This document shows, piece after piece, positions 1-64,000 of a DNA stretch of 64,000 nt. How positions within the stretch are numbered: position 1 is the first letter of the stretch; the number at the start of each line of letters is the position of its first letter. The notes beneath the pieces were generated by a model. The model was not told where the DNA came from, ran no database searches, and was given only the letters and a program-made list of their open reading frames with translations. The position numbers and the translations under genes are program-made. This stretch comes from Limonium bicolor (Eukaryota > Streptophyta > Magnoliopsida > Caryophyllales > Plumbaginaceae), in assembly GCA_023374045.1 (NCBI GenBank), contig CM041776.1, forward strand, positions 123,967,733 to 124,031,732, read 5' to 3'.

Positions 1-1070
1 GAGAAAATCACAGCAAGAATTACTCATTGGGCTACTAGGAAGCTGTCTTATACAGGACGGCTCCAATTGGTTCAGAGTACGCTGATTAGCATCCAACGTT
101 TTTGGTCGAATATTTTTTTATTTCCCATCAATGTTATACAGAAGATTAATAGCATCCTTAGAACTTCCTTTGGAGTGGAGGAATTTCAGGAAGGAAAGCT
201 CCTGTGGCATGGAATAATGTGTGTAAACCCAAATGCAATGGGGGATTGGGTATTAAAGAAGTGCTTGCATGGAATAAGGCGAGTATGATTAATATCTTAG
301 TGCAGTTGGACTAATCTGGTGATTATGTTTCTGCGCTTTCCAGTTGGTGTAGAGCATATATGCTTGGCAATAATGATATCTGGAATGTTCAGTTGTGTGG
401 TAATCATGCTTTCTGGTGGAAGTGCTGTTTCAAACTCAGAGACAAATTGGTGGAGAAAAATTTACTACCTTCTCTGTTTGCGATTAAGGAGCAAGGTAAA
501 ATATCTTTTAATCCTATCCTTGATATCATTCATCCGCATCCTGATGTGGGTATTTGGGATAGTATAATTTGGAATCAGTTCTGTTTGCCTCGAGCATCTT
601 TTATCTAGTGGATGGCTTGCCATAATAAGCTAGCTACCAAAGATAGAATTTCAAAGTGGTCGCCAATGGTTGATACTGGATGTGCTTTCTGTGGTGATGC
701 TGAAAACAGAAACCATCTATTCTTTGAGTGTGCTTATAGTCGTGAAGTTTTCCTGGCTATTCTTCATGAGTAGTTGAAATGTAAACTGCCTCTGAATTTT
801 TCGGACTGCATGGGATGCTTTTGGTGTTCCAGACAGAAGGGGAGTATAGTCTTCAAAATGAGAGCTGCTGCTGTAGGAATGGTGATCTATTCCATCTGGA
901 GAGCTAGGAATGATGTGATTTTTTCGGGTTCTAAGCCGGATGTTTATACTGAAATAGCTAGGATTAAATCTGATTTGAAAGTGAGATGGGGGAAATTTTC
1001 ATTCCCTGTTAATAGGAGGAACTTTAGCATTCTTAATTGTTTGGGTCTGCTCGATTTTCTGGGTAAATAG
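1..1070 (+). pseudogene. LINE reverse transcriptase C-terminus with zf-RVT domain, broken
   Basis: This is the 3' part of a plant non-LTR (LINE) pol gene; the 5' part lies outside the window. Frame 1 opens with the conserved segment after the polymerase core (ARITHWATRKLSYTGRLQLV), typical of plant LINE reverse transcriptases. After frameshifts near 200-300, a zinc-binding zf-RVT domain follows at about 610-750, with CAFCGDAENRNHLFFEC matching the Cys-Cys-His-Cys pattern. A tail with SIWRARND and a run to a TAG at 1068-1070 completes the frame. In-frame stops near 607 and 772 and the frame changes make it a pseudogene. The zf-RVT tail is also found in lone RT-like genes, but the LINE-like 3' end just downstream favours a LINE. 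Confidence 0.85.
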
Positions 1071-1170
1071 TTGATGTTCCTGTTGCGGTTTGTATAGGAT
1101 TGTTTATAGGTTGTAATTCTCGGTTTTTTCATTAATGAAGCTTACCTTTTCTTTCAAAAACAAAAATATT
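1..1170 (+). mobile_element. LINE (non-LTR retrotransposon), 3' end
   Basis: The unit comprises the broken pol above plus a ~90-base 3' UTR. The UTR ends with TTCATTAATGAAGCTTACC and then a short degenerate A-rich tail (TCAAAAACAAAAAT) near 1156-1169, as plant LINEs usually do. Its 5' end and one target-site copy are off the window. It abuts AT-rich repeat sequence that resembles an old LTR. Confidence 0.75.
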
Positions 1171-1805
1171 TAAAGCCTTTAATAACTATAATAAATTTGG
1201 CCTAAACACATGGCCCTAAACATAACATAAACATAGTCATAAAATGACATTAAAATGCCCACAAACTATATATTATACACGGCTTTGTTACAGATTTTCT
1301 CTTAACTCTTAAAAATCATTTTTCTTTCACTTTTAACTTATAAACTTGACTTTAATAAGTCATTAGCACCTAGATTCACCAACCAAACATATAACCATTA
1401 TTTCCTACACATTTACAAGGTTTAAACAGCACTTATACCATTACACATTCTCGGCTATAATATATACTACAAGATAATAGTCTTTTAAGCCTTAAAAATG
1501 GTTTTAAGTGTTCTAACCTTGTATTAAATCAACCAAGGAGTCCAAGCAGCTCCTAGATGCTCTTAGTACTATATATATACAGACCTTAGGTTAGATTTTA
1601 TTTTATGACATTTGCTTAACTATGAACAAGCTTTTAAAGGTTAATTAAGGATTTTACCTATTTGAACTTTGTTTTTCCTCTTGGAAATTAGCTCAGCACT
1701 TCATGGGCAGCACAGAGACCATTCGGCCACATTTAAACCATGAACAAAAGTTTAGTTATTGATTTTTCCCAAATGACAAGTTTAAGGAGTTTTTAAGCAA
1801 GATTA
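1171..1805. repeat. AT-rich repeat, probable fragment of an old long LTR
   Basis: No coding potential is visible. Base composition and phrases such as runs of TTAAACC, ACACATTTAC and GGCCCTAAACATAA resemble the long AT-rich LTRs of elements A and B. Element A is inserted immediately downstream, so this stretch originally continued into 25943. The LTR assignment is by resemblance only. Confidence 0.35.
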
Positions 1806-1810
1806 AGGAG
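1806..1810. repeat. Target-site duplication of element A, left copy (AGGAG)
   Basis: AGGAG directly precedes TGTAACACCC here and recurs directly after GGTATTTCA at 25938-25942. The match of five bases at both ends fixes the borders of element A. Confidence 0.92.
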
Positions 1811-3118
1811 TGTAACACCCTTACCGCTAATCCTTTACTTATTGTCTAATCGTCCTAATTATTCTACTACTCGCAGCGGAATTTACTACTACTACGGCGG
1901 GTGATACAATGCCGCTAACCGCCCATACGGCTAGCTAGGCTTACACTACCTATAGTTACGGTCTGATGTCTAAGTATTACCGAGCTACTACATTGCATAC
2001 CAAATACAAATATCATATACTTACATTGCTGGATTATCGAGTATCAAAAGTGTATTCAATTACATCTCATTCAAGTCTACCAAAATTAATGAGTTTCTAC
2101 CAACTACTCATCTACGCCATCTCATAATTCTTTCATTATCCAAAAAGGGGTGTACCCCATGGTACACCGGCTAACAAAAAGCTTACAGCCGTGTACAACT
2201 TAGTACACCATTCACAATTCATTAATTACAATAAAAAAGAAGTCATCTTGAGCTCACAAGTATTCACCCTTCACGAGGACCTGCATTATATTAAAAACGG
2301 TGCCCCAAGGGGCTCAGCAAGAAGCTGCATATAAACTTCGCATATACCGCGTGCTAACTAGGGTACGCCGACTATTTAAGGTCGATTGTACATGCGGTTC
2401 ATTATTATCATACATACATGCTTTACATACATCATACAATCATACACATTGCAATGCACAAGTCAAACAACAATACAATAGCATACATAATACTTACCTT
2501 CACAAGGGTTAGCCAAATTACACATCCGGGTTAATCGGATGCTTATTACACTTTTACTCATTACACAATACTTACATAAACTTTCTCTTACTTTACTTAC
2601 TTACTTTTCCATACTTGTTTACTCATTCTTACTTACTTACTTTTACACATGTTAAGTCGGAATGACCTCCGGGCAGGGACTACACCGTCCCACCACCGGG
2701 TTTTACTTGGCTCACCAATCCAGGATGCTACCCATTTAAGGGGTTTCGGCCGTGGACCAGTTAAAGAGCCAGGAATTGGATCCAACCTCTTGTGTCTCCG
2801 CCTCCTCACGCGTGGCCGAAACTATATCGGACTTCTACTCATTCCAATTTAATTACCAAGTTTTTTAGTTAGATTGGTTAGCTTGTTAGGAATCAGTTAG
2901 AAGTCCATCACATTTGCATTCCGTCACAACACAATACATCAAGCATACACACATTCATTATCATCCATACATTTCATGAATTATACAAACTATGATTTAA
3001 AGACAATATCCAACAAGGAACAATCTCATGATAATCACAAGTAAGCATAATATATCCGATTCGTGCGTTTGTCTTATTTAGGTGATCAATTAGCATACAA
3101 CACATCAATCAGAGTAAC

Positions 3119-3121
3119 CAA
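3119..3121. repeat. CACTA target-site duplication, left (CAA)
   Basis: CAA precedes CACTAGTAC here and CAA follows the element at 4219-4221. The empty site is preserved in the other LTR near 23351-23357 (AACCAAGGTAGC), which proves a 3-bp duplication. Confidence 0.93.
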
Positions 3122-4218
3122 CACTAGTACAAAAAACGCCTATTTCGGCGCCCCTATTTCGGCGGTTATAGATAAAACCGCCGAAATAAGGCTCCGAGGA
3201 CACCTATTTCGGCGGTTCCTAGTTAGGAACCGCCGAAATAGGTGTCTTTTTGCAGACTACAAAAATCTTGGAGCCCTATTTCGGCGGTTTTATCCACAAC
3301 CGCCGAAATAGGTTCATTTCCCGGGATTTTTTTCCAAAATTTTCAAAAGGCCGCTTAAATTTTAGTCTATTTCGGCGGTTGTTAGTAACAACCGCTGAAA
3401 TAGACTTTCTTTTATTATATATTTGCTCACCGACTGGCGAACTTGCTCTGCGCCTCTAATTTCGTATCCCTAACTGGCGAACTTGCTCTACGCCTCTAAT
3501 CTCTTCATCTTCTTCTCTCTAATTTCGTATCCCTAACTGGCGAACATGGTCTGCGCCTCTCTTCTTCACTGGCGAACTTGCTCTCATGGCGAACATGGTC
3601 TGCGCCTCTCTTCTTCACTTGCTCTCACTTCATCCCGTTCTCTCACGGTAAATTCGCAACCCTAACTGGCAAATAAACATGCTCTGCACACCTTTCTTCA
3701 TCCTCTAATCTCACGGTAATTTTGCAGGCGAACTTACATGCTCTGCGCCTGTGTTTTTCTTCCTTGTGGTAATATACTCGAACTTATCTTATTCTCTCCG
3801 GGGACCGGTAATATACTCGAACTTACATGCTCTGCGCCTGTACATGTTCATTTTCTTCTCTCGTGGTGAACTTACATGCTCTGCGCCTTCATTCTCGTGG
3901 TTGCGCCTCTTGAAAATCACCGGAACTGCTGCTGTAAGGTTGAAGACGACGCGAAAATCATTTTTTTTTTTAAAAAAAGGACCTATTTCGGCGGTTGTTA
4001 GCTAGGAACCGCCGAAATAAGTCCTTTTTTTTATTTTAAAACGTGCCTATCTCGGCGGTTTTTAGCTAACAACCGCCGAAATAGATGACCTATTTCGGCG
4101 GTTGTACAACCGTCGAGATAGGATTGTACACCTATCTCGGCGCACTCCATTTCGGCGGTTCACAACCGCCGAAATAGGCTATTTGGAACCGCCGAAATAG
4201 ACTGTTTTTGTACTAGTG
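3122..4218. mobile_element. Non-autonomous CACTA (En/Spm) DNA transposon, 1,097 bp
   Basis: Termini are CACTAGTACAAAAA and its exact inverse TTTTTGTACTAGTG, flanked by a 3-bp CAA duplication, which defines the CACTA superfamily. Both subterminal regions are packed with copies, in both orientations, of a motif like CCTATTTCGGCGGTT, making many potential stems; such subterminal arrays are the usual binding sites for the CACTA transposase. The centre (about 3428-3900) holds tandem repeats around CTGGCGAACTTGCTCTGCGCCTC. No transposase is encoded, so it would need one supplied in trans. It entered after element A, since the sister LTR lacks it. Confidence 0.93.
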
Positions 4219-4569
4219 CAAGGTAGCATACGGGGCATGAGAAGTTCATACCGTTCACCGCTGTACTTGTAACCGACTTTCCTCCGGTGTTCAAAATTCA
4301 AGTCCTATCACATACATACAATTGGGTGGTTAATTATCCATAATTAACCTTACTATTTACTTCCCTTACATTTCCTGGTTTATACTTACTAATTCATTGT
4401 TATTCAAGTACATGTACTTAAGTTACTTAAAATTATTTTCTAAACTTGTTTATGGCCTTAATGACCTTTAAACATCATTAATCATGTCTTAATTATCTTA
4501 TACTATCATTACCCTTCATTACCCTACCTTAGATTAGCTTTAAAATAGATTCTGTGTAAAAATTGATGT

Positions 4570-4894
4570 GGTCCGGGTTACTGTCCGGGTTTACAAACCC
4601 GGACCACCACTTTGGAAATCTCTCGGGTATGTTTTATGTATGGACCGGGTTTGTGTACTTTACAAACCCAGACCACAAGTTTGTATAACTTATGGGTGTG
4701 TTTTATGTATGGTCCGGGTTTGTGTACTACTTTACAAACCCGGACCACAAGCTTTGTTAACTCTCGGGGTGTGATTTAGGGGTGGTCCGGGTTAGTGTCC
4801 TGGTTTGTAAACCCGGACCACTCCTTTGACATAACATTCTGCCGTGTTTTAATGCTGGTCCGGGTTTCTGTACTGGTTTACAAACCCGGACCAG
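4570..4894. repeat. Array of five inverted repeats, ~72-bp period, in LTR of element A
   Basis: Units start with GGTCCGGG-like sequence at about 4570, 4642, 4711, 4784 and 4857. Each closes with the inverse, ACAAACCCGGACC, about 35-40 bases later, giving GC-rich stems in an AT-rich LTR. The same array is at 23708-24034. Function unknown; candidates are a structured RNA region, a protein-binding array or a methylation target. Confidence 0.85.
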
Positions 4895-6792
4895 TTGCAG
4901 TTTTGCAAATTATATATGTTTTTGAACTTGTTTCAACTCCAAACTTCTACCAATCTCTTTCCCAATATTCCTACATATAATCTAGCATGTTTTGACATGG
5001 TTTAAGCACTTTAAACTAACCTAATCCAACCTATATCATTATCTGTTACATTAACTCACCTCACTGTAAGTTTTTCTCTTCTGTTACAATTATCCTTCTC
5101 CAGCTAATGCTACAGACTTTCCCATTCTTCTTCCCACTAGCTAAATGACTCTCAAACTAGTACAACTTAGTTGAACAACTCCCATTACACCATTTCCAAC
5201 TCTACTCAACTACACTTTTTCTTCCTGTTACAAACCAAGTGAAAAATCTCATTTTTCTTCTCTGTACAACCTCTCTGTTATTTCTTTACTAACAACACAC
5301 AAGTCTCTAAATTCCTAACCAAATTTTGACAGAGTTTCCCTACAATTCTAAGTGTTCTCACCACATAAATTTGCACACTCAAGACAGTTCACAACCTGTT
5401 CAATATATGCATTATTTCCACACAACTTCTAACACTTACTGCACACTTAACACTCACACTTAGCATTTTGTTTATTTGTTTTCAAAAGCTTCAAACTACA
5501 AATATAGTTGACATCAATATAATCATTCCCTTCCTACTGTTACGGTGGTTTGAAACCATTGCTAAAGCAATGCACTTATACATACACAAACATTAAGACT
5601 GTACAGAGACATTTCATTACCTTGAGTTCTTGTTTCTTTTTTTTCCTTTCTCTCCTTCTCCTTTATTGCTCCTCTTTCCTTCTTGTTCTTGTTTCTTTGT
5701 TTTCTTGATTTTATTTAAGCCAAGCTACACCATGTAACAAGGCATACAAACACACAAAAACTAGTAAATTTCTAACGTACGTTTTAAACCCTAACTTGTG
5801 AGAAACCGTTTCAAACTCTTAGGAAGTCTTACCTTGAGCGTCTAATGGAGTTTTTGGGTAGAATATGACAAGGCTTCAGCTCTCAATATGGAACACCAAA
5901 CCGGCTGGGTGAGGGAAAACAATGGTGTTCACGTGAGTTTGATTTTTGCAAGGAAAAATGGAAAAGAGGAGAGCTTTGGTCCTTTTCTTACCTTAGAACA
6001 TGAAGAAGGTGATGAAGCTTCAAATGGTGCTCCTTAGGCTCCAAAACGATTATACCCTCAAAAATGAAGTTGGAGGTTTTTGATTTTTGAAGGGTGTAGA
6101 ATGATCTCCTTAACGAGACGAATTCAACAGTATAATTTTTGTAGTGTTTGTAGGTGATTTGGGGTTTCAAAAATAAGGAGGAAGTGGGCTGCTGTGTGTG
6201 GATTCTCAAATCGCCATGGCTGGCCGGCTTGGAGAAGAAAGAAAGCAGAGAAAGAAGAGAGGTGCAGTACGTGGGGTTTGTGAGGGATAGGAGAGAGAAT
6301 GAATAAAGTAAGGTATGTGTACTTTCTTTTGCTTTTTAATTTCTTTTGCCTTTTGCAAATAAGGAGGGAATTAAGGGAGTGTGAGAGAGGGACTGAAATC
6401 GGCCCATACAGCACACACACAGGTTTACATTTTTATTTTCAATAGTGGACACACTAGTTTGGGTTATTTATGTTTTTACCCCACAACTTCCCGTTTTTGA
6501 CAGTTTTTACTATTTTCTCGTTTTATTGATTTTATTGGTTCTAGACCTTCATTAATGTTTATTAATGGCTATTTAGTTGACCAAAATTGTTACGAGTCTA
6601 TTTGACCCGCTTAAGGTTGCGTTTTCCCGGTTTCCTCGAAAAACGCGCTTTAAGGTTCGTTTGTGTTTTTAATCCATAATAAGGATCAGTTTTCTTCGGG
6701 ATTTGTTCCCTAATATTTATTTAGACTTAATTAAGCTTCTAAAATACTTATTAGCCTAATTAATCACTATTTTGTAATTACAGGGTATTTCA

Positions 6793-6810
6793 ATCTATCC
6801 CCCTTAAGGA
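6793..6810 (-). other. Polypurine tract of element A
   Basis: The minus strand reads AAGGGGGATAGAT directly before the 3' LTR. This is the normal position of the plus-strand primer and confirms minus orientation. Confidence 0.8.
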
Positions 6811-7264
6811 ACTTTGCGCTCAAAGTTGCTCAAGGTTAATAGTTTAATAATTCTACTCACTAGGCAAACCAATTGCCATAATGTGTCTTACTACCACCTA
6901 TGAGGTGTTTACTTTCTCTACATTACAAGCATACACAATTCAAGCACCATACACAATTCACATACACAATCCACCATTTCCATACATACCATCACATAAT
7001 ACACAATTGCTATCCACAATACACATTACACCAATACATTACACATCATATCCACAACCAATACACCATGCATTGTACATACACATCCATACACTACACA
7101 TTACACATACATACCAAATACACTCTGCACTACATGTGCCATCAAAACATACTACAATGTATACACTCTATGCAATGCTAACCCGAAGCAATGTAAAAGC
7201 AAAAAGGCTCTACCCCTTAAAAAGGGGTACGCCCCGTACCCGTACCCGCTAAGTGCTAGACTAT
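6811..7264. repeat. Low-complexity CA-rich 3' untranslated segment of element A
   Basis: Between pol and the polypurine tract is a stretch rich in ACACAT and ACACAATTC phrases, clearest at 6900-7180. Open frames across it are artefacts of the biased composition. The end, near 7206-7250, has GGGGTACGCC followed by CGTACC repeats, similar to 54010-54040 in element B. Confidence 0.6.
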
Positions 7265-9776
7265 CTAGTCTATGAATAACTGTGGGTACTTCGCCTTCAT
7301 GGCGTCTTCTAATTCCCCTGTCGCTTCTTCGACATCATGGTTTGACCATAGGACCTTCACCATTTGTATTGACTTATGGCGAGTGTCTCTAGTCTTCCTA
7401 TCAAGGATTCTAACGGGAGTTTCAACATATCTCATGGTCGGCTCAATAGATAGTCTCTCGGGCTCTAGGACATGAGAAGGATCAGCAACATACTTCTTGA
7501 GTTGACACATGAAAGCATCATGGACACGTCCCAAGTCCTCAGGTAGTGCTAACCTATAGGCTACAGCTCCAACTCTCCCGGTGATAGTGTACGGCCCTAC
7601 AAACTTCGGGCTCAGTTTGCCCTTCTGCCCAAAACGGAATACGCCCTTCATAGGTGAGACATGCAAGAACACTTGGTCACCCACGACGAACTCAAGATCG
7701 CGTCGTCGCACATCCGCATAGGATTTCTATCTATCTTGGGCTGCTTTCATGTTAGCTCGAATTTGTTGCACTTCCGCTTGAACTTGTTCTAAATATTCCG
7801 GTCTTATGATGACCGCTTCACTTGACTCATCCCAACACAAAGGTGTACGGCAAGGTCTACCGTATAGGGCTTGAAAAAGCGACATCTTAATCGAAGCGTG
7901 ATAGCTATTATTGTACGAAAACTCGATAAGATGAAGCTTATCTAACCAACTCCCTTGAAAATCTAAGGCACATGCCCTAAGCATGTCCTCCAGTGTCTGG
8001 ATGGTCCTCTCTGTCTGGCCGTCGGTCTGAGGATGGAAGGTGGTACTCAGCTTCAATTCTATACCCAACGCTTCCCGTGTAGCTCTCCAGTATCTCAAAA
8101 GAAATCTGGTGTCACGGTCAGATACTATGGTCTTCGGGACTCCGTGGTGTCTGATAATCTCCCTGTCGAATAGCTCTACGAGCTTCACTACCTTCCAAGT
8201 GTCCTTCATCGGTATGAATCTAGCAATCTTGGTGAAGTGATCGACTACAACCTAGATCATGTTGAGTCCTCCCCTGGTAGGTGGGAGTCCAACAACAAAA
8301 TCCATGGAGATATCATGAAATTTCCACTCCGGAACTGACATCGATTGTACCATTCCGCCCGTCTACGATGTTCAAACTTTACTTTCTAGCATGTTAAGCA
8401 TCTCAATACATACTCTGTACACATCTGATTCATTCCAGACCACCAGAAGTACCTCTTCATGTCTTTGTACATCTTGGAGGCTCCTGGATGGACTGACAAT
8501 GTAGAATGTGGGTGACTCTAGCAGGGATGCGATCCCTAAGCTAAGCATTGCTTGGGGGACGCATAGCCTGCCATTCAGCCGAATCAGCCCTCTTCATGCA
8601 ACTTAAATCAATTTTTCTTCTCGAATGTACCATCTGTGATCTTCTGTCGGATTTTGGTCAGGTAAGGGTGGCTCAACTGAGCGTCTCGCACCTCGTCAAC
8701 CAAGCTAGAAGAAGCGAGTAGCGAATGGAGCGAGTGTGCTCGACGGCTCAGGGCGTCGGTACAAACGTTTGCCTCCCTTCCTTATATGTAGGTTGATGTC
8801 GTAGTCTGAGAGAAACTCCATCCACCTTCTCTGTCTCAAATTCAATTCTGTTGATGAAATACATACTGTAATTTTGTGATCAGAGTAGATGGTGATACAT
8901 ACCCCATAAAGATAGTGTCGCCATATCTTCAAGGCAAAGACAATGGCTCCTAGCTCTAAGTCGTGAGTCGGGTAATTCACCTCATGCTTTTTTAGCTGGC
9001 GGGAGGCGTAGGCTACAACCTTGCCATGCTGCATGAGTACGCATCCCATTCCCTTGCCTGATGCATCACAATTTACCTCAAATCCCTCTGTGCCCTCGGA
9101 AGAGTAAGGATGGGGCTGAGGTCAATGAGTCTTTAGGCTCTGAGATGATATTTGCACTCATCTGTCCATACAAACGGTGCATCTTTCTTCATCAGTGTAG
9201 TCATGGGCTTAACGACTTTCGAGAAGTCCTTTACAAATCTCCAGTAATAACCGGCTAGACCAAGAAGCTCTGAATGTCGGTAACAGTCTTGGGTCTAGGC
9301 CATGATTGTACAGCTTCAATCTTAGAAGGGTTAACTGATATACCTGCACTCGAGATGACATGACCGAGGAATGATACCTGATCTAGCCAGAACTCGCATT
9401 TGGAGAACTTCGCATACAGCTGGTTCTCGCGCAGTGTCTCAAGTACTTTCCTCAAATGAATTTTGTGTTCTTCTGCTGATTTGGAGTACACAAGGATGTC
9501 ATCGATAAATAAAACAACTGAGGTGTCCAACTGCTCACTGAATAGTCGATTCATGAGATCCATGAATTTTGCTGATGCGTTTGACAAACCGAATGGCGTG
9601 ACGGTGAATTCGTAGTGGCCATATCTGGTGTGGAATGCCTTTTTCTCGATGTCTTGCTCTCTGATAGCAATCTGATGGTACCCAGAACGGAGGTCGATCT
9701 TAGAGAAGACTAAGGCTCCTTTCAGCTGGTCGAATAGTTTGTCGATGCATGGCAATGGGTATTTATTTTTTACTGT
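7265..9776 (-). pseudogene. Element A pol, 3' part: RT, RNase H, integrase, chromodomain
   Basis: Right to left: reverse transcriptase core at 9255-9755 with the active-site box [11 protein letters not shown]; RNase H at about 8705-9049 ([19 protein letters not shown]); integrase catalytic core at 7727-8209 with SDRDTRF and HPQTDGQTERT; and at 7265-7711 the integrase C-terminal fold (VGPYTITGRVGAVAYRLALP) followed by a chromodomain-like end (VKVLWSNHDVEEATGELED). The H2C2 zinc finger region around 8220-8700 is badly decayed. Several stops and frameshifts break the frame. The first part of this gene is at 18462-19310, separated by the nested Tat-type element; the break falls just after the RT motif [10 protein letters not shown]. 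Confidence 0.92.
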
Positions 9777-9781
9777 GACCG
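9777..9781. repeat. Target-site duplication of nested Tat-type element, left (GACCG)
   Basis: GACCG precedes TGTGAGCC here and follows ATAACA at 18457-18461. Joining across the element restores the uninterrupted pol order seen in element B near 56590. Confidence 0.93.
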
Positions 9782-11575
9782 TGTGAGCCTCGATTTTAAA
9801 CCCATCCTATGTGGATTAAGTTGATTGGGATCTAGGTCGGGTTTTAGGTCCACAATAAAACCTAAGATTAATAACTATGTCATATAACAATAATTATTAA
9901 AACTAAGCTAGCTCCACTGGAACCTATTATCAGTCGCCACCTAATTTGACCTAGAATTTAAATTATGAAAGGAGAGTTTCGGGTTCGGGGGCTTGATATG
10001 TCGATTAATTAGGGTTTCAATTACTTTCATTACCCTTCCTAGTCGTTTTTTCCTCTACTGGTTTTACGGCTTATTACGAGTCGTTTTAACCTAAGTGCGC
10101 GAGTTCTGTTTTTTTGTGTTTTTTTAGCATTTTTTTGACGGAAAAACTAAAGTGAAATTATAAATTACCTAAACTAGGGTTTCGGGGGGCAGAATTAGGT
10201 CAGATTTTGTTTCCGTCCGTGGCCACGGACCTAATGTCCGAGACCACGGACCCTAGTTAACCTATATGAAAATAAAAGTCGAATTAAACAGAAAATAGAA
10301 AGTTGTAAAGTCCGGGGCCACGGACAGGCCGTCCGTGGGCCGGACATTATTAAAAAACCTAAATTTTTAAAATTTAAAAAATCTCGCCGCCGTCCGTGGG
10401 CGTCCGGTCTTACGGACAGGGAGTCCGGGACCCCGGACATGACGTCCGTGGGTGCGGACCACCCTCGGACGGCGGCGTTAAGGCTGTTCCCGAAGGTGTT
10501 TTTGGCTTAAATTTTATGGGTGTGTAGCCTGAAAGATGTACAATGCGTTAGTGATCGAAAGTTCTCAATTTGAATTCGAATTATGCACGAAACTTGGTAA
10601 ACAAGTTATTGGATAGAAGCTTGAATAAACAGCAATACAGAAGCGTACGAAGGTTAGTTTGAGCCCAAATTTTGAGGCAAGACAGATAACACCGTGGAGA
10701 ATTAGGGAAGTGGAGTTTCTACCTGTTTTACCTTCGGATTCACAATGTTTCTTCACACCGGGATTCGTCGAGTGCTCCGTTGATGGCAGACCCGAGAGGA
10801 TTTCGACCCAAGCTCCTGGTTGTTGGTTGTTCTTGCTGTTCTTCACGTTTTGGTGGTGTTTTTGTGGGGTTTTGATGACTATTGATGCTTTGGGGATTGG
10901 AAAACGTGTTTAGATGGTGATTTCGGGGGATTTTCGGTATGATTTGGGTGGCCGGGTGTTGGAAAACGTGAGAGAGAGTGAGGAGGCTGTGTTTTCTGAT
11001 TCTCTAGGGTTCTTGAGCATATGAGGTTCTGATTTTATCCAAAAACCTATCCCCTTATATAGACTTTCTTAAAGATAAAGAAAATCTAGTAAAAGTAAGA
11101 TTTTTTGATATTTTAGTTAAGTGACTTCCCAAAGGAATTTTGCTGTGATTTTAATAACCACATGTCAAGGATGGATATTATGAATTTTCTGAGGTGGAAC
11201 CGAATTTTTTGAATATTGGAATATTTTTAAATTGAATTTCTCGTCAGATTCAGTCAGAAATTGCTAGAAAATTATTGGAAATTCGAAAATCAAAATTCCA
11301 ACGCCATTATGCTTAAAATGTCATCCTCTATCATGGGTTAAAATATCAAAGCGTTTCAAGCTGGTTTGATCATCCTTTGGAGGAGAGAGAAAGCTTACAA
11401 GAGGTCTTAGGAGCCTTTAAAGATTACCAAAACGCCCCTGAAAGTGACGAAGCTGCTCCCCATGCCATGGAACGTGCCGATCGGGCCGGGATCCCTCATC
11501 GCTTGATTAAAATGCCTCTCACCACACCAGTACCACGTAGACCCTAACCAGGGGGTCAAAATTTTGGGTATAACA
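9782..11575 (-). repeat. 3' LTR of nested Tat-type element
   Basis: Begins TGTGAGCCTCG and ends GGTATAACA on the plus strand. It contains GC-rich palindromic blocks of GTCCGTGG/CCACGGAC type at 10214-10461. On the minus strand a TATA-like CTATATAAGG lies at about 11053-11063. It differs from the partner LTR mainly by small indels and a few substitutions. Confidence 0.92.
10214..10461. repeat. GC-rich palindrome cluster in Tat-type LTR
   Basis: Several overlapping inverted repeats built from CCGTGGCCACGG, GTCCGTGGGCC and GGACCCCGGACATGACGTCC lie within otherwise AT-rich LTR sequence. The same block is at 17097-17345, and a diverged form is in the LTR at 44697-44940. Confidence 0.8.
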
Positions 11576-11595
11576 GATTGCCCCCCGTCAACTAG
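11576..11595 (-). other. Polypurine tract of nested Tat-type element
   Basis: The minus strand reads GTTGACGGGGGGCAATC directly before the 3' LTR, the expected place for the plus-strand primer. Confidence 0.75.
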
Positions 11596-11699
11596 ACTCT
11601 GTAATGAAAGTGAGAAGGCTAGTTGATGCCTGAGTGATACCCCAAAATTTCAAATGTTTCCAAGACCCTGCATGTTATCAGAAAACTGATAAGTTGTGT

Positions 11700-11995
11700 C
11701 GAGCTATTCTAAGGCGCTGACTACCTACAATGAATGAGATGTTGTCAAGCGGTTCTAAGGCGTTGACTACCTATGACGAATGAGATGATGTCAAGCGATT
11801 CTAAGGCGTTGACTACCTATAATGAATGTGATGATGTCAAGCGATTCTAAGGCGTTGACTACCTATGACGAATGAATGATGTCAAGCGATTCTAAGGCGT
11901 TGACACCTAAATGAATGTGATATGTCAAGCGATTCTAAGGCGTTGACACCTAAATGAATGTATGTCAAGCGATTCTAAGGCGTTGACACACCTAA
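11700..11995. repeat. Tandem repeat, ~35-60 bp units
   Basis: About six copies of GTCAAGCGATTCTAAGGCGT followed by TGACTACCTATGACGAATGA or shortened versions; units shrink toward the right end. Non-coding. Confidence 0.85.
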
Positions 11996-12004
11996 AAGAC
12001 GAAG

Positions 12005-13095
12005 TAATGTGTAGATGCAAGAATGTTGATGATGCTCGGATGCTTCTGGGGACCGAAACCCGTGCCAATGCTCCTGGCTGGACCCAATGTGGACTTATTG
12101 CCATCGCCCCCCAAGCCGGTGTGCAGGGATAACTCCTGGTAAAAACCTTGGGGACTTATTGCCTTTGCCCACCATTCGTTGATCCCGAAAATAAGTTGAC
12201 ATCGCAAAAGGAGGATTTATTGCCATCACCTCGCCAACTTTTCTGTCGCCAGGTCTTGTGACGCGCCTGGATAATGCAGATGGATGATATGAAGATGATG
12301 CAAATGAAAGTGATGCAAATGTAGATGAAAATGCAAATGAAAGTGATGCAAATGTAGATGATGAAAATGATGCAAATGAAAGTGATGAAAATGATATGGA
12401 TATGAAAATGACGTTCGGATGCTTCTGGGGACCGAAACCCGTTCCAATGCTCCTTGTTGGTATACTATGGGGACTTATTGCCTCTGCCCACCAACTGGGG
12501 TGCGGGATAACTTCTAGATTACCAAGGGGACTTATTGCCACTGCCCACTAGTTGTTTCTCCCAAGAAGTTGACATGAAGATGGGGACTTATTGCCTCTGC
12601 CCCGCCGCCAACTTAGATCACGCTCTGTCTCGTACTTGTCTCGCACTGAAGATGATACTAGGTCTCGTACTGGTCCTCGCACTGGATGATGACACTCGGT
12701 CTCGCACTGATGAAGGTGATGGGTCTCGCACTGATGAAGATGCATGGTCTCGCACTGAAGAAGATGCATGGTCTCGCACTGAAGTCCCATACTGGAAGAT
12801 GAAAAAGCTGGATCTCGCATTGATTCTGGGTCTCGAACTAAAATAAGTTAGGACGATAATGGTCTCGTGCAAATGATAAAAACTGATCACTGGAGTGCCA
12901 AACATGGCAATGATGATAAGATGTATGCAATCAAAAATATTGAAAGATACTCGTTCAAAACAGGAATTTGTTAGAAAAGGTGCCAAACATGGCAATGTTG
13001 AGGTGTTATGTAGAATGCAACTAGAGTGTTTGTTGGAAGCTTGCCCAAAACAAGGAACTGTTGAAAGTTGTGCCAAACATGGCAATGCTTGAGAA
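12005..13095. repeat. Compound tandem-repeat region inside nested Tat-type element
   Basis: Four repeat types follow one another. The phrase GATGCTTCTGGGGACCGAAA occurs at about 12038 and 12417, each followed by GGACTTATTGCC repeats. GATGCAAATGAAAGTGATG units fill 12290-12405. GGTCTCGCACTGATGAAGAT units fill about 12615-12840. GTGCCAAACATGGCAATG occurs three times at 12896-13087. Open frames here on either strand arise from the repeats and show no protein family. Confidence 0.8.
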
Positions 13096-15095
13096 AGACT
13101 CTGCTGAAAAAGGAAAGTGAAATTATCATTTCCTGACCATAGATTTCGGACTTGTAATTTATCTCCTAGGAGATGAACATGCCATCGGTGGGGTATGGTG
13201 TATGATGTAAAGGTAAGGGCTTATGAGGGCTTGTGTAGTGGTTTGGGCTTGTGTGTGTACGGTGTGAAAGTAAGGGCTTATGTGGGCCTGAGGTGTTTGA
13301 CGTGGAGGTAAGGGCTTTCGTGGGCCTGTGTAGGAATGGTGGTGGTGATGTTTGAGCTCTGGGTTCCAATCGGTGTTGTCATAGCAATTGTTGGAACCAA
13401 CAATTGCCCCCAGTATCTTCCCTTAAGACAATCTGAGCTAATCATCGGAACGATCGATTGCCCCCAGTATTTTCTTTTATTAAATGTGCGAACGAGTCTC
13501 GTACTCACAGGGTCAAGGCTTATGTTTTAATGTGGTGCTTCCTAACCTACACTCGGCGTGTTTGGTGTTTGCACTCGTTCCTCAACTATGGTCACAACTT
13601 CTAAACCATTGAATTCGATATTTGATGAATTTACGCATTTGATCTGTTACTTTCACGTGATTGGACACACAACTATCAAGTCGGAAGTCTTTAAAGCTTA
13701 TAATGTGGCCATGGGGTGTGATGAAAGACAACGGGACCATGGAGGGATGTTTGAGGTATGTGGAGCTTAAATGGGTGACCAAAGCTGCAACTTGCGTTTT
13801 CTCCCAAAATTATCTTCCTTGTCTTTGAAGTAATTTGGCTGCTTCGTGTTGACGTTGTTTTTGAGCTTCTGGACTTGGACTTTTGAAGCTTTCCTATACA
13901 CCATTTCTCTTTTCGTCATCTGGATCTCTTCGAGGCACTTCGGGTTTGCCTTTTCGTTTTATCCTTTCTTGACTCTGCCTTCGGGGTTCTTGTGTTTCCC
14001 GGTTTTGGGCTTCGAGAGTTGTTTTGATGTGAGCTCTTTGGATCCTGTGTCACTCTGGGACCATTTGCGGATCACTTTGTCATGCTGATAGCGGCATCGC
14101 TTCTTTGGACTGATGAGAATGTTATCTGAGAGTCGGGTTCCTCGCTGCCTTTGGTCACCGGGTCGGACATTCATCATTGGCGGGGTTATTTTGTGGAGCT
14201 CATAATATCAAAAGGGATATATGAAAGGCTCAGCGGGGGTGCCTAGGGTTTAATGACAGGGTTTACAAGCTTTTGGCTATGTGGTGTTGTACCTAGGTGC
14301 TTCGTCATTCCTGATAGTTGTGTACCCGCTCTTTGTTACTTTTCGCAGGTCTAAGAGTAAATTTACAAATTATCTCCTTCGGTCGGAGTTATGCCATTTA
14401 CCTTTTCCTTTGTATGTGGTCTCACCGGAGTCGTGTAAAGATGACACGCTCGTTCACTCATGGTTTTCCCAATTAAGACACTCTCGTGAGATTTTCACTT
14501 GGAAACTCGTTTGCACATTTAAACAAAAGATAAAAGACGACGAACTTAAACTTAGATTGCCCCCAGTATTGACCTGGGGTTTATGACAACACTTAAACAG
14601 ATGTGAATTTTGGAATGCCTTGTGGATATTTTGGAATGGACTGTGGGACTTAGAAGGGCATGTTCAAAATTTCGGAAACAAAATACAAGTCGTTGCATGC
14701 CATTGTCGGGAAATAATTATTTCATGAACCATTTTCTCAAAAGAAACTTGTGTGAAACAAAATCTTTTTTTTGTTACCCCTTTAGACTCGAAAAAGTCAT
14801 CCATTTGTGAACATGAGGAAGAAGATGAAAAATCGATACTTCTTATTGGTGGTTTGAAAACGATCATTCTTTGAAAACTTGAAAGATGAATGTTTTAACA
14901 AGTTATGCAGTAGAATGCATGGGAACCCTAAACTTTCCATTGAATTCGAGCTCTGCTGAACTGTCTGATGTCGGCATGCTGAAGACCCGAGCTCTTGACT
15001 GCCAGGATGTCGCTAAGATGACCGTGACTGTCCTCTTCTTGGACTCTGTGTGGGCTCCGTGAAGAGTCTGAACTAGGAACGCCTATAAGTTGCGC
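13096..15095. other. Non-coding interior of nested Tat-type element
   Basis: No gene is recognisable. Three copies of a polypurine-tract-like motif occur on the minus strand as TACTGGGGGCAA, near 13404, 13460 and 14558. The segment 14068-14580 is homologous to 27550-28080 and, inverted, to 49357-49722, so it is a family-wide internal region rather than a unique insertion. Confidence 0.55.
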
Positions 15096-15545
15096 ACGAG
15101 GCACTTGGGCCTGAATGTGAGGTACATGGCTTGAAACGGTTTCACGAATGTGTATTGGCACTCAGGCCTGGATGACTTCATGGATGTGGATAGGCACTCG
15201 GGCCTGGATGAATTGAAGGTGAGGCACACAGGCCATGATGATTCATAAGTGGGTTGGCACTTGGGCCGGAATGTGTTGTGAGATTGTGGCACTTTGGCCA
15301 GATTGTTGTGAAGATGTGCCGCTTGGGCCGGAATGTTGGGAAGATGTGGCGCTTGGGCCAGAGTGTTTGAAAGTACGGTGCTTGGGCCAAAGAGTGTTTG
15401 AGGACGTGGCGCTTGGGCCGGAATGTGTTTGAGAATGTGGCGCTTGGGCCGAAATGATTAGGGATTGTGGCGCTTGGGCCGGAAAGTGTTTGGGCTAGAA
15501 GTAAGACATATGGGCCTGAGGGACTTCTAGACTAGAATGGATGTG
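15096..15545. repeat. Tandem array of GGCGCTTGGGCCGGAATGTG-type units
   Basis: About ten degenerate units of roughly 35-45 bp share TTGGGCC(G/A)GAATG with a spacer like TGTTTGAGAATGTGGC. A poorer version is at 29330-29560 in the neighbouring family member. Confidence 0.8.
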
Positions 15546-16644
15546 TGGGCCTGAAGGCCCTTAATCTGGAAGTGATACATACAAGCTGAAGGAAGCCATA
15601 TGAACTATGAATGGGCCACTGGGCTGAGAGAGAAACTTTGAAGTCTAAGACTTGTTTGATGTCCCTGCTGGGCCTTGAGGCCAGAAACTAGAATGAATGA
15701 GTTATGAAAAATTATCTTGAATTCGAGTGAGTTGAAACCTAAACAAATGGTTTTGAGTGGGCCTAAAAGGTATGACACCTAGATCTAGGGCTTTGGGCCA
15801 GGGCCCAAACAAAAAGTTCACCTAGACTAGAATGGGCCTTGGGCCGAAATGGAAAAACCTGATTGATTTTCATGTCTTATGGACTGCTTTAGGTAGATTG
15901 GCTTTTCATAGGCCTAGAACTAAATTGATAATTCAAATTAGGCTGAAAGAGAAATCACCTAAATCTAAACTTTTGGGCTGAAGCCCGAGCAAATAACTCA
16001 CACATTCTAATCAAGCAAGGCCTTTGGGCCGCAAACAATAAAGCCGCGATATCGGGTTGGGCTGAGTTGATGTAGGAAAAGTTCCTATCAATCTCTAGGT
16101 TGGGTAATGGGCCGATCATACAAGCAAACAAGGCCCACACAAATTCAACATGTCCTCACTTGGCGTTTAAATCAAACTGGGTATGGATCGATCCGGAGAG
16201 GTGCTTGGGGCATGGGCCCAGGTCACCTCAAAGGAATAGGGCTTGCACGCTATTCTCTTTGGGCTTCCCCACTTTTTTACATCACCTGAAGGTGTGCGTC
16301 TGCGGCCGGGTCTTTGACTGACCAAACAATGGGCTAGGTAAGGACACTGCCAGGAAAACGCTTGGGGCTAAGGCCCAGGTATTAAGGGGATGTGGTTAGA
16401 TGACATCCTCCTCTTTTCCCCCGCTTATTCACATCACCTAAAAGGTGTGAGTCCCTGACAGGGGACCCTCAAACGGTTCCCGGGATGAAATCAGTCCAGG
16501 TGGACCCTCGCTCTCATATGATGCAGGGGTGCAAAAATTTAAAGTGCGCACGAAAGTAAACAAACAGAGTAATAAAGCCATAAATAAACATTTTCGAGTT
16601 AAGCCCTCTTTCTTAAAAATAAACAAGTTAAAATTAAGAAGTAT
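15546..16644 (-). other. 5' leader region of nested Tat-type element
   Basis: No gene is visible. The part from about 16170 to 16644 is conserved with 29990-30470 and, in the opposite orientation, with 45383-45850. It includes the paired phrases ACATCACCT-AAGGTGTG and a polypyrimidine CCTCCTCTTTTCCCCCGC. Its place between PBS and gag position marks it as the transcribed leader. Confidence 0.6.
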
Positions 16645-16663
16645 GTCCCCAGCGGAGTCGCCA
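16645..16663 (-). other. Primer-binding site, tRNA-Arg type
   Basis: The minus strand reads TGGCGACTCCGCTGGGGAC starting three bases inside the 5' LTR. It matches, with one difference, the reverse complement of the 3' end of plant tRNA-Arg(ACG), the Ogre/Tat primer. Confidence 0.85.
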
Positions 16664-16666
16664 GTC

Positions 16667-18456
16667 TGTGAGCCTCGATTTTAAACCCTATCCTATGTGG
16701 ATTAAGTTGATTGGGATCTAGTCGGGTTTTAGGTCCACTTATAACCTAAGATTAATAACTATGTCATATAACAATAATTATTAAAACCTAAGCTAGCTCA
16801 CTGGAACCTATTATGAGTCGCCACCTAATTTTGACCTAGATTAAATTAGGAAAGGAGAGTTCGGGTTCGGGGGCTTGATATTCGACTTAATTAGGGTTCA
16901 ATTACTTTCATTACCCTTCCTAGGTCGTTTTTCCTCTACTTGGTTTATTTACGGCTTATTACGAGTCGTTTTAACCTAAGTGCGCGAGCTTCTGTTTTTT
17001 TTGTGTTTTTTAGCATTTTTTGATGGAAAACTAAAGTGGAAATTTAAATTACCTAAACTAGGGTTTCGGGGGCAGAATTAGGTCAGATTTTGTTTCCGTC
17101 CGTGGCCACGGACCTAATGTCCGAGACCACGGACCCTAGTTAACCTATATGAAAATAAAAGTCGAATTAAACAAAAACAGAAAGTTGTAAAGTCCGGGGC
17201 CACGGACAGGCCGTCCGTGGGCCCGGACATTATTAAAAAACCTAAATTTTAAAAATTTAAAAAATCTCGCCGCCGTCCGTGGGCGTCCGGTCTTACGGAC
17301 AGGGAGTCTGGACCCCGGACATGACGTCCGTGGGTGCGGACCACCCTCGGACGGCGGCGTTAAGGCTGTTCCCGAAGGTGTTTTTGGCTTAAATTTTATG
17401 GGTGTGTAGCCTGAAAGATGTACAATGCGTTAGTGATCGAAAGTTCTCAATTTGAATTCGAATTATGCACGAAACTTGGTAAACAAGTTATTGGACAGAA
17501 GCTTGAATAAACAGCAATACAGAAGCGTACGAAGGTTAGTTTGAGCCCAAATTTTGAGGCAAGACAGATAACACCGTGGAGAATTAGGGAAGTGGAGTTT
17601 CTACCTGTTTTACCTTCGGATTCACAATGTTTCTTCACACGGGATTCATCGAGTGCTCCGTTGATGGCAGACCCGAGAGGATTTCGACCCAAGCTCCTGG
17701 TTGTTGGTTGTTCTTGCTGTTCTTCACGTTTTGGTGGTGTTTTTGTGGGGTTTTGATGACTATTGATGCTTTGGGGATTGGAAAACGTGTTTAGATGGTG
17801 ATTTCGGGGGATTTTCGGTATGATTTGGGTGGCCGGGTGTTGGAAAACGTGAGAGAGAGTGAGGAGGCTGTGTTTTCTGATTCTCTAGGGTTCTTGAGCA
17901 TATGAGGTTCTGATTTTATCCAAAAACCTATCCCCTTATATAGACTTTCTTAAAGATAAAGAAAATCTAGTAAAAGTAAGATTTTTCGATATTTTAGTTA
18001 AGTGACTTCCCAAAGGAATTTTGCTGTGAAATTTTAACCACATGTCAAGGATGGATATTATGAAATTTCTGAGGTGGAACCGAATTTTTTGAATATTGGA
18101 ATATTTTTAAATTGAATTTCTCGTCAGATTCAGTCAGAAATTGCTATAAAATTATTGGAAATTCGAAAAATCAAAATTCCAACGCCATTATGCTTAAAAT
18201 GTCATCCTCTATCATGGGTTAAAATATCAAAGCGTTTCAAGCTGATTTGGGCATCCTTTGGAGGAGAGAGAAAGCTTACAAGAGGTCTTAGGAGCCTTTA
18301 AAGATTACCGAAACGCCCCTGAAAGTGACGAAGCTGCTCCCCATGCCATGGAACGTGCCGATCGGGCCGGGATCCCTCACCGCTTGATTAAAATGCCTCT
18401 CACCACACCAGTACCACGTAGACCCTAACCAGGGGGTCAAAATTTTGGGTATAACA
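16667..18456 (-). repeat. 5' LTR of nested Tat-type element
   Basis: The partner of 9782-11575, with the same TGTGAGCC...TATAACA ends. A TATA-like CTATATAAGG is on the minus strand at about 17934-17944. The GC-rich palindrome block is at 17097-17345. Confidence 0.92.
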
Positions 18457-18461
18457 GACCG
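18457..18461. repeat. Target-site duplication of nested Tat-type element, right (GACCG)
   Basis: Second GACCG copy; the element A pol frame resumes straight after it. Confidence 0.93.
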
Positions 18462-19310
18462 CATTCAGCTCGCGGTAGTCAATACAAAGTCGGAGGCTAC
18501 CGTCCTTCTTCTTCTTCACGAAGAGGACCGGTGCTCCCCAGAGTGATACGCTCGGGTGTATGAACCCTTTGTCGAGTAGGTCTCGTAGCTGTTCTTTCAA
18601 CTCTATCATTTCTCCAGGTGCCATGCGGTACGGTGCCCTAGCAATGGGACCGATACCTGGCAAGAGGTCAATCTCAAACTCTACTGCTCTTCGAGGTGGC
18701 ATACCAGGCAGCTCCTTAGGGAATACGTCAGGGAATTCAGATACAATGGGTACTTCGGGGTTGAACTCTGGATCTCTCTCCAGGTCTTGTACATAACACA
18801 AATACACTTCATGGCCCTTTCTGAGCTCCCGGTACATAGCCATAGAGGAGATGAGTGTGGTCGAAGGCTCTCTCGGTCTCTGGCGGTAAGATATAGTAAC
18901 CCCAGAAGGACTCTTGAGCAGCAATCGATGCTCGGCGCAGAGGATTCGCCCCTTGTGCCACTCCAACTAGTTCATTCCGACAATTACATCGAATCCCAAC
19001 CCATTAAACTCGATGAAGGAGATGGGAAACGCTTCACCTTTGATTTGGATCATGGCTGATTTGTAGTACTTGGTACACTGTACTCGCTCCTTCGATGGGA
19101 GAGTAACCAAGAAGTTCGGTAGCTCATCCGCATCTAGTCCTAACCTCTTCACAAAAGATGGTGATACGAAGGTGTGAGAGGCGCCGGAGTTGAATAACAC
19201 TGAGCCTTCAATGCCGTTCGCTGGGAAGGTTCCCGTTAAGATGGTGCCACTTTTACCGGCTTGTGCTTCGGTGAGGATACTCAGGTTACCTTCGGTACCG
19301 AGTCCATAAC
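18462..19310 (-). pseudogene. Element A pro-pol, 5' part: protease and start of RT
   Basis: The exon opens at 19310 after a splice-acceptor-like AATAG|G that is in phase with the upstream gag donor. Retropepsin follows at about 19090-19230; its catalytic loop reads NSGASHTF instead of the usual DSGA, as in element B. A stop at 18967-18969 ends the first frame (WN*LEWHKG). The next frame has the protease tail, the linker with [16 protein letters not shown] and the RT start ([20 protein letters not shown], then [10 protein letters not shown]). It ends at the insertion point of the Tat-type element; the gene continues at 9776. Confidence 0.9.
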
Positions 19311-19451
19311 CTATTGGATTCACAATTTCATAAGTATTGATGGTGGACACAAGTGGAATTTAAATCAACACTGCTCTTTATTGATAAACCAACCATCATA
19401 CATACCGTGTCTCTAATACACGTTACTAGTACATTACATGATAATATGAAT
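19311..19451 (-). promoter_or_regulatory. AlkB 3' untranslated segment with AATAAA and protease splice acceptor
   Basis: Between the AlkB stop and the protease exon the minus strand has AATAAA at 19377-19382 in the context ATCAATAAAG, then a pyrimidine- and AT-rich run ending CCAATAG at 19311. Element B has the same order (57437-57613). The segment would serve as 3' UTR when the AlkB exon is used, or as intron when it is skipped. Confidence 0.6.
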
Positions 19452-20191
19452 TTAATACTTTCTAAAGGTAAGGTTCAGGCGTCCTGGTTTCATGTGTGTG
19501 GCATTGATTGTTGCCGGCGGTGCCGTATTCAACTTGATCTTGTTGATCCCGTGATACAGCATCCTAGAGTTTCCACCCATGATTAGGACATCTCCTGATC
19601 TCAATACTAGTTTGTGTGCGAGGTCCACACGCTTCTGCTCGCTATACATAAATACGGCGTCATCACCAATGGACCAAGACACTACGGGCACCCCTTGTTC
19701 AAGAGATTCTGCTGTCTCGTCCTTGTCTTGGTGTAACCCAAGTCGTCCTTCTTTCTCTTAGAAGTTGATGATACAAAGGTCCGCTTCAAGTGTGGGGATC
19801 GGATCATATTCACATTGTTATGCAAGTTCTACTGCTTATGTGACAAGCGTCTGAAATTTTGGGGGTATTGTCGGTGGCATCGCTCCGTCTTGTGTTCGTG
19901 TCTCTTGGTATGTCTTGGTATAAGGATTCCGGTCCTTTCCCAAGCACATCATCTCCAGCTTCATCTTCGCTCCACCGGGGTATTCGGGTGTATAAAATCC
20001 TCCTGAACCCGCTCCTAGTTCGTTGCATCGTCGGATAATTTCAATTTGTGCTTCGGGTGTCAGGTATTCCTTTAATAAAATCATACCTGGTCAGATGACC
20101 TAACACTGCTCGTTGGTGTAGTAGTGATTGGTGATGTCGGTCTCTTCTTGGTTTGGGTTTAAAGGTATCGGGTAGCAGATATTAAAACTGC
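19452..20191 (-). pseudogene. AlkB-type Fe(II)/2-oxoglutarate dioxygenase exon of element A
   Basis: A continuous 740-nt frame encodes an AlkB-family oxygenase of about 246 residues, closest to plant ALKBH1-like proteins as far as I can recall. Seen: N-terminal PGMILLKEYLTPEAQ; substrate-loop region LGAGSGGFYTPEYPGGAKMK; iron-binding HQD at 19725-19733 (exon residues 154-156); SIGDDAVFMY; distal iron ligand in MLYHGI (H codon 19551-19553, residue 214); and the 2-oxoglutarate signature RLNLTFR at 19461-19481 (residues 238-244). All catalytic residues are present. In-frame stops occur in the linker before PGMILL, after FQTLVT, after AVELA and in IINF*EKEG, but there is no frameshift. The upstream acceptor at 20192 is in phase with gag exon 3. 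AlkB enzymes remove methyl groups from RNA or DNA; the substrate here is unknown. Confidence 0.93.
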
Positions 20192-20345
20192 CTATTGTTA
20201 TAAATTTCATCTACGGTGAGTACTAGTCTCAACTACTTCATTTCAAGCTCAATACATACTTCAATTCATTCACTCATGCATTCATTCAAACAGTTACTCC
20301 AATACTTAGTCATGCTTCTTAAGGATTCAAGGTTTAGTTAATTAC
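20192..20345 (-). other. Predicted gag intron 3 of element A
   Basis: 154 bp bounded by G|GTAATTAACT at the right and AACAATAG|GC at the left (minus strand). Removal keeps phase 1, joining the gag zinc-knuckle exon to the AlkB exon. The corresponding intron in element B is 145 bp at 58354-58498. Confidence 0.75.
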
Positions 20346-21812
20346 CTAGGCCGGACTTAGAACCGGACCCGTCACGATCAATAACGTGCAAGACAGGCTG
20401 CCTCTGAGGTGCGCCCCTCTGAGGACCCCGGATCCCTGTCACTGTAGCGCCTGCTGGGCTGGTGCATCACCAGATGCAACCTCCTTGCCTTCCCTCTGCT
20501 TGAAGCTCTGGAAGTTCCCTTTGGGCTTGGCATTCTCTGGGCACATATTAGCTCTATGTCCCGGTTTCTGATAGTTGTAGCACCTGATTTCTCTCCCATG
20601 GCAATCCATGCCGTGATGGTCTTGGTTGCACTTTCTTCACACGTAGGTGCGGCCGTCAGAGTAGTTCTTGGTGAAACCGGAGCCAAAACCTAAGGCTTAG
20701 AGTGTTAGCACATTTGTGCGGAAATACTAGCTATGTTACTTATACAAATTCAAATTTAGATTAGAAGTTTACCCTTAGGTGGGTGTGATCTCAGCGGCTT
20801 CGCACCCACCAGTGCAGAAGAACCAAGCTGAAGAAGCTCAACTGGTTTGCCTTTCTCATGGGCACTACTTTCACTAGGGGAGTTCTTGTGGGTTTGCTGG
20901 AAGAACTTCCCCTTCTTCTTTTTCCAGCTCTTGCCCTGGTTCTGCTCTTCAGCACTCGTGTTCTTGCTGTTGGCCTTGCGCTTAAGCGCGGTTTCTTTAT
21001 CCCTCAATTGGCAAGTGATCTCAATGCGAGATGCCACGTGATAACACTCCTGAAGTTTCAGGTATTAGCCGGGATTCTTATTTAGAAAGATAAGGGTAAA
21101 GTATTTAAGGAATTACAATGGTACTAAGGGTTCAACCGATATTTACCTGAAAGGAGGTAAATCTGGTGTAGCCCATGCCGTACCGAAGGCGATGGCTCAG
21201 ACCACCATAGAAGCGATCGACCAACACCTAGCCGGTGTACCCAAGGTCGGGTAATAGACGTAGAAGGGAGGTGAAGGTGCGGTAGTACTCATCGACATAC
21301 ATCTTCTCTGTCATCTTCAAAGCATCAAGCTCTATCCTTTTCCTTGTCTTGACGTGTTTAGGTTAGTATTTGGATCAGAGGAGGGTTGTGATGGATTCCC
21401 AGTCGAAGGTGGGGTCATCGGCATGCTCATTCTTGATTAATTTCCACCAATTCATGGTTGCATCCTTAAGATAGTGAGCCGCTACTCTAACTCAAACTCT
21501 AGCAGGAGCTTCGAGGGTTTCAATTGTCGTCTCCATCTCGGAGATGTAGGCTTCCAACTTAGCCGGATCACTCTCGCCTCAGAAACATGGAGGTCGGAGC
21601 TCCGCTACTGCTTTTACCAAGTTTGCTTCTCTGGGTGGAGGGGGAGGGATTGGTCCCGCTTGTGTTTGTTGGTTCTGCTGTGTTTGTTGCATGGTCGTGA
21701 TTATGCGAGGTAGCATCTGTGCTACCGTGGCGGCGACGATCTCTGCTATCGTCTGCGCGCCTGGCCCGTTAGAGGTCTCTCGTCTAGTTCAGCCTCGGCC
21801 TCTTCCTGACAT
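20346..21812 (-). pseudogene. Spliced gag of element A (three exons)
   Basis: Exon 1 (21812-21147, 222 codons) starts MSGRGRG and carries a decayed gag core. Exon 2 (21049-20773) is a basic linker starting ECYHVASRIE, with runs of K and QT. Exon 3 (20689-20346) holds zinc knuckles with decayed cysteines (CNQDHHGMDC, then GHRANMC). Intron 1 is 21050-21146 (CAG|GTAAAT...TTCAG|GAGTG) and intron 2 is 20690-20772, 83 bp (AAGG|GTAAAC...CTTAG|GT). Reading on into intron 1 gives a stop within a few codons, so full Gag needs splicing. Exon 3 is two bases longer than in element B, consistent with a frameshift. Gag would form the particle around the genomic RNA. Confidence 0.82.
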
Positions 21813-22011
21813 CTGAACATTTAGCATTTACATTAGGCTTGTAACATGTGACATGAGACCATTGGTCACGAATTTAAGCAAAGGTATCGTCCATAAGGAC
21901 GTTAAGGGTATCCGTTGTTAACAACGGTAATTCCTAGTTAGGTTTCTAAGTATCCGTCTTAAGACGGTTGAAATCCTAACTCGGTAATCCCTATGCTCGG
22001 TAATCAAGGTC

Positions 22012-22035
22012 ATCAGAGCATAGTTACGCTCTGAT
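22012..22035 (-). other. Hairpin overlapping the primer-binding site, element A
   Basis: ATCAGAGC, an 8-base loop, then GCTCTGAT: a perfect 8-bp stem whose one arm is most of the PBS. Element B has a 10-bp stem at the same place (60150-60173). Confidence 0.75.
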
Positions 22036-22039
22036 ACCA
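22028..22039 (-). other. Primer-binding site, initiator Met-tRNA
   Basis: The minus strand reads TGGTATCAGAGC, the standard complement of plant initiator tRNA-Met, five bases inside the 5' LTR. Confidence 0.93.
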
Positions 22040-22044
22040 CTTTT

Positions 22045-25000
22045 TGTAACACCCCTACTGCTAATCCTTTACTTACCGTCTAATCGTCCTAATTATTCTA
22101 CTACTCGCAGCAGAATTTACTACTACTACGGCGGGTGATACAACGCCGCTAACCACCCATATGGCTAGCTAGGCTTACAGTACCTACAGTTACGGTCTGA
22201 TGTCAAAGTATTACCGAGCTACTACATTGCATACCGAATACAAAGATCATATACTTACATTGCTGGATTACCGAGTATCAAAAGTGTATTCAATTACATC
22301 CCATTCAAGTCTACCAAAAATAATGAGTTTCTACCAACTACTCATCTACGCCATCTCATAATTCTTTCATTATCCAAAAAGGGGTGTACCCCATGGTACA
22401 CCGGCTAACAAAAAGCTTACAGCCGTGTACAACTTAGTACACCATTCACAATTCATTAATTACAATAAAAAAGAAGTCATCTTGAGCTCACAAGTCTTCA
22501 CCCTTCACGAGGACCTGCATTATATTAAAAACGGTGCCCCAAGGGGCTCAGCAAAAAGCTGCATATAAACTTCGCATATACCGCGTGCTAACTAGGGTAC
22601 ACCGACTATTTAAGGTCGACTGTACATGCGGTTCATTATTATCATACATACATGTTTTACATACATCATAAAATCATACACATTGCAATGCACAAGTCAT
22701 ACAACAATACAATAGCATACACAATACTTACCTTCACAAGGGTTAGCCAAATTACACATCCGGGTTAATCGGATGCTTATTACTCTTTTACTCATTACAC
22801 AATACTTACATAAACTTTCTCTTACTTTACTTACTTACTTTTCCATACTTGTTTACTCATTCTTACTTACTTACTTTTACTCATGTTAAGTCGGAATGAC
22901 CTCCGGGCAGGGACTACACCGTCCTACCACCGGGTTTTACTTGGCTCACCAATCCAGGATGCTACCCATTTAAGGGGTTTGGGCCGTGGACCAGTTTATG
23001 AGCCAGGAATTGGATCCAACCTCTTGTGTCTCCGCCTCCTCACGCGTGGCCGAAACTATATCGGACTTCTACTCATTCCAATTTAATTACCAATTTTTTT
23101 AGTTAGATTGGTTAGCTTGTTAGGAATCAGTTAGAAGTCCATCACATTTGCATTCGGTCACAACACAATACATCAAGCATACACACATTCATTATCATCC
23201 ATACATTTCATGAATTATACAAACTATGATTTAAAGACAATATCCCACAAGGAACAATCTCATGATAATCACAAGTAAGCATAATATATCCGATTCGTGC
23301 GATTGTCTTATTTAGGTGATCAATTAGCACACAACACATAAATCAGAGTAACCAAGGTAGCATACGGGGCGTGAGAAGTTCATACCGTTCACCGTTGTAC
23401 TTGTAACCGACTTTCCTCCGGTGTTCACAATTCAAGTCCTATCACATACATACAATTGGGTGGTTAATTATCCATAATTAACCTTACTATTTACTTCCCT
23501 TGCATTTCCTGGTTTATACTTACTAATTCATTGTTATTCAAGTACATGTACTTAAGTTACTTACTTAAAATTATTTTCTAAACTTGTTTATGGCCTTAAT
23601 GACCTTTAAATATCATTAATCATGTCTTAATTATCTTATACTATCATTACCCTTCATTACCCTACCTTAGATTAGCTTTAAAATAGATTCTGTGTAAAAA
23701 TTGAGGTGGTCCGGGTTACTGTCCGGGTTTACAAACCTGGACCACCACTTTGGAAATCTCTCGGGTATGTTTTATGTATGGTCCGGGTTTGTGTACTACT
23801 TTACAAACCCAGACCACAAGTTTGTATAACTTATGGGTGTGTTTTATGTATGGTCCGGGTTTGTGTACTACTTTACAAACCCGGACCACAAGCTTTGTTA
23901 AATCTCGGGTGTGATTTAGGGGTGGTCCGGGTTAGTGTCCTGGTTTGTAAACCTGGACCACTCCTTTGACATAACATTCTGCCGTGTTTTAATGCTGGTC
24001 TGGGTTTCTGTACTGGTTTACAAACCCGGACCAGTTGCAGTTTTGCAAATTATATATGTTTTTGAACTTGTTTCAACTCCAAACTTCTACCAATCTCTTT
24101 CCCAATATTCCTACATATAATCTAGCATGTTTTGACATGGTTTAAGCACTTTAAACTAACCTAATCCAACCTATATCATTATCTGTTACATTTACTCACC
24201 TCACTGTAAGTTTTTCTCTTCTATTACAATTTTCCTTCTCCAGCTAATGCTACATACTTTCCCATTCTTCTTCCCACTAGCTAAATGACTCTCAAACTAG
24301 TAAAACTTAGTTGAACAACTCCCATACACCATTTCCAACTCTACTCAACTACACTTTTTCTTCCTGTTACAAACCAAGTGAAAAATCTCATTTTTATTCT
24401 CTGTACAACCTCTCTGTTCTTTCTTTACTAGCAGCACACAAGTCTGTAAATTCCTAACCAAATTTTGATAGAGTTTCCCTACAATTCTAAGTGTTCTCAC
24501 CACATAAATTTGCACACTCAAGACAGTTCACAACCTGTTCAATATATGCATTATTTCCACACAACTTCTAACACTTACTGCACATTTAACACTCACACTT
24601 AGCATTTTGTTTATTTGTTTTCAAAAGCTTCAAACTACAAATATAGTTGACATCAATATACTCATTCCCTTCCTACTGTTACGGTGGTTTTAAACCATTG
24701 CTAATGTAATGCACTTATACATACACAAATATTAAGACTACAGTACAGAGACATTTCATTACCTTGAGTTCTTGTTTCTTTTTTTTCCTTTCTCTCCTTC
24801 TCTTTTCTTGCTCCTCTTTCCTTCCTGTTCTTGTTTCTTTGTTTTCTTGATTTTATTTAAGCCAACCTACACCATGTAACAAGGCATACACACACACACA
24901 CAAACTAGTAAATTTCTAACGTAGGTTTTAAACCCTAACTTGTGAGAAACCATTTCAAACTCTTAGGAAGTCTTACCTTGAGCTTCTAATGGAGTTTTTG

Positions 25001-25937
25001 GGTAGAATATGACAAGGCTTCAGCTGTCAAGATGGAACACCAAACCGGCTGGGTGAGGGAAAACAATGGTGTTCACATGAGTTTGATTTTTGCAAGGAAA
25101 AATGGAAAAGAGGAGAGCTTTGGTCCTTTTCTTACCTTAGAACATGAAGAAGATGATGGAGCTTCAAATGGTGCTCCTTAGACTCCAAAATGATTGTACC
25201 CTAAAAAATGAAGTTGGAGGTTTTTGATTTTTGAAGGGTGTAGAACGATCTCCTTAACGAGACGAATTCAACGGTATAATTTTTGTAGTGTTTGGAGGTG
25301 ATTTGGGGTTTCAAAAATAAGGAGGAAGTGGGCTGCTATGTGTGGATTCTCAAATCGCCATGGCTGGCCGGCTTGGAGAAGAAAGAAAGCAGAGAAAGAA
25401 GAGAGGTGCAGTACGTGGGGTTTCTGAGGGATAGGAGAGAGAATGAATAAAGTAAGGTATATGTACTTTCTTTTGCTTTTTAATTTCTTTTGTCTTTTGC
25501 AAATAAGGAGGGAATTAAGGGAGTGTGAGAGAGGGACTGAAATCGGCCCATACATCACACACACACAGATTTACATTTTTATTTTCAATTGTGGACACAC
25601 TCGTTTGGGTTATTTATGTTTTTACCCCACAACTTCCCGTTTTTTACAGTTTTTACTATTTTCTCGTTTTATTGATTTTATTGATTCTAGACCTTCATTA
25701 ATGTTTATTAATGGCTATTTAGTTGACCAAAATTGTTACGAGTCTATTTGACCCGCTTAAGGTTGCGTTTTCCCGGTTTCCTCGAAAAACACGCTTTAAG
25801 GTTCGTTTGTGTTTTTAATCCATTTTAAGGATCTGTTTTCTTCGGGATTTGTTCCCTAATATTTATTTAGACTTAATTAAGCTTCTAAAATACTTATTAG
25901 CCTAATTAATCACTATTTTTAATTATGGGGTATTTCA
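22045..25937 (-). repeat. 5' LTR of element A
   Basis: 3,893 bp, TGTAACACCC...GGGGTATTTCA on the plus strand, matching 1811-6792 minus its CACTA insertion. It holds the inverted-repeat array at 23708-24034. No gene is recognised inside. Confidence 0.94.
23708..24034. repeat. Array of five inverted repeats in 5' LTR of element A
   Basis: Same as 4570-4894: GGTCCGGG...ACAAACCCGGACC stems at intervals of about 70-73 bp, with a few mismatches such as CCTGGACC and TCTGGG. Confidence 0.85.
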
Positions 25938-25942
25938 AGGAG
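25938..25942. repeat. Target-site duplication of element A, right (AGGAG)
   Basis: Second copy of AGGAG immediately outside the 5' LTR. Confidence 0.92.
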
Positions 25943-27549
25943 AGATTTTACCTTGCAGTTTTGGGAGGTGTTATGTATGGTTCTCGGCCACCTAATACAG
26001 TAATAAGGAGTTTAGTTTCTATAGGAAAAGGATGGAAGAGATTCAGGCTTGAAAATCCATGGAAATCCATGATTTTACCTTGATTTGGAGCCCTTTTAAG
26101 ATGGGTTTTGGAGCAGCTCTTTGGCTAAATGAAGAGGGCTGGAAACACCGTTCAAATGGGTGTCAAAAGGTGTAGAAAAATAGGTAAGTAACAGATCATT
26201 CTCGGACTTAACACTTAAGAGAGGTAAAAAGGTGTTTTAAGGCATTTTTCCTTACCATAAGGTTCTTAAGAGGTTCCCCTAGCCCTTTGGTTGGTCTTGG
26301 ACGTGACCTGGGTCCTCCAAGGGTGTGTTGGTGCCTTAGATATAGTAAGAAGCATTAAATTCGGCTATATACCCAAATAGAAGAAGGAAGATGTCTTAGA
26401 GCACATTTTTCTTACCTTTGCTTACCAATCTGATTATCTCGATTTTAAACCCTTCAATGGCCCATAATCTCCTAGAAAATCAGTTAGAATGATAGAGGAA
26501 GAGTGGGTGGTGATTTTGGTGCAAGCAAATTGAATTTTTGAGGTGAAATGAGCCTTAAAACTCCATTAGAGCTTAAGGTGTGTTAATGGAGGTTGAAGTT
26601 GGTAAGGAAGGAGGATGAGCTCGGTTTAGAGAGGCAGAAGAGACTGAGAGTATGGGCAAAGAGGATAGGGATGGCTGACTTGGGTATTAGTATATAAAAA
26701 TCTTCCTTAGGTAATTTAGGTGTGTAAGAGATATTTGTCTCTTTTGTTGCTTTCTTATTAATTCCTTTGTCTTCTAATTTAATGGTCTGATTCTTATGTC
26801 TCCTTGGCAGTATATACAGCTGAGATAATCAGGATTTGTTGGGAGGAATTCATCTTGTGTGAGAGAGATGAGAGGAAGAGTGTGAGAAAGGTGTTTTTGA
26901 TTTTTTCCTCTTTGGGAATGCCTTGTCATCCTTTGTCTTTTGTCCCATGCAGCTTATTTCTGATTTTCCAAGCCTTGCAGCCGGCTACATAATGGAGGGG
27001 GACCATTTACAATGCTAGCTTAATATTACAACCTTTGTTTGTACATTTGTGACTTAATTTATGTGTTAGGTAGTAATATGTGTTATTATAGTATTAAGGT
27101 GTGTATATAGGTGGTTGTTGTGTTAAATAATTTGTTTGTCTTTATAAAATGTTTTATATATTAATGAGTGATATTTATGATATTTAGTACATGCACTAAT
27201 GTGTTACATGTAGTATTGACTTTAGGAGTTGGTTTCTCTTTAATAATGTTCTCTCTTTGACTATAGATTTAATGTATAGTTTGGTGTCCATCTAGGACTA
27301 TATGTTTATATACTAATGTTGATAATGAGTATTAATCATTAGATGGATATTTGATTTAATTCCTTATTAATTAAGGTAATTAATGTTTGGGGTATTTCAT
27401 TTAATATGTAGTTTGGTGTCTATTTTGGACTATATGTTTATACACTAATGTTTACAATGAGTATTACTCGTTAGATGAATATTTGGTAATTATAACCTTC
27501 ATTTGATTTAATTCCTTATTAATTAAGGTAATTAATGTTTGGGGTATTT
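25943..27549. repeat. Old diverged LTR-like sequence with terminal tandem duplication
   Basis: No gene is visible. The layout of short TTACCTTG phrases in AT-rich sequence recalls the LTR ends of A and B, and TTTGGGGTATTTCA at 27387-27399 is the same as their LTR terminus. About 140 bp is then repeated: 27262-27399 and 27400-27549 share ATGTAGTTTGGTGTC, GGACTATATGTTTATA and the final TTAATGTTTGGGGTATTT. The second copy stops abruptly at the start of Tat-type sequence. Confidence 0.45.
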
Positions 27550-28352
27550 GCGGATCGCTTCGTCAAGCTAATATCGGTGTTGCTTCTTTGGACTGATGAA
27601 AACATTATCTGAGAGTCGGGCTCCTTGCTTCCTTTGGTCACCAGGTCAGTTATTCATCACGGGCTGGCTTGTTTTGTGGAGCTTTGTAATATCGAAAAGG
27701 GATATATGAAAGGCTCAGTGGGGGAGCCAAGGGTTTAATTTCAGGGTTTACAATCTTTTTGGTTGTGTGGTGCTGTACCTAGGTGCTTCATCATTCCTGA
27801 TAGTTGTGTATCCGTTCTTTGTTACTTTTCACAGGTCTAAGCGTAAATTTACAAAGTATCTCCTTCGGTCGAAGTTATGTCGTTTACCTTACCTTTAATT
27901 ATTACCTCTCCAGAGTCATGTAAAAATGACACGCTCGTTCACTCATGGTTTTTCTGCTCAAGATGCTCTCCTGAATTATCACTCATAGACTTGTTCACAT
28001 GCTTAAACGAAAGATTCAAAGACAATGATTCTAAACTCAGATTGCCCTGAGTATTGATTTGGGGTTTGTGACAACAATTTGATAGATGTGGACTTTGAAC
28101 CTCTTTGTGGGTTGTTTGGATGTTCTGGGGTGAATTGTGGTGTTTGGTTAGGCATGTTCAAATTTTTAGAAACAAGAGACAAGTCGTTCCATTGCATAGT
28201 CATAAAATGATTACTTCGTGATCCTTGAAAGACGTGAGTGCTTTTCTTTTAGTTTTTCAAATTAATGAATAATGCTTTGCACAAACATTATAAAAATGGA
28301 ACTATGTTTAATTCAGCGAAAAATAATGTTGGAAATTACAAACTCAGGAAAA

Positions 28353-29200
28353 CTACCGAAAATGATCAAGGAAACTAACTACTACAAAAGTTGAAAGACG
28401 ACTAATCAAGAAAAGAAATTCATTTAATGAGAAAAACACTAAAAAACAAACTTTTCTAATGATGCTTGGGCACGCGTGCTCTACGCACTCTACCACGTTC
28501 TTAGAATTGGAGCCCTTGGTCAACCAGATCCTAAATTCTATGTTGTAGGGCCCTGCAATGGTCAGTGCCGTGACCGGGCAGTTGATGGAAGTGACAAATT
28601 GATTAAGATCTTTCCCCAAACAAGTAGTTCCTGGCCTCAAGGTGAGCGGTTGCATTGGATATCTCTTTCGAAGCTCTTCAAGGGCTTGTCTTAGTGTTTG
28701 ACCGATGTCTATAAACTCTCTCTATCGAGAACTCCGTCGGGGTGGTTCTACTGTTCCAACGCTCCAGCCAGGTGCTCTTAACTGTCGATCGTTGTCTTCC
28801 TCATGTTGCGTGGTTCTCTTATAGGTACAACTTTGAATGCAAGTTGTTGTTTGATTGTCTACTTCTGGCTTCCTAACCACTCTCTTGAGTTCTGCAGCAA
28901 TTTCTTTGACATTTTCTCGAACCCTGGGTCCTAACGGGGCCGACTTCTATGTCATCATAAAGAGTGTTGAGAAGCCTACTCACTAATTCATCCCGATCTT
29001 GACGCTCGGCCTCAAGGGAAAGGGCCTTTGCCTTCAAATCTTTAATAATGGTGACGTAGTTGGATTCCATGGTGTTCAGGACGACACTATGTCTTCGTTC
29101 CATGGCATCAAGTGTGTCCATGTACTTTTGCTATAAGGCTGCAAACTAGGCTTCTATGCTGATTGGGTTTCCTCCCTCTACCATATTTGGGATTCGGGCT
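28353..29200 (-). pseudogene. Possible coding remnant with coiled coil in partial Tat-type element
   Basis: In the sense strand of the element, 28873-29121 encodes about 82 residues with heptad-like, charged sequence (MDTLDAMERRHSVVLNTMES ... LEAERQDRDELVSRLLNTL), suggesting a coiled coil. A second open stretch, 28353-28655, has no family I recognise. Position after the leader fits a gag-like N-terminal product, but neither piece shows a known gag domain, and the frame is broken between them. Treat as a remnant of unknown function. Confidence 0.4.
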
Positions 29201-30470
29201 TACCTGCTTCCAAAATGTCATCTGTCAAAAAACAGAAGAGGACTGGGCTAAAATTCGGGACCGAGAAAGAGTATTTCGTACAATGGTGTTTTAAGCTAAA
29301 ACTTGTTTGAGCCGCAAGAAAAGCACCTGGGCCGAAATGTTTTGAAAGTGTGGGTGGGCACTAAGGCCCGAATGGATTGGAAGATAGACACATGGGCCAG
29401 AATGAGCAGCCTAGGCTGAATTGTTTAGAGAATGCGGTACTTGAGCCGGAATGTTTTGAGAATTTGGCACTTGGGCCGGAATGTGTCTGGGCTAGAGGTG
29501 AGGTGAATGGCCCGGAATGATTTCTAAACCATGTTTTAGATGTGAATCGGAACTTGGCCCGAGTAATTTTGGTTGGGCTTAAAAGATAACACCTAGATCT
29601 AGGATTTTTGGTGAGAGCCCGAGTGAAAAGTTTTCCTAGACTAGAATGAGCCTTGGGCCGAAAGAATTTCAGTGAAAAGGCTTGATTGATTTTTCTCGAG
29701 TTTTGTAAATTACCTCAAATTTAGGTGAATTTCTTTTCCATGGGCCTAGAACTAGATGAATAATTCAAATTAGGCTGAAAAGAGAAATCACCGGAATATA
29801 AACTTTTGGGCCGAAGCCCTAATGACTCACATATTAAACCAAACAGGGCCTTTGGATCATAAACAATAAAGTTGCCAATTCGGGTTGGGCTGAGTTGACG
29901 AAGGAGAAGTTCCTATCAATCTCTAAGCTTGGTAGTTGGCCTATCATACAAGCAAAAAAGACCCACACAAGTTCAACATGTCCTCACTTGACGCTTATCC
30001 AATTCGGGTATGGATCGATCCGGAGAGATGCTTGAGGCGTGGGCCCAGGTTACCACAAAGGAATAGGGCTTGCATGCTATTCTCTTTAGGCTTCCCCACT
30101 ATTTTCACATCACATGAAGGTGTGCGTCTACGGCCGGGTCTTTGGATGACCAAAAAAGGCTAGGTAAAGACACTGGCAGGAAAACGCTTGGGGCAAAAGC
30201 CCAGGTATTAAGGGGATGTCGTTAGATGACATCCTCCTCTTTTCCCCCGCTTATTCACATCACCTAAAAGTTGTGAGTCCCTGACAGGGGACCCTCAAAC
30301 GGGTCCCGGGGTGGAATCGGTTTGCGTGGACCCTCGCTCTCGTATGATGCAAAGGTGCAGAAATTAAAGTGCGCACAAAAGTTAACAAACAATGTCATAA
30401 AAGCCATAAATATACAATTTTTGAGTTAAGCCCTCTTTCTTAAAATTAAACAGGTTAAAATTAAGAATTT

Positions 30471-30489
30471 GTCCCTAGTAGAGTCGCCA
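30471..30489 (-). other. Primer-binding site, tRNA-Arg type (partial Tat element)
   Basis: The minus strand reads TGGCGACTCTACTAGGGAC, a slightly mutated match to the tRNA-Arg(ACG) 3' complement, three bases inside the LTR. Confidence 0.8.
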
Positions 30490-30492
30490 TTC

Positions 30493-30974
30493 TGTGAGCC
30501 TTGATTTTTGAACCCTATCCTATGTTGATTAGATTGATTAGGATCTGGTCAGATTCTAGGTCCACTTATAACCTAAGCTTAATAACTATGTCATAAAACA
30601 TTAATTACTAAGTCCTAAGTTAGCTCACTGGAACCTAATTAGAGTCGCCACCTAATTTTAACCTATATTAAATTAGGATAGGAGAGTTTGGGTTCGAGGG
30701 CTTGGTATTCGACTTATTTAGGGTTCAATTACTTTTAATACCCCTCAAAGTCATTTTTCCTCTACTTAGATTAATTACGGCTTATTACGAATCGTTTTAA
30801 CCTAAGTGCGCACTTCTGATTTTTTTAATTTTTTTAACAATTTTTGAGAGAAAAATAAAGTGAAAATTAAAACTACCTAAACTAGGGTTTCGAAGGCAGA
30901 ATTAGGTCAAATTTTAATTATTTCCGTAGCCACGGACCTAATGTCCGAGACCCCAGACCCTAGTTAAACTACGT
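30493..30974 (-). repeat. Truncated 5' LTR of partial Tat-type element
   Basis: TGTGAGCCTTGATTTTTGAA onward aligns with 16667-17150. It stops at ...TAGTTAAACTACGT where element C begins; the remaining LTR is not found on the far side of element C. Confidence 0.85.
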
Positions 30975-31134
30975 TGTTATAACCCATATTTTGGTAACAT
31001 TATATTATGTCCAGTTGTAACGTTTTTTAAAGTTGGATTACATTCTTTGTTAGCAGCTGGGACGCAAACGACATTACTGTAATTGCTAAGGGCAAGGGAG
31101 TCCTTTCCTCTCATTAATAAGGTAATTAAGTGAG

Positions 31135-31146
31135 ATATTTAAATAA
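31135..31146 (+). promoter_or_regulatory. TATA-like element in LTR of element C
   Basis: ATATTTAAATAA about 160 bp into the LTR, repeated in the 3' LTR near 37943. A plausible core promoter for the element's RNA; not proven. Confidence 0.5.
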
Positions 31147-31916
31147 GGGAGAGAATCCTTATTTTTCTCTTTCCTGACCATTTAATCACGTCAGTCATAT
31201 CGTGGAGTGTGGGCAGTTTCCAAGTTTGAACGAGCGCCTCCTCTCTTCCTTACTCTCTCCCTTCTTCTTCCTCTGTTTGGAATTGTGGATGTTACTGTTG
31301 CGATCGGATTGAAGACCTTCGTTACTGGGTATTGTTCTCGCTGATTTCAGGTTTGTGCTATAGAATTCTGAATTTTGTTGGTGACTTCTCCTCTCTCGGT
31401 TTCTTGATTTTGAGTCTTCAATGTGATTGGATCAGTGGTCGTGTCTAGCGTTTGATTGGAGGACCGATCGGGACTGCTGTAGACTATAGAGTTGTGAGTC
31501 TCGGATTCCCAGCTCAGGTTGGTGTTGCAGATTTTGAGTTGTCAAGTTCTAGGTTTCTTCGCTTTGCTTTCTGATTTTGGTTCGTTATTGCGGGAAACTC
31601 TGTGGTCTTTGATTCGCGTCTGGTTACTGGGTGGTTCGGACTTCTCTTGCTGCTTCAGATCGTTGTGAATTCTGCTGTTTGACGAGGTAGGTGGTGGCTT
31701 GATTCAATTTGGAAGTTCAGCCATGGGGAGTTTCAATGGTTTATGTTCTGAATTGTGGTGTGATTCTGATTGTGTTTGGCATTTTGTAAATGGATAAACC
31801 CCTATGGTATTCTGTGTTTGAATCTGGTTTGCTGTGTGTGGCAATTCAGTAAATAATGTTGTTTCTATACAAGGTTTCCCTTCTGAGTTCGTACTGGAAA
31901 CTGCTACTTTCGCCTT

Positions 31917-32302
31917 GTCCGAACGTCTGTTCGAGCCTAGAAATTCAGACAGTGCGTTTGGGCGCTTCTGATTTCTGATTTTCGAACCGTGTCCGAACAT
32001 TTGTCCGAACTTTGATGTTCGGACACCACTGTTGCCTTTCTCTGATTTTAGTTCGACTTGTGTCCGAACATTAATGTCCGGACACAAGGTCGGACACCAT
32101 CGCATAACCTTTCTCGTAAACCCGTCCGAACATTGGTCCGAACATTGATGTTCGGACATTTTGTAAGTTCTCTGTCTGATTTTCAAATCGACTTGTGTCC
32201 GAACTTTTATATTTGGACACAAGTTCGGACGTTGGCAAAATTCTGGTTTCAGAGTCTCGACTGGAGTTCGAACTAGTACATTCGGACTCAAGTCCGGACG
32301 CC
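31917..32302. repeat. Array of about six inverted repeats in LTR of element C
   Basis: GTCCGAAC-type starts at about 31917, 31991, 32062, 32124/32136, 32197 and 32266, each paired with TTCGGACA- or GTCCGGAC-like inverse sequence within about 40 bases. Spacing is close to 72 bp, as in elements A and B, though the stem sequence is unrelated. Confidence 0.78.
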
Positions 32303-33169
32303 GCACTGTTTTCAGTATAACTTCTCCGTCTGAACTCCGATTTTAATGCCGTTTGCGGCGTTGGACTCCTCTAAGTCCCTACTTCTGTAGTATAAGTGTT
32401 TTGGCATGTTTAATGCAAGTTTGCTTCTGTTTTTACAAACCTTCAGTTTTGGGACATTATACTCTATTTCTAAGTCGTGAATGGTTGGGTCGAGCTATTC
32501 CGTGGTATACCATGTAGACGTCGTTCTGAGTGTAGGTCATTCCCTTTCTGTTTTGTAGGGTTGACGAACCCTTTGGCTCTTATGAGTCATTTCTACGTTG
32601 CCGAGAGATCTGTTATGATCTATGGGTCTTCGACCCTTCTGAGTGAGTGCATTGTATTGTGTCCCTTTCCGTTTGCAAACTCGGATTGCTTCTGAATTGG
32701 GAATTTGGCGTTCCATTCTGTATTTGATTGTGTAGCTTCTGACCGATTTGGAACTATTGATATTCTGCTTCTCTTCTGATTTCAAACGTTTTGAACGACC
32801 TTATTGATGACGGTCGCTGCTTACTGGGCATTGTTGTGTGCTCATTCCCGTACTCTTACTGTTTTTGCAGATTGATCAGCGAGTACCATCCTATTTTCTG
32901 GGAGCTTTGTTTATTTAGTCATTCTACTGTTAGACATTTGACCTTATGAATTGTAGCCTTCGGGCCTTACTCTATTCTGACTTCTGATTTGGTTTTGAGG
33001 ATTACTTTACCGTTGGTGTATTTAATATAGTTGGTTTACATTTAGAATGGAAGTGTTATTTCGGGCCTTGAATGCAAGCGTTAGTTTAAGAGCCTGGCGT
33101 TATTAGGTAGTAATACGCGGTGTGTAATGCCTCTAACTCGTAGGCCGGTTTTTGGGGCATTACATTTAG

Positions 33170-33182
33170 TGGTATCAGAGCC
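33170..33182 (+). other. Primer-binding site, initiator Met-tRNA (element C)
   Basis: TGGTATCAGAGCC, five bases after the LTR end. Confidence 0.93.
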
Positions 33183-33295
33183 AAGTTGGGCTTTCTTTAG
33201 GGTCTGTGGTTGTGTTTGCTTGTGCGAGGTTCAGTTATGGCAGTTGCTTGAAGTCTGAATCAGTTCTGATGAGTTTTGGATTTGTTTGTCTCAGA

Positions 33296-36200
33296 ATTCC
33301 TCCTCGTAGAGCACCAGTGACCCCTCTAGGAGATGCTGCAGAGGTTGTGCAGCAGTTCATGGCGCAACTGATGCAGACAGTGGCTGCTACTGCTGGGGGA
33401 GCTGGTGGAGGAGCTAGTGGCGCAGGCCCAGCTAGCGTGAATGCTGCAGGAGGCCGGGTTAGGGCTCTCCAAGAGTTTATGAAGTTGAAGCCGTCTTCCT
33501 TCGACGGCTGTGGTGACCCTGAGGAGGTGAGCCACTGGATTACCGAGGTGGAAGACCTGCTCAGGGTGATGGGTTCGGAGGATGACCAGAAGGTAGACTT
33601 CGCCACGTTCCTCTTTAAGGGGGAGGCGAAGGAGTGGTGGCGGATGGTGATGGGTAAGCACCCCCAGCCTTGGACCTGGGAGTAGTTCTGCTTGGAGTTC
33701 AACAAGTAGTTCTATCCGGATGTCTATAAGGACTAGAAGATCAATGAGTATAACCGGCTGCGTCAGGGGAGAGATATGTCAGTCGAAGAGTACGTGAAGA
33801 AGTTCGTGACTCTCTCAAAGTATGCACCTTTGCCGGATGAGCACAAGAAGGCCCGGAAGTTCGAGAGCGGGCTGAGACTAGATATTAGGTCCGCGGTGAC
33901 ACCTCTTCATCACCGGACCTTCAGAGACGTGGCAGACGTTGCCTTGCTAGTGAAGATCAATATCAAGGGGAGACAGGCTGGAAAGGACTACAAGGGGAAG
34001 AGACACGCTGAGGAGTCTCGGAAGAAGGAGGCTGCTCCTCCTCAGAAGAAGCAATCATTTGGAGATTGTCGGGGAGCTTCTTCATCTTCTTTAGCTGGGG
34101 CGAAGTGTGGGTCTTGTGGTCACTCTCATCCTGGTAGGGAGTGCTACAAGAAGACCGGTGCTTGCTTCAAGTGCGGGTCGATGGAGCACAGGATTGCTCA
34201 GTGCCCTCAGGCGTCGGGTAGGGGCACAGGAGATAGAGGCACCAGATCAGATTCAGGGGTGAGGTCTGACCCGAAGAAGCCTCAGACTCAGGCCCGAGTG
34301 TACGCTATTGCGGGAGAGCGTGATCATGCCGGTGATCGTGTCGTCTCAGGTATCCTCCAGATCCATTCTCATGATATGTTTTGTCTGTTTGATTCTGGAG
34401 CTACGCATTCATTTGTTTGCTCTAACTTGTTGGGTAGTCTGGGACTGGTTGCTGGGCCTAGTGATGTAGATTTGTGCGTGAGTAGTCCCTTGGGTGGGAT
34501 TGCTCCTTGTATTCTTGACTCAATGTGTAAGACTTGTCCCATAGTAATGTGGGAAAAGACTTTCTATGCTGACCTCATCCCGATGCGGATGGCCTGCTTT
34601 AATGTTATTTTGGGCATGGATTGGCTAGTAGAGTACCATGCCCATATAGACTGTGCAGCGAGGAGAGTGGTGTTTGATCTGCCAGGCGGGAGCCGTTTTG
34701 TCTTCTCTGGGAATGCAGTTCCTGGTGCGCCTGTGTTGGTGTCGGCGTTGCAGGCGGCTAGCTACTTGAGGAAGGGCTGTCAGGGCTTCTTATGTTATCT
34801 GCCTGAGGTACGCGAGGGATCCAGCTTGGAGAGCATCCCGATCGCGAGAGAGTTTCCTGAGGTTTTAAAAGATGACGTACCCAAACCTCCACCAGAGAGG
34901 GAGGTGGAGTTCACGATTGATTTAGCGCCAGAGACTCAGCCCATCTCTATGGCCCCCTACCGTATGAGTCCGGCAGAGTTGAAGGAGCTGAAGGTTCAGC
35001 TACAGGAGTTGCTAGATAAGGGCTTCATTCGCTCTAGCGTCTCGCCTTGGGGAGCGCCAGTGCTATTTGTGAAGAAGAAGGATGGGACCTTCAGATTGTG
35101 CATCGATTATAGAGAGCTAAATAAGGTGACCATCAAGAATCGTCATCCCCTACCTCGCATTGACGATTTGTTTGACCCGTTAGTGGGCGCCACAGTTTTC
35201 TCGAAGATAGATCTTCGTTCAGGCTACCATCAGTTGAGGATCAAGGCCGAGGACGTGCCTAAGTCCGCCTTTAGGACTCGTTATGGTCATTACGAGTTCC
35301 TAGTCATGCCGTTTGGGTTGACTAATGCTCCATCTGTTTTCATGGACATGATGAACCAGGTTTTCAAACCCTATCTAGATCAGTTTGTGGTTGTCTTCAT
35401 AGATGACATCTTGGTGTACTCCAAGAGTGCAGAAGAGCATGAGGAGCATTTGAGGATCGTTCTGCTGACGCTGAAGGAGCGGGAGCTTTATGCTAAGCTT
35501 CAGAAGTGTGATTTCTGGCTGGACCGCGTAGTGTTCTTGGGACATGTAGTCTCGAAGGATGGTATCTCAGTGGATCCTGAGAAGATTAGAGCCGTGATGG
35601 AGTGGGCGAGGCCCACAAATGTTACGGAGATCTGTAGTTTCCTTGGGTTAGCGGGCTACTATAGGAAGTTTGTTGAGGGGTTTTATAAGATTGTATCCCC
35701 GCTGACCCGGCTGTTGAGGAAGGAGATTAAGTTCGAGTGGAACGAGGCTTGCGAGCAGAGCTTCCAGGAGATTAAGAAGAGAATGACTACCGCACCGATT
35801 CTGACGTTGCCATCTGGGATCGACGGTTTGAGGTCTTCTGCGATTTGTCCCATAAGGGACTTGGGTGTGTCTTGATGCTGAAGGGTAAGGTAGTTGCGTA
35901 TGACTTTAAGCAGCTTAAGCCTTATGAGAAGAACTACCCTACCCACGACCTGGAGTTGGCAGCTGTAGTATTTGCACTGAAGATTTGGAGGCATTATTTC
36001 TATGGAGCGTCGTGTAAGGTTTACACGGACCACAAGAGTCTCAAGTATTTGTTCACTCAGAAAGAGCTGAACTTGAGACAGAGGAGGTGGTTGGAGCTAC
36101 TTCACGACTACGACTTGGAGATCCTCTACCACCCCGGTAGAGCGAATGTAGTGGCAGATGCTTTGAGTCGGAGAGGAGCTCTGGGTGTAGCTGGTGCCTT

Positions 36201-37738
36201 GACTAGAGTGCAGAGATCAGTTGTAGAGCTACAGCATATGGGCGTTTGGGTAGTTAGATCAGACAGTGCCAGTATGATAGCAGCGCTTCAGGTTCAGTCC
36301 TCGTTGATTGACTGGATCAGGGTTGGTCAGGAGTCAGATTCAGCATTATGTTAGATCAGAGAGGGGCTGTCCACATAGCAGAGTTCAAACTTCAGTATCT
36401 CCAGTGATAGTTGTCTGCGTTTCAGAGGGCGAGTGTGTGTGCCGAATGATACAGTTCTGCGCAAAGAGATCCTTCAGGAGGCACACGGTGCTCCATACTC
36501 GGTTCACCCAGGAGGGGTGAAAATGTACCGGGATCTCAGGGAGTCATTCTGGTGGTCTGGGATGAAACGTGACATCTCTGAGTTCGTTTCGATGTGCCAG
36601 ACTTGTCAGTAGGTGAAGGTTGAGCACCAGAGGCCAGCAGGTTTGCTTCAGCCTCTTCCCATTCCTGAGTGGAAGTGGGAGAGTGTGGGGATGGACTTTG
36701 TCATGGGATTGCCCAAAACTTCTTCGGGCTGTGACGTTGTGTGTGTAATAGTTGATCGACTAACGAAGTCCGCCCACTTTCTACCTGTGAAGAAGACTTT
36801 CAGTTTGGAGCGTTTGGCTCATCTGTATCTTGATGAGATAGTGAGGCTTCATGGAGTGCCGGCTTCCATAGTGTCTGATCGTGATCCGCGTTTCGTGTCT
36901 AGATTCTGGAGCGGTTTGCATAAGGCCTTGGATACGAATCTAGCTTTCAGCTTAGCGTACCATCCTCAGTCGGATGGTCAGACGGAGAGGACTAATCAGG
37001 TCCTGGAGGACATGCTTCGCGCATGTGTTCTAGATTTTGGAGGTAGTTGGGATCAGCATATGACCTTGATCAAATTTGCCTACAACAACAGCTTTCAGGC
37101 GAGCATTAGTATGGCTCTGTTTGAAGCGTTGTATAGTCGGAGGTACAGGTCTCCCATCTGTTGGGATGACCTGAAGGAGAAGGTCTTGGTTGGACCTGAG
37201 CTGGTGCAGGGAGCGGTGGAGAAGATCAGAATGATTCATGAGCGTCTGCTTGTTGCTCAGAGTAGACAGAAGTGCTATGCAGATCAGAGGCGCAGACCGC
37301 TCGAGTTTGAGGTCGGGGACCATGTCTAATTGAGAGTATCTCCGGTCAAGGGTGTTATCCGGTTTGGGAAGCGTGGGAAGCTCAGTCCGAGGTTTATGGG
37401 CCCATTCAAGGTCCTAGAGAGGATTGACCCGGTGGCGTACCGTTTAGCCTTGCCTTCTTCCTTGTCAGCTATGCATAATGTCTTTCACGTTTCGATGCTG
37501 AGGAAGTATCTGCATGATCCGTCCCATGTGATCGACCATAGCCAGCTCTAGTTGAGAGAGGACTTCAGTTTTGAGGCGGTGCCTACCCGTATTCTAGCCA
37601 GCTCCAGTTGAGAGAGGACTTCGTAGCAAGACCCTACCCATGGTAAAGGTCTAGTGGTCTGGACAGTCAGAGAGTGAAGCGACTTGGGAGCTCAAGGATG
37701 AGCTACGTGCCAAGTTTCCCTCCCTTTTCGATCAGTGA
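33296..37738 (+). pseudogene. Element C gag-pol polyprotein gene, broken
   Basis: The expected start before PPRRAP is ATT at 33296, so the ATG may be lost. Gag core: 33420-33930 with three TAG stops (33683-33755). Two zinc knuckles: 34108-34200 ([27 protein letters not shown]). Protease: [10 protein letters not shown] at about 34387, catalytic Asp intact. RT: 34950-35500 with [10 protein letters not shown] and [12 protein letters not shown] frameshift near 35835 precedes RNase H (35845-36180; [20 protein letters not shown]). Another frame change near 36345 precedes the H2C2 finger and integrase (36400-37320; SDRDPRF, HPQSDGQTERT). A TAA at 37327-37329 and later stops precede the chromodomain-like end (MVKV*WSGQSESEATWELKD). 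A short duplication around 37540-37620 repeats CCAGCTC(C/T)AGTTGAGAGAGG. Confidence 0.93.
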
Positions 37739-37768
37739 GATGAGTCCATTTCGAGGACGAAATTCTTT

Positions 37769-37782
37769 TAAGGGGGAGGTGA
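37769..37782 (+). other. Polypurine tract of element C
   Basis: TAAGGGGGAGGTGA directly before the 3' LTR start at 37783. Confidence 0.9.
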
Positions 37783-38403
37783 TGTTATAACCCATATTTT
37801 CGTAACATTATATTATGTCCAGTTGTAACGTTATTTAAAGTTGGATTACATTCTTTGTTAGCAACTGGGACGCAAGCGGCATTACTGTAATAGCTAAGGG
37901 CAAGGGACTCCTTTCCTCTCATTAATAAGGTAATTAAGTGAGATATTTAAATAAGGAAGAGAATCCTTATTTTTCCCTTTCCTGACCATTTAATCACGTC
38001 AGTCATATCGTGGAGCGTGGGCAGTTTCCAAGTTTGAACGAGCGCCTCCTCTCTTCCTTACTCTCTCCCTTCTTCTTCCTCTGTTGGGAATTGTGGATGT
38101 TACTGTTGTGATCGGATTGAAGACCTTCGTTACTGGGTATTGTTCTCGCCGATTTCAGGTTTGTGCTACAGAATTCTGAATTTCGTTGGTGACTTCTCCT
38201 CTCTCGGTTTCCTGATTTTGAGTCTTCAATGTGATTGGATCAGTGGTCGTGTCTAGCGTTTGATTGGAGGACCGATCGGGACTGCTGTAGACTGTCGAGT
38301 TATGAGTCTCGGATTCCCGGTTCAGGTTGGTGTTGCAGATTTTGAGTTGTCAAGTTCTAGGTTTCTTCACTCGTCTTTCTGATTTTGGTTCGTTATTACG
38401 GGA
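37783..38403 (+). repeat. Truncated 3' LTR of element C
   Basis: Matches the first ~620 bp of 30975-33164 and stops after GTTCGTTATTACGGGA, where copia-type sequence begins. The rest of the LTR, including its inverted-repeat array, is missing. Confidence 0.92.
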
Positions 38404-41292
38404 ACAAAAAAGGAAAAAAATCATCGATTTAGGTAAGGTCGGTTTTACTTCAAATTATGTCATTGATAATGTCAATTTATAGTTAATGGATTAAAATTCA
38501 ACCCACTTCTATTCTACACATTGTAGTATAGTAAGTCTGAGTGATGGAAAGAAGTTGTTAAGGGGTAAAAGATGGAAAAATGTATACATAACCAGTTTGG
38601 AGGATATTGACAATATGAACCTTCCATGCTTAAATGCGTCAAAAGATGACCCCACATTATGGCACAAAAGACTAGGGCATGTTAGTATTTCCTTACTAAG
38701 AAAACTAGTCAAACATCAGTTGGTTAGAGGTCTCCCTGAGATTAAGAAATCTGAGACCAATCTTTGAGATGCCACTCGAACTACTTCATATGGACTTATG
38801 AGGACCAATTAGGTTAGAAGTTTTGGAGGAAATTGGTTTGTGTTTGTTATTATTGATGATTACTCATGATTTGTATGGACAATCTTTATTTCTTCCAAAG
38901 ATGAGGTCTTTCAGAAGTTGCAAGCATTTTCAAGACAAATCCAAGTACAACTCAACCTCAAAATCAAGGCCCTACAGTGTGATCATGGGTCAGAGTTTGA
39001 CAATCAACAATTCATGGAAATGTGTGACAACCATGGAATCAATCACACATATTCAGCACCAAGAACACCTCAGAGGGTGGTTGAGCGTAAGAACAGAACA
39101 TTAAAAGAAGTAGCTAGAGCCATGCTATTGGGGAGTAATCTTTCTCAAGTCTTTTGGGCTGAAGTTGTTGCAACTGCCTGTTACATCACTAATAGAGCAC
39201 TCATCTGACCAATCCTCAACAAAACACCCAATGACCTGCTTAAGGGTATAAAACCAAGTATAAGGCATCTCATAATCTTTGGTTGTAAGTGCTACGTCCA
39301 TGACAATGGAAAGAATTCCCTAGGAAAGTTCGATGTCAGGAGGGATCCTGCTATAATCCTTGGGTATTCTGAAAGAAGCAAGGCATACGAAATCTTAGCA
39401 AAAGGACACTGAAAGTAGAAGGGAGTGTACATGTGGTCTTTAATGAGGCTGAAAACCATAAGATCACAGAAATTAAAGATGATGAAGCTCTTAGATTTGA
39501 TCTAGTTAGACAAGATCACACAGAAAATACCAAAGATGAGTCACCAACTAAGGAATACCTACCCGACAGGTCAGCGACTGGTCAGCAACATGACAAACGA
39601 AGGAAATAATGATGTCAAAGACCCTCTATCACCATCAACTATCCATCAATTTCAAGTCATGTATAAGGATCACTCACTAGAAAATATCATATCTGATATC
39701 TCCAAGGGAACAAGAGCACAAACTCGTGATCTCTTGTCCTTCTCCACAACAGTTTCACCTATCGAACCCAAAAGCATCAAAGAAGCCCTACAAAATTTAG
39801 ACTGGATTAAAGCAATGCTAAAGAAATTAAACCAGTTTGAAAGATGCAAAGTTTGGCATCTTGTGCCTCATATCACACATCAAGGGGTACTTGGTACGAA
39901 GTGGGTCTATAGGAACAAACTGAATGAAACAAGAGAAGTCATTAAAAACAAAGCTCGCTTAGTAGCACAAAGATATCGACAACAAGAAGGGATAGATTTC
40001 CAAGAAACCTTTGCCCCAATAGCAAAGATGGAATCTATTCGAATACTTATTGCATTTTCCGCACATAAAGGAATCAAACTCTTTCAACTTGAAATCAATA
40101 GTGCCTTTCTCAACGGGTATGTCAAGGAAGAAGTGTACGTAGAACAACCTCCAGGCTTTGAAACATAAAAAGGGAAAGACATGGTACTTAAGCTTGAAAA
40201 GGCTCTCTATGGGCTCAAACAAGCTCCAAGATCATGGTATGACCGCCTGTCCTCCTATCTATTAGAAAATAATTTCAAAAGAGGTAAAGTTGACAAAACC
40301 ATGTTTGTGTACAACAAAAGAGATTTTCAGATAGTGCAAGTGTATGTTGACGACATAATCTTTTGGGCTTATGATGAGAAGTATTGCAAGAAATTCGAAG
40401 TATTGATGAAAAGAGAGTTTGAAATGAGTGATTTAGGAGCATTGAAGTTTTTTCTAGGACTTCAAGTCAAGCAAGATAATGAAGGGAGTGTTATATCCCA
40501 TCAAAAGCACATAAAGGATTTACTAAAGAGGTTTGGGATGGAGACATGCAAGCCTTTTGATACACCAATGGTGGTTGGCACAAAAATGTGTATCATGACT
40601 GGTGACCAACCGGTCGACCAGCGATCATACAGAGAAATAGCTGATTCTCTACTATATCTAACTACTAGTAGACGTGACATTATGTATAGTGTTTTCATGT
40701 ATGGCAGGTTTCAAGCATATCCAAGACAGAGTCATCTCACAACCATGAAAAGAATCCTACGTTATCTTAAAGGATCCATGAATCTTGGACTCTTTTATCC
40801 AAATTCACTAACTGTGACATTTTGTGATATTCAGATGTAGACTATGGTGGTTCTATAACTAATCGAAAGAGCACTTCAAGGACAATATTCTTTGTTGGAT
40901 AATGTTTGATCACATGGGGATCAAAGAAACAACAAAGTGTGGTAATCTCAACTGATGAATCAGAATACATAGCTGCGGTAAGCTATTGTGCTCAACTTTT
41001 GTAGCGAAAATAACAAATTGGTGATTATGGTGTCAAAACAGGTACATTACCTATTATGTGTGATAATACTAGCGCTATATCTATCTTCAAAAATCTAGTA
41101 CATCATTCTCGTACTAAACACATTGGCATTACACATCATTTTCTTAGAGATTGTTGTGAAAAGGAACTAGTTGGGTTGAAATTCATTTCAACCGAAAACC
41201 AACTAGCAAACATCTTTACCAAGCCATTAAGTAAAGCGATATTCAACAAGATTATTCATGATCTTGAAATGATATTCATCAATCATGATTAG
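38404..41292 (+). pseudogene. Copia pol: integrase, reverse transcriptase, RNase H, broken
   Basis: Gag-pre-integrase: 38555-38767 (LWHKRLGHVSISLLRKLVK). Integrase core: about 38820-39210 with VIIDDYS, CDHGSEFDN and the Glu in ERKNRTLKE. RT: 39780-40570, with GTKWVYRNK, FAPIAKMESIRILIAF, ALYGLKQAPRSWYDRL and the active site YVDDI near 40345; the usual Asp of the first catalytic motif reads Glu in FQLEINSAFLNG. RNase H: 40835-41292, with STDESEYIAA and TKHIGITHHFLRD. Stops near 39208, 40168, 40840 and 40900-41010 plus frame changes inactivate it. Confidence 0.9.
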
Positions 41293-41715
41293 GCTATCTT
41301 TTAACTCTCACGAGCACTCTCAGACAGGTCAGCAACACCTCAAGTATGTTGTTCAAAGGTCTTTGTACAATTTAATGTATGAATGTTGAATTAAATGACT
41401 ACTTGAAACATATACATCAGCCAATTCACAAAAAGAGAGGTTAGGATAGAAGAGGTGTAACGGAGAGAAACATACCATTGGCAATAGGTCGATGATGAAT
41501 CACAACAATAGGTGCACGTTATGAATAGTATCGTTATGACTCATTAGCGAGTTGACAGGGAGCAGTTCCCGACCGTTACCCAATAATCTTTACAAAGGGA
41601 ATGAGAATTTCACTCTCATCACACATTGCCTTCAATTTCTTCAAACTCTCAAAGCACAAAATCAGCTTTCTCTTTTTGCTTACAAATACTCTCGTATGTT
41701 TAGTGCGAAAAATCC

Positions 41716-43296
41716 TTGAAGTATTCATCTCAATGCCTCGCTAAAAGAAATCTCGATCTAGAGTACGAAACTCCAGCCAATTCTCCATTTGAAATGGAAC
41801 CAAAGTCTGATCGCCGCTCTAAGAATCTCAAAACCATGTTTAAAGATCTAAGTCCCGAAAATATCACCGACATACAACCGACAAGTCCTGCAACAGCACC
41901 GCCGCCCACTCGCCTATCAAAAGCAGAAGAAAATCTGCTAACACTCAAAGTAATGGACGAAGGTGAACTCCAAGTAGAGGAGGTAACCTATATAAACACC
42001 TATCTCCCTAAATATCAAAGCCTCATTCAATTAGGAAACCTCAAACCCACCATACTCCCTGCTATCACCCCTTATAACCCATGGCACCCATCGATCAACC
42101 ATCAAAATTCACCAAAATTCCCAAAAAACAATTGGCCACAAACAAACCCAAACCTTCCAAAAGCAAAAGCTTTACACATGCCTCCACCAGCCACACCACT
42201 CATGCTTCAAAAGTTCTTCAAGACAAACAAAAGACACCTGAGCAAGCACACTCCACACCCGAGCCTATATCTCGCAGACTACAATCCACTGATGAAGATG
42301 AAGTGTCTCCTTCAAATCTCATTGAGCAAATAGCTTAAGAAGTGAAGAAAGAAGAGGTCCAAAGAGACGAGAAGTCACAAAAGGATCAATCAGTAGAACT
42401 AGAACCTCGGGTAGAAGGTCTGACCGCACCAGACTCCAACAAAAAGATGCACCTACTACTCAAGCTGACCAACCTATCGACGATCGCTTCCCAACACCTC
42501 GCCGATCCAGAAAAAATGAGGAAGTGATACGGAATCACTCTCTTCAGTCATCCTAACTTCAAAGGAACGTGAGTTGCTAAAGAAGGCCAAGCTAAATCAA
42601 ACAATGGCTCCCTCACCTCACACCCAAGAGCAAGAAGAGCTCTTCCAAACCAAACGGGATATCACTAAGTCGCAGCCCAAGCAGTCGCTTGGACATCAAA
42701 AGAGGCTGAGTCAACTACAACCCACCATCATCAAGGCAGTCAATGTCAACAACAAGTCGTGTCCCGTCTTGCCAAAGATGACAGACATGGAATGGATGGA
42801 TAAGATGGGTCTAGGATAGATAGTGGAGCTTCTAGAGTTCCAAGGATGGGTCGACTACTTCCAAGAACCTGTCATCTGCTACACTGAACTGCTCAAGGAG
42901 CACATGAGGCATCTTGGCCCTCTACAGAGCGACGATGATGAGGACTACATCATCTCAGATGTTCAGGGAACCCTCATAAACATCACTAAGTCTTGGATAT
43001 TCAATACATTCAACCCGGAGCCCGAGGGATTAGTCATTCCGAAGGGAACCACATGGAATGACCTGGGACATCAAGGGGGAAAAATGGTCGACCTCTTCAA
43101 AAAAGGGGCGACTATGAAGAATTTTCAAGCATTTCAAATGTCCATCCCCAATAGAGTTCTCCACAGCATTCTCACCCACAACATCACCTCAAGGAACCAG
43201 TGCACCCACATCGTCAATGCAAGAGATGTGCAGATCATGTATGCACTCAAAATGAAGGAGTATAGATCTTCTAGCAATGATTCTCCTTACCTTTGA
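41716..43296 (+). pseudogene. Extra ORF downstream of copia RNase H, function unknown
   Basis: A frame-shifted coding region follows pol. Its first two thirds (41716-42800) is proline-, lysine- and glutamate-rich low-complexity protein. The last third (42823-43296, about 157 residues) is better ordered, with WVDYFQEPVICYTELLKEHM and a patch SDVQGTLINITKSW followed by FNPEPEGLVIP, reminiscent of the putative plant transposon protein family that accompanies some retroelements. Sireviruses often carry an additional ORF here, sometimes called env-like. No signal peptide or transmembrane segment is evident, so I do not call it an envelope. Confidence 0.55.
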
Positions 43297-43655
43297 TGAT
43301 AGCAGGCCGTGAATCAAGGTTTAGTGCATGGGGGAGTGGTGACTGTGGCACTAAAGGAGTTTGTAGTGGACACTAACCGATTCAAAGAGTGTGCGCGGAC
43401 CACTCAAGACAACATTTGCTCCAAGATACTGTCAAAAATGGGAACCAAAACTCAAGGGGAGAAGCTCATGGTCCTGTAGAAGCCTGTAGGGAGTGAGGAC
43501 TCACACTCAGAGCCTCACCCATTTGCCAAGCCTTCAGCAAAGAAGAAGAAAAGAAGTCTTTCACCGGTCTAGGACAGGTCGGGAACCAGTCTGGATGCTT
43601 CAGTTCGAGATGTTTTCAGCGTGTGAGAGTGACTCTAATAGCTGTCCAGGCTGTC
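43297..43655 (+). other. Copia 3' non-coding segment
   Basis: It continues the extra ORF region with no clear frame. It ends at ...GGCTGTC where the Tat-type LTR begins; CTGTC (43651-43655) would be its target duplication. Confidence 0.5.
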
Positions 43656-45360
43656 TGTTATACCCAAACTTTTAACCCACCGGAAGAGAGTACCTAAAGG
43701 CAAAGGTACAAAAGGAGAGCTTTGTTAAATAACAAGGATCCCCAGTTTGATTGGCACATTCCAGGGTGCAAGGGGCAGTTTGGTCATCTTTAGGGGCATT
43801 TCTGTAATTTTCCAAGGCTCCTAAGCCCTTCGAGAGCTTTCTCTCTCCTCTAAAAATAGCCCAAATTAATTCAGAATACTTTAAAATTTTAACCCATGAT
43901 AGAGGATGACATTTTGAACATAATGGCATTGAAATTTTGATCTTTTGAATTTCCAATAATTTTCTAGCAATTTCTGACTGAATCTGACAAGAAATTGAAT
44001 TTATAAATATTCCAATATTTAAAAAGTTTAATTCCACCTCAGAAAAATCATAATTGTCATCCTTGACACGTGGCTAAAATTTCACAGCAAAATTCATTTG
44101 GGAAGTCACTTAATTAAAATTCTGAAAAATCTCGTTTTCACTAGATTTTCTTTTTCTTTAAGAAAGTCTATATAAAGGAGCAAATCAATTGATAAAAGGA
44201 GAATGACACAAGCTCTAGAACCCTAAGGAATCAGAAAACACAGCCTCCCTCAACTCTCTCTCGTTTTCAACACCCGGCCACTAAAAGCATACCGAAATTC
44301 CCCACAAAACACCACCAAAATGTGAAGAACATCAAGAACAACCAGTGACCAGAAGCCCGATTTAAAGCCCTTTCGAATCTGCCATCAACGGAGCTCCCGA
44401 CGAATCCCGACGCGAAGACTCATTATGAATTTGAAGGTAAAACCTGTATGAATTTCACTTTTCTAATTGTCCACGACTTTATTAACCTTGTCTCAAAATT
44501 TGGATTCAACCCGACTCGATTTGGGTTCTGTACTGACAATTGTTTTCGCTTCTGCCTTGTTACTTGTTTGCTATGTTTTGTGCATAATTCGACTTCAAAC
44601 TGCGAATATTTGATTACTAACATCTTCAAAATCTTTCAGGCTACGCGTGCATAAGTTTTGAGCCAAAAACACCATCGGGAACCACCAAAAACCCACTGTC
44701 CATGGGTGGTCCGTGACCTCGGAACTATGGTCCGGGACCACGGACACCCACGGACGGCGGCGGGATTTTATTTTTCAACATTTTTAGGGTTTAGCGGCAC
44801 ATGTCCGAGCCCACGGACAACTTGTCTGTGGCCCCAGACTTTTTCAAAATTTCGTTCTCTTTATAATTCTACTTTTATTTATATGTAATTTAACTGGGGT
44901 CCGTGGTTACGGACATTAGGTCCAAGCTACGGACAGAAACAAAATTTGCCCTAATTCTGCCTCCGAAACCCTAGTTTAGGTAATTTCAATTTCACTTTAA
45001 TTTTCTGTAAAAAAATGTTAAAAAACTAAAAAAACCAGAAGCACACATTTGGGTTAAATGACTCGTAATAAGCCGTAATTAAACTAAGTAGAGGAAAAAC
45101 GACTTCTAGGGTAATGAAAGTAATTGAACCCTAATTAAGTCGAATATCAAGCCCCCGAACCTAAACTCTACCTTTCCTGATTTACCCTAGGTTAAAATTT
45201 GGTGACGACTCATAATAGGTTATAGTGAGCTAGCTTAGGTTTTAATAATTATGGTTATATGACTTAGTTATTAAACTTAGGTTATAAGTGGACTTGAAAC
45301 CCGATCAGATCATAATCAACTTAATCAACCTAGGATAGGGTTTAAAAATCAAGGCTCACA
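43656..45360 (+). repeat. 5' LTR of gag-protease Tat-type element
   Basis: 1,705 bp; the reverse complement aligns with the LTRs at 9782-11575 and 16667-18456 but is clearly more diverged. It has CTATATAAAGG at 44168-44178 as a likely TATA box, and GC-rich CCACGGAC blocks at 44697-44940. Confidence 0.9.
44168..44178 (+). promoter_or_regulatory. Likely TATA box in Tat-type LTR
   Basis: CTATATAAAGG, conserved as CTATATAAGG in the sense strand of the other Tat-type LTRs. Confidence 0.6.
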
Positions 45361-45363
45361 GAA

Positions 45364-45382
45364 TGGCGACTCTGCTGGGGAC
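45364..45382 (+). other. Primer-binding site, tRNA-Arg type
   Basis: TGGCGACTCTGCTGGGGAC, three bases after the LTR end. Confidence 0.88.
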
Positions 45383-46151
45383 AAAATTCTTAAAGTTAAC
45401 TTGTTTAATTTTTAAGAGGTCTTAACTGGAAATTTGTTTATTTACAACTTTCATTACAATGCTTGTTTACTTTTGTGTGCTCTTCATTGCTGCACCTTTG
45501 CATTATTTGAGAGCAAGGGTCCACGCAAACCAGTTTCACCCCGAGACCCATTTTAGGGTCCCCTGTCAAGGACTCACACCTTTTAAGGTGATGTGAATAA
45601 GTGGGGGAAAAGAGGAGGCTATCGTCTGACCACATCCCCTTAATACGTGGGCTTTAGCCCCAAGCCTTTTCCTGGCAGTGCCCTTACCTAGCCTCGTCTG
45701 GTCATTCAAAGACTCGGCCGTAGACGCACACCTTAGGGTGATGTGAAAAAGTGGGGGAGCCCAAAGAGAATAGTGTGCAAGCCCTATTCCTTTGTGGTAA
45801 CCTGGGCTTACGCCCCAAGCACCTCTCCGGATCGTTCCATACCTATTGGAGTAAGTTATTTTGTGAGGACATTTCCATAATCTTATTTGTATGATCTTTG
45901 TTTGTGTGTGTATATCTTCTTTGGGCCTCAGGCCCGATGTTTGCGTCAGGTCTTTGAAAAGACATCTAAAAATCCCTTGTGGCCCAGGTTTTTAGCCCAA
46001 AAATGAGCCCCTTTTGAAATTCAAGATCCAGTCTCCACCGCAAACACTTAATCCCTTTTGGGTCAAACACGCTGACCCTCGGCCCATGTTTCTAAGTTTA
46101 GTTCCAGTTTCACTTCTACAATGCTGACCCCTTTTCTTTTTCTTTTTTTAA
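45383..46151 (+). other. 5' leader of gag-protease Tat-type element
   Basis: Non-coding. Includes CCTTTTAAGGTGATGTGAAT, a purine-rich GTGGGGGAAAAGAGGAGG and CGTAGACGCACACCTTAGGG, all conserved with 16170-16640 and 29990-30470 on the opposite strand. A candidate packaging or dimerisation region. Confidence 0.6.
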
Positions 46152-47947
46152 ATGAAACAGAACCCCTTGACAGCCAGGATGTCGTCTAGGCCTAACGACA
46201 ATAGTACTCAGCTTTCTGAGATTGTGGACCTGATTGGAAGGCTCGCTGAATTAGAATTTGTCCACAGGAGCGCTTCGGAGGAGCTTAGTTCAGGGCTTGT
46301 ATCATTTGTGAGGGAAGCAAGAGCGCTTATCCATGCTCTCGGGGAAATTATCCCTCTGGACCTTGCTCCTGACATGGACTAGGTCAAACCACAAGGGAAC
46401 CCAGAACCACAACCGGAGCAGGCCGCGCAGGTGCCTATTGTAAATTTGCAGCAACTCTACGGATGACTGTCGTAATCTATGGTCCAAAATCTTGTCACTG
46501 GCCGAAGAGGGAAAAATCCAGATTGCAACCTCTATTCCAGAGCTTCCCCAAAAAGCCAAGAGAGAATTCACGCCCATTGGATGATCGTTAAGTCAAGCCC
46601 TCGAGGAATTGCAGGACGGAGGGCTCATACAGCCACTCACACCTTGTCATGGAGAAACCCAAAAGGGGGATAAGCTAAGTCAATTCTGTAGGTACCATCA
46701 ACTAGCAGGACATGATACTGATGATAGTAAATCCCTGAGGCACCGGACCTAAGATCTCATTGATCAAGGATACTAACGTTTGGACGACCTTGAGGATCTA
46801 GAGCCCGAAGCCCGATCCGCCGCCTTTACTGTTTTCTGGGATGACGAGAAACCAACACGAAGAATGGGATGAAAACCCACGCCTCCAATAAGCTTTGTTT
46901 CTGCAAACGCCCACATTACCCGGTCAGGCAAGCACTACGGACCTTCTGAAGTGCCAGTGCGAGAGAAAGAGCCAGTACCACCTACTCCAGTAGTCGAAGA
47001 AGTTCCCGGAGAACAAGAGCAGCTTTGAAAGCTAAAGGAAACAACCATTCCCATGGCAATCTAGTCTCTACTTACAATCTCCCTAGAGCACCGGCAAGCT
47101 ATTGCTCAGCACTTAGGTGGGCCGGAGGAAAGTTTGGCCCCGGAGATGATGGTCGCAGCCCTCTGGCAGTTTCCACGATCATGAAATCTCTGAGGATTAG
47201 GGAAAGGCACTCTATATTACTGTTTGGTGTGGAGCCTTCAAGGTACCAAAGGTTCTTATTGATAGAGAAGTAGATGTTAGCATTTGCCCTTTGAAAGTGG
47301 CAGAAAGCATGGGTTATTACAAATTCGAATCCTGTCAAATAGTGTTACGAGGATATGATGACAACCCAAGGCATGTCTTCGGTCTCTTGGACCTTCCACT
47401 CAAGTTTGGAACAATTATTCATCCGGTAAAGTTCCTGGTCCTGCACATTCCTCATTCCTTTAATCTGATTCTAGGACATGACTTCCATCAAGATTTGAAA
47501 GCCGTACCCTCTATGGTGCACCAATGCTTGAACTTTAAAAGGGACGGAAAGGTTCACGTCATCAAAAGCGAACCACACCAGAAGGAGCTGCCAGTATGCA
47601 TGGTAGAGGAAGAAGGATCATCCCACCTGAACAGGTTCAATGTTGTACCAGAGCAATCTGACCCAGCTTCTCTTTAGAAACTCAAGGTCGGGCCAGGAAA
47701 GATTATCATGGAAAGGTATGGTTATCAAGAAGGCAAGGGTCATGGCAAGGATCTTCAAGGAACTCCGGACATCCTATCCCCTGCGGTAAATCCTGGTCGT
47801 CAAGGACTTGGTGCGTTAATGGGTTCCCCTTTTATTTCGAAAATTGAGTTATCATCTTTGCTCATGTGCTCGTGTTCTCCGTGTTTACAGGATACGGCAA
47901 AAGCAGAGGTGGAAGCAATGCCCGAATGGATGTTTCATGAAGAATAG
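46152..47947 (+). pseudogene. Tat-type gag-protease with G-patch motif, broken
   Basis: Begins MKQNPLTARMSSRPNDN (alternative start at the second Met). Around 46670-46790 is the Tat/Ogre gag finger CRYHQLAGHDTDD with its last Cys changed to Ser, followed by LRHRT*DLIDQG. The segment KLKETTIPMAI...EHRQAIAQHL (about 47027-47115) is typical of these gag-protease linkers. Retropepsin-like protease spans about 47270-47580 (CPLKVAESMGYY, IPHSFNLILGHD). At 47708 MERYGYQEGKGHGKDLQGTP is a G-patch-like motif, common at the end of Tat/Ogre protease ORFs. Several stops and frameshifts are present; no polymerase follows. Confidence 0.82.
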
Positions 47948-48526
47948 ATTTCAGCTTAGGGACAGTTTTTCAGATCTTTTGCTTTCTTATTTCTCGCATT
48001 AGAGTGTTTAGGTTTGTAGCTCAACGTTGTTGATTGATTCCCCAAGTTATGAATAAAAGTTGGATTCACTCCCATGCGAGTCTTTGTATACCTTTTCATT
48101 TATTTACCCATTGAAGTTCAAGTCACCAGGGATAACGACTAGATCATCTTATGAAGCAAGACCATAGACATCAAAAGATAAAACCTTTGCTTACATAAGA
48201 TATCCCGTGTAAGGCTACCTCCCCGTATATACTACCTTCATCACATGCATTCCACATGTATCACCACTTCACCATTCCACCAAACACATGACACAAAAAA
48301 GAACATCACCCATCACCTCCTCACAAGTTCTCCCCATCACCATTTGCCATCACACATACAACCATCTCCCACAAATGACTTGGACATTCAAAATGTTTGT
48401 TAATTAAACCCCAAACAATACTGGGGGCAATCTGAGTTAAGGATCGATAACGTTTATTTCTCTTGTTTAAAGCACGTGAATGAGTGTTTGAGTGAATATT
48501 TCGCGAGAGTGCCTTGAGCGGTAAAA
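47948..48526 (+). other. Non-coding 3' interior of Tat-type element
   Basis: No gene. GAATAAAAGT at 48051 is AATAAA-like. ATACTGGGGGCAATCTGAGT at 48418-48437 matches the inverse of the TGCCCCCAGTATT motifs at 13404, 13460 and 14558. Confidence 0.55.
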
Positions 48527-48531
48527 CCAAG
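48527..48531. repeat. Target-site duplication of solo LTR, left (CCAAG)
   Basis: CCAAG here and at 49352-49356. Removing the insert restores continuity with the homologous interior at 14450-14490 (inverse). Confidence 0.92.
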
Positions 48532-49351
48532 TGTTGGGACATTGGAGTGTTGCAGAGATAGCCTTTCACGCGACAGAGTCAATCATCACTTGACAGACAC
48601 AAAGAGTGAGCCTCTGCAATAGAGTCCGCGCAACAAAGAAGATTCCATAGACTCTCTCGTGCTGTTGCGGAAAATCAGGAGTCAACTCGGAACACCTTAA
48701 GTGCCACAACGGTCATGAAGTTCTTCCTCAACATCCAAAGATCGCGGCCCAAGTAATAAGACCACTACAGAGCCGTTGGAAGTTGCCCACTAAGTTAGTT
48801 CCGGTATTTTCGGAACTAACTCCTTCGACCTGCTGTTATACTTAGAGTATAAATAAGATATGTAATAGTCAGTTTTAGGTGTGCTTTCATTGAGGATTAT
48901 TTCAGAGCTTATAGAGAGAAAGAGAATCGCATTGTAAGCCAAAAAGAGAGAGAGAACACGTACCAAGTTAGTTAGCACCTCTAGATAGACTCTACCTAGG
49001 AAGATCCTAGTTTCACTACGCTTACCATTGTTCTGATTAGAAAGTGTGTTAGGTGAGTGAGTGAAAAACCGCTAAGTAGATCCTTTCAACTTAGTGGGCA
49101 TTTGTAAGTTGTTTTATTGGACCAGGAAATGAAATAGCTTATTTGTGTATCTTGCTGAGTTCCACAGAGTCCTTCTCTCTTTTCATCGTTTCGCTATAAT
49201 TACCGCAAAAGCCTTCCGCACCCTTATTTTAGTTAATTCGATTGAGTGCCTCTACATCAAAGAGTGTTTCTCATTTACGAAGGCCGATTGAGTCAAACCA
49301 ATCCTTAGACTCACACCTTTGATTGGTTTGAGTTAGCCACCCGATCCTACA
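48532..49351 (+). mobile_element. Solo LTR, 820 bp, probably Ty1/copia
   Basis: Starts TGTTGGGACATTGG and ends GATCCTACA, with a 5-bp CCAAG duplication and no internal region, so it is a solo LTR left by LTR-LTR recombination. TATAAATA at 48848-48855 suggests plus orientation. Size and TGTTGG start suit copia; the family is not identified. Confidence 0.85.
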
Positions 49352-49356
49352 CCAAG

Positions 49357-49722
49357 AGTGAAAGAGCGTGTCATTTTTACACAACTATAGAGAGATCACA
49401 TTCAAATGTGAGGTAAACGGCATAACTCCAACCGAAGGAGACACTTTGTAAATTTACGCCTAAACCTGTGAAAAGTAACAAAGAACGGATACACAAATGT
49501 TAGGGATGACGAAGCACCTAGGTACAGCACCACACAACCAAAAGCTTGTGAGCCCTGACATTACACCCTATCCACCCCCGCTGAGCTTTTCATATGTCTT
49601 CTCTTTTTCAACATTACAAAATCCAAAAAACAAGCCAGCCAATGATGAATAATCGACCCGGTGACCAAAGGAAGCAAGGAGTCCAACTCCTGGACCACAA
49701 CTTCATAAGTCCAAGGAGGCAT
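49357..49722 (+). other. Tat-type interior between solo LTR and element B
   Basis: The reverse complement aligns with 14100-14490 and 27570-27930. The last bases GGCAT (49718-49722) are the likely target duplication of element B, whose other copy is off the window. Confidence 0.7.
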
Positions 49723-52700
49723 TGTAACACCCCTACTACGCACTTAACAATAATGGAAAATTGCAGCGGAAATATACAACTAACAACAGCTAAACGATTC
49801 GGTGTTACAATGCCGTTAACCACCCACGTGGTTAACAAGGCAGAATAAATACCAATGTACCGGTCTGATGATCAGACTCCCGAGCATAGAACTAATAACC
49901 TTAAATACATACACATAATACCGAGTATGTAACTACATCCATAACTGGAAACTGTACACCACAAACTGTCACTGGAAACTGATAACACCAAGATATAACG
50001 CCACGGGAGCACAGGCGCACCCCAGGCTTAACATCCAAAATATACCAAAAGTATTCCCACAACCTAGGATCTAAAGCCACTCCGCTTCTTCGATCCTCAT
50101 CCTACAATAAAAATATGGAGCCCCCGAGGGGGTCAGCAACCCTTGGCTGGTATGGTTAACGCGCAGCCCATCGGCTATCGGGATACGCGTAACTATTTGT
50201 CATGATAACATGGCATTCATTTTAACATACAACAAATACATATGGCATAGCAAAAACATTGCATAGCACAACAATACACACTTAGTGAGAACATATCACT
50301 TAACAGCAAACCGAGAAGGTTAGTCAACATCATAAGCCTAGAGAATGGTTCACCCTCATGTTAAGCTTGTTACACAAACTCATTACCGTTCTGTTAGTCG
50401 AACGAGTAACTTAACTCACAGATGGATCGGATATTGTGACCCGAACACACCACACAAACACATGTTCCCACTAGACCGATCATAAGTCAGAATAGGTAAG
50501 CTTTGGAGGAAGCTAACGGGAGATCGATCGCCAAATAAAGGAGAACAATCTTAACATTATAATAGTCGAATCTGATACAGATATCTACTCTTATACTTAC
50601 ACGCGTGACCGGACAACCGGATTCCTCACCCCCAGTTAGCACTCGTTAGAAGTTAGCTGTTGGAACTTAATAACAAATAACAACAAGTGGTTAAGTCCTG
50701 TTAGACACACACAAGGGATATGAGTCGCACCTTAACATCACAATAATATAATCAACAGTAAACTCGTTACATGACTTAAGTCTTACAAGGTCATAAACAT
50801 ACAGAAAAACAAACAGCACACAAGCCGGTGTAAACTGATAGGCAACAGACTGCAAGAAAACCATACCTTGGTCCTTGCTTCGACTGGTTTCCACCGTAGG
50901 TCACTCCTATACATGATTAATAACGCCGGTTAATTTACTTACTTAACTTCAAATTTTACTAAGCATTTTACATGATTATATGACACGTTTTAATGCCCAA
51001 ACTTATCCTTGATTACCTTCATCATACCCCCTAGGGTTAACTACTTAAGCCACTCTTTGTTTGTTTTTTTTTTACAAATTTTGGTCCGACCGACCTTACC
51101 GACCGACCTTACACAAGGTCGGTCCATTCCAGAACATATTACCGTCAGAAAATTCTACTCCGACCGACCTTGCAAGTTCGGTCCACAAGGTCGGTCTATT
51201 CACGAGAGTTTTTCCCCTTTGAAAATTCAGGCCCGACCGATCCTGGCAAGTTCGGTCCCATGATCGGTCGATTCCCAAGACTAACTTACGTACAAAGATT
51301 TAGGCATGACCGACCTTGTAATTTCGGTCCCAAGGTCGGTCTATTCCAGAGACTCAATCCATACCAAAAATCCATGCCCGACCGACCTTGCAAGTCCGGT
51401 CCCCAAGGTCGGTCCATTCCAGAGACCATTTCTCGCAGGGTAAACTGGGCTCGACCGACCTTGCAGGTCCGGTCCCCAAGGTCGGTCTGCTCCAGACCCT
51501 TGTTTTTAATTGCCCATTTAACTCCAAACTTCACCTCATAGTGCCCTAGTATGTTCTAACCACATTTGGCACTTCAAACATCCTTTAAGACATCCATTAA
51601 ACTCCTTAAATCATTCACCAAAACCCTCCTCAACATTACACAAATCCTTATACAAAGGTTAACACATGCAATGATTTCACTAAGTTTTTATGTGGTGTTT
51701 AATACCTATAACTATCACTATTCCCAAATGTTTCCTCACTACTACAACATCATCTCCCAAGCATCTTTTCTTCTTAACCCAACTCCTTGAATATCTCTAC
51801 AAGTTTATAGCTCCTTCATGCAACACATCACTTCTTCCTTATTCACCAACATTGCACAAGTCCTAAACACAATCTCACCATGATCTTGAAGTATCCCAAA
51901 ACACTCATTTGCATCCTAGATCCTCTTAAATATTGCCTAGGTCCTTTTTACATCTTAGAATACCTTAGTGCATATTTCTTTCACTAGTAAAACACTTAAT
52001 CACCCTAAACACTTCCTAACTCACCAAACTCATTTTAAACACCTAAACTTCTTATACATTATCTAAATTTCGACATGGGTTCTCCTAGCATCTTGTTACA
52101 CCAAAACACAAAGTTTTCACCATTAAACATTCAAGAACACTTAAATCCATCAAGGACATTCTCATACACGAAACTTCACCAAACTTACACTACATCACAA
52201 TATAGTGCATTATTTAACTTGCTTGGCACTTAGGCCCTTAAATAACATGGCTCATAGGCCCTTAAATTGCATAAACCTTAAACACTGAATTTCCCACATT
52301 ATATTTGCCTTTGACCTGCAAATACACCCAACAATACATATGCCCTTTTAATAAACCCTTGAGAGTATTTTTCTAAGTCATTTACCATTGGCTCCTTAGA
52401 TAGTTTTAATAAGCAATAAGCTCATTTATCCTAAGACACTATAAGCTACATTAGGTTAGCATATTTACCTCCTTTCCTCACAAACTTCTTTCTTGTTTCC
52501 TTGATTAAAATTTGTAAGGATGTTTGATTGCTTGTCAACTTCTAAACAATATACAAATAATGAAATGCGTATACAAGCTTTATGCTTCATCTCATTGTAA
52601 ACCCTAGATACATATATTGTCCTAAAACATTAAGGTGATTGTTTTACCTTGAGAATGGAAGAGAGTGTGAACAAGTAACAAGAGAGGACTCCACCAAGCC

Positions 52701-53749
52701 CTTGGAAGATTCAAATGAAGCTAAAACAAAGCAAGGTAAAGACACCATTAATGGTGTTTTTCGGACAACATAAAACATGAAGGAAATAGAGTTTTTCTTT
52801 GAGTTTCCTTACCTAGAAGCAAAGGAGAGCAATAATATGTGAAAAGGTGAGCTCAAGCTCCTCCCATGGAGATTCCTCTTGGCACCGAAATGGAGCTCTT
52901 GGAGTTTTGAGAAGATAGGATTGAAGAGCTTGATGAGACTAGAAGAATGGTGGTCTTTGTTTTTGATTTGGTAAAGAGAGCTAGGAGATATAAGAGGTCA
53001 AAGAAGGAGAATGGTGTGAGAGCTGTTGCAAACCGATGGAGAGAGGAAGAAGATGAAGTTGGAGACGGTGGGAATGCAAGAGAAATAAGAGAATGAGTTT
53101 GAAGTTTACTTTTGGAAGATATTAAGTAGTAAAGTAAATAGTAACTTGCTTTATCATTTGTTATTTATTTGTTAACTTGCAAGGTGGTGACTCACCTCAT
53201 AAAAACCGGCCCCCATTAGTTGTCTAGGGGTGTTTTAGTCTTTGTTGACCAATTGTCTCACTTATATTGACATATATTATAAACTTGGTTAATTTGGTTA
53301 CTATTCACCAAAACAAGGCACATATTTGTGAAATTTTTTATTTCCCCTTGATTTAGACTTCCTAACGTGATACTAAGTAGTACACATGTTAATTAAAGAG
53401 TAATGATGGACATTTAGCCATTCAAAGCTCATTTACAAGACAATTTTTCAAAAATGTGCTTTAAGACTCCTTAAAGCACATTTTGTGTTTTAACTTGTTT
53501 TCAAGCTTGGTTTTCTTTGGTAATTGGTTTATTATAGTTATTAACACCTAAATAAAGTCTTTATAAGCTTATTAGGTCTTAACCAAACTTATCCCAAGCT
53601 TAGGGCACATTTTTGCCCATATTGACTTTAAGGTAATTTATTGTGTTTTCTACGGTTTAAATTGTTTACTAATGTTTCTAAGACTTTTTTTAGTCTAAAT
53701 ATACCATATTTTAATGTTTAAACGACATACTAAGGTTTGGGGTATTTCA
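49723..53749 (-). repeat. 3' LTR of element B
   Basis: 4,027 bp, TGTAACACCC...GGGGTATTTCA on the plus strand. It differs from the 5' LTR at scattered single positions. Inverted-repeat array at 51088-51490. No supported gene. Confidence 0.94.
51088..51490. repeat. Array of six inverted repeats, ~73-bp period, in LTR of element B
   Basis: GACCGACC-like starts at about 51088, 51162, 51235, 51308, 51380 and 51453, each followed by a GGTCGGTC-like inverse near 30 bases on. Centres read TTGCAAGTTCGGTCC or similar. The intervals are 72-74 bp. Confidence 0.87.
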
Positions 53750-53765
53750 ATCTACCCCCCTTTAA
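53750..53765 (-). other. Polypurine tract of element B
   Basis: The minus strand reads AAAGGGGGGTAGAT next to the 3' LTR. Confidence 0.9.
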
Positions 53766-54056
53766 AGAACTTTGTCCCCAAAGTTCATACTTCCCGCATA
53801 TCCTAAATATTAGAACACGGGAATACATATAAACAATACTTCCATAACAACATTAACAACATACTTACGTAGCACCGGACACAGGGTCCAAACAACATAA
53901 CAACATAACATCATTTAGACACAACGGTCTGTAACATAACAAGATAACAACATAACACATAGACAATGTATCCAAATACATGTCGTACACACATAACCAA
54001 AACTGCTCTACCCCCCTTAAAATAGGGGTACGCCTTGTACCCTATACATACAAATA
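53766..54056 (-). other. 3' untranslated segment of element B
   Basis: Between the pol stop and the polypurine tract; rich in AACATAACA repeats, with GGGGTACGCC near 54026 as in element A. No gene. Confidence 0.6.
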
Positions 54057-57000
54057 CTAAGAAGTAAACAATGACGGGTACTTCGCCTTCATCTTATCTT
54101 CCAGCTCCCAAGTGGCCTCCTCAACGTCCTGGTTAGACCAGAGGACCTTCACCAGTCTCACAGACTTATGGCGAGTGTCACGAGTCTTAGTATCCAGAAT
54201 CCGTACGGGAGTCTCCACTGATCGCGTGGTCGGCTCTAAGGTTAGCCTCTCAGGCTGAAGTACATGAGACGGATGAGACATATATTTCTTCAACTGGGAC
54301 ACATGAAATACATCATGTACCTTGCCCAGCTCGGCGGTTAAATCAAGTCTGTAAGCTACCGGGCCGATCCGCTCCGTCACAACATAAGGCCCCACATATT
54401 TCAGGCTCAACTTGCCTTTCTGGCCAAAACGAAACACTCCCTTCATGGGGGATACTCTAAGAAATACCTGATCGCCCACGGCGAACTCCAGGTCACGTCT
54501 GCGCACATCGGCGTATGATTTCTGCCTATCCTGAGCTGACTTCATGTTAGCCCAGATCTGTCATACTTATGCTTGAACTTGCTCCAGATACTCTGGTCCT
54601 ATAATGACCGTCTCACTCGACTCATCCCAGCATAATGGCGTGCGGCATGGTCTACCGTACAAAGCCTGGAAGGGAGACATCTTGATCGAAGCATGATAAC
54701 TGTTGTTGTAGCTAAACTCGATCAGATGTAACTTATCAATCCAGCTAGTCTGAAAATCAAGTGCACATGCACGTAACATATCCTTGAGTGTCTGGATGGT
54801 GCGCTCACACTGACCATCAGTCTGTGGGTGGAACGCTGTACTTAGCTTCAGCTCGGTACCAAGCGCTTCCCGTGTGGATTTCCAATACCTTGAGAGGAAT
54901 CTGGTATCCCTATCAGACCCGATAGTCTTCGGTACCCCATGGTGCCGAACAATCTCTCTATCAAAGAGCTCTGCAAGTCTTGCCACTTTCCAGGTGTCCT
55001 TCATCGGAATGAATCGGGCCACCTTGGTCAGTCGGTCAATAACAACCCAAGTCATATTCAGACCTCCCCTTGTAGGCGGAAGCCCTACTACGAAGTCCAT
55101 AGAAATGTCATGGAACTTCCACTCAGGCACTGGCATTGACTTTACCATACCACCAGGCCATCGGTGCTCAAACTTGACCTTCTGACAGGTGAGACACCTC
55201 AATACATAGTCATTCACATCCCTTTTCATACCTGCCCACCAAAAATAACGTTTCATACCCTTATACATTTTTGAAGCTCCGGGGTGAATCGAAGTCGTAG
55301 AACAATGGGATTCACTCAGTATGAGCTCTTTCATCTCAGCACTACTCCTCGAAATACACAGTCGGCCATTGAGCCTAATCAGGTCATCGTCGTGGAGTCG
55401 GAAGTCGTACTTCTGACCCTCGAACGTGCCATCAATAAGCTTCTGCCTAATCTCCAACATATACTGATCCGTCATCTGAGCACTCCGCACCTCTTCCACC
55501 AAGCTAGTAAGAGAGTCTAGCGAATGGAGAGAGTGTGCTTGGCAACTCAATACGTCAGCTACCACATTTGCATTACCCTCTTTGTACTGTAAATTGATGT
55601 CGTAGTCGTTTAAAAACTTGACCCACCTTCTTTGTCTCATGTTCAACTCCTTCTGAGTGAACAAGTATTTTAAACTTTTGGGGTCCGAATAAATTGTCAC
55701 ACTTACCCCATACAAGTGATGTCACCATATCTTCAGTGCGAAGACAATGGAAGCCAATTCTATGTCATGGGTAGGGTACTTCTCTTCATGCTTCTTCAGC
55801 TATCGGGAGACGTACGCTACGACCTTCCCGTGTTGCATCAACACACAACCCATACCTCTACCTGATGCGTCGCAATAGACCTCAAAACCATCTGGACCGT
55901 GTGGTATAGTCAAGACTGGTGCAGATGTCAGTGCATCCTTAAGCCTCTGAAAAGAACTCTTGCAGTCATCTGTCCACTCGAATGGAGCATCCTTCTTCAT
56001 CAAGGAAGTCATCGGCTTCGAGACACTGGAGAAGTCCTTCACAAACCTCCTATAATATCCTGCCCGACCGAGGATGCTCCGGATGTCGTTAACTGTCTTT
56101 GGCCTAGGCCAGGTGCGCACTGCATCAATCTTTGCCGGATCAGCAGCGATCCCGGCCTCAGAAATCACATGACCAAGAAAGGATACTTGGTTCAACCAAA
56201 ACTCACACTTTGAAAATTTAGCATACAACTGATTCTTCCTCAATGTTTGTAACACATTTCTCAGGTGGCTTTCATGCTCTCCTCTCGATTTCGAGTACAC
56301 AAGAATATCGTCGATGAAGACTACCACTGACTTGTCCAACTGATCTTGGAACAAGCGGGTCATTAAGTCCATGAACTTGGCTGGTGCATTGGATAAACCA
56401 AACGGCATAACCGTAAACTCATAATGTCCATATCTGGTTCTGAAAGCGGTCTTCTCAATGTCTCTCTCACGGATGGCAATCTGATGGTATCTGGATCGTA
56501 GATCTATCTTGGAGAATACTGATGCTCCTCTCAACTGATCAAATAAGTCGTCGATGCGTGGTAAAGGATAATGGTTCTTCACCGTAACTGCATTCAGCTC
56601 TCGATAGTCAATACATAGGTGGAGACTACCGTCCGTCTTCTTCACGAAGAGGACCGGCGCTCCCCATGGTGAAACACTTGGGCGGATAAATCCCTTGTCC
56701 GACAGGTCTCTCAGCTGCTCCTTGAGCTCTGTCATCTCTGCTGGAGCCATACGATAAGGCGCCTTCGCAATTGGTCTGGTGCCTGGAACCAAATCAATCT
56801 CAAACTCAACTTCCCATGCTGGCGGCATGCCCGACAGTTCCTTAGGAAATACATCAGGAAACTCCGACACTACCGGCACATCTGGGCTAAACTCTGGGTC
56901 TCTCTCTATGTCCTGGACATAGTAGAGGTATACATCATTCCCTCGTCGTAGTTCACGATACATAGCCATGGCGGTGATGATCTGAGTCGAAGGCTCCCTG

Positions 57001-57436
57001 GGCCTCTGGCGGTAAGATATAGTAACCCCAGACGGACTCCGAAGAAGCAGACGGTGCTCGGCACACAGGATTCTGCCCTTGTACCACTCCAACCAGTTCA
57101 TCCCATCAATCACATCAAAACCAAGTCCGTCGAACTCTATCAAGTCGATCGGAAACTCTTCATCTCGAATTCGTACAACAGCATCTCGGTGGTAGCGGGT
57201 ACACCTGATCCGCTCTTTTGATGGGAGAGTGACTAGAAAGTCCGGCATCTCTTCACCGTCTAACCCCAGCCTCCTCGCAAAAGATAGCGAGATAAATGTA
57301 TGTGAGGCTCCGGAGTTGAACAAGATCGAAGCGTCCACGCTATTGACTGGAAAGGTACCGGTGAGGATTGTGCCGCTCTTGCCGGTTTCTGCCTTATTAC
57401 AAACGCCTAGTATACCTCTCGTTCCGAGTGCACAGC
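54057..57436 (-). pseudogene. Element B pro-pol: protease, RT, RNase H, integrase, chromodomain
   Basis: The exon opens at 57436 after acceptor GAATTAG|G, in phase with gag exon 3. Protease near 57310 reads [10 protein letters not shown], with Asn where the catalytic Asp belongs. RT: about 56850-56280 ([40 protein letters not shown]). RNase H: starts near 55890, a stop at 55798-55800, then [20 protein letters not shown]. Integrase: H2C2 finger region about 55330-55180 and core with SDRDTRF and [11 protein letters not shown]. The stretch after 54567 contains a stop, then 54545-54057 gives the C-terminal fold (VGPYVVTERIGPVAYRLDL) and a chromodomain-like tail (VKVLWSNQDVEEATWELED). Only a few stops separate it from an intact gene. 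Confidence 0.94.
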
Positions 57437-57613
57437 CTAATTCATTGGAAACTTATAAGTATTTTGTTACAACACGGTTGATATACTTCGAACAACTCCA
57501 CTTTATTGATTAACACTCCTTTCACATCACAAGTCGATTATATTGTAAACTTAGCTAGATATAGCATTCTTAATATACAACTGCCTTAACACATTACATA
57601 ATTATACAAGACT
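57437..57613 (-). promoter_or_regulatory. AlkB 3' untranslated segment with AATAAA and protease splice acceptor (element B)
   Basis: The minus strand has ATCAATAAAG (AATAAA at 57502-57507), then CCAATGAATTAG|G ending at 57437. Same order as in element A: AlkB stop, poly(A)-like signal, acceptor, protease exon. Confidence 0.6.
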
Positions 57614-58353
57614 TTAAAACTGGCCGAAGGTCAAATTCAAACGTCCAGGTTTCATGTGTGTGGCATTGATCACTGTCGAAGGTGCGGTATTCAGTTTGAT
57701 CTTCTTGATTCCATGATATAACATCCTTGACTGTCCACCCATGATTAACACATCTCTTGACTTCAACACTAATTTCCTTGCGAGATCAGCACGCTTCTAC
57801 TCGCCATATATAAACACTGCGGTATCACCAATGGACCAAGACACCACGGGTACTCCCTTACTTAGAGACTCGGGTGACTCGTCCGTATCTTGGTGTAACC
57901 CTAATCGTCCACCTTTCTGGTAGAAGTTCACAATACATAAATCCGCTTTAACACTTGGTATTGAATCCGTTTCAACATTCTGAGCAATTCCCACGGCGTG
58001 GTTAACGACCGTAAGGAAGTCCTCAGGTATCATCGGTAACGTTGCTCCATCTTCAGCTCGCACTTCTTGATATTTCTTGGTGTAAGGATTCTAGTCCTTA
58101 CCCATGCACATCATCTTCAGCTTCATTTTTTATCCGCTCGGGTATTTGGGTGTGTAGAAACCTCTAGGTGCTGCTCCAAGTTCATCGCATCGTCGGATAA
58201 TGCGGACTTGTGCTTCAGGTGTCAGGTATCCATTTAAGAGTATCATACCTGGTTGGATAACCTGACACTACTCCATTGGGAATTCGGTGATGCTGATGGT
58301 TGTCTCTTCGGGGTTCGGTGTGGGCGGGATTGGATAATAGATATTGAAGGTTC
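57614..58353 (-). pseudogene. AlkB-type Fe(II)/2-oxoglutarate dioxygenase exon of element B
   Basis: 740 nt, the same length as in element A, with no frameshift. Seen in order: GMILLNGYLTPEAQ, GFYTPKYPSG, MKMMCMGKD, ADLCIVNFYQKGGRLGLHQD with the HQD iron motif at 57887-57895 (residues 154-156), VPVVSWSIGDTAVFIYGE, distal His in MLYHGI at 57713-57715 (residue 214), and RLNLTFG at 57623-57643, where the last Arg of the 2-oxoglutarate RxNxTxR motif is Gly. Stops occur before CQVIQPGM, in PSG*KMK, KD*NPY and YGE*KRA; none of these is at a stop position of element A. It lies between gag exon 3 and the protease exon. It is likely derived from a host ALKBH1-like gene; the substrate is unknown. Confidence 0.94.
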
Positions 58354-58498
58354 CTAAGTTTTAAAATTACCTACTTTAGGTGACTTTCACATTATACTTT
58401 AATTCTTTACTCACATGGTTGTACATCTAGATTCACTAACACACATGCATGAAATGCGGTATGCAATCACTTATTTCACTTAACAGTTTAGGCGGTAC
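58354..58498 (-). other. Predicted gag intron 3 of element B
   Basis: 145 bp, CCAG|GTACCGCC to AAACTTAG|GA on the minus strand, phase 1. If unspliced, gag ends at a stop four codons into the intron (58488). Confidence 0.75.
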
Positions 58499-59962
58499 CT
58501 GGTCTTGAAGAGGGTCCTGGCGCCTCAGACCGGTCCACCACATTCAGGGCGGCCTTGCCGGATCCTGCCCCTTTCCCCTTCTGGGAATCAGTGTTCCTCT
58601 GATCTGTGGGTGGCTGGTTAGCCGACTTCGGGCCATCGGTGGTCGCGGTGGCCTTACCCTTCCACTGCCCCTTGGGCTTATTGTTTCTGCTGTTGGGGTT
58701 CCGGTAGCACTCATAGTCACGGTGACCCAACTTCTCGCAGTAGCGACACTGCACGTCATTTCCTTTGCAGTCCTTGCCGGGGTGGTCTCCGTTACACCAC
58801 TTACAGTAGTAGTGGCGCTCCGGTCCAGAACCCGTGCTGGCTACTATCACAATACATAATCAATTCTTACTTCATATCTTAACAACATACACTTCAACTT
58901 GACACACATGTTTAAGTAATTACCCTTAGGCGGGTAAGAGCGTTGGGGTTTCCCCGCATATGCGTATGTGAGCTTCAGTGGCTCCTCAGCTGTGGTGGTC
59001 TGGGCTTGGCCCTTGTCACCATGGTGCTGACTCTTCTGGGGCTGGGGGTAAGGCTTCTTCTTCTTCTTTCCTCCCCCATACCCCTGCGGACTCTGGCCCT
59101 CGCTCGTGGCCTTGCGCTTGTGCGCATTCTCCTCGACCCTCAGACGAATGGTAATCTCAACCTTAGCAGCGGCATGATATCACTCCTGGATTTAGGACGT
59201 CAGTCATGCCCCGCAAAACAAAACTCACAAACTCACATTAACATTTACTTACGGTACAAACTGGTTCACATGACGGTATTTAATTACCTGCAAGGTAGTA
59301 TACTCAGCTGGCCCCATCCCGTAGCGAAGACGGTGGCTGAGACCGTTGTAGAAACGGTTCACCAACACCCAGTTCGAGTATCCCAGGTCCGGTAACAGGT
59401 GGATAAGGCCGGTGAAAGCGGTGTAGTAGTCATCAACCGACATCTTATCCCCCTGCCTCAGGCTATCCAGCTCTAGGCGCTTGGCCTCTTGAACATGCAC
59501 AGGATGATACTTGGCTCGCAGCAGAGCCGTATACTCTCTCCAACCAAACTGAGGATCCGCCATCCGGTCCTCTCTCACAAGCTTCCACCAACTTTGTGCC
59601 GAACCCTTCAGGTAGTAAGCGGCAAGGCGGACCTTGGCTCCAGCAGGCACATCCAAGGTCTCGTAGGCGGTCTCCAACTCGGAGATATACGCCTCCAGCT
59701 TACGAGGGTTGGTCTCCCCATTAAACGACAGGGGTCTCAGATCAGCTAACGCCTTGACCCAGTTGGTCTCTCGTGGCGGTGGCGGTGGTGGTTGAACTTC
59801 GGGCTGTTACCCCTGCTGAATTGCAGCTACTAATTGTGGGACCATCTGGGCTACGGCGGCCGCAACAGCGTCGGCCATGACTTGCGTCGTAGGGTACTCC
59901 CCCTGGTTCCCGGTATCACCAATGCCGCGCCCGCGGCCTCAACCTCGTGGTCTACCTGACAT
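58499..59962 (-). pseudogene. Spliced gag of element B (three exons)
   Basis: Exon 1 (59962-59288, 225 codons) starts MSGRPRG and has the retrotransposon gag core (LKGSAQSWWKLVRED, then FGWREYTALLRAKYHP, GDKMSVDDYYTAFTGL). Exon 2 (59185-58924) is a basic linker (YHVAAKVEITIRL, KKKKKPYPQPQ). Exon 3 (58840-58499, open throughout) has two zinc knuckles, CKWCNGDHPGKDC and CRYCEKLGHRDYEC. Intron 1: 59186-59287 (CAG|GTAATT...ATCCAG|GAGTG). Intron 2: 58841-58923, 83 bp as in element A. Exon lengths keep the frame at every junction. In-frame stops in exon 1 (after MSGRPRG and after AAIQQG) and at the start of exon 2 inactivate this copy. Confidence 0.85.
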
Positions 59963-60149
59963 CTGAATTCACACGAACACTCATTAGCATTGTGCTTGCA
60001 CACTTATCGGTTCCAACGGTTGTAACGTCTTCCCGACAACAAGGTATCTCCACACTTAGTTAGGGGTTAACCTTTTCATAACTGCTCCCTTAGGTAACTG
60101 TGGTTAGGTTTCCTAACTCGGAATATTCCTAAGCTTGGTACTCTAGTCA

Positions 60150-60173
60150 TCAGAGCGATACTTCGCTCTGATA
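60150..60173 (-). other. Hairpin overlapping the primer-binding site, element B
   Basis: ATCAGAGCGA-TACT-TCGCTCTGAT: a perfect 10-bp stem with a 4-base loop; one arm is part of the PBS. Confidence 0.8.
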
Positions 60174-60177
60174 CCAC
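60166..60177 (-). other. Primer-binding site, initiator Met-tRNA (element B)
   Basis: The minus strand reads TGGTATCAGAGC, five bases inside the 5' LTR. Confidence 0.94.
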
Positions 60178-60182
60178 TTTTT

Positions 60183-63100
60183 GTAACATCCCTACTATGC
60201 ACTTAACAATGATGGAAAATCGCAGCGGAAATATACAACTAACAACTACTAAACGATTCGGTGTTACAACACCGTTAACCACCCACATGGTTAACAAGGC
60301 AGAATAAATACAAATGTACCGGTCTGATGATCAGACTCACGAGCATAGAACTAATAACCTTAAATACATACACATAATACCGAGTATGTAACTACATCCA
60401 TAACTGTAAGCTGTACACCACAAACTGTCACTGCAAACTGATAACACCAAGATATAACGCCACGGGAGCACAGGCGCACCCCGGGCTTAACATCCAAAAT
60501 ATACCAAAAGTATTCCCACAACCTAGGATCTAAAGCCACTCCTCTTCTTCAATCCTCATCCTGCAATAAAAATATGGAGCCCCCGAGGGGGTCAGCAACC
60601 CTTGGCTGGTATGGTTAACGCGCTGCCTATCGGCTACCGGGATACGCGCAACTATTTGTCATGATAACATGACATTCATTTTAACATACAACAAATACAT
60701 ATGGCATAGCAAAAACATTGCATAGCACAACAATACACACTTAGTGAGAACATATCACTTAACAGCAAACCGAGAAGGTTAGTCAACATCATAAGCCTAA
60801 AGAATGGTTCACCCTCATGTTAAGCTTGTTACACAAACACATTACCATTCTGTTAGTCGAACGAGTAACTTAACTCACAGATGGATCGGATATTGTGACC
60901 CGAACACACCACACAAACACATGTTCCCACTAGACCGATCATAAGTCAGAATAGGTAAGCTTTGGAGGAAGCTAACGGGAGATCGATCGCCAAATAAAGG
61001 AGAACAATCTTAACATTATAAGAGTCGAATCTGATACAGATATCTACTCTTATACTTACACGCGTGACTGGACAACCGGATTCCTCACCCCCAGTTAGCA
61101 CTTGTTAGAAGTTCGTTGTTGGAACTTAATAACAAATCACAACAAGTGGTTAAGTCTTGTTAGACACACACAAGGGATATGAGTCGCACCTTAACATCAC
61201 AATAATATAATCAACAGTAAACTCGTTACATGACTTAAGTCTTACAAGGTCATAAACATACAGAAAAACAAACAGCACACAAGCCGGTGTAAACCAGTAG
61301 GCAACAGACTGCAAGAAAACCATACCTTGGTCCTTGCTTCGACTGGTTTCCACCGTAGGTCACTCCTATACATAATTAATAACGTCGGTTAATTTACTTA
61401 CTTAACTTCAAATTTTACTAAGCATTTTACATGATTATATGACACGTTTTAATGCCCAAACTTATCCTTGATTACCTTCATCATACCCCCTAGGGTTAAC
61501 TACTTAAGCCACTCTTTGTTTGTTTTTTTTTTTTACAAATTTTGGTCCGACCAACCTTACCGACCGACCTTACACAAGGTCGGTCCATTCCAGAACATAT
61601 TACCGTCAGAAAATTCTACTCCGACCGACCTTGCAAGTTCGGTCCACAAGGTCGGTCTATTCCGAGAGTTTTTCCCCTTTGAAAATTCAGGCCCGACCGA
61701 TCTTGGCAAGTTCGGTCCCAAGATCGGTCGATTCCCGAGACTAACTTACGTACAAAGATTTAGGCATGACCGACCTTGTAAGTTCGGTCCCAAGGTCGGT
61801 CTATTCTAGAGACTCAATCCGTACCAAAAATCCATGCCCGACCGACCTTGCAAGTCCGGTCCCCAAGGTCGGTCCATTCCAGAGACCATTTCTCGCAGGG
61901 TAAACTGGGCTCGACCGACCTTGCAGGTCCGGTCCCCAAGGTTGGTCTGCTCCAGACCCTTGTTTTTAATTGCCCATTTAACTCCAAACTTCACCTCATA
62001 GTGCCCTAGTATGTTCTAACCACATTTGGCACTTCAAACATCCCTTAAGACATCCATTAAACTCCTTAAATCATTCACCAAAACCCTCCTCAACATTACA
62101 CAAATCCTTATACAAAGGTTAACACATGCAATGATTTCACTAAGTTTTTATGTGGTGTTTAATACCTATAACTATCACTATTACCAAATGTTTCCTCACT
62201 ACTACAACATCATCTCCCAAGCATCTTTTCTTCTTAACCCAACTCCTTGAATATCTCTACAAGTTTATAGCTCCTTCATGCAACACATCACTTCTTCCTC
62301 ATTCACCAACATTGCACAAGTCCTAAACACAATCTCACCATGATCTTGAAGTATCCCAAAACACTCATTTGCATCCTAGATCCTCTAAAATATTGCCTAG
62401 GTCCTTTTTACATCTTAGAATACCTTAGTGCATATTTCTTTCACTAGTAAAACACTTAATCACCCTAAACACTTCCTAACTCACCAATTCATTTTAAACA
62501 CCTAAACTTCGTATACATTATCTAAATTTCAACATGGGTTCTCCTAGCATCTTGTTACACCAAAACACAACGTTTTCACCATTAAACATTCAAGAACACT
62601 TAAATCCATCAAGGACATTCTCATACACGAAACTTCACCAAACTTACACTACATCACAATATATTGCATTATTTAACTTGCTTGGCACTTGGGCCCTTAA
62701 ATAACATGGCTCTTAGGCCCTTAAATTGCATAAACCTTAAACACTGAATTTCCCACATTATATTTGCCTTTGACCTGCAAATACACCCAATAATACATAT
62801 GCCATTTTAATATACCTTTGAGAGTATTTTTCTAAGTCATTTACCATTGGCTCCTTAGATAGTTTTAATAAGCAATAAGCTCATTTATCCTAAGACAATA
62901 TAAGCTACATTAGGTTAGCATATTTACCTCCTTTCCTCACAAACTTCTTTCTTGTTTCCTTGATTAAAATCGGTAAGGATGTTTGATTGCTTGTCAACTT
63001 CTAAACAATATACAAATACTGAAATGCGTATACAAGCTTTATGCTTCATCTCATTGTAAACCCTAGATACATATATTGTCCTAAAACATTAAGGTGATTG

Positions 63101-64000
63101 TTTTACCTTGAGAATGGAAGAGAGTTTGAACAAGTAACAAGAGAGGACTCCACCAAGCCCTTGGAAGATTCAAATGAAGCTAAAACAAAGCAAGGTAAAG
63201 ACACCATTAATGGTGTTTTTCGGACAACATAAAACATGAAGGAAATGGAGTTTTTCTTTGAGTTTCCTTACCTAGAAGTAAAGGAGAGCAATAATATGTG
63301 AAAATGTGAGCTCAAGCTCCTCCCATGGAGATTCCTCTTGGCACCGAAATGGAGCTCTTAGAGTTTTGAGAAGGTAGGATTGAAGAGCTTGATGAGACTA
63401 GAAGAATGGTGGTCTTTGTTTTTGATTTGGTAAAGAGAACTAGGAGATATAAGAGGTCAAAGATGGAGAATGGTGTGAGAGCTGTTGCAAACCGATGGAG
63501 AGAGGAAGAAGATGAAGTTGGAGACGGTGGGAATGCAAGAGAAATAAGAGAATGAGTTTGAAGTTTGCTTTTGGAAGATATTAAGTAGTAAAGCAAATAG
63601 TAACTTGCTTTATCATTTGTTATTTATTTGTTAACTTGCAAGGTGGTGACTCACCTCATAAAAACCGGCCCCCATTAGTTGTCTAGGGGTGTTTTAGTCT
63701 TTGTTGACCAATTGTCTCACTTATATTGACATATATTATAAACTTGGTTAATTTGGTTACTATTCACCAAAACAAGGCACATATTTGTGAAATTTTTGAT
63801 TTCCCCTTGATTTAGACTTCCTAATGTGATACTAAGTAGTACACATGTTAATTAAAGAGTAATTATGGACATATAGCCATTCAAAGCTCATTTACAAGAC
63901 AATTTTTCAAAAATGTGCTTTAAGACTCCTTAAAGCACATTTTGTGTTTTAACTTATTTTCAAGCTTGGTTTTCTTTGGTAATTGGTTTATTATATTTAT
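60183..64000 (-). repeat. 5' LTR of element B (incomplete at window end)
   Basis: TGTAACATCC onward matches 49723-53530; the final ~210 bp and the outer target duplication are beyond the window. No gene is recognised in it; the open frame at 63312-63596 is serine-rich low complexity and is not supported. Confidence 0.94.
61548..61948. repeat. Array of six inverted repeats in 5' LTR of element B
   Basis: Same as 51088-51490, with GACCGACC...GGTCGGTC stems and the same ~73-bp interval. Several changes break or restore stem pairs. Confidence 0.87.

Follow-up and report, generated by a model that had tools for sequence, protein, structure and literature searches.

Can an LTR retrotransposon acquire a nucleic acid demethylase and maintain it as one of its own coding sequences? 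The question is raised by a 64,000-nucleotide stretch of Limonium bicolor DNA (referred to here, as a whole, as the window), in which a first-pass annotation, made from the letters alone, had described a Ty3/gypsy element (element B) with a complete AlkB-type demethylase-like domain.

Element B carries an AlkB-type exon between gag and protease

Element B lies on the minus strand, and its parts are as follows.

49723..54005, minus strand: 3' LTR of element B, a direct repeat with the sequence from 60182 onward; inner edge approximate, inferred from alignment with the neighbouring copy L016
54057..57436, minus strand: pol part of element B, frame interrupted; Pfam RVP_2, RVT_1, RT_RNaseH, Integrase_H2C2, rve and SH3_Tf2-1
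57614..58353, minus strand: ALKBH1-type AlkB exon of element B, ending in a stop codon of its own; profile and fold matches, and homologues in other copies
58499..59960, minus strand: gag of element B, capsid plus two CCHC zinc knuckles; Pfam Retrotrans_gag; outer limit approximate
59287-59186 and 58923-58844, minus strand: two predicted introns inside gag of element B; divergence peaks with GT/AG ends
60165..60176, minus strand: primer binding site TGGTATCAGAGC of element B, adjoining the 5' LTR; identified by sequence
60182..64000, minus strand: 5' LTR of element B, continuing beyond the end of the window into the neighbouring copy L016

An LTR pair, a primer binding site, gag followed by protease (PR), reverse transcriptase (RT), RNase H and integrase in that order and, for element A (described below), a target-site duplication identify these elements as Ty3/gypsy. 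We take the primer binding site of element B to be of the initiator-Met tRNA type. Its pol encodes protease, RT, RNase H and integrase and ends in a weak chromo-like C-terminus (Pfam Chromo, 22.7 bits; cut-off, 25.1). The same profile gave 22.0-24.1 bits, also below the cut-off, for the window copy and three of four other copies, and no match for the fourth. These scores do not suffice to assign the element to the Tekay chromoviruses. The two LTRs are separated by a K2P distance of 0.0215 over 3818 aligned positions, and both contain GC-rich 72-bp tandem repeats with CCGACC/GGTCGG motifs (51086-51488 and 61575-61956). Outside the window, the 5' LTR leads into the pol of L016, forming an LTR-internal-LTR-internal tandem that probably arose by LTR recombination; in this arrangement element B has no target-site duplication to test.

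The minus-strand frame that begins at 58353, the first base past an AG acceptor, and ends at 57614, the final base of a stop codon, is an exon encoding an AlkB-type 2-oxoglutarate (2OG)/Fe(II) dioxygenase. It contains HQD, a distal His (in YHG) and RLNLTFG in AlkB order, in agreement with the HxD, distal His and RxNxTx(R/G) motifs described by the first-pass annotation, and it lies where that annotation had placed it, with the CCHC knuckles of gag (at about 58805 and 58748) upstream and the protease-RT frame downstream. The description of the domain as complete holds for its span but not for the element B copy, which has four premature in-frame stops ahead of the terminal stop (three of them within 58267-57617) and a Gly at the final Arg position of the RxNxTxR 2OG motif.

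A chance match to these motifs is ruled out by profile, solved-structure and fold matches. The PF13532 profile (2OG-FeII_Oxy_2; cut-off, 31.2 bits) matched three open-frame copies with 169.9, 169.4 and 158.3 bits, the first of these being the open homologue in L001, which also matched the solved rice OsALKBH1 (5XEG) with an E value of 1.3e-75, so that the similarity is significant against both Pfam and the rice enzyme. A structural model of the element B protein, in which the stops were read as residues, had a mean pLDDT of 91.5 and matched 5xeg and 5xoi with TM scores of 0.92 and 0.95, respectively. Over 30 copies, the catalytic residues were present as follows: H in 29, D in 30, distal H in 30, R in 27, N in 28 and T in 30; the last R of RxNxTxR was R in 24, G in one, K in one and unreadable in four.

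The named matches in three database searches (120 listed for each) were ALKBH1C/D, abh1-like, AlkB or unnamed oxygenases, and no ALKBH5 chain occurred among the 21 PDB sequences matched or among the 50 fold matches shown. By its closest relatives, the element AlkB belongs to the plant ALKBH1 subfamily rather than to ALKBH5, ALKBH9 or ALKBH10. It shares its fold with plant ALKBH1D and rice OsALKBH1 (5XEG, 5XOI), is 46-47% identical to them across the catalytic domain, and resembles plant ALKBH1D in its C-terminal RLNLTFR and, in lineage D (see below), in a FDIC-like motif that precedes the domain in host proteins as well.

AlkB occupies the same position throughout the element family

Copies were chosen blind to AlkB, the only query for the genome search being a 901-base stretch of protease-RT DNA. 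Among 7227 first-look candidates 40 were scored, one of which was the window itself, and 20 of the other 39 (L009-L028) were fetched with 4-5 kb flanks. AlkB was found between gag and protease in 20/20 of these copies; absence from all other family members, named in the first-pass annotation as a refuting outcome, was not observed. The blind copies are 95-96% like element B in protease-RT and are not independent events, so they test fixation within one clade. Three further lineages carry AlkB at the same place: element A of the window; L001 and L008, with 71% identity to element B in protease-RT; and L029-L031 (lineage D), in which capsid and PR-RT Pfam matches were found too. A one-off insertion in a dead copy is ruled out by the blind copies together with these other lineages; the ALKBH1-like domain sits between gag and protease in every family copy examined, and open AlkB frames occur elsewhere in the same genome (e.g., in L001). 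In a genome-wide first look with AlkB, 38,325 candidate places were obtained, and the best 150 were scored, all of them over the Pfam cut-off. The number of first-look candidates should not be read as a number of copies; as a yardstick, the RuBisCO small subunit, whose coding sequence seems to be divided into exons, in keeping with a photosynthetic eukaryote, gave 17 with the same tool.

Element A, which is also on the minus strand, has the following features.

1811..25937, minus strand: element A, carrying nested insertions; LTRs at 1811-6792 (with a 1.1-kb insertion) and 22045-25937
19452..20191, minus strand: AlkB exon of element A, at a place homologous to that in element B; five in-frame stops
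19311..20345, minus strand: predicted splice region of element A; a donor and two acceptors, all phase 1

A 5-bp target-site duplication, AGGAG, flanks element A at 1806-1810 and 25938-25942. The AlkB sequences of elements A and B share 70.5% amino-acid identity over 20105-19455, and both are broken. The left LTR of element A holds a 1.1-kb stretch (3122-4218) that is absent from the right LTR, and a 97% direct repeat inside the element (9782-11577 and 16667-18458) probably represents the two LTRs of a more recent, nested element. LTRs were dated with a substitution rate of 1.3e-8 per site and year. At this assumed rate, the LTR distances correspond to about 0.8-1.1 million years, an age that is only indicative for element B because of its tandem arrangement. 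Another Ty3/gypsy element of the window, element C (33737-35875, plus strand), is 50% identical to element B in protease-RT, and a single open frame without AlkB covers its gag, zinc knuckles, protease and RT, an arrangement that would fit a gain of AlkB after the lines leading to elements C and B had split.

Predicted splicing would join AlkB to Gag

The divergence profile and splice counts for the B clade were drawn from 21 sequences, element B of the window and L009-L028; L001-L008 were excluded, having been picked up through their AlkB score. Outside the B clade, splice sites were read in detail in element A, L001, L008 and L029. Four divergence peaks occur in the 21-sequence alignment, each bounded by GT/AG. 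The first gag intron has its GT and AG ends in 21/21 sequences, and the second has its donor in 21/21 and its acceptor in 20/21. Around AlkB, two alternative introns are predicted (slashes within splice sites mark exon boundaries).

58354..58498, minus strand: predicted intron from gag to AlkB; donor CAG/GTACC in 21/21; divergence peak
57437..58498, minus strand: predicted alternative intron skipping AlkB and joining gag to protease in frame (phase 1); donor and acceptor in 21/21

The AlkB acceptor, which has two forms, is present with the usual exon start in 19/21 sequences (L011 retains the AG, and L017 is without the acceptor), and the protease acceptor, AG at 57438-57437, is present in all 21 aligned copies. 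After CCA G/, both acceptors resume in phase 1, with G/GA ACC TTC leading into AlkB and G/GC TGT GCA leading into protease. Since 21-45% of the dinucleotides within the introns are likewise invariant, the weight of the prediction rests on the recurrence of the splice trio in diverged lineages. The trio, consisting of one donor in gag and an acceptor each for AlkB and protease, recurs in phase 1 with different letters in four lineages: outside the B clade, element A has the donor CTAG/GTAATT at 20345, the AlkB acceptor AATAG/GC ending at 20192 and the protease acceptor AATAG/GT ending at 19311; L001 and L008 have CCCAG/GTATT, CGTAG/GA and TTAG/GT, respectively; and L029 has ACGG/GTAAGC, AATAG/GT and CCCAG/GC.

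The gag stop codon is located a few codons inside the gag-AlkB intron, past the donor, so that unspliced RNA should give Gag. No donor was seen by eye before the AlkB stop codon; inclusion of AlkB should therefore end the protein, and Gag-Pol should need AlkB skipping. We infer that one transcript could give rise to three products: Gag (unspliced), Gag-AlkB (by use of the AlkB acceptor) and Gag-Pol (by skipping of AlkB).

Two other features of these introns were observed. The first part of the gag-AlkB intron (58445-58489), although non-coding, is among the least divergent stretches (3%) and contains TGCAT...ATGCA, making it a possible splicing or packaging signal. Lineage D is apparently without the first gag intron that is present in the B clade and in L001/L008 (L029, minus strand, gag frame 3518-2748), which seems to reflect the gain or loss of an intron in this retroelement family.

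A Gag-AlkB fusion may demethylate the nucleic acid of the element

The reading that we favour, and consider reasonably probable, is that this is a Ty3/gypsy family with a selected ALKBH1-type domain, predicted to be spliced onto Gag, that likely N-demethylates adenines in the RNA or single-stranded cDNA of the element itself. The AlkB exon would be spliced onto Gag after the nucleocapsid, the nucleocapsid would carry AlkB to packaged nucleic acid, and the Gag-AlkB fusion, having brought the enzyme to packaged RNA, hybrid and cDNA, would remove N-methyl groups from adenines of element RNA or single-stranded cDNA. Putative substrates are m6A RNA, 6mA single-stranded DNA or an alkylation lesion. 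Activities of this kind are reported in the literature: the substrate of rice ALKBH1 is 6mA in DNA that is single-stranded or unpaired, and R-loops gain 6mA when the enzyme is lost (PMC10469495); m6A demethylase activity is reported for NbALKBH1L of N. benthamiana (PMC12736721); and in Arabidopsis, m6A keeps ONSEN RNA in stress granules until it is removed by ALKBH9B (PMC12786077).

Alternatively, the captured AlkB could repair 1-methyladenine/3-methylcytosine damage, or could act in trans on host RNA or chromatin, and not on the element. We regard this as rather unlikely. After the rice enzyme, the solved structures that match it best are those of the repair enzyme AlkB from E. coli, and rice ALKBH1 is described as affecting H3K27me3 through impaired PRC2 binding (PMC10469495), both of which would suit such a role; the predicted nucleocapsid fusion, however, would put AlkB on the element's own RNA and cDNA.

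It also appears quite unlikely that the spacers between gag, AlkB and protease are not introns and that AlkB is a protein in its own right, translated from RNA that is unspliced or processed in some other way. In favour of this reading, the AlkB frame ends in a stop codon of its own in four lineages, the orchid element discussed below is described as having a separate ORF (PMC9289625), and no fusion protein was found among 120 listed of 148 database matches (385-1225 aa; judged by names and domains, none showing a Pfam domain of gag or protease). In L003 and L029 the exon contains, ahead of the AlkB domain, a Met that could serve a separate product, but in L001 the first Met is at residue 94 of 263 and the domain starts from residue 53, so that such a start is not conserved and separate initiation of AlkB is weakened. 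Moreover, the spacers diverge, contain stops in all frames and have GT/AG ends with matching phase in four lineages.

AlkB is under purifying selection

Values of dN/dS were estimated by the Nei-Gojobori method after copies with less than 80% of a segment had been dropped (leaving n = 30 for AlkB, 28 for protease-RT and 25 for capsid, of which 20, 20 and 19, respectively, were blind copies). Within the B clade, dN/dS was 0.19 for AlkB (351 pairs), 0.15 for protease-RT and 0.12 for capsid. Between clades it was 0.13 for AlkB (81 pairs, dS 1.4), the only segment compared in this way, as protease-RT was saturated and capsid had no clade-A rows. Wrong-frame controls of AlkB gave 1.0 and 1.75-2.0; values like these in AlkB itself, which would fit a passenger, were looked for and not found. 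The two spacers beside AlkB gave 0.5-0.9, indicating that the estimator is not perfectly centred and lies somewhat below 1 on non-coding sequence. When lineage D was compared with element B or L001, synonymous sites were saturated (pS 0.81-0.88) and pN was 0.23-0.24. These ratios indicate that AlkB is under purifying selection in the element family. Converted at the rate given above, a dS of 1.4 corresponds to tens of millions of years, which is a rough figure, since the rate is an assumed one and the estimate approaches saturation.

Clean frames were present in 7/20 blind copies for AlkB, 6/20 for protease-RT and 7/19 for capsid; decay of AlkB is no worse than that of protease-RT or capsid. 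It is thus very improbable that AlkB is a functionless passenger amplified by the element's success: 13/20 blind copies are without a clean AlkB frame, but decay is equal in protease-RT (14/20) and capsid (12/19), the AlkB dN/dS of 0.13-0.19 resembles that of both, and non-synonymous change is low despite saturated synonymous distance.

Origin and relatives of the element AlkB

Among the matches listed, the database proteins nearest to the L001 AlkB are P0001-P0004 (61-74% identical), and the next relatives are plant ALKBH1D-type proteins, near 50%. Trees with plant ALKBH relatives, a check proposed in the first-pass annotation, were rooted on liverwort and contained 14 of 30 element rows (first tree) or 12 of 33 (second tree). 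In both, the element AlkBs and P0001-P0004 formed one clade (support 100/98 and 100/99, respectively) that stands beside, not within, the other non-outgroup plant rows (28 in the first tree and 25 in the second). A grouping of the genome's element rows together without P0001-P0004 was rejected (p-AU 0.007), indicating that these four proteins, whose sources may be other plants, share a lineage with the element AlkBs. A grouping of the element clade with Asteraceae hosts was not rejected (p-AU 0.42), and the depth of the clade is unsure because of long branches. Plant ALKBH1D proteins are stand-alone, many with long N-termini, whereas the element versions and P0001-P0004 make up a clade beside them.

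We infer that an ALKBH1-like coding sequence was probably captured once, before the four lineages split. The earlier proposal that the element had captured a host ALKBH1-like coding sequence is supported insofar as an ALKBH1-like predicted exon, under selection, is present in every examined copy; the host ALKBH1 gene itself was not recognised among the best 131 of 47,104 genome candidates (three of these loci, L029-L031, were read). One row of this search, C7:74476175, extends further into the N-terminus.

No named species with an element-type AlkB was recognised among 120 listed of 1533 matches. The third-ranking match, P0232 from Artemisia, turned out to consist of host-like domains in tandem. 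P0122 (Smallanthus), P0124 (Aegilops) and P0232 each contain two ALKBH1-like stretches of host type, and P0121 and P0123, both from Smallanthus, rank beside these three. In a search for viral-contig relatives with P0002 as the query, two stretches matched a pattern and none was confirmed.

Relationship to other retroelements and viruses with AlkB

The first-pass annotation knew of no described LTR-element lineage with AlkB. One had been published: Gypsy_Pa_2799 of Phalaenopsis (Alvarado-Marchena et al. 2022), an Ogre-like element with an ALKBH5-type domain that demethylates m6A in vitro and that was reported from two Phalaenopsis species only in a screen of 121 angiosperm genomes (PMC9289625). 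The statement therefore has to be qualified; the orchid lineage differs in AlkB class, in the position of the domain and in the type of element. Both are multi-copy plant Ty3/gypsy lineages with an AlkB domain (PF13532) in which the catalytic residues are kept. In the orchid element, however, the ALKBH5-type domain closes a separate ORF2 that accompanies a single gag-pol ORF, whereas the Limonium domain is ALKBH1-type and lies between gag and protease; likewise, Gypsy_Pa_2799 is a 25.5-kb, Tat/Ogre-related element with a tRNA-Arg primer binding site, whereas that of the Limonium element is TGGTATCAGAGC. The two gains of AlkB were apparently independent, as the AlkB class, site and expression plan differ, and the weak chromo matches, if right, would place the Limonium element on a gypsy branch other than that of the orchid element. 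No ALKBH1-type AlkB in an LTR element was found in the literature searched, which was without most subscription journals and bioRxiv preprints; passages of a December 2025 review mention the orchid case alone and term introns in plant LTR elements exceptional (PMC12786077).

Splicing within the element is known to set gag and pol products in Ogre and EVADE (ATCOPIA93), according to the same review (PMC12786077), as is predicted here, and alternative splicing is reported for sunflower LTR elements (PMC7730604). Unlike in Ogre and EVADE, the segment predicted to be switched in the Limonium element is an enzyme exon, and further introns are predicted inside gag. Selfish replicons with their own AlkB are also described among plant RNA viruses (Alphaflexiviridae, Betaflexiviridae and Closteroviridae; PMC9289625); these are RNA viruses and not LTR retroelements.

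A more far-reaching scenario, which we offer tentatively, is that the cassette exon welds an ALKBH1-class demethylase to the nucleocapsid; that, while reverse transcription proceeds, this packaged eraser would strip methyl groups from adenines in genomic RNA, in RNA:DNA hybrid and in single-stranded cDNA, allowing new copies to escape epitranscriptomic or 6mA silencing; and that the orchid ALKBH5-type and Limonium ALKBH1-type gypsy lineages are convergent. If two gypsy lineages have each taken up a different AlkB class, this convergence would argue that plants do defend themselves by methylating adenines in the nucleic acid of retroelements. Because ALKBH1-type enzymes have been linked to single-stranded DNA and R-loops, it is testable whether plants mark retroelement cDNA or hybrids in addition to mRNA. 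Shared alternative acceptors would, for their part, be a new means of setting the ratio of Gag to Gag-enzyme to Gag-Pol. In automatic annotation, a genome such as this one may show hugely expanded AlkB genes.
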